Assembly (NCBI RefSeq): GCF_003602095.1
Contig: NZ_RAHH01000035.1
Location: 1 to 47,577 of the forward strand
DNA length: 47,577 bases
From: Rahnella woolbedingensis
GTDB taxonomy: Bacteria; Pseudomonadota; Gammaproteobacteria; Enterobacterales; Enterobacteriaceae
Reading direction: 5' to 3'
Shown here: positions 1-47,577 of the stretch, piece by piece
Numbering within the stretch: the first letter of the stretch is position 1
How the letters are laid out: each line of letters opens with the position of its first letter
The notes under the pieces: generated by a model
What the model was told of the DNA's origin: nothing
What the model saw: the letters and a program-made list of their open reading frames with translations, nothing else
Database searches by the model: none
Position numbers and translations under genes: made by a program

Positions 1-114
1 CGCTTCACTGAACAACCGGGAAGTGGCAGCCTGATCACTCAGGCAAAATACTCTCCAGGAAAACCGGAGCGGTTCAGTCACGGAGGTTATTTAGCGCTAA
101 ATTTAATGGACTGA
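1..114 (+). CDS. Possible 3' end of a gene entering from the left
   Basis: Frame 1 is open from the window edge to a TGA at 112-114 and reads plausibly as protein (RFTEQPGSGSLITQAKYSPG and onward). It would converge on, and overlap by 28 nt, the DUF4087 gene on the other strand. No family is recognised, and 37 codons are too few to be sure it is coding. Confidence 0.22.
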   Translation, partial: RFTEQPGSGSLITQAKYSPGKPERFSHGGYLALNLMD

Positions 115-920
115 ACTATTGCATTGATAACATCAAAATCTTGGTAAAAACCTACCGTATCAAATAATAATTGTGTTTGAGAATTATAAACAATTGCCAT
201 GAAACATATTCCTCCCGCAGCATGGAAACCCGTTTCTTCATCACTGATACCGCACGTCTGAGTCGTTTGCATTCCTTTCCAACCGGCCCCCTGAATAATA
301 TCAACAGGGCTAGGAGGGTCCATCCCGGCCTCCCGCGTCCAGACTCCATTCTCTTTATAAAAAATCATGCTATCGGTCGCCTGCTCCAGAGAGTCATGCT
401 CAGCACAAATATTTAATGTATATTCTTCATTTTTCAGTCGACTAGGTTTATTAATATTGAGACATTGTTTTTCTTTTTTTATTGTCCAGCCTTTCGGATA
501 ATCAAAACTGAATCCACGGCCCTGATACCTGACCATCTGTTGTAACTCAGCCAGTGGGTTCTGTGGTTCTTTCAACGTTTTGTCTGTACGGCAGGCACGG
601 AGAGAACGAGCCGTTGCGTTAGTGAGATTACTCATACGATGAGTGGGCTGATCCGTATCAGCCGTCACGCATGCGCAACCGTAACCGTAATTCCCATTCC
701 CGGTACGCACCCACTGAGTGTCGCCAAATCTGGGCCACTCACCTTCTGCCTGATAACCCCCCTGAGTCGCAATCTCCCAAGTACCATCACGATCTGTGAG
801 TGTGGCATTGGCTGGAGTCGGATTTTCAAACCAACCGCAGCGGCGTTCTGCACTATTGGCTGAGGAGCACCAGATCACAAAACTGATGCAAAGCATGCCT
901 GTCAGATAAAATAATCGCAT
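87..920 (-). CDS. Secreted DUF4087-domain protein
   Basis: The 277-residue product begins with a signal peptide (hydrophobic residues 4-20, likely cleavage after SANSA at about 24). The mature N-terminal half carries CGWFENPTPANATLTDRDG, a later GGYQAEGEWPRF and paired cysteines near GYGCACV, as I know from DUF4087 proteins. The second half (about 125-277) is a further domain with YQGRGFSFDYPKGW. AAGGATATTAA precedes the ATG. It is the last gene on the T6SS strand, 168 nt beyond tagA, so its membership of the operon is uncertain. An envelope location is inferred from the signal peptide; the function is unknown. Such periplasmic proteins next to T6SS loci can be immunity or envelope factors, but nothing in the sequence proves it. 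Confidence 0.8.
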   Translation of the reverse strand: MRLFYLTGMLCISFVIWCSSANSAERRCGWFENPTPANATLTDRDGTWEIATQGGYQAEGEWPRFGDTQWVRTGNGNYGYGCACVTADTDQPTHRMSNLTNATARSLRACRTDKTLKEPQNPLAELQQMVRYQGRGFSFDYPKGWTIKKEKQCLNINKPSRLKNEEYTLNICAEHDSLEQATDSMIFYKENGVWTREAGMDPPSPVDIIQGAGWKGMQTTQTCGISDEETGFHAAGGICFMAIVYNSQTQLLFDTVGFYQDFDVINAIVQSIKFSAK

Positions 921-1088
921 TTAATATCCTTAATTTTTTGGAGCAACCGGTTTACAGACTGCCGGGTTTAATCCTAAACTTGTCAACACTTGGTTTTATA
1001 ATTCGCCATGTCAACCACCCGCACGTTATCAGAACCCAGCTTGTGCTTATTGCTACACGTAGCCGGTGCTCGGCACAGGTGACAACCG

Positions 1089-2474
1089 CTACGGCTCAGA
1101 TAACGGTGAATTAGCTGCCCGGACACCCTGCTGTTTTTTCTGCACCAGCTGCGTTATCAGTGTATTAAGATGCTGTTCTACCTGCTGCACCTGCGCCGGT
1201 TGCAGCGGCTTAGTTGGGGAAGCATCTGTCAGCAATCGCAATTGTTCTTCGACCGGCACCGTTTGCCGGAAACTGTTTGTCATGCTAAATACGGCAGATT
1301 TCAGTTCACTGACGGTGATGTATTTGTCTTTCTGCCCATCCAGTGCGTTCAGTTTATCCGTCAGGATCTGGAGTTGCTGCATTCCCTCGTGCCAGCCAGT
1401 GAGCACATTTTCAGGCAAAGCATTGATGCTGACCTGCTGCTGCCAGCGAGTTTTCAATGGGATCACCGCCGGATTTTCCGGCCACAGGCTCTGCGCCTGC
1501 GCAAACAGCTGATTGCCATGCGCCTGCGCCCAGTCAGGGGGTAACGCAGCAAGGATATCCAACTGAGCAGAAGCCTGCTTTATCCATCCCGCGGCCTGCT
1601 GATTGATCCCTGCGGACTGACGCAGCGCCCCTGCCTGCTCAGCCGTTAGCAAAGTAGGCAATGACGTAACAGAGGCCGCCAGGGCCTGTGCCGCATGATC
1701 CTCCCGGTGTGTATATTGCCAACCCCAAAGTGTGATACCGCCAATCACTAGCGCGGAGAACGCACCCGCCATAAACGTCGGCCATTTTTTTTGTGGCAAC
1801 CGCGGCGGGAGAGTTTCATGTACCACATCAACATTGATCTCTGGCTCCGGGCGGATCACATACACCAGTTGGCTGACCGGGTCAGCTGAGGCCGGCGCTG
1901 CCAGCGCTTGCGGCGGTAACGCCACTGCGGATATTGCTTGTTCCTGCGGCGAACTATTTTCCAGACGCGTCAGTGCCAGATGAATCTGACGGCTCAACGC
2001 ATCCAGCTGACAGGCCTGTTTCAGCTCCTGCCGACTGAGTGTGTCATTGAGCGTATTCAGCAGCTTTTCGCTCTGGTATAAATCCGCCAAATCAGCATAA
2101 TGCAAAGAAAAAGTACGGAATACCTTCTGCAAACGCAGACTCAAGCCACTTAATATTTCCGCCCGTGCATGATTCTGCTGTGGCCACATCAGCGCCCACT
2201 GGTGACTGGCCAGCGCATTCAAAATCGCCAAGCCTTCGTTCATCCCAGCGACACTAGCCAGATGGCTGCGAGCCAGGGTGTACCAGGCGGTAGTTTGCAA
2301 CTCCACGCCGTTGTGTTCGAACAAAGATAAAGCAAGTGATTCAACCTGGCTCCAGCTCATATCCGGGCGTGCCGGGTGTGTCAGCTTCCCCATCTCATCG
2401 CGCAGAGCCGCAAAATCGGGAAGTGCCCGTGGGTCGCTACCGGTTCTTATTGGGCGGGGTTTCGCATCGTACAT
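1089..2474 (-). CDS. vasL: T6SS TagA-type protein (ImpA_N and VasL domains)
   Basis: An N-terminal ImpA_N domain (DPRALPDFAALRDEMGKLTH onward) is followed by a hydrophobic segment (TFMAGAFSALVIGGITLWGW) and a C-terminal helical VasL domain ending near 1089. This architecture is that of TagA, the long TssA relative. In enteroaggregative E. coli, TagA sits at the membrane opposite the baseplate and caps or stops the growing sheath. I place the start at the second in-frame ATG (2474), preceded by AGGGATGAAATCTTT; the upstream ATG at 2513 has no visible ribosome site. It is the distal structural gene of the cluster. The canonical TssA is a separate gene at 12727-14334, so both TssA classes are present. 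Confidence 0.85.
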   Translation of the reverse strand: MYDAKPRPIRTGSDPRALPDFAALRDEMGKLTHPARPDMSWSQVESLALSLFEHNGVELQTTAWYTLARSHLASVAGMNEGLAILNALASHQWALMWPQQNHARAEILSGLSLRLQKVFRTFSLHYADLADLYQSEKLLNTLNDTLSRQELKQACQLDALSRQIHLALTRLENSSPQEQAISAVALPPQALAAPASADPVSQLVYVIRPEPEINVDVVHETLPPRLPQKKWPTFMAGAFSALVIGGITLWGWQYTHREDHAAQALAASVTSLPTLLTAEQAGALRQSAGINQQAAGWIKQASAQLDILAALPPDWAQAHGNQLFAQAQSLWPENPAVIPLKTRWQQQVSINALPENVLTGWHEGMQQLQILTDKLNALDGQKDKYITVSELKSAVFSMTNSFRQTVPVEEQLRLLTDASPTKPLQPAQVQQVEQHLNTLITQLVQKKQQGVRAANSPLSEP

Positions 2475-2529
2475 AAAGATTTCATCCCTAAAAAATATAA
2501 GAGGATTATCCATCGTGACAGGTTGTTAG

Positions 2530-2997
2530 CTAGGGCAGTAAATCCACTATCATGTCGAAAAAAACGTCCTCGCAGAACCCTCTGCGCCCCGTGGGTGATC
2601 GTGCCGAACTCCAGGTCCAGTTGACGTCCTCACCTGAACGCATAAACAGTCGATACAGTGGGGTCACACTTCCATCAACATAAAGGCTAACTTCCACGCA
2701 CCCAGTCACGCCCTGTCCGTACATAAACACCGGCGTAAATTTTACTTTTCGGTTTTCATAGCCAAGTACGATCCCCTGGACATTGAATGCTGTTCCGCCT
2801 GCCAGCAGCTCAACGACTGAAACCGGTATGCTTTCAATGCTAACTCCTGTGTCCGTGAGCCACGTTGCCATGTCGTCCTGAAGTTGAACTGTCCGACGCT
2901 GAAACTCAGCTATATCCGCTGCATATTTCGTGTCGTAGGAGCCACGGTGAGAGGGTTGTTCCTGAAGTTTTTTAAGAAATCGCGCTTTTGCTGACAT
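2530..2997 (-). CDS. Hypothetical protein between tssE and tagA
   Basis: A 155-residue protein with no recognised domain and no signal peptide or membrane segment. The first half is charged and helical (ARFLKKLQEQPSHRGSYDTK, then QLQDDMATWL). The second half is beta-rich with aromatic residues (VKFTPVFMYGQGVTGCVEVSLY). The start is set at 2997 because AGGAAAATA lies directly upstream; the longer frame to 3042 lacks a ribosome site. It starts 54 nt after the tssE stop codon, so it is probably cotranscribed. It could be a small cargo, chaperone or immunity protein. Context is the only argument, and I do not assign a function. Confidence 0.6.
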   Translation of the reverse strand: MSAKARFLKKLQEQPSHRGSYDTKYAADIAEFQRRTVQLQDDMATWLTDTGVSIESIPVSVVELLAGGTAFNVQGIVLGYENRKVKFTPVFMYGQGVTGCVEVSLYVDGSVTPLYRLFMRSGEDVNWTWSSARSPTGRRGFCEDVFFDMIVDLLP

Positions 2998-3051
2998 TAT
3001 TTTCCTGTTGCTGAACACAGTAACGCTGCGCTTGCAGCGCATTGATACGTT

Positions 3052-3501
3052 TTACACAAGGTCGCGTGGTTCAAGGAAGTTCTGCTGCCTGAGGTGGCGG
3101 ATCAATACCCGCCCTTCCGGCATAAAATCGGTGCCATAACGCACCAGTCCGATACCCTTGAGCTCGGCATCGATGGCATAGCGCAACTCCCCGGGAATAG
3201 CCTGTTCCTGCATCACCACTTCAATGCTTTTCAGGCGGGGTTCGTATTTGAGTAATACGTCAGACAACGTGCTCATCAACTGGTGTGCGGTGCCGGGTAA
3301 CCCCTGCAAAATATTGCTCATATCAGGCAGGCCGTAATCGGGTAAATGGCTGAGCGTACCAGCCCGGCAGTTGAGGATGCGCTGCATATTATCCAGAACC
3401 GACAGGATGATCTGATTCTGTTCGCTGACCTGATGCAGCTCGAGGCCACCGGTAAAGTGACCGGTGAGCATTTCATAAAGAGAGGGGGTTTTATGCGGCA
3501 T
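3052..3501 (-). CDS. tssE: TssE, T6SS baseplate gp25-like subunit
   Basis: A 149-residue protein of the gp25/TssE family, with the typical ILNCRAGTLSHLPDYGLPDM stretch and a C-terminal sheath-contacting region. TssE belongs to the baseplate wedge with TssF, TssG and TssK and primes sheath assembly. The start is placed at 3501, where AGGACTCGTA precedes ATG. The open frame extends to 3633, but that 44-residue extension has no ribosome site and is not family-like. tssE is separated from the other baseplate genes tssF and tssG by the inserted vgrG, VRR-NUC effector and DUF3396 cargo, which suggests the cargo module was inserted within an older core operon. Confidence 0.9.
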   Translation of the reverse strand: MPHKTPSLYEMLTGHFTGGLELHQVSEQNQIILSVLDNMQRILNCRAGTLSHLPDYGLPDMSNILQGLPGTAHQLMSTLSDVLLKYEPRLKSIEVVMQEQAIPGELRYAIDAELKGIGLVRYGTDFMPEGRVLIRHLRQQNFLEPRDLV

Positions 3502-3632
3502 TACGAGTCCTGTCCCTGGGGGTAATAAAAGCATCTTTCTGAAAGGATCTGGTTTGGGATAATTAATAGAAAACTTAATTAAATACACCCTCTTGGTAAT
3601 GGCAGATGACAAAAAAAGCTCACTCGAGACCA

Positions 3633-4847
3633 TTACTCAGCTAATGTAAATACACTTCCCTTATCATCCCGCTCTAGCAAAGACCAACACGCACGGTGTT
3701 TTTTGCCGTATTTATCCTCAAACTCTGGCAACTTCTGCCCTTCACGCGTCTGGATATATTGGGTCGTGCCTTCGACAATAGAAGCCCAACGTCCGCTGTA
3801 GGGCGCAATTTCATCAGTCCAGAGGGTGATACGCACAGGTTCGTAGGATTTACCGATATCGTCCTTATCCAGCAAAGCGCTGGCTTCATCGAAACGGGCA
3901 AACCATGCCATTGAAGATTCTTTATCAAATTGCAGGTTTTCGTATTCGGAGTAGAAGTGCAGGCTGTTATGCCCATCTTGTCGAACAGGCTGAATAAGCT
4001 GATTGACCTTCACCAACAATGGCGGCAGACCTTCGGTTTTCATCTCCCCCAACGGGGGCGGAAGTTCACCCGCTTTGAGGATCACGCCGTTGTTATAGGC
4101 AAGCAGTTTTATTTCAGGGGTGTTGGCTAAACAGTGTTTTACTCTTTCCGTTCCCCCCAGTTTTTCCAGCCACTGAGCACCCAAAATAGTGTACCAGCAG
4201 GCACTTTTTAGACCTTCAGTCGAATTGACGCCATCGAGAAAACCTAATGAATCCACTATCACACCGGAAAAGCGTTGAGCCAGTGTAAATTCATAGGGGA
4301 ACATACGTTCAAATGCATAAGGCAATACGAGCGACAGCCCCGCATGACCGCTGTCCACTGTGAAGCTGTCACACAACCACATAATCCAAGCTTCATAGCG
4401 TGTTTTGCCGTCGGGTTCTTTCAGTAGCGACAGTGGGAGTGTTAATTTAATTACTGACCGATTGTTGTCATTGTGGAAGACTCTTTTACCCATAACCGCA
4501 ATACTGTAATCAGGAGCAAGAAAATCCTTCTCTGCGCTTCCCAGATACCATGAAAAAATCTCTTCGGGTGTTGAGTCGAGGATCTCCTGCCGCTTTTTGG
4601 TGTAATTCTTCTCAGTAATACCCACCCAATTTTTGGTGATCGTTTTTTTCAGATGTGGCTTAAATTCTGCATAAAAGCGATCCACACACTCTACCATCTT
4701 GCGACGAACTTCCTGCGTATGTCCGTCTTTAAAAAAGACGGTAATAATCAGACCGAGATTGACCGCGGGGTTTCCGTCTTTGTACTTTACTGTGGCTTCC
4801 GGTAACCATTTCTCAATATAATTCAGCTCAAAATCCTGTAATTCCAT
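3633..4847 (-). CDS. DUF3396 (TsiV-like) putative immunity protein
   Basis: A 404-residue soluble protein without signal peptide. FFKDGHTQEVRRKMVECVDR and a central SVIKLTLPLSLL region match what I know of DUF3396, the family described as TsiV-type immunity for VRR-NUC T6SS nucleases in Salmonella. A cytoplasmic location suits protection against a DNase. It lies 9 nt after the VRR-NUC effector stop codon with a strong ribosome site (AAGGAGCAGGT). The effector-immunity pairing is inferred from family plus adjacency. It is longer than I expect for minimal DUF3396 proteins, so an extra C-terminal domain (about 280-404) may be present. Confidence 0.8.
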   Translation of the reverse strand: MELQDFELNYIEKWLPEATVKYKDGNPAVNLGLIITVFFKDGHTQEVRRKMVECVDRFYAEFKPHLKKTITKNWVGITEKNYTKKRQEILDSTPEEIFSWYLGSAEKDFLAPDYSIAVMGKRVFHNDNNRSVIKLTLPLSLLKEPDGKTRYEAWIMWLCDSFTVDSGHAGLSLVLPYAFERMFPYEFTLAQRFSGVIVDSLGFLDGVNSTEGLKSACWYTILGAQWLEKLGGTERVKHCLANTPEIKLLAYNNGVILKAGELPPPLGEMKTEGLPPLLVKVNQLIQPVRQDGHNSLHFYSEYENLQFDKESSMAWFARFDEASALLDKDDIGKSYEPVRITLWTDEIAPYSGRWASIVEGTTQYIQTREGQKLPEFEDKYGKKHRACWSLLERDDKGSVFTLAE

Positions 4848-4856
4848 ACCTGCTCC

Positions 4857-6137
4857 TTAATACGCCATGGACTCTACCGCTGCACCGGCACCGAGAATAA
4901 GTGCCAGTGTTTCCCAGGCCGTTATCGCCAGACGGACAATAATCAAAAACGCTTCAATAATAGCCGCCGGGATACCCAGATAAACCACCGCCGCTGCAAT
5001 CACCACCACCACCAGAACGATACCTACTGCTTTCCCGATATTGGTCAGCACCTGTACCCAGTCCACCTGTTTCAGCATGTCGAGCGTCATATCCGTGGCG
5101 CGCTGTATTTCTGCCCACGCGGCTTTAATCTGAGCATTGGTCCAGGATTGTACAACTTTCCCTGTTTGACTGACCCACACCCAGGCCTGGCTACCTTGCT
5201 GATAAACCCATTCACCGCTGTCATTTAACCAACTTGCCGCCGAACTCAACTTTTGCTGCATTTCTTTGGATAGTGCATTCCAACCTTCAGCAACGCCGTT
5301 TATCGCGCCTTCACTCAAGTCTGCGACGGTTTTGCGGGCATAAGTCCAGGGTTCGATCTTCGCTGCAACCGGTGTGGAAGGCGGACGGGGCATAAAAATC
5401 GGCGGGTAGAGAAACAGTGGCCAGTATTTCGCCCCGCTGGTCTTCCAGGCTTTCATCGTGACATTCACCACCTGATCAACCCACTGCTGCTCTTCCGGTC
5501 GGCAGTCGTGGATCTCCAAAATAGTCATGCGCGACCTATTACTTCCTACGATAAGCAGGTACTCCTCATACTGATCAAGGCCAAGCGTATCCCTCGGAAA
5601 CTTAACCTCTACTAGTCTGGCCAGATTGTCGCCGTGCATTTGGCCTTCGGTGTCCAGCCCTGCCAGTCCTGGCCAACGATCCTCTTTGTTCTTAACAATA
5701 ATGATATCCGGGCGGCGATATATACCCTTTCCCGGCACCGGGAACGGATTCAGCGTATGACGGCGGCCTGCACCATTACCCAGCAGTGAACTGCTGAGAA
5801 AAGGTCGAGGTGGGGTAGTCCGCATATCAAACGCGACTTCAGCTTTGTAGTACCAATAGTAATCACGGGCAATTTCATCGGCGCGGATAAGCCCACTCAT
5901 GATCAGCTGCTTTAGGCTCATCTGGTAGGTTTTACCTTTACTGCTAACCGTTGCTGACAATTGCGGAAAACGCATGGCGTATTCCGCCTTGAGATGCATG
6001 TACTGGCGGTTTTCGGTGGTGGGCAGACGTGACGGCTTTTCGACCATCTCCACACCCGTCGTGGTGCAGTCCCAGGCTTTATTATTTGCCCCGGTGGGGA
6101 TATCGGGTGTACCTGTCGGCGTATCGGGCAGTTCCAT
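4857..6137 (-). CDS. VRR-NUC domain T6SS DNase effector
   Basis: A 426-residue protein. A VRR-NUC/PD-(D/E)XK core spans about 95-215. Candidate catalytic residues are E100, D144 (in RRPDIIIV) and E177-x-K179 (in LVEVKFP), followed by QYEEYL near 189-194. Such enzymes cut branched or structured DNA, and T6SS versions poison recipient cells. The N-terminus has a short TPTG repeat. The last 70 residues (about 357-426) are strongly hydrophobic (VGIVLVVVVIAAAVVYLGIP, then more) and look like two or three membrane helices. That is unusual for a nuclease and may serve loading or inner-membrane passage. The ATG overlaps the vgrG stop codon as TAATG, so vgrG and effector are translationally coupled. 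Confidence 0.85.
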   Translation of the reverse strand: MELPDTPTGTPDIPTGANNKAWDCTTTGVEMVEKPSRLPTTENRQYMHLKAEYAMRFPQLSATVSSKGKTYQMSLKQLIMSGLIRADEIARDYYWYYKAEVAFDMRTTPPRPFLSSSLLGNGAGRRHTLNPFPVPGKGIYRRPDIIIVKNKEDRWPGLAGLDTEGQMHGDNLARLVEVKFPRDTLGLDQYEEYLLIVGSNRSRMTILEIHDCRPEEQQWVDQVVNVTMKAWKTSGAKYWPLFLYPPIFMPRPPSTPVAAKIEPWTYARKTVADLSEGAINGVAEGWNALSKEMQQKLSSAASWLNDSGEWVYQQGSQAWVWVSQTGKVVQSWTNAQIKAAWAEIQRATDMTLDMLKQVDWVQVLTNIGKAVGIVLVVVVIAAAVVYLGIPAAIIEAFLIIVRLAITAWETLALILGAGAAVESMAY

Positions 6138-8659
6138 TATGATTTCACCTCCCTGAGTTCAGTTTCCAGTTGTTGGGTATCGGTTTCACCAATAAACCAC
6201 ATCGTCTCTTCCGGCTGAGGTATTTTGTTCAAAATATGCAGTTCAGCGTCCTCTGCCTGGCGAGTGTAAATAGGTACAGAGTAACCTTTATCGTCGGTAA
6301 ATCCTGTGGCTGTCTGTCCTGATGGCGTGGTGATTTTGTAGGGCGTATCAACCAGTATCTTGCCGTTTTTATCTTGTAACTGATAAATAGCGGAGTAGAT
6401 ATTTGCTGTGCCCATTTTTGGCATTGTGACCGCCATCGTCGCCTTGCCGGTCGTCGTCGTCCGCTTTATCTTGCGTGTATACGTCCCCGCCGTGCCGTAC
6501 TCCACTTTTCCGGCGTCGATAATCACGTAGCTGCCGCCGCCTGTCAGGGTAACCTTCTTCTTGCCCGCAAACAGCATATCCGCCGCCGAGACCAGGCTCA
6601 GCTTTTGCTCCGCCGATAAGTGCATCGCACCGTTCTGTGCCTGCATGACCACAGGACCTTCACCGGATATCACGCTCAGTTTGCCCGTGCGCGCAAACAG
6701 ACCCACCTGCTTACCTGCCAGACCGGCAATGTTGCCCATCGCCCCGGCGCTGATATCACCACCGGCGTTTATGGCGACGTTTTCTTTAGCAGACAGTTGC
6801 AGGTGTTCGCCGCTGGCCAACGCCACGCCCTGCGGGGCGCAGAGGTGGAGTATCACGTTCAGCGGTTTTAACCGCTGACTGAACATCGCTCTCTGACTGG
6901 CGATGTCCGCTTCCAGCGCCTGCGCCTGCTGCGCTGCTGCGGCCAGCTGCTGGAGCTGGTTCTGACAGGCGTCGATTTCTTGTAAGGCGGTGGTCATATC
7001 CAGCACCTCGCCCGTGCCTTTGCTCTGACCGTCAGCGGTGATAAACAGCCCTTTGGCGACGCGGATAACGCCATACTCGTCGGTGCGCAGTTCAAAGCCC
7101 GTGCCGCGCTGCTTATTCTGGCCGTCAACAATATGCCCCTGACTGAGCTGAGTTTTACCAAACTCGGTATTCAGGACAATATGTTCCTCACCGCGCTTAT
7201 CCTCCAGCCTGATTTCATTACCCGCCGCCGTGCGCAAAATGTTCTGGCTGCGGTTGTCGCGGTTAACCACGTCAGAATGTTCGGCGTCATGAAATGCATG
7301 GCCGATGTAAGGCCTGTCCGGGTCTCCGCCGTCAAACAAGATGCCCACTTCGGTGCCGTCAATCAGCGGCGTGTGCCAGCCGTGTGTTTCTCCGGCATAA
7401 GATTTTGCCATCCGCACCCACAGGTAGGCGTAGCCCGGCTCTGCGTCTTCACGGCTGAAATCCAGCTTCACCCGGTAACGGCCCAGCCGGTCCAGATGGG
7501 CATACGTGTCGTGCGGCTCGCAGCTTTCAATACGGGCCGGCAGTGAACCGTACATGACGGGACGAGAAATCTCGGGCGGCCTGAAACAGAACTGTTCGCT
7601 ATACGGCATGCCCCACGCCGACACCTGCAGGCGCGAATCACGTGATGCCCGGTAAGTGGTCAGCGTAATGAGCATCCCCTCTTTGAGCGCCGTCAGTGGG
7701 CTGCCCGGCGTTTCCAACACCTGACCGGGGGAAAGGTGTGACGCATTACTGAACAGGTGCAGGCGGACGGACTTATTCAGTTCGCGCTCATGGTGAAGCC
7801 GGGCATAGAATGCCCCGCTTTCGGTTTCAGGCTCTGAGGTGGTGTCATCCCCCGCCTCAAGGTACGGGCCGATATAACGGTAATGCTCACCCGTAGTGAC
7901 GGCGTTATTGCGCGCCGTCACGCGGGAGTCCATCGGCGTGGTGGCGGTGCGGTAGTTATAGTCGCGGGTGCTGACCTGCCCGGTCACCGCGTCGTACCAG
8001 GCGCGCACGCTCCAGACCAACTCCGCTGCGCCGTCGAACAATCCGGCGGGCTCCCGGCACGGTAGCGTAACGCCAAACTGATACGCCTGCTGGCTGTCGG
8101 CCAACACCACCGCGTCCAGTCCGGTGACGTCATTCATCTCACTGCAATACCAGATACCCACTTCGGCCAACAGGCGTTGCACAAATTCGAGGTCGGTTTC
8201 CCGCCACTGGGTGATAAGCTCACGCGGCAGATAGGTCCGCGCCAGTTTAAATTCAAAATCCGACCCTTCCAGCCCGTGTGAGCGCAGTATCTGCTCCACC
8301 ACTTCCGGCACCGATTTATCCAGATACACCGCGCAGCGACGGGTCAGGGACAGCAGGTGTAGCCGCGAACACAGCGTCACGCTGTAGTGCGACTGGTCAA
8401 CGGTGGTGGAGAGCCATTCAAAATCAGTGATAATACCGTGCACCACCTTGCCGCTGCGCATCCGCAGGCTGGCGTATTTAAGCAGCAGGTCTGTCGCCGG
8501 GATATTCGACAGCGGGCTGGTGAATTCGATACGCCAGAAGAATGGCGTATTAAGCGCATCGCGTCCGCGAAAATTGAGCACGTCCGGCACAACCGGACTG
8601 TCGTTTATCTCCAACTGATACCGCGATTGCCCGTCAAACAGGGCTGACCAGTCTTCCAT
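6137..8659 (-). CDS. vgrG: VgrG spike protein with transthyretin-like C-terminal extension
   Basis: An 840-residue VgrG (TssI) with a gp27-like hub (about 1-380), an OB-like domain (YAHLDRLGRYRVKLDFSRED) and a beta-helix with DUF2345 (to about 740). The last 90 residues (SAIYQLQDKNGKILVDTPYK, then GFTDDKGYSVPIYT) look like a transthyretin-type fold. In enteroaggregative E. coli VgrG1 such a tail docks the effector Tle1, so here it plausibly docks the VRR-NUC nuclease. AAGGAGTAATCAC precedes the ATG; the gene starts 4 nt after tssJ. It shares long near-identical blocks with the second VgrG (for example RELITQWRETDLEFVQRLLA), which offers a substrate for recombination between cargo modules. Confidence 0.93.
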   Translation of the reverse strand: MEDWSALFDGQSRYQLEINDSPVVPDVLNFRGRDALNTPFFWRIEFTSPLSNIPATDLLLKYASLRMRSGKVVHGIITDFEWLSTTVDQSHYSVTLCSRLHLLSLTRRCAVYLDKSVPEVVEQILRSHGLEGSDFEFKLARTYLPRELITQWRETDLEFVQRLLAEVGIWYCSEMNDVTGLDAVVLADSQQAYQFGVTLPCREPAGLFDGAAELVWSVRAWYDAVTGQVSTRDYNYRTATTPMDSRVTARNNAVTTGEHYRYIGPYLEAGDDTTSEPETESGAFYARLHHERELNKSVRLHLFSNASHLSPGQVLETPGSPLTALKEGMLITLTTYRASRDSRLQVSAWGMPYSEQFCFRPPEISRPVMYGSLPARIESCEPHDTYAHLDRLGRYRVKLDFSREDAEPGYAYLWVRMAKSYAGETHGWHTPLIDGTEVGILFDGGDPDRPYIGHAFHDAEHSDVVNRDNRSQNILRTAAGNEIRLEDKRGEEHIVLNTEFGKTQLSQGHIVDGQNKQRGTGFELRTDEYGVIRVAKGLFITADGQSKGTGEVLDMTTALQEIDACQNQLQQLAAAAQQAQALEADIASQRAMFSQRLKPLNVILHLCAPQGVALASGEHLQLSAKENVAINAGGDISAGAMGNIAGLAGKQVGLFARTGKLSVISGEGPVVMQAQNGAMHLSAEQKLSLVSAADMLFAGKKKVTLTGGGSYVIIDAGKVEYGTAGTYTRKIKRTTTTGKATMAVTMPKMGTANIYSAIYQLQDKNGKILVDTPYKITTPSGQTATGFTDDKGYSVPIYTRQAEDAELHILNKIPQPEETMWFIGETDTQQLETELREVKS

Positions 8660-8663
8660 GTGA

Positions 8664-9188
8664 TTACTCCTTTACGGGCACCAGGGTCAGAGAGCCATCA
8701 CCCAGCTCAATGATTCGGGCCTTATCCGGGTCAAGATCATCGCGGGTCAGCACCAGACGCCAGGTGTTGTTCTTCATGTCCGGGCGATTGAACAGCGCCA
8801 CCACTGCTACAAATTGGGCATTCTCGTCCATCGGCATATTGAGCGTGACGCTGCCCTTGGGCATTACCAGCAGCGATTTTGAGACCAACACATCGTCTTT
8901 GAGCACCGTGTCCGCGTCACGCAACAGTTTTGAATAGTCCGACGCCTCAACGTTTTTACGGTCTTTAAGCTGATAGACCCGCACCATGGTGGCCAACGGT
9001 GTCTGAGCCCCATCCGCATTGATGGCTGCCCGCGGCTCGAAATCCAGGTGCAGGGTTTTCACTTTTTTGTAAAAAATGGATTTGGTGACGTTGACCGTCC
9101 CGTCGGTCACGGTCTGCGTCAGACCACAGCCTGTCAGCAGACAGCAAAAGGCAAGCATGGCGGTCTGTCGTAAATTAGCGAATGTCAT
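8664..9188 (-). CDS. tssJ: TssJ outer-membrane lipoprotein
   Basis: A 174-residue lipoprotein with a signal peptide ending in the lipobox LTGC (lipidated cysteine at about 21). The following beta-sandwich (LHLDFEPRAAINADGAQTPL, then MVRVYQLKDRKNVEA) is typical of the TssJ/SciN/Lip family. TssJ anchors the TssJLM membrane complex to the outer membrane by binding the periplasmic domain of TssM. AAGGAACCTCTGA precedes the ATG. It starts 31 nt after tssG and is followed 4 nt later by the VRR-NUC-linked vgrG. Confidence 0.93.
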   Translation of the reverse strand: MTFANLRQTAMLAFCCLLTGCGLTQTVTDGTVNVTKSIFYKKVKTLHLDFEPRAAINADGAQTPLATMVRVYQLKDRKNVEASDYSKLLRDADTVLKDDVLVSKSLLVMPKGSVTLNMPMDENAQFVAVVALFNRPDMKNNTWRLVLTRDDLDPDKARIIELGDGSLTLVPVKE

Positions 9189-9219
9189 TCAGAGGTTCCT
9201 TTCAGAATAAACGCGGTGA

Positions 9220-10302
9220 TCATTCAAAGCGGTAACCGCCATCCTTTGCAGGAGGCAGCGAGGTACAGGTGAGGCCTTCATAGCAACCGAGATTCACCGT
9301 CAGGTGACTGCGGTGATTACTGAGTTGTCCATTTCTCAACCCCAACAGGCCGGTGCGCCCAAGCTGAATTCGACGTTTTTGCCCGAGCCGGGGTTCCGGC
9401 AAGACGCTGACCGGCACCGTGAGCCGCAGACGCACGTCCGAGCGATAGCCGAGATACACCCGCAGCAACACCATCAGATCGGTGTGCAACTGACCACCCG
9501 GCAACCAGCCCTCCGCCTCGGCCCGGTTATCCGTCGCCAGCGTCAGCAGCACCCGGCTACAGGCTTCTTTACCGGTCTTACCCAGCGTTGCCCGCTGTGA
9601 CAGGGCGACCCGATTATGTTTACCCAGGCCGCTGCGCTGGTCGATGTGGACTTTTACCGGGTCATACGGGGTCACCGTCGCCCGGGTTTCCGGTGCCAAC
9701 AGGTTGACCAGCGCCTGAATACCCTCGGCATTGCGGGTGGGCAACCGCATGGTCCCCAGGAGCGCCAGAAAACGGGATACCGGCGTGGCCACCTGCTCTG
9801 CCGTGCCGGGGATCCCCAATCCGACCAGCCCTAAAAGACACTGCGAGGTGTCGTCCACGCCTCCGGCCTCAAAGGTCACCGGATAGGCGTATTTGCGCCA
9901 GATGCGGTAATACTGCGTCGTGATACGGTGGCTGAAGATATCGAGAAAAGACGTGGTCGCTTCGTAACCGTCCCTCCGCTGGGCAATATCATCCAGATAC
10001 GCCGTGGGCAAGGGGGAATCCACCCCATACATGCCGAGAAACGTGGTACGCACCGTCGGCGGCAACTGCGGACTCTCCTCGTCGGTCTCCACGGCCCGCA
10101 GTTCGCTGACGGGAAAGCCCATTCCCGGCCACGGACGAAAGCGAACCGGATCGGTGGAAGGACGGTCAGTGGTGCCGAGTAACGGTGCCTGCGGGTTCTC
10201 CTGCTCGAGTAACTGACAGAAGCGGTAAAAATTGACCCGCCAGATGTCCGGCCCCAGCGCCTCGGTTAGCCCGGAACGTGCTGGCTGTGAATTTCTTTCC
10301 AT
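9220..10302 (-). CDS. tssG: TssG baseplate protein
   Basis: A 360-residue protein of the ImpH/VasB/TssG family, recognised from WRVNFYRFCQLLEQENP near the N-terminus, the YLDDIAQRRDGYEATTSFLDIF block, and a C-terminal LGRTGLLG motif region. TssG forms the inner core of each baseplate wedge with TssF and contacts TssE and TssK. Its reading frame starts inside tssF (37-nt overlap), which suggests translational coupling and balanced stoichiometry. A possible AGGA lies about 11 nt upstream of the ATG. Confidence 0.95.
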   Translation of the reverse strand: MERNSQPARSGLTEALGPDIWRVNFYRFCQLLEQENPQAPLLGTTDRPSTDPVRFRPWPGMGFPVSELRAVETDEESPQLPPTVRTTFLGMYGVDSPLPTAYLDDIAQRRDGYEATTSFLDIFSHRITTQYYRIWRKYAYPVTFEAGGVDDTSQCLLGLVGLGIPGTAEQVATPVSRFLALLGTMRLPTRNAEGIQALVNLLAPETRATVTPYDPVKVHIDQRSGLGKHNRVALSQRATLGKTGKEACSRVLLTLATDNRAEAEGWLPGGQLHTDLMVLLRVYLGYRSDVRLRLTVPVSVLPEPRLGQKRRIQLGRTGLLGLRNGQLSNHRSHLTVNLGCYEGLTCTSLPPAKDGGYRFE

Positions 10303-12047
10303 TGCAGTCGTTTTCCTGTGGGTTGCAGAACCAGCGTGAGTTGGTTGAAAAGGTGGATATCGGCATACAGGGCGAAGAAACGGTGCAACATCTCACCAAA
10401 CAGGTTCACATCGCCCTCTCCGGCAAAATTGTCAGCATTGAGCGTGACTTCAATGTTCACCCCGCGCAGCATGAAACCCTTCTCGAAACGGCGGATCAGG
10501 GTGTGTTTCACCGCCACAATGGCTTCAAGGCGACGGCGGTTCATCTCATCATCCGTCCAGTCATACAACGCCAGCGTCCCGCGCAACACTTCCGGGTTAT
10601 CCATCATACTGAGGAAGTTTGACCCCAGGTGACTCATGACCCGCCAATGGAAACGGTCATGGGCGGGCGGATACAGCGGCAGGCTCGGGGCAGTCAGGTT
10701 TAGCACTTTCACCGGTACCTTACCGGCCTTCACCACGCGGTCGAGCAAGGTACTCTCCAGCGATTTTCGCGGCAGCTGACCATTGGTGCCGGTAATGCGC
10801 ATTGAAAGCGATTCCGGCTTTTTGGCCAGTTGTTCTATTTCAAAGGAGCGGCCCCCGAGGATGAGCCAGGTATCATGCATGCCTGACGGACCGCGTTTCA
10901 CACGGGTGTGAAAGTAACGCTCCGGGGCATCGTGCCGCATCATGCCGCCACGGTGACGAAAGCTGGTAAAAGGCACATACGGGTGTTTGCCGTTTTTTAC
11001 CGCGCCGTGAAGTGTGTCCACGCTGTAAATCTCGGTATGCCCGTCCTGCACGCGCAATGGCCGCAGCATGTATTCATTTTCCAGCGGATTGAGCGTCAGC
11101 GGGTCAGCTTCGAGCGTGAACAGATTGATAACAGGTGCGCAGTGCAGGCGGAAGTTTTCGCTGTCAAACGGCATGTCCGACGGCCAGCCCTCGTCCAGCA
11201 CCATGTCAATTTCAAACCAGGCAGAACCCAGGGTTAGCCCGATACGCTCCAGGCCACGGAGCTCAACAAACATAAACTTCTGACGGAAACTGAAATATTC
11301 CAGCAGGAGCTGGTAACCACTGAAGGACGACTCGCCTTTTGGCCACAGCCGGTCAACGTCATCAAAACCCATGGGCTTACACCAGCCATCAAAATGCACG
11401 CGTTCACCTCGTGTGCTGGCATGGCGGGCATACATGGCCTGCACGCGGCGGGTCAGCGCCAGATGCAGCGCACAGGCCACCGGGCTGTCGCCGTTGAGAT
11501 AAAGGGATACTTTATCAATCCCCGTTTTGCTCCAGTCCACGTTCTCGTTGCAATCAAAGCGCAAGCGTATCGCGGCCCGACCATCGGGTTCAATTTGCAA
11601 GCGCGCATCCGCCAGATGCAGTGGATGAAGGGCGATTTCCCGCGTAGTCCTGTACTGGCAGGTGGTTTTCCCGGGTCCTACCGGACGCGACAATATAGAG
11701 AAGTTTTCGGGCAGCACTTCCGATTGGCGCAACTGACGCCAGTCCGGCGCAAACTCAACAATGGAAAGCGACGGAATAGTGCGCATGTAATGCGGCCACA
11801 ACAAACTCACCAGCCCTTCGGTCAGCTCCGGCAAATCGTCATCAAGTTTTTCACGCAGTCGCCCCATCAGGAAGGCAAATCCTTCAAACATGCGTTCGAC
11901 GTACGGGTCGCGCGCACCGGCTTTATCCAGATTCAGCATGGCTGCCCGGTCCGGGTGAGCGCGGGAGAATTCTTTACCAGCCTCGCGCAAATAGCGCATT
12001 TCTGCTTCGTAATAGCGTAGGGTTAAATCATCCATGGGCGAAGGCAC
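10266..12047 (-). CDS. tssF: TssF baseplate protein
   Basis: A 593-residue ImpG/VasA/TssF family protein. The start MDDLTLRYYEAEMRYLREAG and the following FSRAHPDRAAMLNLDKAGAR, DPYVERMFEGFAFLMGRLRE are the diagnostic N-terminal blocks. Two TssF copies per wedge form the baseplate framework with TssG and TssE. Four codons (MPSP) precede MDDLT; starting at the second ATG (12035) is also possible, since neither has a strong ribosome site. The gene begins 15 nt after the DUF2726 gene and overlaps tssG by 37 nt. Confidence 0.96.
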   Translation of the reverse strand: MPSPMDDLTLRYYEAEMRYLREAGKEFSRAHPDRAAMLNLDKAGARDPYVERMFEGFAFLMGRLREKLDDDLPELTEGLVSLLWPHYMRTIPSLSIVEFAPDWRQLRQSEVLPENFSILSRPVGPGKTTCQYRTTREIALHPLHLADARLQIEPDGRAAIRLRFDCNENVDWSKTGIDKVSLYLNGDSPVACALHLALTRRVQAMYARHASTRGERVHFDGWCKPMGFDDVDRLWPKGESSFSGYQLLLEYFSFRQKFMFVELRGLERIGLTLGSAWFEIDMVLDEGWPSDMPFDSENFRLHCAPVINLFTLEADPLTLNPLENEYMLRPLRVQDGHTEIYSVDTLHGAVKNGKHPYVPFTSFRHRGGMMRHDAPERYFHTRVKRGPSGMHDTWLILGGRSFEIEQLAKKPESLSMRITGTNGQLPRKSLESTLLDRVVKAGKVPVKVLNLTAPSLPLYPPAHDRFHWRVMSHLGSNFLSMMDNPEVLRGTLALYDWTDDEMNRRRLEAIVAVKHTLIRRFEKGFMLRGVNIEVTLNADNFAGEGDVNLFGEMLHRFFALYADIHLFNQLTLVLQPTGKRLQWKEIHSQHVPG

Positions 12048-12062
12048 TCAAAAAGTAAAGAT

Positions 12063-12710
12063 TCATTGGGTTCCCATTCTTGCTTCAACAGCCTTACGGC
12101 GTTCCCATACGGGAGGAATGGTATTCATGTTATTGACAGAAACACGGAGTAACGGTACTCCAGCCATGTCAAACAACTGTTCCAGACGTTTATCGCGGGC
12201 AATGCGATCTTCCTGTTCATGACTTTTATCATCAAGCTCGATGATACAAATGATCTTATTGTTCTTACGGGAGACCAGCACATAATCGACGGACATCGCG
12301 TTAAACTGAGTGAAAAAGCGGGCCCGCTCTTCATCGCTGAAATTATCCTGCTCAGGAAATTTAAGGAAACGGCCGGGGCTGACCTGACAGGAGATAGCGC
12401 AGTAGTGACCAAACCACTCTTCGAGCTTTTTAAGATAATCCCTTTCAGTTGGCGTGGTCAGATATTGTCTGTTTTCCAAAATGACGCCCATATCCATCAT
12501 TCCCCAGAACAAATCATTTTTATCTTCCCAGCGGGAATGTCGGTATCTCCCTGAAGGTGGTGCTGGAGTTTGGGCAACTGCGGGTATCCGCGCCTGCTTG
12601 ACCTTGTCATTCGAGGCTTTTCGAACCGGCCCACGCTTCCGACTTGTCTGCTGGGCGCCAACCCAAATACCCGCTCCAAAGCTAACAACCACCCAGAATA
12701 AAACATCCAT
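12063..12710 (-). CDS. Membrane-anchored DUF2726 nuclease-fold protein inside the T6SS operon
   Basis: A 215-residue protein with one N-terminal membrane anchor (MDVLFWVVVSFGAGIWVGAQ), a basic proline-rich linker, and a C-terminal DUF2726 domain with IIELDDKSHEQEDRIARDKR and LLRVSVN. DUF2726 has a restriction-endonuclease-like fold; the ELDD-K pattern may be the active site. AAGGACGACGGT supports the start at 12710; the longer frame to 12761 overlaps tssA. It lies between tssA and tssF and appears cotranscribed with both. It is not one of the 13 core T6SS genes. It could be a cargo, an accessory factor or a passenger. No immunity partner is obvious, which argues against a toxin. Confidence 0.75.
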   Translation of the reverse strand: MDVLFWVVVSFGAGIWVGAQQTSRKRGPVRKASNDKVKQARIPAVAQTPAPPSGRYRHSRWEDKNDLFWGMMDMGVILENRQYLTTPTERDYLKKLEEWFGHYCAISCQVSPGRFLKFPEQDNFSDEERARFFTQFNAMSVDYVLVSRKNNKIICIIELDDKSHEQEDRIARDKRLEQLFDMAGVPLLRVSVNNMNTIPPVWERRKAVEARMGTQ

Positions 12711-12726
12711 ACCGTCGTCCTTCTGG

Positions 12727-14334
12727 TTAGTTACAAAGTACCACTGCACGTGCAGGGTCAATTGAAATGAGCGCCGCCAGTAAGGACTCCATTTCGGGGA
12801 TCAGCCGGGTTTTCTCTGATTCGCTGCGGCTGGCTTTCATCCGCAGCAGCTTGAGGCGGCGCGCCTGCACCTCAAACAACAGGGCGGGCTCCCAGTCAGT
12901 GAGGGTGAGACGTGGCGCGCTGGCGGTCAGCTCACCCAACAGATGTAACGCCATATCGTTGCGCCCATACTGCTCGGCGACGCGTGCCATCAGTAAACGC
13001 AATAACCATCGGCTGCGCCGCGACGCCATGCCGGGGCGGTTTTGCAACCAGGCCAGCGCGGCCTCCGGGCCGTCACTGTCGCCCTTTTCCATCGCTTCAG
13101 TTTCCAGGGCCAGTATCTCCTCACCCTGGCTTTCTGCGGCGGCGACCGCCTCTCCCCCAAAGCCTGACATGTCATCATTCACTTTTTCCGCTATCCAGCT
13201 CAGCGTCACTTCATCGGCGAAAGGCGAGCCGTCACTCCAGGCCAGCGTTTCCAGCCCCGGCATGCGTTTGAGGAACAGTCGCAAATCGTAAACAATATAA
13301 TCAGCCCAGGCGTCCCACGGTTGCCCCGCACGGGTCAGCCCTTGCCAAAGGTACCACTGCAAATCAAGCCAGAAGTGGCTTACACCCCGGCAGTACATCT
13401 CGCTGGCCTGCTCAACCAACTCTGTCCAGCTCTGGTGCCGGTACAGGCGTTTTAACAGGGCGTGATGGTCAGGCTTGGGGGGCGTTAAACGCGTACGCCC
13501 GCTGGCATCGAGCGGAGGGATTTCGCTGACCGTGTCCCAGCGAACGCTCTTCATTAGACGGTGTGAGGCGAGCCACCCCTGCGGCTGTTCCCCTAACCAT
13601 TGTGCGAGCAGTTTCGACTGATCCAACAGGTCGCGGCCCGACTGGATGGTGGTCAGCTGCGGGGAAAATGGCGCACCGGTGCGTTCCGCCGTTCCCTGTT
13701 CGCTGCTGTTTTGCGGCACCATGGCGTCGGTTCCGCCTGACCGCGCCAATCGCGTATCCAGCGCCTGACACAGTCCGGCAAAAGACGGCCTCTCATTGTC
13801 CGGCCATCCCGCCACAGCATCTTCCAGCAGACACAGCGCACCGGCCGTCAGTCCGGCATCCTTTTGGGTGACCTCGGGCCACAACGCCAGGCTGTCCAGC
13901 ACTTTCGCGCCGTTTAACCATTCCAGTGCGGCTTTCCGGGCATTGGGCCGTACGGGATACACTGACTCCCCGTAGCGGGTGATCGCGGCGGCCAATAATA
14001 AAATGCCTTCCGCCAGTCCCTTTTCACCCTCAAGGCTAAGGCGGGCTTGCAGATACCAGGTGATCACCCGCAAATCTTTTGCCGTGTGGCAAAGGATTTT
14101 CTCCGCCAGCTGGCACAGCGTGTCGGCGTTGGTGCCAGAGAGTTTGTTGATCTCGTCGCGCATCGACTGGAAGTCGTCATCATACGAGGGGTCATCGCCC
14201 ACGCCGCTGCCTGCGCCTATCGGCCGTAACCAGCTATCCCAGAGGGACGCAGCACTACGTGCCTGCTCGGTCAGCTGCGAGTGCTGCTGCGCACCGCGGG
14301 CACACTGGCTTAATAGTTCTCGGGGTGATGTCAT
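12727..14334 (-). CDS. tssA: TssA with VasJ-type C-terminal domain
   Basis: A 535-residue protein with an N-terminal ImpA_N domain (about 60-200, including LAEKILCHTAKDLRVITWYL and YPVRPNARKAALEWL) and a helical VasJ-like C-terminal region (about 260-530). TssA initiates baseplate assembly and travels at the distal end of the growing sheath. Its start overlaps the tssM stop by 4 nt (ATGA). Together with the TagA/VasL gene at the end of the cluster this locus has both an initiator TssA and a capping TssA relative. Confidence 0.92.
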   Translation of the reverse strand: MTSPRELLSQCARGAQQHSQLTEQARSAASLWDSWLRPIGAGSGVGDDPSYDDDFQSMRDEINKLSGTNADTLCQLAEKILCHTAKDLRVITWYLQARLSLEGEKGLAEGILLLAAAITRYGESVYPVRPNARKAALEWLNGAKVLDSLALWPEVTQKDAGLTAGALCLLEDAVAGWPDNERPSFAGLCQALDTRLARSGGTDAMVPQNSSEQGTAERTGAPFSPQLTTIQSGRDLLDQSKLLAQWLGEQPQGWLASHRLMKSVRWDTVSEIPPLDASGRTRLTPPKPDHHALLKRLYRHQSWTELVEQASEMYCRGVSHFWLDLQWYLWQGLTRAGQPWDAWADYIVYDLRLFLKRMPGLETLAWSDGSPFADEVTLSWIAEKVNDDMSGFGGEAVAAAESQGEEILALETEAMEKGDSDGPEAALAWLQNRPGMASRRSRWLLRLLMARVAEQYGRNDMALHLLGELTASAPRLTLTDWEPALLFEVQARRLKLLRMKASRSESEKTRLIPEMESLLAALISIDPARAVVLCN

Positions 14335-17300
14335 TTTTCCTGTCCCTGGTTTGACAACATAGCGTCACCCGAACTCGCCGGGTCGACAGTAAAAATGCTT
14401 TCCGGCAGCTGGAAGCCTTGTAGTTTCAACAATGCAAGCGGGCCATCGCCCAGTTCACTGCGCAGAATAAATTTTAACGGGTTGCCATCTGGAGTTATCC
14501 ACACCAGTTGCGTACGGCTGCTGTCCAGTGGAGTGACCAGCGCTTTATCCAGCAGGCGGATCAGACCCCAGTTACCCTGAGCATTCTCATACAGACGCGT
14601 TTCAGTGTTGACGGTGCGCCAGCTCAAATCGACGCCCGGATAATAGGTATTCCCCGGCCAGGTAAAGCTCTGCCAGCTTTCCATCTGGTTGAAATAATCC
14701 AGTTGCTGACCATCGACCGTCAGCTGCACACGGGCGACATCGCGCGACGGGCGCGCCATCAGCTCGAAATGCACGCCCGCGTCGCCCTGAGCAAACACCA
14801 CATCCGAGATATCGGCAAGCTGGTTGATGGCGGCAAGGAATGCCGGGTTAATGGTCATGCCCTGACTTGCGGCGGGATCGACCACCCAGTGGCTGCCTTC
14901 CTGATGCAAGATGCCTCCAAGGTTAGTTTTCAGGAACGTGGTAATACGCCCGGAGTCACTGCGTAGGAACTGTGCCAGCAGAGGCAACGAGGCATCACTG
15001 CCTGTCGCTTTAAACGGATAACGCCCGGCAAACGCTGTGTTCCACTGTGAGACAATAGTGCTTTGCCAGCGGGCGTTCAGGCTGCCTGCCGCCGGTGCTA
15101 ACACCTGACGCCACGCAAGATCCAGCGGCTGAACAAACAGTGCCTGGCCAAACCCATTCCACTCCTGACCTAAGCTCGCGGCCACCAGACTGCCGTAGTC
15201 GCGGGTGTCGGTCAGGTCAATGGCCTTGCCCTGAAACACGGTTTGCGCCAGCATCTGTGCCATCGCCTGGGGATCCGGCGCGCTGGTGACCTGTTGCAGC
15301 TTGAGACGCACTTGTGTCACACGGGCCAGCCACGACTGGAAGCTCAGGTTGCCGTTGTTGCCGGTACCGTCTTTTCCCGTCATCAGGCCGGTCAGTGGTC
15401 CAAAGACCCCGTCCAGCGGCCCACGCGGCCCCTGCGCCTGGTCAATAAACTGCTGCGCATTCTTTTTACGGCCGATCAGTTTTTTCGCCGAATCCACCAG
15501 CGTATCAGCCAGCGCTTCCTCTTTCGCACCGGTTTTACCCTGCCAGGCCAGGGTGTTCATCAAGGCCACCAACGGTGACTGACGCACATCCGCCAGCAGG
15601 TTAAGTTGCGCAATGGCCTCAGAGAGCGAACCCGCTTTCTGCCAGTGAATGCTGTTCACCATATTGAGCCAGGCATTACCGAAATCGGTGAAGTAACGCT
15701 CTGTCAGCCGTTGTTTCAGCGCTTCTGGTGAGATATCGCTCTCTGCCTGATGGGTTTTATCGGTCAGCACCCAGTCAATTTCATCGCGACGGGTTTTCAC
15801 CACGTCATCAATCGCCCCCTGAACCTGCTCTTCCCACGCCTGACGGGAGAACATCCCCGGCACCACTTCTTCAGAACTGAACAGGGTGGACGCATCGGTA
15901 TCACCAATCATGTCAGTGAGGGTTAAATCCGGCCAGTTGTGGGCAATGTGGTTAAGCATTTCCTGATAGAGCCCGGATTCCGCATTCCGCTGACCAATTT
16001 GTTTGAGCAAAATCTGGCGTACCGTGCTGACCAGCTCAGCATCCGGCTTAATCTTCCACTCAGGATGTGACGGCAGGCTCTGCGCGTAAAAGCCCAGCAG
16101 TTTAGGTGCCTGAGTTTGCCACGCGGCATCCGGTACGCCGGCGCGTTTCGGCCATGCCTTGAGCATATTGGCCGCCAGCCAGTTAGGGTCAGCTTTATCA
16201 GGGCGGGCCAGCATCAGATAACCTTTGAGCAGGCTGTAGGTTGGTTGTGTTTGTTGTATCCGCGTCTCACTGGCCGGCGGCAACTGCACAAAAGCATTCA
16301 GCTGCTGGTGAAGCTGCCCTGCCAATGCATCACGCATCAGTAACTGGTTATTGCGGGCATACAGTGGCCAGAGGGCGTTCAGCGTGTCGGTGTCCTGATT
16401 GAGCCCAAAGCGGGTGTACCACGGAGCCCCCGTCGCTTCACGGTTTTGCAACCGCGCGATAGCCTGCTGAAGAATAAGCTGGTTGCGCAGGCGCTCCGTT
16501 AACGATTGTTGGGTATCGGCCGCCACGCGGGCGGTTTCCTGCGCCCGGTAAATCTGCGCGCGGTTCACCACCAGAGAAAGCAACGTACCCGCGCCCCACA
16601 GCAGGACCACCGCGAGCAGCATCAGACGCACGACTTTTTGCCAATGGAAGCCAATCTTGCGGGGATGGGCAAACAGGCTGTCCGCTTCCAGTTCCTGCCA
16701 GGCTGGCGGCACCAGACGGGCGTGAGGTACGGTAGCCGCACCCTGCAATACCGGGCTGAACATCATGCCGCGCAGGCGGTACGGTGCCGGACCCTGCATC
16801 AGGTTTTTCACGAGCGGCACCAGCTGTTGCCTGAGCTTGCCGCGCAGACTTTCCGACAAACGCAGCAGCCAGTTGTGACGCGTATTGTTTAACAGCTCAG
16901 CCGTGCCGCGCTGCCGCAAACGGGCGGAAAGTGCCTTCAGTGACACCATGGCATCATCAGCCACCGCGCCTGACCCAAACAACGCACCTGTGGCCGGAAC
17001 GCCCTCGCCTTCGAGGGGCCACGCTTCTTCACAGACCCACCACAGCCAGACAGGTGCCTGCCAGCCCAGCAGCGCATCGGACTTCTGACGGCTGCGGATA
17101 AGCCTGTCCTGCATGGCCGCATCCGGCAGTGATGCCATATTCATCACCTGTACGATACCGTCCAGCGGACGTTGACTGCGCACCTGATGAAGGGCGCCGA
17201 TAAATTCACCGTCCAGCACCTCTTCCGGCGCGCCACCGTGGATAAGCACAATGCCGTCGCTTTCCTGCCAGTGGTCACGTCCCAGTCCTGGCACAACGCT

Positions 17301-17720
17301 TTCGATATTGTCATCCGAGCCCTGCACCAGCAGATGGCGCACTTTTGACTTCCAGCGGCGGCCATAGCGCAGGCGGAGGTGATCGACCAACTCCGCAATA
17401 CCTGCTTTAGGATCTGCGCTCTGACTATCCAGTTTAAGAGGCTCTTCGCTGGCAGAGTCTGATTGTTGCTTATTCTGAGCAAAAGTGACTCTGACGCCTG
17501 ATTTTCCTGCACGGTGGAATAACTTTTCCAGCAGCCAACCGGTCAGCGTGACAAGGACAACAATTGCCAAGCTACTCGTCAGTATCTGGGCACGTTCGAG
17601 CGGACCAATACCTGTCCACCCGGCCATTTTTTCAGGCAATGCCATAAAGAAATAAGCGAAAATGGCGATCAGAAAGATCAGCGTAAGGATAATACTTCCG
17701 ATGAGTGTTTTTACTTTCAC
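14331..17720 (-). CDS. tssM: TssM inner-membrane IcmF-family protein
   Basis: An 1129-residue IcmF/VasK/TssM protein, the central part of the envelope-spanning channel. Two N-terminal membrane helices (about 5-27 and 46-66) and a third (LMLLAVVLLWGAGTLLSLVV, near 365-385) frame the cytoplasmic domain. A long periplasmic part follows and binds TssJ. Where many family members have a Walker A loop, the sequence reads HLLVQGSDDNIESVVPGL with no GxxxxGK[ST]. This TssM is therefore probably not an NTPase, as in other family members lacking that loop. Start and stop overlap the neighbours by 4 nt each, so tssM is coupled to the upstream membrane-protein gene and to tssA. Confidence 0.95.
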   Translation of the reverse strand: MKVKTLIGSIILTLIFLIAIFAYFFMALPEKMAGWTGIGPLERAQILTSSLAIVVLVTLTGWLLEKLFHRAGKSGVRVTFAQNKQQSDSASEEPLKLDSQSADPKAGIAELVDHLRLRYGRRWKSKVRHLLVQGSDDNIESVVPGLGRDHWQESDGIVLIHGGAPEEVLDGEFIGALHQVRSQRPLDGIVQVMNMASLPDAAMQDRLIRSRQKSDALLGWQAPVWLWWVCEEAWPLEGEGVPATGALFGSGAVADDAMVSLKALSARLRQRGTAELLNNTRHNWLLRLSESLRGKLRQQLVPLVKNLMQGPAPYRLRGMMFSPVLQGAATVPHARLVPPAWQELEADSLFAHPRKIGFHWQKVVRLMLLAVVLLWGAGTLLSLVVNRAQIYRAQETARVAADTQQSLTERLRNQLILQQAIARLQNREATGAPWYTRFGLNQDTDTLNALWPLYARNNQLLMRDALAGQLHQQLNAFVQLPPASETRIQQTQPTYSLLKGYLMLARPDKADPNWLAANMLKAWPKRAGVPDAAWQTQAPKLLGFYAQSLPSHPEWKIKPDAELVSTVRQILLKQIGQRNAESGLYQEMLNHIAHNWPDLTLTDMIGDTDASTLFSSEEVVPGMFSRQAWEEQVQGAIDDVVKTRRDEIDWVLTDKTHQAESDISPEALKQRLTERYFTDFGNAWLNMVNSIHWQKAGSLSEAIAQLNLLADVRQSPLVALMNTLAWQGKTGAKEEALADTLVDSAKKLIGRKKNAQQFIDQAQGPRGPLDGVFGPLTGLMTGKDGTGNNGNLSFQSWLARVTQVRLKLQQVTSAPDPQAMAQMLAQTVFQGKAIDLTDTRDYGSLVAASLGQEWNGFGQALFVQPLDLAWRQVLAPAAGSLNARWQSTIVSQWNTAFAGRYPFKATGSDASLPLLAQFLRSDSGRITTFLKTNLGGILHQEGSHWVVDPAASQGMTINPAFLAAINQLADISDVVFAQGDAGVHFELMARPSRDVARVQLTVDGQQLDYFNQMESWQSFTWPGNTYYPGVDLSWRTVNTETRLYENAQGNWGLIRLLDKALVTPLDSSRTQLVWITPDGNPLKFILRSELGDGPLALLKLQGFQLPESIFTVDPASSGDAMLSNQGQEK

Positions 17721-18922
17721 AATGAGTCCTGAGTTATCCCTGCATTATTTCCGGGCGTCACGCCGGCGATCCAGATTCCATTTGTCGCGGTTTCTACTGC
17801 CATAACCTGTGGCTTTCCTGAACGGGCAAATATTGCTGCCAGAGCCACAGCGATCCACGGTGCACAAGAGCCGGTATAACCAATGAAATCATCAATATTC
17901 TTATGATCTTGCGTCATGTTTATTGTCAGCCCATTTTCTTCACACGCGGTATTCCACTTTCCGCCCTGAGCCAGTTCCGGCCCTGTTATCCAGCTTCCTG
18001 TCACATCTTCCGGTGGCAATGGCCCCCATAGCAAAGCCCGTGAAAGCGTTTTTGTCAGGGAAGCACTTTTATTCTTCTCCGGACGATGCAGCCGCACGGC
18101 ATCCGGGTACTCCGGGTGTTCCCGGTTCAGCATCAGCGTGAGCGTGAGTGCTTCACCCCCACCTTCATGAGGTTTATCCCGGATCACCGCGCTGATATTC
18201 AGCAGTAAGGCTGGTTTTCGCCAGACGTTATCAAGCCAACGGTCCAGCGCGATAAACCCCTTGCCCTGAAGCGGCATAAAGGTGCGGTCCGTATACGATG
18301 AGATGATTTCGGCGATTCGACGATCGGCATCTGGCAGGTTTTTTACATTGCAATCCGTCATTAGCCAGCAAGGCATATCCACCGGCATTTTTCCGAGCGG
18401 GAGGGTTATCTGGTTAAGCAGTGCTTTAATGGCGCCTTCAAACTCTGCTGGCTCCTGTTGGTCCTGAAACCCCGGCATTCTGGAATGCCGCACGGGTACA
18501 CCACCCGCTCTCGGCTTCTGCATTTGCAACACTGGTGAGGAAGATGCAATGGCGGACGACAATTTCTCCGCGCTGTTTCCGGCCTGAGTCATCACACCGG
18601 AAACAATCACCCAGGCTTTGCGCTGCCCACGTGTAATTTCTTCTTTTAACAGGCGCGCCCGCTCTTCATTCCATGACTCAGCCCAGACTTGATCGGCCTT
18701 ATAGCTACAACGGCGAAGTCCTGCGCACAACCCCCAAAGACAAAACGGCAACCCTAACGCTGTCAGCCAGAAAACCAGCCCTTCTCTCGAAGAAGTCCAT
18801 AACCAGAAAGACAATACACAGCCGATCACGATAAAAAACGCCAGGCACCCAAGCCATTTTTTTGTGCCGGGCCGTTTTATTCTGGGCGCTTCATCAGGGA
18901 CCTCATCCAGATACACCGGCAT
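17717..18922 (-). CDS. Conserved-position membrane protein between PAAR and tssM
   Basis: A 401-residue protein with two closely spaced membrane helices near the N-terminus (WLGCLAFFIVIGCVLSFWLW and LVFWLTALGLPFCLWGLCAG) and a roughly 300-residue soluble domain. The start at 18922 is supported by GGAAGGTAGGTTAATC; the frame runs further up to 18979 but overlaps PAAR. It begins 2 nt after the PAAR stop and overlaps tssM by 4 nt, so it is tightly coupled to both. I do not recognise a domain. Its position suggests an accessory of the membrane complex or a PAAR-linked factor, but this rests on context only. Confidence 0.75.
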   Translation of the reverse strand: MPVYLDEVPDEAPRIKRPGTKKWLGCLAFFIVIGCVLSFWLWTSSREGLVFWLTALGLPFCLWGLCAGLRRCSYKADQVWAESWNEERARLLKEEITRGQRKAWVIVSGVMTQAGNSAEKLSSAIASSSPVLQMQKPRAGGVPVRHSRMPGFQDQQEPAEFEGAIKALLNQITLPLGKMPVDMPCWLMTDCNVKNLPDADRRIAEIISSYTDRTFMPLQGKGFIALDRWLDNVWRKPALLLNISAVIRDKPHEGGGEALTLTLMLNREHPEYPDAVRLHRPEKNKSASLTKTLSRALLWGPLPPEDVTGSWITGPELAQGGKWNTACEENGLTINMTQDHKNIDDFIGYTGSCAPWIAVALAAIFARSGKPQVMAVETATNGIWIAGVTPGNNAGITQDSL

Positions 18923-18924
18923 GA

Positions 18925-19188
18925 TTAACCTACCTTCCCGGCCGTGAATGAACTGATTAACGTGCAACCACAGCCGCATTTATGACCCTGAAAAGCCACA
19001 GGGACTCCCTGGTCTAGGTAATTCGGGTTTCCTTCGACAATGGTCGTCGGTCCATGACCGTCTTTAGGGCAGGAGACATTATCTCCTTTCCGGGCAACGC
19101 CAACGCCACCAAACTTCATGGTGCCAGATCCCGTTAATACAGAACCGCCATGTGTTGTTTTATCGCCAATGCGGATTATAGGTAACAT
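18925..19188 (-). CDS. PAAR-domain spike tip protein
   Basis: An 87-residue stand-alone PAAR protein. IRIGDKTTHGGSVLTGSGTM, VARKGDNVSCPKDGHG and FQGHKCGCGCTL provide the histidines and cysteines that bind zinc and sharpen the VgrG tip. No toxin extension is present, so it acts as a tip only or carries effectors non-covalently. A 182-nt AT-rich spacer separates it from the immunity gene upstream. TAGGTTCC near the start is a poor ribosome site, though AAAAGGAACC is available 9-12 nt upstream. Confidence 0.93.
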   Translation of the reverse strand: MLPIIRIGDKTTHGGSVLTGSGTMKFGGVGVARKGDNVSCPKDGHGPTTIVEGNPNYLDQGVPVAFQGHKCGCGCTLISSFTAGKVG

Positions 19189-19370
19189 TTAGGTTCCTTT
19201 TAATGTTTGATGAGGAGATTTTCATTAAAAAAATTGACGTTTTGCTTTTAATGAAATTAAATTAATGTAACTTTAATTGAGTTTTAAATAATAATTCTCA
19301 GTAGAGGAAACATGACATCTGCAAAAAAAACATACATTTACTGCTGTGATATTCCATTAAAAGTTATGCT

Positions 19371-20228
19371 TCATGATTTTAAATCACTGTTCTTTATCCA
19401 AGTAATGAGTGGAACCCCTTTCTGGTTCACATAACCAACATTGACCCACTGTTTATCGACTGATTTTTGGATCACTTTCACTATATCGCCAGAAATAAGA
19501 TAAGACTTGGTCTTACTACGCTCGCTTGAATCAGAATATAAGTATGTCTTGTTGTTCAATGAGATCGTCGTTTCTAATCCATTTAAATAATCAACAAGGC
19601 CCACTGATATTGAACTTTTCGCTAAAGGGTTTTCTTTCAATAAAGACTGATAACGATTGATGTTCGTTTTGTTGGGTACATCACAACGTAGGAGGTTATT
19701 TATTTCATACGCACTCAGAGATGATAAAGAGTCTGTCACTTTATTAATCAATGGCTTCATTGATAAAAAATCAAAGCTGTCAGCAGCTTTATCCTCTGAT
19801 GCCGACAGCACATCCTGATCTACTTTCCATGAGTAACCACAGGCCTCACCATCCCAGTCGCTCACAACACACCCATTTTTCATATCAACGACACTACAAT
19901 AAGCTCTGTCTGAATATTTTTTTGTTCCATCAGGCTGTTCAATATAACCTCCTGACACACTATTCATGACTAAATAATTCCCCGATGGGGATGTCTTAGA
20001 TGTTCCATCTTCAGTATAGTAGCGATCTTTTTGGCTAATGATTGATGGTTTATTATTCTGTAGAAATGTGACTCTCCCCCAAGAATTAGGTTCATGATTC
20101 TCACTTTTTATTTCTTGAGAAAATATAACCGAATTGCCATTAGATGACTTGATTATTTCATCAGCATAACTTACTCCAACGTAAGATAAAGTTAAAATTG
20201 CAATAATTATTTTATTTAACGAGATCAT
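19371..20228 (-). CDS. Periplasmic candidate immunity protein with SH3-like tail
   Basis: A 285-residue protein with a signal peptide (residues 1-22, cleavage after VSYA) and a C-terminal bacterial SH3-like segment (YLYSDSSERSKTKSYLISGD, then WVNVGYVNQKG, ITWIKNSDL). Its ATG overlaps the stop of the large effector by 4 nt (ATGA). Base composition is distinctly AT-rich, matching the effector tail and not the core genes. A secreted protein coupled to an antibacterial effector is the usual layout of an immunity gene against a periplasm-acting toxin. The SH3 fold is often found in cell-wall binders, so peptidoglycan as target is plausible. No named family is recognised. Confidence 0.75.
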   Translation of the reverse strand: MISLNKIIIAILTLSYVGVSYADEIIKSSNGNSVIFSQEIKSENHEPNSWGRVTFLQNNKPSIISQKDRYYTEDGTSKTSPSGNYLVMNSVSGGYIEQPDGTKKYSDRAYCSVVDMKNGCVVSDWDGEACGYSWKVDQDVLSASEDKAADSFDFLSMKPLINKVTDSLSSLSAYEINNLLRCDVPNKTNINRYQSLLKENPLAKSSISVGLVDYLNGLETTISLNNKTYLYSDSSERSKTKSYLISGDIVKVIQKSVDKQWVNVGYVNQKGVPLITWIKNSDLKS

Positions 20229-23080
20229 AGTTTATCCTTTAATGAATTGAATCTTAGAACGGAATTCGTCATTCTTCTGGTTAGTTTATATTCTTCGAGA
20301 AGTTTAGTCTCGTAAGTGTCATGATCTGTGCCCCATGCATTAGGGTCTAAACTTACTGTGGGGTTGTGAGTGTGAAAATTATCTATAGCCTTTTTAAAAT
20401 CCGCACCTACATAACCAGGCCTATTGACAGAATGATCTAAAACAACAGCTCGCCCAAAATTACTTTTAACATAATCACTAATTTTATTCCCATTGGTAGT
20501 TACTACTATACTTTCAGCGCTATGAAGCCTTTTGATGAAATCAATAACCTGCAGATCTAAATATTCCGGCAAAGATAGAACTTTAACTAGTGCGGCCAAC
20601 GGTTTATTATGAACAGAGTGCCCGAAGGTTTGAGCATTACAACCCTGTCTAACTAAAGTTTTCAACGCTGTAGATGTTATTTTTTGTCCATTTGTTAAAG
20701 TTACATCACTATAATAAATAACAGCGTTTGAACCACTCCCAGTAACACTCCACCCACAACCTACGGCATATTGTTGGTACAAATCTTGGTGTTTATCACG
20801 GAATGTTGCGAACTGTGTTGAAAACTCTCCCTTGCCCTCAAGCCCCACCCCATCTTTTACAGTTTTTTGCATTGCCCCTGCTGTAATGACTTCACTATCA
20901 TAAGACTGAACTGAATCCATTTTCCCTTCATTTTCAGACATCGCAATCAGGATCGCTTTTTCATTTGTAGATATTTCCCTCGCAGTAATTGAATTATCCC
21001 AGCGAGAGTATGAGCTAAGGGAAATGTTCCCCCAATAGACAGGGCCATATTGGGAACCATATCTAGTTGCTTTAAATTTATCAGCATAGAGTTTCTCACA
21101 ATCACATTTTGGGAAGTCTAAGCTTGATAAAAACACCACTGGATGTATATGCCACGGCTCAGGCCCCATGCCCTCTACCTGTTTCATCCACGCCATTTTC
21201 TCAATAAACGACTCGGTATAGGCTTTCCACAACGGTGCATCGGTGGTAAGTGTATCCAGATACCCTTTCCAGAAAGGATCATCCTTGCCGTAATACCACT
21301 CACTCGGGTGTTTTACGATTAGGCGATACAGATGAGAACGGTAGGAGGGGTTGTGTATCGCCTGCAAATATTCGTCTTCGGAGTAATGACCGTCTTCATT
21401 TTTATCTATCAGTTCCAGTAAACGCTTGTAGTTATACTTGTTCATTGCATGACTGCTGCGCGTTTCGTCCTGTGCTGCTTTATATAGCTGCTCCAGTATG
21501 CCCTTCACCACGTTATCCGGATGGTGAATGCCGTCTATCAGGTCAAAACTCTCGGGCTTCTTGTCCAGCGTCACAAATCCCAGCGCAGCCAGGTCATACT
21601 GGGAAAGTTGCTTCACGTCACCTTTCGCCAGCCAGCCGCCTTCCGGGCGGACCTGATACTGCTCCGCGCCTTTATTATCCGTCAGCACGTGCCCTTCGGC
21701 GTCCACGCCGGGCACTTTCGACCGCGTCAGAATCCCCGGTGCCCGGGTTTTGCGATCTGTGACCGCCATTTTCCCCTGCGCATCCGGCATCATCAGAACG
21801 ACACCTTCCGGGTAACTGAGGTAAGCAGGGTCATCTCTGCCCACATTGCCCGGATTCGTCAGAAACGTCGGCAGCGTAGTGTCCATGCTCAGGCACTCAA
21901 TATGCACCTGGTAGCGGGAGAGCTTGCCGTTATCTTGTGGTAATTCATAAAAGCCCAGATGGCCGATGCTGTCACCCGCTGCAATTTTAATCGGGGTCGT
22001 CAGGTTGACGACCTGGCCATACGCAGCCTGACCCGCAGAGGAACCAGCACTGTCGGCCACCAGATTGTCATTATCTGACACTACCCACACGCGGTCGCCT
22101 TTCTTCTGCGGTGCAACAACTTTTCCCAACGTCACCAGGCTGAAAATTCGTCCATCACTTCTGGTGAACTGAAGGGCTGTATTATTTGCGTCATAAAAGA
22201 CCGGGAACCCGTTTTTCAGACTGCCAGCCTTCGTATCAGCATGAATCCCCGCCTCCGCATCAGCACTGCTCAGATAATATTTTAGCCCTGCACTGGTTTT
22301 GTAAAGGGGGGCGTTAACGTTTCCCGGATGCAAGGCCGGTGAACATTTATTCCACCAGGATGGCACGGCAGCGCCCTGTTCAGAAGGAGGCTTCAGCCAT
22401 CCCTGGTCGGAGACTGTCCAGACCTTATCTCCGCCCTTTAGCGCACCGGTATCGGTCATTACCGTGACTTCGCTGTACTGGCGATGTTTGCTCTCGCTGT
22501 TCACCACCTGCTCACCCAGTCTGACCTGCGTATTTACCGGCAGGGTGCCTGCCGAATGGTTCGACTGAACATCTGCCGACGTCGCGTAATAGTTTTGCCT
22601 CTTCGCTGTTTTTCTGAGGTCTCCGTCCGTCTGAACGTATGCAGAGACAGGGGCGAGATTCATATACAGCGTGTAGAAAGTGAGGCCGTGCTCTGCATTT
22701 TCATCGGGCTGGATAGCATGCTTCACCAGCAGGAATGACGAAGAGAAGTACAGCTTGTCGTTACCCCATTCAATATAGTCATAGTCCTGACAGGCCCGGT
22801 ACGCGACTATCTCACCGTCGGCCATGCAACGCACAGCCTGCTCGCCTTTGTAAGGGGTATGCACATACGCCAGTTCTGAGGCGTTTTTTCCCGTCAGCGC
22901 ACACCAGGGAACCGTCGCGTTGGTGATATGTATGCCGCCATGCCACATCCCCTGGCTGCCCGCCAGATACAGACCCGAACTTTCACCGTTAAGCACATCC
23001 AATAACGCATCGCTGCTGCCAAATTCTGTGCCTGTTGCATTGGCCGGAACGGGAAAACTGATTTTAGGTACCGTTGCCAT
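20225..23080 (-). CDS. Modular T6SS effector: degenerate M23-like head, EF-hand, variable toxin tail
   Basis: A 951-residue protein starting at 23080 (AGGGAGAGTCGAG upstream), 14 nt after vgrG. Residues about 40-125 resemble an M23/LytM fold (WHGGIHI, ADGEIVAYR, VKHAIQ then YTLYMNL), but the usual H-x-x-x-D zinc motif reads HGGIH, so it is probably inactive. SH3-like stretches follow. A canonical EF-hand loop (DKNEDGHYSEDE) sits near 556-567. After WHIHPVVFLSSLDFPKC (about 640-655) the composition turns AT-rich and a new C-terminal domain of about 300 residues begins. It contains AILIAMSENEGKMDSVQSYD and ITAGAMQKT, which recall lysozyme-like muralytic folds, with E near 715 as a possible acid. 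The wall-degrading activity is an inference. A coupled signal-peptide protein downstream fits as immunity. Confidence 0.78.
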   Translation of the reverse strand: MATVPKISFPVPANATGTEFGSSDALLDVLNGESSGLYLAGSQGMWHGGIHITNATVPWCALTGKNASELAYVHTPYKGEQAVRCMADGEIVAYRACQDYDYIEWGNDKLYFSSSFLLVKHAIQPDENAEHGLTFYTLYMNLAPVSAYVQTDGDLRKTAKRQNYYATSADVQSNHSAGTLPVNTQVRLGEQVVNSESKHRQYSEVTVMTDTGALKGGDKVWTVSDQGWLKPPSEQGAAVPSWWNKCSPALHPGNVNAPLYKTSAGLKYYLSSADAEAGIHADTKAGSLKNGFPVFYDANNTALQFTRSDGRIFSLVTLGKVVAPQKKGDRVWVVSDNDNLVADSAGSSAGQAAYGQVVNLTTPIKIAAGDSIGHLGFYELPQDNGKLSRYQVHIECLSMDTTLPTFLTNPGNVGRDDPAYLSYPEGVVLMMPDAQGKMAVTDRKTRAPGILTRSKVPGVDAEGHVLTDNKGAEQYQVRPEGGWLAKGDVKQLSQYDLAALGFVTLDKKPESFDLIDGIHHPDNVVKGILEQLYKAAQDETRSSHAMNKYNYKRLLELIDKNEDGHYSEDEYLQAIHNPSYRSHLYRLIVKHPSEWYYGKDDPFWKGYLDTLTTDAPLWKAYTESFIEKMAWMKQVEGMGPEPWHIHPVVFLSSLDFPKCDCEKLYADKFKATRYGSQYGPVYWGNISLSSYSRWDNSITAREISTNEKAILIAMSENEGKMDSVQSYDSEVITAGAMQKTVKDGVGLEGKGEFSTQFATFRDKHQDLYQQYAVGCGWSVTGSGSNAVIYYSDVTLTNGQKITSTALKTLVRQGCNAQTFGHSVHNKPLAALVKVLSLPEYLDLQVIDFIKRLHSAESIVVTTNGNKISDYVKSNFGRAVVLDHSVNRPGYVGADFKKAIDNFHTHNPTVSLDPNAWGTDHDTYETKLLEEYKLTRRMTNSVLRFNSLKDKL

Positions 23081-23094
23081 CTCGACTCTCCCTG

Positions 23095-25452
23095 TTATTC
23101 GCTGAGCCATTTGGCGATATTTTTGCTGGTAAGACTGATGTCTGTCTTTTTAAAGTCAGGCGTTTGTACGGGAAGGCTATTCCCTGCGCCGGGCACAAGG
23201 TAATTAGGCGTTTTAATAATAAAGTCCCCGTTCGTCCCGTGCTCTATACCGTTTTCACTCAGCCTCAGGTACGAGCCACCGCCGTTCAGGGTCAGCGTCT
23301 TCGGCGTGCTGATCACCACCTCATCCTGGCTGCTGGTCACCGTAAACTGCTGCTCGGCGCTCATTTCCAAGGTGTTGTGTTGTGCCCGAATTTCCACATC
23401 GCCGTTATTGGCAATCAGTTTTGCACCCGCCTTGTGGGCAAACAGCCCCAGCGCCTGTTCGGCACTGAGGGAGATATTTTTCATCGCCCCAATGTCCAGG
23501 TGCTTTCCGGCGTTGATCATCGTGTTCTGCTGGCTGGTGAGCTGGATATGTTCGCCGGAGGTCAGGGCGACGCCCTGCGGTGCGCTGGCCAGCAAAACAG
23601 CGGATTGCAGCGCCGACAGCCGGTCTTTCACCAGGTTGTTCTGGCTTTGGATATCACAGGTTAGCGCCTGAGCCTGCTCTGCTGCCCCGTTTAGTGCCTG
23701 CATTTCACTGTTGGACTGGTTTATCCGGTTAACCGCCGGCGCCATCTCCAGTACGTCGCCCTCGCCTTTTGGCTGGGCATCGGCGGTCAGGTAAATCCCT
23801 TTCGCCGCGCGCACGGCACCGTACTCATCAGTGCGCAGCTCAAAACCGGTACCACGCTTCTCTCTTTGATTGTTAACAATGTGCCCGGCGTTCAGCTGGG
23901 TTTTACCAAACTCCGTGGCCACCTTGATGTGCTCTTCCTGACGCTTATCCTCAAGTCTAATTTTGTTATTGGCCGGCGTGCGCCACACGTTGCGCGTGTG
24001 GTTGTTGTCGGTGACGTGGTCAGGATGCTCGGAGTCATGCTGGGCGAAAGCAATAAACGGCCTGTCCGGGTCGCCGCCGTCAAACATCACGGACACTTCC
24101 GTGCCGTCAAGCAGCGGCGAGTGAAATCCGTAGGTATCTCCCGCATACGGCTTGGCCAGGCGCAGCCACAGGTAGGCGTAGCCCTGCTCACGACTGTTGC
24201 GGTCAACGTCGAGCTTCACCCGGTAACGCCCCTTGTTATCAAGCCAGGCATAGGTATCATTTTTTTCGGTACTTTCTACTCGTGCAGGCAATGTGCCAGC
24301 GATCACCGGGCGATTTTTCAATGGCGGTCGGTAGCAGACCGTTTCGCTGTAAGGAATACCGGTGAACGTCATCGCAAAACTGCTGCTACGTGAGCCACTG
24401 CTGCGCACGCCGGTGATCACAATGCCGTCTTTGAGGTTGTCCGGCAGTGCGCCCTGAGGCTCCAAAACCTCTCCCGGTGCAAGCGTAGGGCTCGAAGAAC
24501 GCCCTCTGACCGGCTGCTGCGCATTGAGGATCCGCTCATGCCGCAGTTGTGCATAGTGCGCCCCCGTTTCCGGCGTATCAGTAGTGCCTTCACTCAGGAA
24601 CGGCTCGGCGTAGTGATACACCTCACCGGTGGTCACCCCGTCGGTGCTGCTGACTGAAACGTTGCTGTCCTGCGGCGTTAGGGCCTCACGGTAGTTGTAG
24701 TCACGGGTGGCAACGCTGCCGCTGACGACGTTATGCTGTGTGCGGATATCCCAGACGCTGAGTTCCCCGTTATCCAGGGTTTGAGAGGGGGGAACGATCG
24801 GCAACGTGACGCCAAACTGGTACTGCTGCGGGCTGTCCTGGAAAATCACCACATCCTGCTCGAGTCGCCCGTCCATCTCAAAGCGCCAGAAAATGCCGAC
24901 TTCGGCCAGCAGGCGTTGCACAAACTCCAGATCGGTTTCACGCCACTGCGTGATGAGCTCTCGGGCGGGGTATTCCTGCGACAGACGAAACTCAAAGTCA
25001 GCGCCTTCCAGCCCGTGCGAGCGCAGCACGTTTTCCACTACCTCCAAAACGGACTGGTTCAGGTAAATCTCACTGCGCCTTGTGTGCTGCATCAGCGCGA
25101 TACGTGGCACGATAGTCAGCGCGTAGCGAGTTTCATCTGCCGAGGTGGACTGACGCTGAAACGACTGCACCACCCCAAATACGGTGCGCACCGGCGTGGC
25201 CGGTGCGCCGGTAAACATCGGCACCTGCAGCGTAAAAGATGCCGGTTTCAATAACAGAGTGTCGCAGGCGATATCATCGGCGGTGCACGTTACCGTGATG
25301 TCGTAACGCCAGGGTTTGCTGAGTTCCTCTTCAGCTTTGAATTTAAAAACGTCAAGAAAATGCGGACAATCATGAACATCGACGCGGTAGCGCGACTGCC
25401 CGAGAAGCTGCTGCATTTTTTGTCCGACCAGGCTGATAACCGAATCACTCAT
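23095..25452 (-). CDS. vgrG: VgrG spike protein (TssI)
   Basis: A 785-residue VgrG with gp27-like hub, OB domain (YAWLDNKGRYRVKLDVDRNS) and a C-terminal beta-helix/DUF2345 region (about 480-740). It ends about 40 residues after the helix, without the transthyretin-like extension of the second VgrG, so its effector is likely recruited through the M23-like head of the downstream protein. Its ATG overlaps the clpV stop by 1 nt (TAATG). The two VgrGs differ most at the tail and in the central gp27-like region. Confidence 0.95.
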   Translation of the reverse strand: MSDSVISLVGQKMQQLLGQSRYRVDVHDCPHFLDVFKFKAEEELSKPWRYDITVTCTADDIACDTLLLKPASFTLQVPMFTGAPATPVRTVFGVVQSFQRQSTSADETRYALTIVPRIALMQHTRRSEIYLNQSVLEVVENVLRSHGLEGADFEFRLSQEYPARELITQWRETDLEFVQRLLAEVGIFWRFEMDGRLEQDVVIFQDSPQQYQFGVTLPIVPPSQTLDNGELSVWDIRTQHNVVSGSVATRDYNYREALTPQDSNVSVSSTDGVTTGEVYHYAEPFLSEGTTDTPETGAHYAQLRHERILNAQQPVRGRSSSPTLAPGEVLEPQGALPDNLKDGIVITGVRSSGSRSSSFAMTFTGIPYSETVCYRPPLKNRPVIAGTLPARVESTEKNDTYAWLDNKGRYRVKLDVDRNSREQGYAYLWLRLAKPYAGDTYGFHSPLLDGTEVSVMFDGGDPDRPFIAFAQHDSEHPDHVTDNNHTRNVWRTPANNKIRLEDKRQEEHIKVATEFGKTQLNAGHIVNNQREKRGTGFELRTDEYGAVRAAKGIYLTADAQPKGEGDVLEMAPAVNRINQSNSEMQALNGAAEQAQALTCDIQSQNNLVKDRLSALQSAVLLASAPQGVALTSGEHIQLTSQQNTMINAGKHLDIGAMKNISLSAEQALGLFAHKAGAKLIANNGDVEIRAQHNTLEMSAEQQFTVTSSQDEVVISTPKTLTLNGGGSYLRLSENGIEHGTNGDFIIKTPNYLVPGAGNSLPVQTPDFKKTDISLTSKNIAKWLSE

Positions 25453-28124
25453 TATTCATTCCCTTTTTCAGAAGTCTGGCTGAACGCATCAAACGTCAAT
25501 TCAATCCCTGCCTCATCATCCCAGCCGAGCGTCAGTGAGGTAGGCTTTTGTTTTGCCGCCATGTGTTGAAGCAGTTGCTGACTCAGCACCGGCAGGATTT
25601 GCTGATTGAGCAGGCTGTCCACGTTGCGCGCGCCGGTGTCCGGCAGCAGGCAGGCAGAGGTCAGCGCGTCATACAGGCCCTCATTGATATGGGTAGACAG
25701 GCCGTAGTGACGCTTGAGGCGATAGCTCACCTGACTCAGTTTCATCTCAACGATGGTGCGCATGGCGGACTCGCTCAGCGGACGGTAAATTACCGTCTGG
25801 AAGCGTGCCAGCAGCGCAGGCTGGAAGTGGTCGCGCAGGATGGGACGCAGCAGTTCCTGCAAATCGCCGTCCGTTGTCTCTGGCTGCTCTTCCAGCAGTT
25901 GCATGATGTGGTCACTGCCCAGATTGGCGGTCATCAGAATAACGGTGTTACGAAAATCGATTTCACGCCCTTCGCCGTCGCGCATAAAGCCGCGGTCAAA
26001 CACCTGATAGAACAGGTTCATGACGTCTCGGTGGGCTTTTTCCACTTCATCGAGCAGCACCACGCTGTACGGGCGCTTGCGCACCGCTTCGGTGAGAATA
26101 CCGCCCTGACCGTAACCGACGTAGCCCGGCGGAGAACCTTTCAACTGGCTGACGGTGTGGGCTTCCTGATACTCGCTGAGGTTAATGGTGATCAGGGATT
26201 TTTCACCGCCGTACAGCACGTCGCTCAGTGCCAGCGCGGTTTCTGTTTTCCCCACCCCGCTCGAGCCGACCAGCAGGAACACGCCCTGCGGGCCGTGCTC
26301 CGAGGTGAGGCCGGTTTTAGCGGCGCGCAGGCGCTGGGCAATGGCATTCAGAGACGCGCTTTGCCCGACCACACGTTTTTCAAGCTGGTTTTCAAGCGTC
26401 AGCAGATCGGTCTGCTCGTCTTTCATCAACGAGGACAGCGGCACGCCGGTCCAGTCAGCAATGACGTTGGCGACGGTACGGGTATCGACATCAATCTGAA
26501 TTAACGCGGAGTTCTGTTGCAGTTGGCTCAGTTTCTGTTGCAAGGCGTGGATGTCGGCCTGACGGCTAATGTCCTGACGGCAGGCCATCAGCTGATCTGC
26601 CACGGCTTTTTCTTCGCTAAAACGCTGCTGCTGTGTCTCGATATCCGCCGCCAGCGCGAGGCGCAGTTTTTCAATCGCAGACAGTCGTTCACCGTGGGTA
26701 TGGCCGCCGACGGCGATATCTTCCAGCAGGGCCTGCTTTTCCAGTGCCAGCGCGGTCTGCTGCGCGGTAAGGTGGGTAATAATTTCAGGCACAGTATCGA
26801 GGCTCATGCGCACGCGGGCAGCAGCGGTATCGAGCAGGTCAACCGCTTTGTCCGGCAGTTGACGGCCGGTAAGGTAACGACGGGACAACGTTATCGCGGC
26901 GCGTACCGCGTCGTCGGTAATGTGTACGCCGTGGTGCTCGGCGTAACGTGATTTCAGGCCGCGCAGCATCAGGCAGGCGGTCTCGTCGTCTGGCTCATCC
27001 ACCTTGACCATCTGGAACCGGCGTTCGAGTGCGGCATCACGTTCAAAATACTGTTTGTACTCGGACCAGGTAGTGGCCGCGATGGTGCGCAGTTCGCCAC
27101 GCGCCAACGCCGGTTTCAGCAGATTGGCCGCATCTGCGCCACCGGCCTGATTGCCTGTACCAATTATGGTGTGGGCTTCGTCGATAAACAGCAAAATCGG
27201 CGTCGGCGACTGCTGTACCGCCTCAATGACGTTTTTCAGACGCTGTTCAAACTCGCCCTTCACCCCAGCCCCGGCCTGGAGCAGACCGAGGTCCAGGGTG
27301 CGCAGGCTGACGGTTTTCAGGCTTTCCGGTACGTTGCCCTCAGAAATGCGCAGTGCCAACCCCTCCACCAGCGCGGTTTTACCGACCCCCGGTTCACCGA
27401 CTAAAATAGGGTTGTTTTTACGGCGGCGGGAGAGAATATCCACCATCTGACGGATTTCATTGTCACGGCCGAACACCGGGTCGATATTGCCGGCTTTGGC
27501 TTTGGCGGTCACGTCGAGGGTGAATTTATCCAGCGCATTTTGCAGCGCTGGGGAAAGTTCGCCGTTTGGCGTGGCAGCGAGGCCGTTTTCTGGCTGCACG
27601 GTGGTATTGATGGCGTCACTTGCGGTGCGCGCCAGCTCTGCTTCCTGTTGCAGTTCAGGGCGTTCATCAGACTGTGCATCCAGCAGCGGACGCAGGCGTT
27701 CAAGCTGGCTTTGTCCCAGCGTCAGCAAAGGCCACAGACCGTCACACCCCAGCAGCCTGGGCGCGTCAATCATCGCCGACAGCAGGTGCGCGCTGCGGAT
27801 AGTGTCCGCGCCCTCAAGTGAGGCCACCATCCACGCCTGTTTCAGCAGGGCTTGCAGATTATCGGCCAGCTGTGGACGGTTGCGCACCGAGCGCGGTCGA
27901 TTATCCAGCCAGCCGAGTAAATCCTGCCACATGCCGTCCATGTCCCATTCGTAGCGACGGGCCAGTACCGTCAGGTCACCTTCCCCCTGTTCCAGCAGTT
28001 TGAGCAACCAGTGTTCCGGCAAAATTTCGGCATGAGCACGGGTCTGGCACAGGGAAGCCGCGCCTTCTAACGCACGGGCACAATAAGGATTAAGACGACG
28101 CAGCAGAATGGCGGGGTTTTCCAT
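25452..28124 (-). CDS. clpV: ClpV/TssH sheath-disassembly AAA+ ATPase
   Basis: An 890-residue Clp/Hsp100-class ATPase. It has an N-terminal Clp-N domain (NPYCARALEGAASLCQTRAH), a first Walker A (GEPGVGKTALVEG) with LLFIDEAHTIIG, a middle domain, and a second Walker A (GSSGVGKTETALAL) with SVVLLDEVEKAH. The type VI class is indicated by the N-domain and the neighbours. ClpV extracts TssC from contracted sheaths and recycles it. The gene follows the hcp terminator by 143 nt; AGAGAGAAATC precedes the ATG. Expression therefore depends on read-through of the terminator or on a promoter in the 180-nt gap. Confidence 0.97.
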   Translation of the reverse strand: MENPAILLRRLNPYCARALEGAASLCQTRAHAEILPEHWLLKLLEQGEGDLTVLARRYEWDMDGMWQDLLGWLDNRPRSVRNRPQLADNLQALLKQAWMVASLEGADTIRSAHLLSAMIDAPRLLGCDGLWPLLTLGQSQLERLRPLLDAQSDERPELQQEAELARTASDAINTTVQPENGLAATPNGELSPALQNALDKFTLDVTAKAKAGNIDPVFGRDNEIRQMVDILSRRRKNNPILVGEPGVGKTALVEGLALRISEGNVPESLKTVSLRTLDLGLLQAGAGVKGEFEQRLKNVIEAVQQSPTPILLFIDEAHTIIGTGNQAGGADAANLLKPALARGELRTIAATTWSEYKQYFERDAALERRFQMVKVDEPDDETACLMLRGLKSRYAEHHGVHITDDAVRAAITLSRRYLTGRQLPDKAVDLLDTAAARVRMSLDTVPEIITHLTAQQTALALEKQALLEDIAVGGHTHGERLSAIEKLRLALAADIETQQQRFSEEKAVADQLMACRQDISRQADIHALQQKLSQLQQNSALIQIDVDTRTVANVIADWTGVPLSSLMKDEQTDLLTLENQLEKRVVGQSASLNAIAQRLRAAKTGLTSEHGPQGVFLLVGSSGVGKTETALALSDVLYGGEKSLITINLSEYQEAHTVSQLKGSPPGYVGYGQGGILTEAVRKRPYSVVLLDEVEKAHRDVMNLFYQVFDRGFMRDGEGREIDFRNTVILMTANLGSDHIMQLLEEQPETTDGDLQELLRPILRDHFQPALLARFQTVIYRPLSESAMRTIVEMKLSQVSYRLKRHYGLSTHINEGLYDALTSACLLPDTGARNVDSLLNQQILPVLSQQLLQHMAAKQKPTSLTLGWDDEAGIELTFDAFSQTSEKGNE

Positions 28125-28267
28125 GATTTCTCTCTTTAGCTGTTCCTGGGCACGCTACCGCCCCTCGCTGTTCCTTTCGATAAGGAGCCAAAGCGCATAA
28201 GGTCAGGCAGATGAAGGGGGTGTTTTCTTTGCTCAATGTCCGGGTTCACACAGGACAGGCACTCAGC

Positions 28268-28297
28268 AAAAAAAAGCAGACAGGTTGCCCTGTCCGC
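28268..28297 (-). terminator. Intrinsic terminator directly after hcp
   Basis: On the minus strand a 9-bp stem (GCGGACAGG / CCTGTCTGC, one G-U) with loop GCAA is followed by eight Ts. It begins 8 nt after the hcp stop. The rest of the operon (clpV onward) lies downstream, so it works as an attenuator that raises Hcp relative to later genes. Confidence 0.88.
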
Positions 28298-28304
28298 TGC
28301 GGTG

Positions 28305-28796
28305 TTACGCCGTGGCGCGTTCGTTCCAGGAATCGGAATGAATGATGTTGCCGTCTTTGTAGGTCCAGGTAATTTTTTCGTAACGCAGTTCAATCTGTTC
28401 CAGGTGGTTGTGTTTCTCGTAAGCCGGGTCTTTGATGTCGTGCATGACCGGATTCACTTTCACCACTTTCACGTTTTCCAGTTTGGTGTTGAAGTACTCC
28501 ACTTCCTGGCCTGCGTCGTTGATTTTGTACCACTTAAACTCAGCAGATTTCAGGGTCTGGCCGCTGGTCACAGCCTTGTACAGATACGGGCTGGATGAAT
28601 CGATTTCCTTGGTGAACAGGAACGGCGTGTGAATACGCGTGCCAGTCAGCTTGCCCGTGTTGTTATCGGTCGGGATGTACAGGTTGTGTTCCTGCTTGAC
28701 CACTTCAATGCTGCCTTCACGGTCTTTTACGTCCACAGAACCTTTAATGTTCGCGCCGCCGTCGTCTTTCAGCCACAGATATACTGGAATTGCCAT
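28305..28796 (-). CDS. hcp: Hcp/TssD inner-tube protein
   Basis: A 163-residue Hcp: MAIPVYLWLKDDGGANIKGS at the start, a characteristic TGTRIHTPFLFTKEIDSSSP block, and the C-terminal NPVMHDIKDPAYEKHNHLEQ, IELRYEKITWTYKDGNI region. Hexamers stack into the tube that is propelled by the contracting sheath, and their lumen can carry small effectors. The gene starts 15 nt after the OmpA-like gene, with GGAGAGTAATTAAC upstream. The strong terminator after it is consistent with Hcp being the most abundant product of the locus. Confidence 0.98.
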   Translation of the reverse strand: MAIPVYLWLKDDGGANIKGSVDVKDREGSIEVVKQEHNLYIPTDNNTGKLTGTRIHTPFLFTKEIDSSSPYLYKAVTSGQTLKSAEFKWYKINDAGQEVEYFNTKLENVKVVKVNPVMHDIKDPAYEKHNHLEQIELRYEKITWTYKDGNIIHSDSWNERATA

Positions 28797-28811
28797 GTTA
28801 ATTACTCTCCA

Positions 28812-30479
28812 TTAATTGTCGGTAACGCCATCATCCTGCGATGACGCTTTTGTCTCGCCCGGTACATGGCAGGCGTCGGCCTGCGGCACCAGACTGATTT
28901 CGACACGGCGGTTGAGCGCACGGCCTGCCGCGGTGTCATTCGTGGCCACAGGGCGGCTTGCGCCATAACCCTGCACCGCAAAACAGCTTTCCGGCACATC
29001 GCCGGTATCTCTCATCCAGTCACGTACCGCTTCAGCACGTTTGAGGGACAGTGTCTGATTAAGTGAGTCGCTTCCGGTGTTATCGGTATGGCCGCTGACC
29101 ACAATCAGCCAGCCTGGTTTGGCCTTAATGCCTACCAGAGAATTCACCAGCACCTTAGTCGAGCCGATTTTCAGTTCAGATTTTCCGGAGTCGAACAGCG
29201 ACATGCTGTCGAGACGGATAATGGTCGGCGCCGGTTTGGGCGCCGGTGGTGGCGGTGGGGGGACGTAGGTGTCAATTGCCTGCTGTACGTTCAGCCACAG
29301 CCGCTCGCCCGGGTATAACCCCAGACTATAGCGGTGAGGTTCCCCCTGCCTCTGCCAACGCTCAAGAAGCAACGCATCCTTCTTGAGCGCATTCAGTGCC
29401 TGCGCTTTCGGAATAAAATTCCCCATGGGTATCGCAGACCAGCGTTGCAAATCTGCACCCACACGGCGTATCAGGTCACGGTTATTGGCAACCGACAGCA
29501 GCAGCGCGGTTATCGCGCACACAAGCAGTATCAGGATCACCCGACGCCCCGTTTTGCCACCCTGTAACGGGGTGCTATACGGACTCAGAAGCGGGATCAC
29601 CGGATCGGGGAAATACCAGCGGGCTTCACGGGCGTTAAACGACGACGCAGCGTGCAGATAAGAATGGCGGTACAGCCATTGAGGCCAAAGCGCATCCACG
29701 TCTTGTAACGCACTCCCGCAGCGCAGCGTCACGGCAAACGGGTGGACAGCGGCACAAAGTCTGTCTGGTCTGGCAAACTCGTCTATGATGACCTGATGCA
29801 CAAAGCGGAATGCCGCCTTCAGCAGCGGTGTTGTGGTCGTGACATTTGATTGTTGTTGCCACTGTGCCAGTGACAGGGCCGGTTCATTATCCGGACACAC
29901 CACCGGCGTGGTGCCCCGGATAATGATCCACGGCGTATCCGTGCCCGAAAACGCACAACTCAACACCACCGGTACGACGTATCCGGTCAGCGCCGTGAGC
30001 TGCTTAACCTGATGGCGAAGTACTTTGAGTGCAGCACGCAACAACGCCTCATCACGATAAAGGTCAGGCAGACAGTTGAACATCACCACCAGTTGCCCGG
30101 CCATGAGCGGGTTATAAGCCAGCAGGGCGTCGGCCATCGGTGTTAACTGACTGGCGTCACCGACCTGCAGATAACACCCTTGTGACGTAACCCGGCGACG
30201 GCCGGTAACAAACATCTCATCACAGCCATCGCCGCACACCAGCAACACCGGCCCGGTGTGTTCCGGTGCAGGAAAATAGCTGTCGTCGCCCTTTTGCATC
30301 GCGGGACGCTGCCGGCGATATCGGCGAATACTCACCCACACGCCCACCACGACCGCCACCAGCGTCAGCGCCGCTTTCAACAGCGGCTGCAGGGTAAGAA
30401 AAACCCATAACAGCCACAGCAGAGCGACCATGGTCACCAGAACCGGAAATACCGCGTTGGCGGCTGCCGATTTACGCAT
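28812..30479 (-). CDS. OmpA-family peptidoglycan-anchoring T6SS accessory protein
   Basis: A 555-residue protein with two adjacent N-terminal membrane helices (FPVLVTMVALLWLLWVFLTL and LKAALTLVAVVVGVWVSIRR), a cytoplasmic-type domain of about 240 residues, a third helix (VILILLVCAITALLLSVANN, near 320) and a C-terminal OmpA domain with VVSGHTDNTGSDSLNQTLSL and RRVEISLV. The OmpA domain binds peptidoglycan, so the protein likely fixes the membrane complex to the wall, as TagL does in other T6SSs where it can be fused to TssL. A proline-rich tether (VPPPPPPAPKP) precedes the OmpA domain. Its ATG overlaps the tssL stop (TGATG). Confidence 0.92.
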   Translation of the reverse strand: MRKSAAANAVFPVLVTMVALLWLLWVFLTLQPLLKAALTLVAVVVGVWVSIRRYRRQRPAMQKGDDSYFPAPEHTGPVLLVCGDGCDEMFVTGRRRVTSQGCYLQVGDASQLTPMADALLAYNPLMAGQLVVMFNCLPDLYRDEALLRAALKVLRHQVKQLTALTGYVVPVVLSCAFSGTDTPWIIIRGTTPVVCPDNEPALSLAQWQQQSNVTTTTPLLKAAFRFVHQVIIDEFARPDRLCAAVHPFAVTLRCGSALQDVDALWPQWLYRHSYLHAASSFNAREARWYFPDPVIPLLSPYSTPLQGGKTGRRVILILLVCAITALLLSVANNRDLIRRVGADLQRWSAIPMGNFIPKAQALNALKKDALLLERWQRQGEPHRYSLGLYPGERLWLNVQQAIDTYVPPPPPPAPKPAPTIIRLDSMSLFDSGKSELKIGSTKVLVNSLVGIKAKPGWLIVVSGHTDNTGSDSLNQTLSLKRAEAVRDWMRDTGDVPESCFAVQGYGASRPVATNDTAAGRALNRRVEISLVPQADACHVPGETKASSQDDGVTDN

Positions 30480-31177
30480 CAGCGCAGCTCCGGCAGTTGT
30501 TGCTTAAGCAGATCCTGCAACCACAGGTGTCCGCCTAACCAGACGACCGTCGTAACAACGGCCGATAAGGCTATCCAGAACCAGACCGACCGCAGCAGGT
30601 TATAACGTCGATGTCCGGTTTTACGGATCACCAGAGAGATCCCGGTGTCCAGCGGAGCAACACGTTCATTCAACGCGTTCAGGACGCTTTCACGCTGTAC
30701 CAGTCCGCCGTGCTTGCCGCTGTACTGTCCCTGGAACCCCAGCGCCAGTACGCGCTGGTAGCAGGTCAGCACAGCCGGTATCGGAGAAGGCTGACGCAGC
30801 ACCTCCGCAATACGGTCATACAGCACTTCACCGGCCTGCAGCGAGCCAAAGTAGCGGGCTTGCAGCGGTGCGGTTTTCCAGGCTTTTATCCCTTCGTCAA
30901 CGCGCGGTACGGTGCTGTCGCTTTCGCCATCGACGACCAGGGCGGGTTTACGATTCATCACCGACTCATCAAGCAACGCACACTGGGCGTAAGTGATATG
31001 CGTAATACTTTCGGCATCAAAACCCGCCCGCTCCAGTGCTTCACGCACGCTGTCCACCTGCTGGCAACAGTGTTTATAAAGAGCGCCGCCGTCCGGTGCC
31101 GTCGCCCCATGCTGCAACTGTGCGACCGTCAGCCAGGTATCGGCCATCAGTTCATCAATATCGATATCCTGTCTCAT
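30479..31177 (-). CDS. tssL: TssL (DotU/IcmH-type) inner-membrane protein
   Basis: A 232-residue tail-anchored protein with the DotU cytoplasmic hook (ALLDESVMNRKP; YFGSLQAGEVLYDRIAEVLR; VLALGFQGQYSG) and one C-terminal membrane helix (VWFWIALSAVVTTVVWLGGH). It forms the membrane complex with TssM and TssJ and contacts TssK. It carries no peptidoglycan-binding domain; that role falls to the next gene. Its ATG overlaps the tssK stop by 4 nt. Confidence 0.96.
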   Translation of the reverse strand: MRQDIDIDELMADTWLTVAQLQHGATAPDGGALYKHCCQQVDSVREALERAGFDAESITHITYAQCALLDESVMNRKPALVVDGESDSTVPRVDEGIKAWKTAPLQARYFGSLQAGEVLYDRIAEVLRQPSPIPAVLTCYQRVLALGFQGQYSGKHGGLVQRESVLNALNERVAPLDTGISLVIRKTGHRRYNLLRSVWFWIALSAVVTTVVWLGGHLWLQDLLKQQLPELR

Positions 31178-32523
31178 GAGCGCATCACCGCATACAGTTC
31201 GAGTTCAAGCTCCCCGAGCAGCGACGGAACATAGAATTCGCAAACACCCTGCTCCAGCATGTCACGCGCCGCCTCACTCTCCATATCCAGTACAAAGTAC
31301 TGATTTTCCAGACGCACCGGCAATGCCGCCGGGACACGACTCAGGGCAATCAGTGGGATACCCGTTAGCGCTACGCTGGAGATCTCGCTGACATCGCCGG
31401 GTGAACCGGCTTTACACAGCGCAGGGAAGCGCTCGGCGATTTGCCAGGCTGGATTGTTCGAACGCACAGACAGGTAGAAGTCGGCCTCTTCCCGCAGGCG
31501 AATGTCATGCAGTGAGGCCTTCCAGGTCTGTTCGTCGCTGCGGCTCATGGCCACGGCTATCACGCGCGACGGCAGGCTGGTTTCCAGCAACTCGGTAATG
31601 AGATCAAACAGCGGCGGAAAGGTGTTCTCCGGGTTTTGATGGTCATAACCTGGGATAATATCCAGGTCGTGCTCCAGGGAGAACGTCAGCATACTGCCCG
31701 CCAGTCGGGCCAGTTCCGCCCATACCTGTTCAGGATGGCGGGCCGGGAACCGCTCAAACTCACTCAACACGCGGGCATGTGAGTTAAGGGCGTTGAGCAA
31801 CCAGAACAGAGAGACGTCAGCCACGGCAAAATCTGCCATCCGCTCGTTGCTCTCCCGGCGCATCGCCATCAACCGCTGTCGGCGGGAACGTAACTGGCGA
31901 TTGAGCAGCGTCAGGCGCTCACGCAATGTTTGACTGGCAGAAAACAGCGCCATCGGGGGCACAAAATTCAGGTCCTGACGCCAGCCGCCCTGTCCGTTAC
32001 GCACTAACCGGGCAACGGCGCAGGTTTGCCAGGCATCATTGCTTTCATGGCTGAAACGAAAGGCAAGATTAAAACGCGCCACCGCCATCGACTCTTCTTC
32101 CTGGCCGAAAGCATCAGTCACCGTCACCCACTCTTCCCGATAACGCAAGGGGCGCTCAGCAATCCCCGTTTCTGTCTGAACGTTCACGATCCCCGATTGC
32201 ATCACCGGCAGTGCCAGATACACCACCACGCTGTCGTGACCGGCGATGGCCTGAGGATCGAGTTCCCGAGGCGCCGGCGGCACGTCGCAGCGCTGCGTGT
32301 CAATCAATGTCCCATCCGGTAACCACAGACGCATTGACTGCGCCTGTATCCGTCCGGAGGAAAGTAACGCGTCATCGAGTTCGAGCGTCTCAACGCCCCA
32401 GGGAAACGCCGATGCCAGAGCCGAAATTCCGGCTCGGGTGAACGATTCCCACTCGGACTGTTGCTGGAACTGCTGAGGGGACAGCAATGCCCCCTCGTTC
32501 CATAATGGACGATAAATCTTCAT
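31174..32523 (-). CDS. tssK: TssK baseplate-to-membrane connector
   Basis: A 449-residue ImpJ/VasE/TssK protein. MKIYRPLWNEGALLSPQQFQ is the typical N-terminus, and the C-terminal head (EARDMLEQGVCEFYVPSLLG) docks to TssL and TssM. TssK trimers link the baseplate to the membrane complex and are related to phage receptor-binding proteins. It follows tssC by 12 nt. The ATG lies at 32523, with AGGCCT nearby in the tssC-tssK spacer. Confidence 0.96.
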   Translation of the reverse strand: MKIYRPLWNEGALLSPQQFQQQSEWESFTRAGISALASAFPWGVETLELDDALLSSGRIQAQSMRLWLPDGTLIDTQRCDVPPAPRELDPQAIAGHDSVVVYLALPVMQSGIVNVQTETGIAERPLRYREEWVTVTDAFGQEEESMAVARFNLAFRFSHESNDAWQTCAVARLVRNGQGGWRQDLNFVPPMALFSASQTLRERLTLLNRQLRSRRQRLMAMRRESNERMADFAVADVSLFWLLNALNSHARVLSEFERFPARHPEQVWAELARLAGSMLTFSLEHDLDIIPGYDHQNPENTFPPLFDLITELLETSLPSRVIAVAMSRSDEQTWKASLHDIRLREEADFYLSVRSNNPAWQIAERFPALCKAGSPGDVSEISSVALTGIPLIALSRVPAALPVRLENQYFVLDMESEAARDMLEQGVCEFYVPSLLGELELELYAVMRS

Positions 32524-32535
32524 AGGCCTCCAGCC

Positions 32536-34080
32536 TTACGACTTCGCCTTCGGCATCTGTGATACCAGAGACAAATTCACGTCCATACCTTCCACCTGGA
32601 AGTGCGGTACAGCGTACAGTTTCACGCGGAAGAAGCCTGGGTTGTCTTCGATATCTTCAACGGTGACTTTGGCGTCGCGCAGTGGGTGTGAAGCCTGCAG
32701 GTCGTCGCCCGGATCGGTCATTTCGGTGACCAGGGTGCTTACCCAGGTGTTCAGTTCCAGCTCAAGCAGGCGGCGGTCTTTGGTGGTGCCGATATTTTCA
32801 CGCTGAATAAGTTTCAGATAATGCGCGATGCGAGACAGCAAGAAAATGTACGGCAGGCGCGAATTGACACGGCTATTGGCTGTGGCAACGGCGGTCTCAT
32901 ACAGCGCGGGTTTTTGCGTGGAGTTGGCCGAGAAGAAGCAGGAGTAGTCCCTATTTTTATAATAACTTAGAGGAATAAAACCCAGATTGGCGAATTCAAA
33001 TTCGCGGGTTTCAGGGATCATCACCTCTGAAGGGATTTTCACCTGATTACCGGTGCCCAGGTCATACAGGTGGATAGGCAGGTCTTTCACCGCCCCGCCC
33101 GCCTGCGGACCACGGATTTGAACGCACCAGCCGTTATTGATGAAGCTTTTCACCATGTTGGCCGCAAACGCGAACGAGGCATTCGTCCACAGGTATTTAT
33201 CGTGATCCGGACCTGTCACTTCTTCGACGTAGTTGAAACTGCGTACCGGCACGGTGTCCGGGCCATACGGCAAACGACCCAGCACGCGTGGCATCACCAG
33301 ACCGATATAACGCGAGTCGTCGGTGTCGCGGAAAGATTTCCATTTGATGTATTCGGCGCGGTCAAAGTAGTTGCCGATATCTTTAATCGCCGCGACTTCT
33401 TCCATGCTGTCTTTGAGGAAGAATTTCGGGCCCGCCGAGCCGATAAAGGGCATATGGGCAGCGGCTGACACTTTTGATATATTACGCAGCAGTGCCACGT
33501 CTTGCGCTGACGCATCAAACTCATAGGCAGAAATCAGTGCGGCAACCGGCTCTCCGCCCGGAGTGTCGTATTCATCGATATAGGTGTGTTTGTACAGCCC
33601 GCTCTGAATAATCTCCGGCGCATCCTCAAAATCCTGACGCAGTTCGTCTTTGGACAGGTCGAGGATCTCCAGTTTGACGTTTTGGCGGAAGTCGGTTTTA
33701 TCGACCAGTGATTTGAGGCCACGCCAGACAGATTCTACTTTCTGGAACTCGTCATGGTGCATCACTTCGTCAAGCTGACGGCTTATCTGAAAATCCAGTT
33801 CAGCGATATGGCTGTCGAGCAGGGTTTTATCCAGTTTCTCCACTTTTTGTCCGGATTTTTGCAGCACCTGCATAAAGACCTGAACAGCCGCCGTCACGCG
33901 GGCATCAGTGGATGTTTCAGCCATAAAGCTGTTGTCCTGAAAACCGTCGATGTCTTTAATTTCAGACACCGGCGTTAAATTTATTTTATCAAACAAAGAC
34001 GCATATACACCGCCCTGCGGCAGTGTTTTTTCAATTGTGGTACCGCCCGCAGAGGACTGAGTTTCATTATTCACTGACAT
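32536..34080 (-). CDS. tssC: TssC large sheath subunit
   Basis: A 514-residue VipB/TssC protein: VTAAVQVFMQVLQKSGQKVE, LDFQISRQLDEVMHHDEFQK, VESVWRGLKSLVDKTDF and the highly conserved DPGDDLQASHPLRDAKVTVE, GFFRVKLYAVPHFQVEGMDV. It assembles with TssB into the contractile sheath. Two ATGs, 6 nt apart, are possible (34086 and 34080); I choose the second because AAGAGA is better spaced from it. The gene is 41 nt downstream of tssB. Confidence 0.97.
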   Translation of the reverse strand: MSVNNETQSSAGGTTIEKTLPQGGVYASLFDKINLTPVSEIKDIDGFQDNSFMAETSTDARVTAAVQVFMQVLQKSGQKVEKLDKTLLDSHIAELDFQISRQLDEVMHHDEFQKVESVWRGLKSLVDKTDFRQNVKLEILDLSKDELRQDFEDAPEIIQSGLYKHTYIDEYDTPGGEPVAALISAYEFDASAQDVALLRNISKVSAAAHMPFIGSAGPKFFLKDSMEEVAAIKDIGNYFDRAEYIKWKSFRDTDDSRYIGLVMPRVLGRLPYGPDTVPVRSFNYVEEVTGPDHDKYLWTNASFAFAANMVKSFINNGWCVQIRGPQAGGAVKDLPIHLYDLGTGNQVKIPSEVMIPETREFEFANLGFIPLSYYKNRDYSCFFSANSTQKPALYETAVATANSRVNSRLPYIFLLSRIAHYLKLIQRENIGTTKDRRLLELELNTWVSTLVTEMTDPGDDLQASHPLRDAKVTVEDIEDNPGFFRVKLYAVPHFQVEGMDVNLSLVSQMPKAKS

Positions 34081-34120
34081 AAGCATATTCTCTTCGTTAT
34101 TCCGTTAATGTGGATAGCGC

Positions 34121-34618
34121 TTATTCCTGGGCTGGAGCGAGTGCATTGAGCTCATTACGCAATTCATCACTGAGGGTCGGGTCTTTAAGAATTTTCTCGA
34201 GTTCTTTTCGGAATGTCACATTATCGAGAAGGTTGGATTTTAAATCGCGCAGCAAATTGCGCATAGCCAGCATGGCGCGTAATTGCGGGATTTTACGGGC
34301 AATTTGTTCGGGTTCGAAGTCTTTCATATCCTGGAAAGACAGTCTGATATTTTCTTCTGAGTTATCGCCTGCCAGGGTGTTTTTGACGGTGAGATTCACT
34401 TGAGGGTTGATATCTGCTAACACGCTGTTAAAATTGTTTTTATTGACGTTAATTTTTTCGCGCTCGGACAGCGTACCTTCAGCTTTGCCGTTACTAAAAT
34501 CACCCACGGTCAGGAGCTTCAACGGTAATTCAACTTTCTTCTTAGCCCCCCCGGTATGCAGGTCAAGCTGGATATTTACACGGGCCTTTGGAATTTCTGC
34601 CTGGAATGAATCTGCCAT
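34121..34618 (-). CDS. tssB: TssB small sheath subunit
   Basis: A 165-residue VipA/TssB protein: ARVNIQLDLHTGGAKKKVEL, LPLKLLTVGDFSNGK and the helix with DFEPEQIARKIPQL. It partners TssC in the sheath, and its helices contact ClpV-accessible regions of TssC. It is the first gene of the T6SS operon; AGAGGCGAATT precedes the ATG. The promoter must lie in the 394-nt AT-rich region up to the divergent gene at 35013. Confidence 0.97.
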   Translation of the reverse strand: MADSFQAEIPKARVNIQLDLHTGGAKKKVELPLKLLTVGDFSNGKAEGTLSEREKINVNKNNFNSVLADINPQVNLTVKNTLAGDNSEENIRLSFQDMKDFEPEQIARKIPQLRAMLAMRNLLRDLKSNLLDNVTFRKELEKILKDPTLSDELRNELNALAPAQE

Positions 34619-35012
34619 AATTCGCCTCTGAAAAAATTAAGTTATCGTTACCTGATAATAGACCAGCATAGGTATATAAATGCAGCGGTTTGATTATCAT
34701 CCTTTGGTGATAAATGTAAATAAAAAAAATCCATAATGAGCGTGCGCGAATGCAGAAAAAAACCATACAGAAATGTATTACTTGCTTTAGATCAAGATTA
34801 TACTCGACCTCCCACCAAACGCGCTGACAATAATATAAATAACAAATTCGATAAATTTAAAAAGTAACAACGTGCAATGGTCATGCTTATTATTAAGAAT
34901 TTTCTCTTTTTGTACGAATTATCTTAAATAAAAATCCAGAGCTATACTTAATATTAATGAAATCACTGTTTGTCACTTGAGAGCAATACCTTATTCAAGG
35001 TAGCTTACCCTC
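34619..35012. promoter_or_regulatory. Divergent promoter region between tssB and the SANT-like gene
   Basis: A 394-nt, clearly AT-rich, non-coding stretch. It must hold the promoter of the long T6SS operon and that of the plus-strand gene at 35013. Minus-strand candidates for -10 elements include TATTAT and TATATA 50-75 nt before tssB. At 34782-34795 TTGCT-TTAG-ATCAA matches an FNR-type TTGAT-N4-ATCAA site at 9 of 10 conserved positions and also contains a Dam GATC site. No -24/-12 sigma-54 motif was found. AT-rich T6SS promoters are often silenced by H-NS; that would be expected here but is not shown. Confidence 0.6.
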
Positions 35013-35636
35013 ATGAGAAAAAACGACACTCACTACCGCAATCACCGTTCACCCTGGACGCTGGCGGAACTCCGGTATCTGGAAAAGCACTACGGTCATC
35101 TCCCCACCCGCGCAATAGCGACAACGCTTGAAAGAACGGCGGTGGCTGTCAGGCTGATGGCGCAAAAACTCGGCGTGGTTCAACCCCATACGGCGTCCTG
35201 GACAGAGGAAGAGAAAAACATCCTCCGCACGCATTATGCCCGCGGTGACGGTATTGGGGCTGTGGGCAAACTGCTGCCAGCCCGTAACCGCCAGACGATT
35301 TTCACCATGGCCGCAAAAATGGGGATCCGCAGTGCCCGTACCTGGAGCCGCCATGAAGTGAAAATACTGAAAAAATACTACGCCTTACTGGGTACCAAAG
35401 TGGCCAACCAGCTCCCCGGCAGAACAGCCGAAGCGGTGAAGATAAAAGCCAATGAGCTGAGATTACAGTTTGGGGGGAAAGGCAGAGGGAAAATATGGAG
35501 TGCTGAGGAGTGGCTCTGTCTGGCACAGCACCAAAATGTCAGCGCCACGAAGCTGGTAGAGCTATTCCCTGGTAGGAGCGTTTTGTCAATAAGAAAGGCT
35601 AAAGCGAGGCTAAAGAAACGACAACGGCCAGGGTAA
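35013..35636 (+). CDS. Four-repeat Myb/SANT-like DNA-binding protein
   Basis: A 207-residue basic protein built of four tandem repeats of about 48-50 residues, each starting with a tryptophan (W15, W63, W111, W162). The pattern is W-x3-E-x4-L-x3-Y, then a turn and a second helix such as AIATTLERTAVAVRLMAQKL, the form of Myb/SANT or phage helix-turn-helix domains. DNA binding is inferred. It is transcribed away from tssB from a shared intergenic region, so it is a candidate regulator of the T6SS operon, though it could also be a mobile-element gene. The ribosome site is weak (AAGG 13 nt upstream). Confidence 0.8.
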   Translation: MRKNDTHYRNHRSPWTLAELRYLEKHYGHLPTRAIATTLERTAVAVRLMAQKLGVVQPHTASWTEEEKNILRTHYARGDGIGAVGKLLPARNRQTIFTMAAKMGIRSARTWSRHEVKILKKYYALLGTKVANQLPGRTAEAVKIKANELRLQFGGKGRGKIWSAEEWLCLAQHQNVSATKLVELFPGRSVLSIRKAKARLKKRQRPG

Positions 35637-35637
35637 A

Positions 35638-35775
35638 ATGATGTTGTCACTTCTGCCTACGCTGCGCCTGGATGAAACGACTCCGTACTCCGACGACAAC
35701 ATTCTGTTGGGGGCACAGGACGATAATCACGATAAGAATACGGGTGGACGTTTAAGAAATGCCGTGGTGCCATAA
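35638..35775 (+). CDS. Small ORF after the SANT-like gene
   Basis: A 45-codon frame (MMLSLLPTLRLDETTPYSDD and on) beginning 2 nt after the SANT-like stop, with CAGGGTAAA before the ATG. It has no recognised family. Reading-frame quality is unremarkable, and it may be a gene remnant or chance ORF. Confidence 0.25.
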   Translation: MMLSLLPTLRLDETTPYSDDNILLGAQDDNHDKNTGGRLRNAVVP

Positions 35776-35834
35776 TACGAAACAGGAAACCTGCAGAATA
35801 TGATGAACATTGCTACCGTGAAGGAAATATCGGA

Positions 35835-36439
35835 ATGACGTTACCGGTTAACCCCGATCTTAACCACTTGGCTTTTTGCGCTCTTGTCGCGTTAAGTTTT
35901 GAAAAACAGACTTCAGGAATAAGCGGCCGCGTGGCAGAAAATTTATTCCTGCTGCGCTGGCTGACGGTAGCCCAAAAACAAAAACGCTTCCCAAAATCAT
36001 TGGCCAGTGAAATTATCTGGCTGATTAATGAAGCCAGGACTAAGGGCGTGAACGTTAGCCTGAAAGATAAATTTGAAGTGATATGGCGTACCGGCAACGA
36101 GGATGTCCAGCCGCACTCAGACCTGTATCGACTGAATGCGGCCATCATCGCTTTGAGGGAGCAGGGATGGAACAATTACCTGCTTTCTCAGGCTGAGTGG
36201 TCAAGCCTTACGGAAGGCAATACCACGGAAGCAACTGATACTCTGTATATGACAAAGCCGCACTGGAAGCGGGATTCGATGAACGAGGTTTGCAAACCGG
36301 TCAGGTAGAAATGCGCGTTGTCGGTAATGTAGTCACCTTACAGCGTGTGCTCAACACCTACGCGCTTGATACAACGTGTGGGGTGAATACGCTATATCAA
36401 GCGGTTTTTCTAAATCCTCCTGGCCATGGAGTGCCTTAA
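35835..36439 (+). pseudogene. DUF2913-family gene, frameshifted near its 3' end
   Basis: The first frame (35835-36308, 157 residues) reads as a DUF2913 protein: SGRVAENLFLLRWLTVAQKQ, KRFPKSLASEIIWLINEARTKG. At about 36246-36251 (TATAT) the likely protein continues in another frame as DKAALEAGFDERGLQTGQVE, MRVVGNVVTLQRVLNTYALD up to a TAA at 36437-36439. A 2-nt insertion in the TA run would explain it. The intact product would be near 200 residues. AAGGAAATATCGGA precedes the ATG, which also overlaps the TGA of a 12-codon upstream ORF (ATGA). The function of DUF2913 is unknown. Whether this is a real lesion, programmed shift or sequencing error cannot be told here. Confidence 0.65.
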
Positions 36440-36490
36440 TGCGTAAATATCTCACGGGAACTGACAAGAATATTCGATAAGGAAAAAACG

Positions 36491-37591
36491 GTGCCGCAAA
36501 ACAGACTGGTTAAAACTAAACCGACGCCAAAATCTAACCTCAGTGATCCGCAACATCAATTCCAGGAACGCTGGAAGAAAATTGAGACGTTGCAACTCAA
36601 CATCTCGGCGTTAGAACAGCAGCAGCGCTGCCTGCTGCTTCGGTTCCAGCAAGAGATATTACCGATCGAGCATCAATACCTCCAGGCACTCTATGAAAAA
36701 ACGGTGCGCCTGATATCCTTCGCTGGTAAGAAATCACTGGGTAAATATGACCGCGATGCGCTATTTGGCTGGATAGAGCATGAATTTGATGAGCTGTACC
36801 ACCACCCCTTCAATGAAAATATCGATCTCGAAGCGCTTAATAAGCAGCTGCTTGCCATAAACAAAGCACAGGATGATGAGCTTCCCACTCAGGGCGAAAT
36901 AGACCGTCTTCGTCATTTATTGAACGAGACCTATGAATCGGCTCAGGAGCTGACCGATGATGACCTGGCAGAGATGATGATGGATCCTGAAAAACTTCGG
37001 GCCACCATGGAACAACTTTTTCAAAATACACCCGACGACTTCATTAATGACGATGAAATGCATGGAACAGAAAACGACAATGCGGCTGACCATTCCCAAT
37101 CGGCATGGGGTGGTCTGCTTAAGTCGCTGGAAGTGAATAAGATGTACAAAAAAATCGCTACACTGCTTCACCCCGATCGTGAACAGGATCCGGCAAAGAA
37201 AGAAGAAAAGCATCAGTTAATGGTGCAATTATCAAAGGCTAAAAAAGAACACGATATATGGACCATATTGGGAATGTACCGGCTATATGTAGACAGTACT
37301 TTCCATTTCAGCCACGAAGCAATGCCTGCCATTAATGAGCTGTTGCAAAGCCGTATTGAAGTACTCAACTTTGAACTTTCTCAGCTCAAAAGTCCCCATT
37401 CGTTAACCGGCATGGTTTGGGAGCGTTTTGGCGGACGTACAAGCAAGACCATTGATAATAATTTCAGGAAGTACTCTGAACAATTACGCGAAGGTATTGC
37501 AACAGAAACCGAAATACGTGAAGACCTCCGGTCACTGACTGTGTTAAAAAAATATCTTGGAATGCGGCGAGATGACTGGGAATGGCTTTAA
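36491..37591 (+). CDS. J-domain (DnaJ-like) protein
   Basis: A 366-residue protein starting with GTG; AAGGAAAAAACG upstream fixes the start. A coiled-coil-like N-terminal half (residues 25-75) is followed by an acidic linker (150-200). A J-like domain around 215-265 carries the HPD tripeptide at H227-P228-D229 (KKIATLLHPDREQDPAKKEE). HPD stimulates DnaK-type ATPases, so it probably recruits Hsp70. The J-domain is central rather than N-terminal, as in several accessory-region proteins. It follows the DUF2913 gene by 51 nt and may share its transcript. The substrate is unknown. Confidence 0.75.
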   Translation: MPQNRLVKTKPTPKSNLSDPQHQFQERWKKIETLQLNISALEQQQRCLLLRFQQEILPIEHQYLQALYEKTVRLISFAGKKSLGKYDRDALFGWIEHEFDELYHHPFNENIDLEALNKQLLAINKAQDDELPTQGEIDRLRHLLNETYESAQELTDDDLAEMMMDPEKLRATMEQLFQNTPDDFINDDEMHGTENDNAADHSQSAWGGLLKSLEVNKMYKKIATLLHPDREQDPAKKEEKHQLMVQLSKAKKEHDIWTILGMYRLYVDSTFHFSHEAMPAINELLQSRIEVLNFELSQLKSPHSLTGMVWERFGGRTSKTIDNNFRKYSEQLREGIATETEIREDLRSLTVLKKYLGMRRDDWEWL

Positions 37592-37679
37592 TGACCGAGT
37601 GGGAACGACGTTGTAAAATGTGATTCTGAGCTATAACATCCAGCTTGCTCATTCGCTTCTTCTATAGTTCGGCGGGTTC

Positions 37680-38836
37680 TAAATAACTGCGCTTAATAGT
37701 AGATCACTGAAGGGAACTCAATCCGGTTTGAGCGATCTGATCAATCGCCAAACATCACAAACCCTCACAACCGGACTGAGCAATGCCGATCATAGCACCG
37801 ATACCCCGAAGCGAACGTTGCCAGATGGAGAAAATTGTCCATAAAACAACAGACAAAAATCATTCCAGACGCCTTATTACCATGTTGATGTTACATCGCG
37901 GTGAATCACTCACTTATGTCGCTAAAACTCTATGCGCAGCGCGTTCCTCCGTCGGGCGCTGGATTAACTGGTTCACATTATTTGGCATTGACGGTCTGAA
38001 AAGCCTTCCGGCTGGACGTCAAAAAAAGTGGCCTGTTGAGGAGATGCTTCGCATGTTGGATTTACTTGTTCAGCGCTCTCCGCAAGATTTCGGGTATCTA
38101 CGTTCCCGATGGAGTACTGAGATGTTAACGATTGAAATTAATAAGTTATTTAATGCTACATTACATCCTGGTTCGCTTAGGCGTTGGCTACCAGGCGCGG
38201 GTATTGTGTGGCGTAGGGCGGCTCCGACATTGCATATTCGCGATCCTTACAAAGAGGAAAAACTGGCAGCGATCAGTGACGCGCTGGAAAAAAACTGTGC
38301 CGACCATCCCGTATTTTACGAGGATGAAGTCGATATTGATCTCAACCCTAAGATTGGCGCCGACTGGCAAAAGAAAGGTCAACAGAAGCGCATTCCTACG
38401 CCGGGTACGAATCAAAAGCATTACCTTACCGGAGCTCTTCACGCGAGAACCGGCAGAGTGGAGTACGTCAGCGGGACAAGCAAGAACTCAGGCCTGTTCA
38501 TCAATATGTTACGCAAGTTAAGAAGTACATACCGCAGTGCCAAGACAATCACACTGATCGTTGATAATTACATCATCCATAAAAGCAAAAAGACGTTGAA
38601 ATGGTTGAAGAATAATCCAAAGTTTATAGTTATTTATCAGCCGGTTTATTCACCGTGGGTAAATAAAATAGAGCTTTTATGGCTGGCGTTGCACGAAACG
38701 GTCACACGTAATCATCGCTGCAGAACAATGTGGCAATTATTGAGCAATATCAGACAATTTATGAAAGCCGCTTCACCTTTCCCAAGAAACAAACGTGGGT
38801 TAACAAAAGTGGAGCGGTATTAAGCGCAGTTATTTA
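37680..38836 (+). mobile_element. IS630-family insertion sequence
   Basis: Perfect 20-bp terminal inverted repeats, CTAAATAACTGCGCTTAATA at 37679-37698 and its complement at 38818-38837, enclose one transposase gene. The TA at 37680-37681 and at 38835-38836 fits the TA target duplication of IS630/Tc1 elements, leaving a body of about 1153 bp. The transposase stop codon lies within the right repeat. The element looks intact. Confidence 0.93.
37783..38823 (+). CDS. IS630-family DDE transposase
   Basis: A 346-residue transposase with an N-terminal helix-turn-helix (SLTYVAKTLCAARSSVGRWI) and a DDE catalytic core: D181 (VFYEDEVDIDLNP), D261 (LIVDNYIIHKSK) and E297 (SPWVNKIELLWLALHE). It excises and inserts the element at TA dinucleotides. 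No frameshift or internal stop is seen. The second ATG at 37825 (MEKIVHKTT) is an alternative start. Confidence 0.95.
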   Translation: MPIIAPIPRSERCQMEKIVHKTTDKNHSRRLITMLMLHRGESLTYVAKTLCAARSSVGRWINWFTLFGIDGLKSLPAGRQKKWPVEEMLRMLDLLVQRSPQDFGYLRSRWSTEMLTIEINKLFNATLHPGSLRRWLPGAGIVWRRAAPTLHIRDPYKEEKLAAISDALEKNCADHPVFYEDEVDIDLNPKIGADWQKKGQQKRIPTPGTNQKHYLTGALHARTGRVEYVSGTSKNSGLFINMLRKLRSTYRSAKTITLIVDNYIIHKSKKTLKWLKNNPKFIVIYQPVYSPWVNKIELLWLALHETVTRNHRCRTMWQLLSNIRQFMKAASPFPRNKRGLTKVERY

Positions 38837-38837
38837 G

Positions 38838-38916
38838 GGGTTTGAAGTTCAGTGATATAAAAAACCACGCTAAGTGGTATCAGAAATCGATTTTGATACT
38901 ACTCGGTATCAAAAAG
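38838..38916. repeat. Cluster of short inverted repeats between two insertion sequences
   Basis: A 79-bp non-coding stretch containing ACCAC-GCTAA-GTGGT (about 38865-38879), a further GTATCA copy, and a perfect 9-bp inverted repeat TTTTGATAC / GTATCAAAA with a 6-nt spacer (38891-38914). The GTATCA word occurs twice directly and once inverted. It could be a transcription terminator, a protein-binding site or a remnant of the target that received the insertions. Confidence 0.5.
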
Positions 38917-40231
38917 GAGACTGTAATTAAAATTGTGTAATTGCCTGTTTTTGATATGTTCACTCCAACAACGGAGACGGGCAAATTATGGACGAAAAGA
39001 AACTCAAAGCCCTTGCGGCTGAACTGGCTAAAGGCCTTAAAACCGAAGCCGATCTCAATGCGTTTTCTCGTATGCTCACGAAATTTACCGTTGAAACAGC
39101 GCTCAATGCAGAGCTGACTGACCACCTCGGACACGAGAATAACGCCCCAAAATCAGGCTCGAATACCCTCAACGGCTATTCATCCAAAACACTGCTGTGC
39201 GACGATGGCGAGATCGAACTGAGCACACCTCGCGATCGTGAAAACACCTTTGAGCCTCAGCTCATAAAGAAAAACCAGACGCGTATTACGCAGATGGACA
39301 GTCAGATTTTGTCCCTGTACGCCAAAGGTATGACGACCCGTGAAATCGTCGCCACGTTCAGGGAAATGTACGATGCGGACGTGTCTCCCACGCTGATATC
39401 TAAAGTCACCGATGCGGTTAAAGAACAGGTAACAGAGTGGCAAAATCGACCTCTGGATGCACTGTATCCCATTGTTTATCTCGACTGTATCGTGGTTAAA
39501 GTTCGTCACGGCGGCAGCGTGATTAACAAAGCCGTATTCCTCGCGCTGGGCATTAATACTGAAGGTCAGAAAGAACTGTTGGGCATGTGGCTGGCAGAAA
39601 ACGAAGGGGCAAAGTTCTGGCTCAGTATGCTGACAGAGCTTAAAAACCGGGGGCTTCAGGATATCCTGATTGCCTGCGTGGACGGGCTGAAGGGCTTCCC
39701 GGATGCGATAAACAGCGTTTATCCTCAGACGCACATCCAGTTGTGCATCATCCATATGGTGCGCAACAGCCTGAAATACGTGTCGTGGAAGGATTACAAA
39801 GCCGTCACCGGCGGACTGAAAACGGTGTATCAGGCTCCGACAGAGGAAGCCGCGCTGATGGCGCTGGATACGTTCGCGGGTGCCTGGGACGATAAATATC
39901 CGCAAATCAGCAAAAGCTGGCGGGCGCACTGGGAAAATCTCAATACGTTCTTCGGCTATCCGCCTGACATTCGCAAGGCAATCTACACCACGAATGCCAT
40001 CGAGTCGCTGAACAGCGTTATCCGTGTAGCTATCAAAAAGCGAAAGGTGTTCCCGACAGACGACTCGGTGCGAAAAGTGATTTACCTGGCGATCAGGGAT
40101 GCTTCAAAGAAATGGAGTATGCCGATCCAAAACTGGCGGCTGGCGATGAGTCGCTTTATTATCGAGTTCGGCGACCGCCTGAGCGATCACCTTTAATACG
40201 ATGGCAGTTACACAGAATTATTTACAGGGTC
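38917..40231 (+). mobile_element. IS256-family insertion sequence
   Basis: Imperfect terminal inverted repeats enclose a mutator-type transposase. The left end begins GAGACTGTAATTAAAATTGT and the right end, complemented, GACCCTGTAAATAATTCTGT; both then read GTGTAA-T/C-TGCC. The length is about 1315 bp, as usual for the family. The 8-bp flanks (TCAAAAAG left, AAAATTAC right) do not form the expected target duplication, so the element may have been involved in a rearrangement, or the ends are a few bases off. Confidence 0.88.
38988..40196 (+). CDS. IS256-family (mutator-type) transposase
   Basis: A 402-residue transposase. The ELTDHLGHENN segment near residue 42 and the catalytic residues D166 (YLDCIVVKVRHGG), D232 (ACVDGLKGFPDAI) and E339 (TTNAIESLNSVIR) identify the family. 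CTCCGTTG-type spacing gives only a modest ribosome site (ACGGAGACGGGCAAATT before ATG). The frame is intact. Confidence 0.96.
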   Translation: MDEKKLKALAAELAKGLKTEADLNAFSRMLTKFTVETALNAELTDHLGHENNAPKSGSNTLNGYSSKTLLCDDGEIELSTPRDRENTFEPQLIKKNQTRITQMDSQILSLYAKGMTTREIVATFREMYDADVSPTLISKVTDAVKEQVTEWQNRPLDALYPIVYLDCIVVKVRHGGSVINKAVFLALGINTEGQKELLGMWLAENEGAKFWLSMLTELKNRGLQDILIACVDGLKGFPDAINSVYPQTHIQLCIIHMVRNSLKYVSWKDYKAVTGGLKTVYQAPTEEAALMALDTFAGAWDDKYPQISKSWRAHWENLNTFFGYPPDIRKAIYTTNAIESLNSVIRVAIKKRKVFPTDDSVRKVIYLAIRDASKKWSMPIQNWRLAMSRFIIEFGDRLSDHL

Positions 40232-40235
40232 AAAA

Positions 40236-42191
40236 TTACTGCGGCCTGTGTCCACGTTGAGGAGACGGTCTGTTTACATCATCGTAGAACAGTTCGATTT
40301 TATCAGGTGCAAATTGTCCGGAACTTTTGTTATGCAGTTCATCCTCATATCCGGCTTTAAATTTCTGCTGTGGGTCACTAAGCGGTAGTCTCGAACCGCT
40401 CTCCTCATTAAACCACGGAACAATTTCCGTAGCAGTCTGTACAAATGCGGCATGTCCTTCAAACACCATTTCTTCCCCGGACTTAGATTGAGCCAGCACC
40501 AATGAAGTAATCACATGCTGACCTTCCAGTTCGCCTGCACGGGCAATTTCCAGTCGCTCACCTTTATCCTGAATCTGAACCTGACCACCTTGATAATATT
40601 GCACCGTACCATCGCGGTTAATAACCGTGTCATACCCTTCAATAGTCATTGGCTTGCTGTCATCGGAAACACCAAAGCGGATACTATTTTCCGAGACGTT
40701 GGCCGTTCTGGCATTGCGTTTAAGACGATAAGACCAACCACGTAGCTGGGAAATGGCCGCTTGATCATGTTGCTCAGCCTGCTGTTCTACCCATGCACGA
40801 TAGGACAGACGTTGATTAGAAGGATCTGCTTTAAAGGCCGTTCTTTCTGCCTTCACTTCCATCCGAAGCGCAGCCATTGCCTTCATCCTTTCAACTTCGA
40901 TAATGTGATAAGTCAGTTTACGTAACAGTGGATCATTGATAGCAACTCGGGCACGAGCCTTCTGCCAGGCAAACTTTTTAGATGCATTCTGGTAACGCTT
41001 TTTAATCTCATCGCTGTTTAGCTTTGGACGTACCCAGGAGGATTTATAAGCACGATATCTCGCCTTCAAATCTTCCCGGGCATCCGCTCTGGCCACACGC
41101 CTTTCAGTTCTAGCCAGAAGATCACGCGCATGGAATTTTGGCTCATATGCAAACTCTGGTTGTACCTGAATTGCGCTTTCTTGCGTACTAATGTCGCTCT
41201 TAACCAATGGTGGTTGAACCTGAACGAAATCTCCGATGTGTGGTTCTAAACAATTCAGCGTCAGGTCAGGATGAAGACTGCTGGCCTTGATAGGTACCAA
41301 CGTTTCATCCATTAAAGAATACACAGCAAGACCTTCACCTTTACGCTTCAAGATAAGGCCAGCGCGGGTCATTTCATTCTGTATGTCTTGCCAGTTAAGT
41401 CTCTCGGTGTCTTCCATAATGTCACCAATATTGTCGCGACACTCACTGACGGCATAGCTAAAGAGGCTTTCAGAATCGGCGTAATACTCAAGCTGTTTTG
41501 CTTTCCGAGGAATAGACTTAAAGTCATTTTTATTACGCACAATCTGCTGATCATCACTTATCTTCCATGCACCATTATCCGGTGTGAATCCATGCTTCAG
41601 TTCAAGATGGCGGCAAGCTTTATGCAATGTATCAACGTCGTTGTACATGTTGGTTGCGCAATATGAAATTGGATTAATACGGTTAGCGGCAATATGACAA
41701 TGCACATTATCGGTATCTCGATGAATTGCAAAGATGTACTGATGATCAGACATACCCAGTTGAGAAATACAGTGACGAGCACTATCAAAAATTTGCTGGT
41801 CAGTCGGAGTATCCTCTTCTCGCCAGGAAAGGATGCAGTGATATACAGGATCAAGACAACGGGTATTCTGTAAGGCTACGGCATTCATTTCTGCTGACGC
41901 AGTTTCTAGGCTGAAGCAGTTGGTTTCAACCACAACATTGCCGCTTAATACCTGCTGTGTGCCATCGTCAAAAGTGGCAAGAACAGCCTGGTCCTCAACC
42001 GATGCATTGCGATCAAGGTATTCGACCAGGCGGTTGAAAATAGCTTCTTTAGAACGAGAAGGTCGAACATAAGGATTCTCAGGAGAAATCGGCATATCAG
42101 ATTTTTGTTCTTCACGCAGAGTCAGATAGCTGACCAGTTGAATGAAACTGGAACGTCCATCTTTGCGCTTTTCAGGAACGATCGGAATCAT
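40236..42191 (-). CDS. MOBP-family relaxase (TraI/NikB-like)
   Basis: A 651-residue relaxase. The candidate catalytic tyrosine is Y22 (SSFIQLVSYLTLREE), the same position as in RP4 TraI. The three-histidine metal motif reads H157-RDTDNV-H164-C-H166 followed by IAANRINP. It nicks oriT and leads the transferred strand into the recipient. The C-terminal half is charged and helical, with a DGTVQYYQGGQV-type segment. It overlaps the MobC-like gene by 4 nt (ATGA). The stop codon is only 5 nt from the IS256 end, so the C-terminus may have been altered by that insertion; SPQRGHRPQ at the end gives no clue. Confidence 0.92.
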   Translation of the reverse strand: MIPIVPEKRKDGRSSFIQLVSYLTLREEQKSDMPISPENPYVRPSRSKEAIFNRLVEYLDRNASVEDQAVLATFDDGTQQVLSGNVVVETNCFSLETASAEMNAVALQNTRCLDPVYHCILSWREEDTPTDQQIFDSARHCISQLGMSDHQYIFAIHRDTDNVHCHIAANRINPISYCATNMYNDVDTLHKACRHLELKHGFTPDNGAWKISDDQQIVRNKNDFKSIPRKAKQLEYYADSESLFSYAVSECRDNIGDIMEDTERLNWQDIQNEMTRAGLILKRKGEGLAVYSLMDETLVPIKASSLHPDLTLNCLEPHIGDFVQVQPPLVKSDISTQESAIQVQPEFAYEPKFHARDLLARTERRVARADAREDLKARYRAYKSSWVRPKLNSDEIKKRYQNASKKFAWQKARARVAINDPLLRKLTYHIIEVERMKAMAALRMEVKAERTAFKADPSNQRLSYRAWVEQQAEQHDQAAISQLRGWSYRLKRNARTANVSENSIRFGVSDDSKPMTIEGYDTVINRDGTVQYYQGGQVQIQDKGERLEIARAGELEGQHVITSLVLAQSKSGEEMVFEGHAAFVQTATEIVPWFNEESGSRLPLSDPQQKFKAGYEDELHNKSSGQFAPDKIELFYDDVNRPSPQRGHRPQ

Positions 42192-42538
42192 GATTTAGTC
42201 CGCTGTTCTGCAAAACCATCAATGCCCATGTCGATACTTATGATTGCCTTTTTGATAGCAACAAGAATCTCCGAATACTCCTTACTGAATACCTCACTAA
42301 CATTACCTCGACCTTCATTAAAAAGGTGCTTTTGTAACCCTCCTAAACGCTGCAACTCCATCATCAGTTTTGTGTCTGTCTTTGGTGTGATGCGACGCCC
42401 AAGAGCACATCGACGAAGGTATTCACCCACGCTTAAGCCTGCGGCCTGAGCGCTTTGGAGTATTTCCAGTTTCTCTTCTGGAAAACAACGAATACTTGGA
42501 AGCAGAGCTGTTCTGTTCCTACTTTCGCTTTTACTCAT
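42188..42538 (-). CDS. MobC/NikA-like relaxosome accessory protein
   Basis: A 116-residue basic protein. LLPSIRCFPEEKLEILQSAQ, AAGLSVGEYLRRCALGRRI is the ribbon-helix-helix-type opening of MobC/NikA proteins, which bind oriT and help the relaxase reach the nic site. The start is at 42538 with AAGGACTCTATTCACC upstream. The open frame continues to 42808, but that part covers the oriT hairpins and is not protein-like. It is coupled to the relaxase by an ATGA overlap. Confidence 0.85.
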   Translation of the reverse strand: MSKSESRNRTALLPSIRCFPEEKLEILQSAQAAGLSVGEYLRRCALGRRITPKTDTKLMMELQRLGGLQKHLFNEGRGNVSEVFSKEYSEILVAIKKAIISIDMGIDGFAEQRTKS

Positions 42539-42570
42539 GGTGAATAGAGTCCTTTTAGTCTCGCTGGATA

Positions 42571-42662
42571 ATAGTCTCGGGGTGTCGGGGCTTTGCCCTG
42601 ACCAGGTCGTTTTGTTGGACCGACTGCGTGCAGGCGGTGCTACAAAACATATCCTGTCCCGG
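42571..42662 (+). other. Origin of transfer (oriT) with nic site
   Basis: An inverted repeat GTCGGGGC-TTT-GCCCTGAC (42584-42602, 8 bp with one wobble) is followed 48 nt later by ATATCCTG-TCCC (42649-42660), matching the YATCCTG/Y nic consensus of IncP/IncI-type relaxases. The predicted cut is between G42656 and T42657 on the plus strand. The T would carry the relaxase, and the strand would enter the recipient reading toward higher coordinates. Its position directly upstream of the mobC-relaxase pair supports the call. Confidence 0.85.
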
Positions 42663-42806
42663 ATTTGAAACCTAATATTGAGATATTGCCAGATATGGCC
42701 TGGAATGTCACTACACCGGTCATGACTATTAGATATGTTTATGGGATGAGATGTTTTTGCTATGATATGAGCGTATTTTTCATAACAAACAAATAGGTAC
42801 ACTCTC

Positions 42807-43124
42807 ATGGCAGCAAACAGCTACTACACGATAGAACAGCTTGAATTGGCAAAAATGCAGCTCGCTGAATTGCCTGATTTGAATGCATCGAGAATGACAG
42901 GGAAAGATGTGTTAGAAAATCTTCGGGAACAACTTGTTGAGCTTTCTGTGAAGAAAGGATATACCGCTGTTGAGATAAAATCGGCTCTTGATTCAGCAGG
43001 GATTGTTGTCAGCGTGAAAGCGATAAAAGACGCAATTGATAAAAATGAAGTGACAAAAAAGAAACGCGCTTCACGAAGCATAAAATCTTCAGATACGAAA
43101 AATAATTCTGTAGCAACTCAATAA
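42807..43124 (+). CDS. Small basic protein beside oriT, possible TraK-like DNA-binding factor
   Basis: A 105-residue protein with a predicted helix-turn-helix-like middle (KGYTAVEIKSALDSAGIVVS, VKAIKDAID) and a Lys/Ser-rich tail (KKKRASRSIKSSD). The layout (oriT-proximal, opposite strand to mobC and relaxase, short, basic) is that of oriT-binding accessory proteins such as RP4 TraK. Similarity is by pattern only. AGGTACACTCTC precedes the ATG. It is the one gene in the leading region on the plus strand, so it could not be transcribed from the entering strand directly. Confidence 0.65.
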   Translation: MAANSYYTIEQLELAKMQLAELPDLNASRMTGKDVLENLREQLVELSVKKGYTAVEIKSALDSAGIVVSVKAIKDAIDKNEVTKKKRASRSIKSSDTKNNSVATQ

Positions 43125-43157
43125 AAAATTAATCACCCGTGTCAAAGCAACATTACG

Positions 43158-43192
43158 TGATCCATGAGGGGGTCAACCCCCTGAATGGATCA
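43158..43192. repeat. Long inverted repeat between convergent genes
   Basis: TGATCCAT-g-AGGGGGT, CA, ACCCCCT-ga-ATGGATCA forms a 15-bp interrupted stem with a 2-nt loop. It lies between the plus-strand basic gene and the minus-strand DUF5983-like gene. Neither side has an adjacent T-run, so it is not a classical terminator. It could be a structure in single-stranded transfer DNA or a protein site. Confidence 0.6.
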
Positions 43193-43240
43193 TAGCGTAG
43201 TAAAAAAGACTCATCACTCACCAAATGCTATCGAGACAAA

Positions 43241-43275
43241 TCCGTGTCTCTCCTCTCGATGAGGGGAGACACGGA
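43241..43275 (-). terminator. Terminator-like hairpin after the klcA operon
   Basis: A 10-bp perfect stem (TCCGTGTCTC / GAGACACGGA), extended by three more pairs, 8 nt beyond the stop codon of the DUF5983-like gene. On the minus strand it is followed by TTTGTC, only a weak T-run, so termination may be partial. Confidence 0.55.
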
Positions 43276-43282
43276 ACGCGAG

Positions 43283-43588
43283 CTACCAGTCAAAAAACTT
43301 TTCACCTAAGATCACGTCTGCATCACGGTCAAATTCAATCATTGAAACTCTATGTTGACGCACCATTCGATAAATAAATTTCCTAAATTCGTTTGAAATC
43401 CCTAACTTCTTTAATGACTTTAAAAGCTTAGGCCGAGCATCTAGAAGAAGGATAAATCCATATTCTGTGTTGAAAATTTTACGGAGAGTCTTGTGTGAAT
43501 GCTCTTGAAAAATCTTCATATCCTCTAACATCATGTGACCAGTACTACATACGAGACAACTCTTAATTTCTGGATATTCATTTCTCAT
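43283..43588 (-). CDS. DUF5983-like leading-region protein
   Basis: A 101-residue protein. CSTGHMMLEDMKIFQEHS near the N-terminus and the end IEFDRDADVILGEKFFDW follow the general pattern I associate with DUF5983 proteins of enterobacterial plasmids and islands (an early TGH/TAH motif, a final D-x-D...FDW). The start at 43588 is chosen for AGGAAACGAAAAC; the frame extends to 43690 but would overlap klcA. It lies 52 nt after klcA on the same strand, apparently one operon expressed early in a recipient. The function is unknown; an anti-defence role is inferred from the location. Confidence 0.6.
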   Translation of the reverse strand: MRNEYPEIKSCLVCSTGHMMLEDMKIFQEHSHKTLRKIFNTEYGFILLLDARPKLLKSLKKLGISNEFRKFIYRMVRQHRVSMIEFDRDADVILGEKFFDW

Positions 43589-43640
43589 GTTTTCGTTTCC
43601 TAATGATGGCGGTGGTTCGTTCACCGCCATCAAAAAATCA

Positions 43641-44087
43641 TTAATCGATTGCTCGATAAATAGCAGAATGTTCAGAAATTGTTTCGGCATAATCCTTCAA
43701 CTTTTCTGATTGCTGGTAAAGATGATTTAATAATTCTTGCCGGTCACTGTCCGCAGAATCCCACATCAGCATATTTAGGGCATAAAGCGTTACAACAATC
43801 CCTGCTGCATCAGCGGAAACTTCTTCATGAAATCCATTTCCCGCAATAGATAGTTCGATTTTTTCCATATCTGGACGAAGATAAAAACCACCATTCGACA
43901 AACTAATGAAATCCCAGTACCCACCTGTATAGCCAGCGCAAATGTTTCTCATGTAACCTGTTATAAGATTTTCCCCACGCATAAATGCACTGCCAAAGAG
44001 CGCAGGCAGAACATCCATGCGTTGATTCTCTGACACAACTTCAGCGGTGATTGTTGTGTTACTTGCTGATATTCCTGATTGATTCAT
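43641..44087 (-). CDS. klcA: Antirestriction protein, KlcA/ArdB family
   Basis: A 148-residue protein with family blocks ENQRMDVLPALFGSAFMRGE, GYTGGYWDFISLSNGGFYLR and SADAAGIVVTLYALNMLMWD. KlcA/ArdB proteins protect incoming DNA from type I restriction without acting as simple DNA mimics. AGGAGGATTATC gives a strong ribosome site. It sits in the leading region about 1 kb from the nic site, and its template is the entering strand. The structured element at 44107-44477 begins 20 nt upstream of its start codon. Confidence 0.93.
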   Translation of the reverse strand: MNQSGISASNTTITAEVVSENQRMDVLPALFGSAFMRGENLITGYMRNICAGYTGGYWDFISLSNGGFYLRPDMEKIELSIAGNGFHEEVSADAAGIVVTLYALNMLMWDSADSDRQELLNHLYQQSEKLKDYAETISEHSAIYRAID

Positions 44088-44106
44088 GATAATCCTCCTG
44101 TGGCTT

Positions 44107-44477
44107 TCTTTCCGGTGTCACCTTTTTAGGTTTCACGTATGCGGGGAGTCTTGCTCCGTGGAAAAAGACCGGGACGGGGTATTAGCTGACCAAACAAGGG
44201 CAGCGTCGAAGCCGCAGCGCAAACGAGAGAGGAACGAACGAGTGCGAACGGGTGAGTAAGCTGGCGAAGCGCATCCTTGTTTGGGCTGCGCACCGTGCCA
44301 GCGTCTTCCACGGAGGAAGAAAACCCGCAGCGAACACCAGGTTAAAAGCGACACCGGAAAGACCGGCTCGCCGGGCATTAGTGGACACGACAGTGGCCAG
44401 TTAAAGCGGCGCGGTCGAAAGACCGCTGCAAGCGCGCCGTTTATTTGTCTGTTCTCCGCTCAATGCGGAGAACAGAC
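44107..44477 (-). promoter_or_regulatory. Structured element, copy A: candidate Frpo/ssi-like single-strand promoter
   Basis: A non-coding 371-nt block upstream of klcA. Nested pairings are visible: outer 13-bp stem 44107-44119 with 44350-44362; inner 10-bp stem CCAAACAAGG 44190-44199 with CCTTGTTTGG 44275-44284; hairpin GCGGTC-GAAA-GACCGC at 44411-44426; and a perfect 13-bp hairpin at 44447-44477. A core at 44211-44255 (including GAGGAACGA and TGCGAACGGGTGA) recurs in copy B. Frpo of plasmid F is a folded single-stranded promoter in the leading region. Position, orientation and structure fit that role, but identity with Frpo is inferred. Confidence 0.7.
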
Positions 44478-44520
44478 AATCCGCGGGAGAATTCTGGAGT
44501 AACAACGTTAAACATCCTTA

Positions 44521-44562
44521 AAACAAAATTGCCCCTTCCCTATCGGCAGGAAAGGAGCGGGG
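44521..44562 (-). terminator. Terminator-like hairpin after the lar operon
   Basis: On the minus strand CCTTTCC pairs with GGGAAGG around a short loop, with outer CCCC/GGGG support, and is followed by CAATTTTGTTTT. It lies 130 nt beyond the Lar-like stop and just before copy A of the structured element, so it would separate the two mini-operons. Confidence 0.5.
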
Positions 44563-44693
44563 TTTAGGCTATGAACATTATTTTTTTACGGTATGGTTAC
44601 GTTGTTCATGCGAAAATTAACGTTATCGAGCCACACCAGCCAGTCATTTTCCATTCAGGTTCTCGTTATCTATTTCGCGATACCTTTCCACTT

Positions 44694-44966
44694 TTAGAAG
44701 CGTATATTCCACGATCGGATCGCCTCATTAAAAACCTCTGCATGAATCGTTTTCATCGTAACTGTATCAACGATCTGCTCCTCATCTGCAGCAGCAACGA
44801 CTGCACCCTGTGCTGTACAAAGTGAACACTCAACCCAGTAACATGCCGTACCTGTATTCTCGACCTGCATCAGATCAGAACCACAAAACGGGCAGGGTTT
44901 TAACGGCATATCAATGCCATCTTCATAGATACCGTAAGCGTTATACCCATCAATTTTTATTTTCAT
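44694..44966 (-). CDS. Lar-like restriction alleviation protein (zinc ribbon)
   Basis: A 90-residue protein. LKPCPFCGSDLM (C25, C28) and VECSLC (C47, C50) form a zinc ribbon, and the end EVFNEAIRSWN matches the A-x3-WN end of Lar-type proteins. Lar of the Rac prophage modulates type I restriction in favour of modification. AAGGACTGACAAT precedes the ATG, and the gene follows the 75-residue unknown by 4 nt. A second antirestriction-type gene here strengthens the reading of this block as a leading region. Confidence 0.78.
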   Translation of the reverse strand: MKIKIDGYNAYGIYEDGIDMPLKPCPFCGSDLMQVENTGTACYWVECSLCTAQGAVVAAADEEQIVDTVTMKTIHAEVFNEAIRSWNIRF

Positions 44967-44970
44967 ATTG

Positions 44971-45198
44971 TCAGTCCTTAAACCCCATCATGCGCAACCA
45001 GCTGTTTAGGAGAGCACGCGTTTTAAAATTTGTTTTTTGCATAGGCATATTGCTTGAACCGTCCATCCAGACTCGGGCACCGGCTGCGAACTGGCGAACC
45101 TCTGCGCTATATCCGCGCCGGATGTAATACTGTTTCCCCGTGTAGCCATCCGTGTAGACTGTGGCATTTGGCATAACAAGCGGCGCTGGATGTTTCAT
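44971..45198 (-). CDS. Small unknown leading-region protein
   Basis: A 75-residue basic protein (TDGYTGKQYYIRRGYSAEVR, then KTNFKTRALLNSWLRMMGFK). There are no cysteines, signal peptide or membrane segment, and no family is recognised. AAGGGATCATGT is a good ribosome site. It is the first gene after structured element copy B and is followed 4 nt later by the Lar-like gene, so it should be among the first proteins made in a recipient. Guilt by association suggests an anti-defence or establishment function. Confidence 0.7.
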   Translation of the reverse strand: MKHPAPLVMPNATVYTDGYTGKQYYIRRGYSAEVRQFAAGARVWMDGSSNMPMQKTNFKTRALLNSWLRMMGFKD

Positions 45199-45242
45199 AC
45201 ATGATCCCTTCTTAGGTTACTGGTAGCCTTTCGGCTTTTTTA

Positions 45243-45617
45243 CGGTGTATCCCCTTTGTTGTGATGAAGGCGGGGATCCTGTTGCTGTGACAAAAGAACG
45301 ACATGGGGAATGAGTGAGCGTTACCGGGGCGACGCCGCAGGCCGCAGCGTAAAGACGGGAGGAACGACCGGATGCGAACGGGTGAAGACGGCGGGTGAAA
45401 CCTTTACCCTGGTAACGTGAACGCCCCGTGTCAGTGTCTGTCCCTGCAAAAGGGAAACCACCAATTACGAAGGGAAGGACATACCGGGCAGCATGGCCAA
45501 CCTCCACAGCGGCCACGCAGGTGGCCAGTGAAAGCAGTACACCCGGCGGGTGCTGCAAGCTGGCTGTCGCGCTTCGTCGCCCGGGATGGGCTCAAAGCCC
45601 GTTCAGGGCGAACGCGC
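45243..45617 (-). promoter_or_regulatory. Structured element, copy B: candidate Frpo/ssi-like single-strand promoter
   Basis: A diverged second copy of the block upstream of klcA, here preceding the 75-residue gene and lar by about 45 nt. The core 45341-45385 is identical to copy A at 37 of 45 positions. Equivalent helices are present with other sequences: outer CGGTGTATCC 45243-45252 with GGACATACCG 45477-45486 (one mismatch, one wobble); inner CGTTACCGGGG 45319-45329 with CCCTGGTAACG 45407-45417 (one wobble); hairpin CACCC-GGC-GGGTG 45540-45552; GGGCT-CAA-AGCCC 45588-45600. GTGGCCAGT-x-AAAGC and GCTGCAAGC flank the hairpin in both copies. Confidence 0.7.
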
Positions 45618-45620
45618 ATG

Positions 45621-45672
45621 AAAAAGCCGCTTCGAAAAGCGGCTCAGAAAGTGCAATAATTACACTTTTTTT
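45621..45672. terminator. Bidirectional terminator after the toxin-antitoxin operon
   Basis: AGCCGCTT-CGAA-AAGCGGCT (45625-45644) is flanked on the minus strand by a T-run and terminates the antitoxin transcript. A second stem AAAGTG / CACTTT with a following TTTT run (45648-45672) works for plus-strand transcripts. The second stem includes GTGCAATAATTACAC, which recurs as GTGCAATAATTGCAC at 46465. Confidence 0.8.
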
Positions 45673-45676
45673 GTTT

Positions 45677-45973
45677 TTAAAGGGTGCGAAGTGCGTCTAT
45701 AACAGCGGGGTCACGCTCAATCATCATCAACAGTTTCAAAGATGAACCTGATGGAATACGACGATGCTGTTCCCAGCTCTGGAGTAGTGACGCAGAAACC
45801 CCAACGACATCAGCAAATTCATTTTGCTTAAGGCCGCTCGCTTCTCGCATTGATTTTACGTCTGGTAACCGATGGCGATGGATGTTTTCAGCCGGAACAG
45901 ACAATGTACCTTTCTCGATAGCAACCATCTGTTGCATACTTTCAACGAGATCATTAAACAGTTCAGTTTTCAT
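45677..45973 (-). CDS. NadS/HigA-type antitoxin
   Basis: A 98-residue XRE-family helix-turn-helix protein (VKSMREASGLKQNEFADVVG, VSASLLQSWEQHRRIPSG) with the N-terminal extension usual for NadS-type antitoxins. It neutralises the RelE-type toxin encoded directly upstream and probably represses the pair. GAGAGGGGGAATA is a very strong ribosome site, and a CCCCGC-x3-GCGGGG hairpin lies between toxin stop and antitoxin start (about 46000-46015). Both may favour antitoxin over toxin output. The toxin-first order is that of higBA. Confidence 0.88.
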   Translation of the reverse strand: MKTELFNDLVESMQQMVAIEKGTLSVPAENIHRHRLPDVKSMREASGLKQNEFADVVGVSASLLQSWEQHRRIPSGSSLKLLMMIERDPAVIDALRTL

Positions 45974-46018
45974 TATTCCCCCTCTCAGGTAGATAATGCC
46001 CCGCAGTGCGGGGGCTTG

Positions 46019-46342
46019 TTATTCGATTTGCTGACTTATCGATTTCAGGACAGCTTTTTCGGCTTCCGTCAGATCTTCTTTTTCATTCTTGGGGTAAACG
46101 AGTAGCAGATAAAGGCGCCCCGATTTAGTGATGACATAATAAATAACTCTTACTCCCCCTCGCTTCCCCATGCCTTCACGACTCCAGCGGATTTTTTTAC
46201 ATCCACCTGTTTTACTGATTGTGTCGCCAAGTTCATGGTTTTTTAGAAGATGCTCCTGTAAAGCTCTGAAGTCATCATCTGGCAGGAGTTCGGCTCTTCG
46301 CCTGCTAAATACGGGGGTCTCAATGAATTCTAGATACTCCAT
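46019..46342 (-). CDS. RelE/HigB-family toxin
   Basis: A 107-residue protein of the RelE/ParE superfamily: EYLEFIETPVFSRRRAELLP at the start, KIRWSREGMGKRGGVRVIYY and LYLLLVYPKNEKEDLTEAEK near the end. Members cleave mRNA at the ribosome or poison gyrase; the R-x-I-Y-Y strand and K-x-E-K-x-D-L-T motif favour the HigB-2-type mRNA interferases. It is the first gene of the pair, immediately downstream of twin palindromes at 46379-46424. Confidence 0.88.
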   Translation of the reverse strand: MEYLEFIETPVFSRRRAELLPDDDFRALQEHLLKNHELGDTISKTGGCKKIRWSREGMGKRGGVRVIYYVITKSGRLYLLLVYPKNEKEDLTEAEKAVLKSISQQIE

Positions 46343-46378
46343 TAACGCTCGTCCCTTGCTGACCGTGAAATTATTATA

Positions 46379-46424
46379 TTCGTACTGAGTACGAATTACA
46401 ATGTTTATTCGTACTCAGTACGAA
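46379..46424 (-). promoter_or_regulatory. Twin palindromic operators of the toxin-antitoxin operon
   Basis: TTCGTACTGAGTACGAA (46379-46395) and TTCGTACTCAGTACGAA (46408-46424) are 17-nt palindromes that differ only at the central base, with centres 29 bp apart. They lie 37 and 66 nt upstream of the toxin start, where the XRE antitoxin should bind and autorepress. Confidence 0.85.
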
Positions 46425-46493
46425 TAAACATAGATGTATCATCGTAAAATAAAAATATATAATAGTGCAATAATTGCACCTTTAGAGATGATT

Positions 46494-46766
46494 ATGACGG
46501 GTTATGAACTGCGTTTGTGGCGAAAAGGCATGGGTTGGGATCAGGATCGCGCTGCGGAAGAACTGGGGAAATGCCTGCGAACGTATAAAGCCTATGAGAA
46601 ATCACCGGCTATCGACCGCGTTGTCGAACTCGCCACCCGATCGCTGACACTTACCTCATTGCTTCCCGCGCTGTCTGATAAGAACAGCGCGGAAATCTGT
46701 AGGGTTCTCGGCACACTGGTGGACAGGCAGTCCGCTACGATGCCATTAAAAATCCGTCAAAATTGA
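46494..46766 (+). CDS. XRE-like helix-turn-helix regulator
   Basis: A 90-residue protein. MTGYELRLWRKGMGWDQDRA, AEELGKCLRTYKAYEKSPAI is a lambda-repressor-type helix-turn-helix, and VVELATRSLTLTSLLP is the usual following segment of small plasmid and phage regulators. I choose the ATG at 46494; 46488 and 46434 are in-frame alternatives. It diverges from the toxin-antitoxin operon and has its own imperfect palindrome GTGCAATAATTGCAC at 46465-46479, a candidate autoregulatory site. It converges on, and overlaps by 32 nt, the next gene. Confidence 0.78.
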   Translation: MTGYELRLWRKGMGWDQDRAAEELGKCLRTYKAYEKSPAIDRVVELATRSLTLTSLLPALSDKNSAEICRVLGTLVDRQSATMPLKIRQN

Positions 46767-47232
46767 ATACGTCATTGACGGCGACCGGCCATCCTTCTGC
46801 GACCCACACCATCACCCAACTTTCAGATTCCTGACAGCGATACAGCATGCCCAACGCACCGGCGGGCAAATCTGAGGGTTCAAAATGGTTACGCCGGTTT
46901 CCGTTACGCACGATGTAACTCAATAAATCCTCAAGTTGCGCCGACGTCAGAGCGGTTTCCGCAACAATGCCCTGAGCAGATACGTTCTTAGGTGCCTGCC
47001 CTTTTCCCTTGCCATAGTATTGATATGTGGCGTCCAGCGGGTGATTGGACGACATAAACGGTGTGGTATCAATACGGCTAAGGTCTCTTTTTTCCGCAAT
47101 ACTGTTAACCACTTCAAAAGGCTGCTGACCGGTGGCTTCGCACACTTCCAGTTCCTTCGGGTCGATACCGTCGTCAAGTGTGATCCCATAATGTCGCATC
47201 AGCAACATCCCTACCTTCTCTGCGTATATCAT
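46735..47232 (-). CDS. Unknown protein, second gene of a right-end pair
   Basis: A 165-residue protein with no recognised family. It starts MIYAEKVGMLLMRHYGITLD, has a middle TPFMSSNHPLDATYQYYGKG, and ends with an aromatic-rich strand (ESWVMVWVAEGWPVAVNDVF). It has no signal peptide or membrane segment. It overlaps the upstream 94-codon gene by 4 nt (ATGA), so the two are coupled. The 3' end runs under the convergent XRE gene. Location suggests a mobile-element function, but nothing more can be said. Confidence 0.65.
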   Translation of the reverse strand: MIYAEKVGMLLMRHYGITLDDGIDPKELEVCEATGQQPFEVVNSIAEKRDLSRIDTTPFMSSNHPLDATYQYYGKGKGQAPKNVSAQGIVAETALTSAQLEDLLSYIVRNGNRRNHFEPSDLPAGALGMLYRCQESESWVMVWVAEGWPVAVNDVFNFDGFLMAS

Positions 47233-47513
47233 GCGACCTTCCCGACAGGAGCGAGGTCTAAGAGGATCTGAGTTTTTGTGACTTGAATTTGCAAATCATG
47301 CTGACCTTCAAGCAATGCGGTTATAACCACTGGGGTCAGTGGCAACGTTTCTGCAAAATCATCCCCTCCTACCGCAGCGACGCAGGCGTCATGTAACTCC
47401 CCCCCATCTGCAAAAATGTCAGGATCGTAACCTTCGGCATAGACAACCGTGCGTTTACCACCGTCTTTGACCTTCTCGACTGAAGACATGACATAAATCC
47501 GGCTCTGTCGCAT
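47229..47513 (-). CDS. Unknown acidic protein, first gene of a right-end pair
   Basis: A 94-residue acidic protein (VVYAEGYDPDIFADGGELHD, ACVAAVGGDDFAETLPLTPV). The ATG at 47489 (MSSVEKVKDGGKR) is an alternative start; neither has a clear ribosome site. An acidic product coupled to a second gene in an element next to oriT could be a DNA mimic or an antitoxin, but this is speculation. It is preceded by a 10-bp inverted repeat at 47526-47560. Confidence 0.6.
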   Translation of the reverse strand: MRQSRIYVMSSVEKVKDGGKRTVVYAEGYDPDIFADGGELHDACVAAVGGDDFAETLPLTPVVITALLEGQHDLQIQVTKTQILLDLAPVGKVA

Positions 47514-47525
47514 TAAGCGGCTTAT

Positions 47526-47560
47526 CAGGTAACATGCTGTTTTTTTTGTGATGTTACCTG
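47526..47560 (-). promoter_or_regulatory. Inverted repeat upstream of the right-end gene pair
   Basis: CAGGTAACAT and ATGTTACCTG are perfect 10-bp inverted arms separated by 15 nt including a run of eight Ts. They lie 13 nt upstream of the first possible start of the 94-residue gene. A repressor operator is the simplest reading; the T-run might also form part of a promoter. Confidence 0.45.
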
Positions 47561-47577
47561 CCCATGTCTCTGATCCG

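Follow-up and report, generated by a model that had tools for sequence, protein, structure and literature searches.

Why do two non-coding blocks of one plasmid, each just ahead of minus-strand genes, share part of their sequence and fold into long hairpins? The window analysed here (the whole stretch of 47,577 nucleotides from Rahnella woolbedingensis) is a complete contig that includes part of a mobilizable plasmid. It carries a relaxase, a NikA-like gene, a nic-like site and then a series of minus-strand genes (Table 1). The first-pass annotation read the blocks as candidate promoters of the Frpo/ssi kind, acting on single-stranded DNA. The comparative tests described below favour this predicted role.

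The two copies and their place beside the nic-like site

The nic-like sequence, which we take to be a nic of the IncI1/RP4 type, agrees in relative place and orientation with CACATCCTGTCCCG of ColIb-P9. With this orientation, the + strand is expected to be the first to reach the recipient and to be the template for the minus-strand genes. We take 42657 as the 5' end of the T-strand, and the + strand as the T-strand. Element 1 begins 1.5 kb past the nic-like site, and element 2 begins 2.6 kb past it. Only 20 nt separate the end of element 1 from the ArdB/KlcA-type antirestriction gene. Terminator-like hairpins lie upstream of the element 1 operon and of the element 2 operon alike. The one at 45621..45645 is absent from the list of the terminator scan, and a sub-threshold Rfam match to STnc100 covers part of it. 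By contrast, the promoter scan shows an ordinary site, TTGTAA-17-TATAAT, for the adjacent operon, which encodes an HTH protein and a RelE-like protein.

Table 1. Position and basis of the features around the two putative promoter elements.
Feature	Position	Strand	Basis
Relaxase, MOBP-type (TraI/MobA)	40236..42191	-	Pfam Relaxase PF03432, 5.5e-30
Nic-like site ATCCTG|TCCCGG of oriT	42651..42656	+	Sequence ACATATCCTGTCCCGG; NikA-like / MobC-like genes either side
ArdB/KlcA-type antirestriction gene, served by element 1 (predicted)	43641..44087	-	Pfam Antirestrict PF03230, 3.3e-23
Element 1, putative ssDNA promoter hairpin	44107..44362	+	Inverted repeat I6, folds, R1 match
Apical core, element 1	44211..44255	+	Core comparison of the two copies
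-35-like box TTGTTT, element 1 3' arm (nontemplate when folded)	44277..44282	+	Family TTG column
-10-like box CAGCGT, element 1 3' arm	44299..44304	+	16-nt spacer; weak, 2/6 to TATAAT
R2 module, element 1 (AAAGCGGCGC-hairpin-GCTGCAAGC)	44352..44436	+	R2, 67.7 bits (training row); alignment A3
Terminator-like hairpin after upstream Lar operon	44531..44558	-	Terminator scan
Lar-type restriction alleviation gene, second in element 2 operon	44694..44966	-	Pfam Lar_restr_allev PF14354, 3.4e-8
75-aa ORF, first downstream of element 2	44971..45198	-	ORF list; without Pfam match
Element 2, putative ssDNA promoter hairpin, approximate outer ends	45243..45495	+	R1 match, folds
Apical core, element 2	45341..45385	+	Core comparison of the two copies
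-35-like box TGGTAA, element 2 3' arm	45410..45415	+	Departs from family TTG
-10-like box CAGTGT, element 2 3' arm	45432..45437	+	16-nt spacer; weak, 2/6 to TATAAT
R2 module, element 2 (AAAGCAGTAC-hairpin-GCTGCAAGC)	45473..45563	+	R2, 50.4 bits (training row)
Terminator-like hairpin AGCCGCTTTTCGAAGCGGCT + T-run, after upstream HTH/RelE-type operon	45621..45645	-	By-eye reading

Both blocks are confirmed as diverged copies of one structured element. The 45-nt core that they had been said to share aligns at 37/45 positions (82% identity). A further common stretch, AGTGGACACGACAGTGGCCAGTTAAAGC / AGCGGCCACGCAGGTGGCCAGTGAAAGC, agrees at 22/28 positions (79%), and the local alignment of block 1 with block 2 has E = 1.4e-13. 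A 25-nt degenerate core pattern, derived from the two copies themselves, finds no third copy in the window with up to three mismatches, and none in 100 shuffles. The helices proposed earlier are all present in the sequence and in the single-strand folds: CCAAACAAGG/CCTTGTTTGG, CGTTACCGGGG/CCCTGGTAACG, GCGGTC-GAAA-GACCGC and CACCC-GGC-GGGTG. So is the outer stem. In copy 1 it is the inverted repeat I6 (19 nt at 89%), where 44107-44125 pairs with 44344-44362.

With RNA parameters, the + strand folds at z = -8.2 in copy 1 and z = -4.1 in copy 2. With DNA parameters, these values are -7.6 and 0.05, and 107/200 shuffles fold as well as copy 2 or better. Copy 2 is thus backed by the comparison with its relatives, not by its own DNA stability. 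An Rfam 15 scan of the window gave no match at the gathering score, and six sub-threshold matches fall in 43900-45900.

The R1 hairpin class, its covariation and its position

Compensation between two copies could be chance and cannot prove covariation. Relatives were therefore gathered. In the plasmid collection, copy 1 has matches in 89 records (316 places) and copy 2 in 51 records (89 places). These relatives come from Yersinia, Serratia, Candidatus Erwinia, Enterobacter and Leclercia. Alignment A1, of 15 elements, presents compensatory double changes at 25/52 predicted pairs; the swap from GGGG/CCCC to GTTCC/GGAAC, in the basal helix of two relatives, is one example visible in it. Its covariation score is 0.363 versus 0.162 after shuffling (0/500 reach it), and slid partners give at most 0.102.

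R1 is a covariance model of 205 positions built from 15 elements. It matches element 1 at 44138-44334 (192.1 bits) and element 2 at 45267-45467 (156.6 bits), both of them training rows. With the training rows counted in, R1 has 95 matches in 46 sources at E <=1e-8; the E-values of R1 and R2 are rough, from a short calibration. Alignment A2 has 94 distinct rows and shows double compensatory changes in 47/52 pairs. Its score is 0.432 versus 0.146 shuffled (0/500), with a maximum of 0.076 for slid partners, in an alignment that is fitted to R1, has 15 rows that trained R1, and draws on 46 sources of which 28 were found using R1.

Since A2 is fitted to the model, we added a tree-aware null and structure-free alignments. 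The covariation test is a script of ours that follows R-scape in style but is not that program. It was run on 66 non-redundant rows, that is, the 95 minus those at least 85% alike, with some training rows of R1 retained. Among 17,955 pairs, 14 are significant under the tree-aware null, and 13 of them lie within the predicted hairpin. When the structure pairs alone are tested under this null, 24/52 pass. Structure-free alignments of the 27 and 40 best-scoring rows give 5 significant pairs per 19,503 each. All are nested, with standard pairing in 86-100% of the rows. The covariation claimed from two copies is borne out in the 15 elements and in the larger sets, and an absence of covarying homologues is excluded. 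At the level of the class, a T-strand stem-loop is under selection; element 2 alone has the DNA z near zero given above.

R1 finds matches in 32/246 genomes of the family sample and in 4/321 of the wider class sample (own genome counted in both), so the R1 class seems mostly confined to the family sampled. One source of the family search, G113, is probably the same record as the Erwinia plasmid L004. A BLAST search with element 2 hits 2/5,426 complete E. coli genomes, though R1 finds relatives in F; most of the class is thus missed by BLAST. The apical core is an optional module of the class, missing in 5/20 non-redundant elements as read from the alignment.

The window and the annotated plasmids together hold 65 matches. 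For 60 of these, a gene start lies 15-100 nt downstream (an annotated CDS in 58 cases, a window ORF in 2) and the folded strand is the template of that gene; the background is 6.4% of positions. The other 5/65 are without a listed start within 150 nt (L003 6025, L005 14444, L018 16198, L007 4839 and L016 16951), in plasmid gene tables that are incomplete and list protein genes alone. Genes downstream of R1 include ArdB/KlcA and ArdA antirestriction genes, DNA methylases, DUF932 proteins and a ParB-psiB-psiA operon. In the annotated plasmids, the R1 relatives sit among psiB, ardA, ssb and DUF932 genes. Every contig with at least two matches in the family search carries them on one strand throughout (19/19, own contig counted). 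Homologues lying far from oriT and on either strand, which would speak against the proposed role, were not seen, in the annotated plasmids for placement and in the 19 multi-match contigs for strand. In the window and the annotated plasmids, the elements are located in the leading region near oriT, and the T-strand is the template of the next downstream gene.

Promoter boxes and the strand that folds

The 3' arm of the hairpin presents TTG in 60/66 elements. At 15-16 nt past the TTG hexamer, NANNNT occurs in 63/66 (200 shuffles: mean 6.0, max 13) and TANNNT in 45/66 (200 shuffles: mean 0.7, max 3). At the same place on the duplex gene-sense strand, which is the complement of the 5' arm, the counts are 2/66 and 0/66. 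A spacer of 15-16 nt is short for sigma70. In the consensus fold, the A of the -10 box is unpaired, within a small bulge. The T that opens TTG pairs with G in 50/94 rows and with A in 42/94. As it is often opposite G, the duplex gene-sense strand often loses TTG (kept in 21/66). In the class, the folded strand carries a -35 and a -10 box, and these boxes are weak in both window copies.

A free search for TTGACA/TATAAT in the arms of 93 elements yields weak, mixed sites. On average, 22% of the shuffles do as well for the 3' arm, and 57% for the gene-sense complement of the 5' arm. Only the aligned columns, not this search, make the boxes clear. A -10 lower in the outer stem (TATAAA, seen by eye in one Serratia copy) was dropped because it is not conserved.

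Conventional sites are missing. A sigma70-like site for the gene is found in 0/64 elements, with 4.2 expected and 150 nt beyond each element included. In the window, the scan of 42500-47577 finds no minus-strand dsDNA promoter in the gap from either element to its gene.

The paired columns indicate which strand folds. On the + strand they hold 181 G.T versus 43 A.C, and 128 versus 42 once two doubtful or special pairs are removed, as counted in an alignment that leans to R1. The + strand is more stable than its complement in 64/66 rows with DNA parameters and in 59/66 with RNA parameters. When the 66 rows are aligned without structure, the two strands come out nearly equal (RNAalifold -24.6 for + and -21.9 for -). 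These results point to a fold acting in the + strand, as T-strand or as + strand RNA, and not in a gene leader RNA.

A leader of this kind would be structured RNA at the 5' end of the minus-strand genes. It would serve as a riboregulator or stabilise the mRNA, its fold acting in a read-through transcript. The place of the elements just before start codons would suit it. So would the minus strand of element 1, which folds well (RNA z -7.55, DNA z -5.96), as expected of near-palindromic hairpins. However, the minus strand of element 2 reaches an RNA z of just -1.6. If the minus strand were the one that pairs, A.C would be expected on the + strand, where it is G.T that dominates, and the + strand is the better folder in nearly all rows. 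Nor do the elements show a conventional promoter toward the gene. The conserved TTG and nAnnnT of the 3' arm would be left unexplained. We consider a leader RNA quite improbable.

The strand tests cannot separate ssDNA of the + strand from a structured RNA of the same strand, antisense or small, that folds as modelled. Ahead of element 1 there is a promoter-like site on the + strand (44066-44093, 9/12) that could produce such an RNA. Yet a site of this type stands just upstream in only 1/64 elements, with 2.0 expected. Moreover, TTG/nAnnnT is in the 3' arm, so an RNA begun there would not contain the hairpin. The location before start codons would not be explained either. A + strand RNA is in our estimate highly improbable.

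We prefer the reading in which each element would be a promoter only when the T-strand is single-stranded and folded, and would work like Frpo of F and ssi of ColIb-P9. From these comparisons we give it a probability of roughly 0.85. Its basis is the leading-region position and orientation, the conserved and covarying hairpin, the boxes on the folded arm only, and a search in which a conventional promoter was not found. Put most simply, RNA polymerase would treat the folded pair of arms as a duplex.

The proposed sequence of events is the following. Once oriT is nicked, the + strand would pass into the recipient, led by its 5' end, and bring two imperfect hairpins of ~250 nt within 1.5-3 kb. 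In each one, the 3' arm would be the nontemplate strand, with TTG (-35), nAnnnT (-10) and the conserved A in the unpaired bulge; the 5' arm would be the template. The host RNA polymerase may then bind, transcribe as far as the hairpin base and continue into the flanking gene. For element 1, the predicted transcript start is ~44157. Its product would be the ArdB/KlcA-type antirestriction protein, and the products of element 2 would be the small ORF and the Lar-type restriction alleviation protein. These anti-restriction proteins would probably be made before the second strand. When this strand is made, the hairpin would be lost, the -10 would no longer be opposite the template, and the promoter would turn off. 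The element might also prime second-strand synthesis.

The 3' module and the known systems

A second module, R2, is placed 6-35 nt 3' of R1 in 27 cases. It is optional, as it follows 27/65 R1 matches at E < 1e-3, with none in F or ColIb-P9 among those. Its hairpin covaries in alignment A3 (0.332 versus 0.087 shuffled, 0/500). Its GCTGCAAGC end is invariant in 25 rows, which were themselves chosen by GCTGCAAG-like matches. The module is common to Frpo1/2 of F, two presumed ssi places of ColIb-P9 and their relatives; A3 includes four F and ColIb-P9 rows, and R2 was built from these among others. R2 also matches 8 sites in pC110-KPC and a Leclercia plasmid, none of them in A3.

The hexamer AAGCGG is part of the phiX174 primosome site. 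By a by-eye count, 15/25 rows have it at the foot of the R2 hairpin, and in phiX174 it is likewise at the 5' foot of the hairpin of the primosome assembly site. The elements could be sites for the initiation of second-strand synthesis only, loading RNA polymerase, a primase or a PriA primosome, with expression as a side effect. The accessible text of PMC7690428 agrees with this, as transcripts made from Frpo can also act as primers for DNA synthesis in vitro. Nevertheless, AAGCGG is missing from the four F and ColIb-P9 rows, and model R2 has no match in the phiX174 stretch. Priming alone does not need a place directly before a gene start, which 60/65 elements have. A role in initiation only is very unlikely. 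As for identity with PriA/n'-pas, considered for its AAGCGG, this candidate was rejected: in phiX174 2250-2650 there is no positive-scoring R2 match, and the hexamer alone is shared.

The promoter reading, preferred here, rests on a comparison with F and ColIb-P9. A single-stranded promoter in a leading region has reportedly been known since Masai and Arai in 1997. We located Frpo1 and Frpo2 of F as an 89% repeat of L007 and through the places upstream of ygeA and ssb given in the accessible part of PMC9849209. Like the window elements, they lie in the leading region, have the T-strand as template and form a long imperfect hairpin upstream of genes. They also share the 3' module, GCGGCGC-hairpin-GCTGCAAGC. 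They differ in their downstream genes, which are ygeA/ygeB and ssb-yfjAB-psiBA as the accessible part of PMC9849209 describes. That part also reports that Frpo1/2 are required for early expression in transconjugants, and PMC8406263, in its accessible part, that folded ssDNA of the Frpo/ssi kind is transcribed by RNA polymerase in vitro.

The likeness to Frpo/ssi that had been supposed is supported, with two refinements. The 3' module ending in GCTGCAAGC is homologous to that of the Frpo1/Frpo2/ssi family, and the promoter hairpin, as judged by R1, is not. At E up to 10 the model has no match in Frpo1, Frpo2 or the presumed ColIb-P9 ssi places, so that R1 stands as a separate hairpin class. MAFFT pairs of the window elements with F Frpo are without usable hairpin similarity, and 15 Frpo-type sites jointly aligned are without a clear consensus fold.

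The ssi1-ssi3 places of ColIb-P9 were inferred by similarity to F Frpo, not taken from published coordinates. They resemble the window elements in the same way as Frpo1/2, and two of the three carry R2. They differ in that R1 misses all the presumed places, and the third is without an R2 match at E up to 1.

R1 has its own sites in both plasmids. In F they are 52645-52838 (59 bits) and 56473-56722 (49 bits), the latter 33 nt before an antirestriction gene. In ColIb-P9 they are 22358-22551, 26187-26436 and 33824-34073. The second of these precedes an antirestriction gene, and the third ends 32 nt upstream of ardA. According to the accessible text of PMC3874165, IncI ardA is reportedly induced from a single-stranded promoter, and that of PMC10104558 describes three operons, ardA included, driven by ssi1-3 in two related plasmids. 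We infer that ardA of ColIb-P9 has a promoter of its own.

In the literature searched, with subscription papers mostly outside it, a separate hairpin class is described for neither F nor ColIb-P9. Promoters of ssDNA in leading regions are already known, and the separate R1 hairpin class may not have been described before. On balance, we lean slightly toward a wider proposal. R1 may be a second, structurally independent class of ssDNA promoter, present in F and ColIb-P9 too. Its -35/-10 pair would work only in the folded incoming strand, since the duplex gene-sense strand lacks the -10. R2 would be a landing site common to both classes, for RNA polymerase, SSB or a primosome.

The analysis adds covariation evidence for a fold that would act in single-stranded DNA. 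It also provides a simple signature for searches, that is, boxes on the folded arm that are missing from the duplex. If the proposal is true, many enterobacterial plasmids, F and ColIb-P9 included, would have their antirestriction, methyltransferase and DUF932-type genes under promoters coupled to entry. Two unlike hairpin classes would make the recognition of folded ssDNA by RNA polymerase a testable question.

The candidates of Samuel et al. 2024 (PMC11541004) are a related published set. Its accessible text lists Frpo, Frpo' and Frpo* candidates. Frpo' and Frpo*, compared here by description, are likewise predicted ssDNA promoters of leading regions, antirestriction-gene islands included. 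Unlike R1, they were found via canonical -35/-10 boxes, folding and BLAST. In pC110-KPC, an island of that study, R1 finds a single element (84 bits). It lies 30 nt ahead of an antirestriction gene, apart from four R2-bearing sites. The Frpo-like sites of this plasmid present R1 fragments alone (E 0.46-4.4). The published Frpo-like candidates may overlap with the R1 class.

Apical core of the hairpins

The 45-nt apical core of the proposed ssDNA promoter hairpins is an optional module. In the alignment it is absent from 5 of the 20 non-redundant elements, and those five keep the basal helices. Wherever the core is present, it is highly conserved. Therefore, it may have a binding role. Directly 3' of the 3' module of element 1, at 44445-44479 of the window, lies a perfect 15-bp hairpin, TTGTCTGTTCTCCGC-TCAAT-GCGGAGAACAGACAA.

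Positions of the apical cores and of the matches to R1, the covariance model of the promoter hairpin
Feature	Location	Source
Apical core, 45 nt, element 1	44211-44255	window
Apical core, 45 nt, element 2	45341-45385	window
R1 elements, F	L007 (F plasmid stretch) 4646-4839 and 8474-8723	R1 matches
R1 elements, ColIb-P9	L009 8359-8552 and 12188-12437; L008 3825-4074 (ColIb-P9 stretches)	R1 matches

Neighbouring genes in the window

The operon that encodes an HTH protein and a RelE-like protein has an ordinary σ70-like site, TTGTAA-17-TATAAT. In the stretch 46373-46426 of the window, this site overlaps both copies of a palindrome, TATTCGTACTGAGTACGAAT, which is probably the operon's own operator. 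On the lagging side, two transposase-like ORFs directly adjoin the relaxase gene. Judged by eye, they are IS630-like (37783-38823) and mutator-like (38988-40196).

Spread and comparison with known systems

One genome of a different family in the same class carries two equal-scoring R1 matches on a single contig (3509-3704 and 100526-100721). They hint at a spread past the family sampled. Four of the five R1 elements of F and ColIb-P9 end 32-41 nt upstream of a listed gene. The gene tables of these plasmids hold protein genes only, so they cannot reveal whether R1-type sites are annotated.

The model of the 3' module (R2) found no match in the phiX174 primosome-site stretch. The hairpin of that site (phiX174 2309-2345; 60-96 of the stretch) carries AAGCGG at its foot, as in 15 of the 25 R2 rows.
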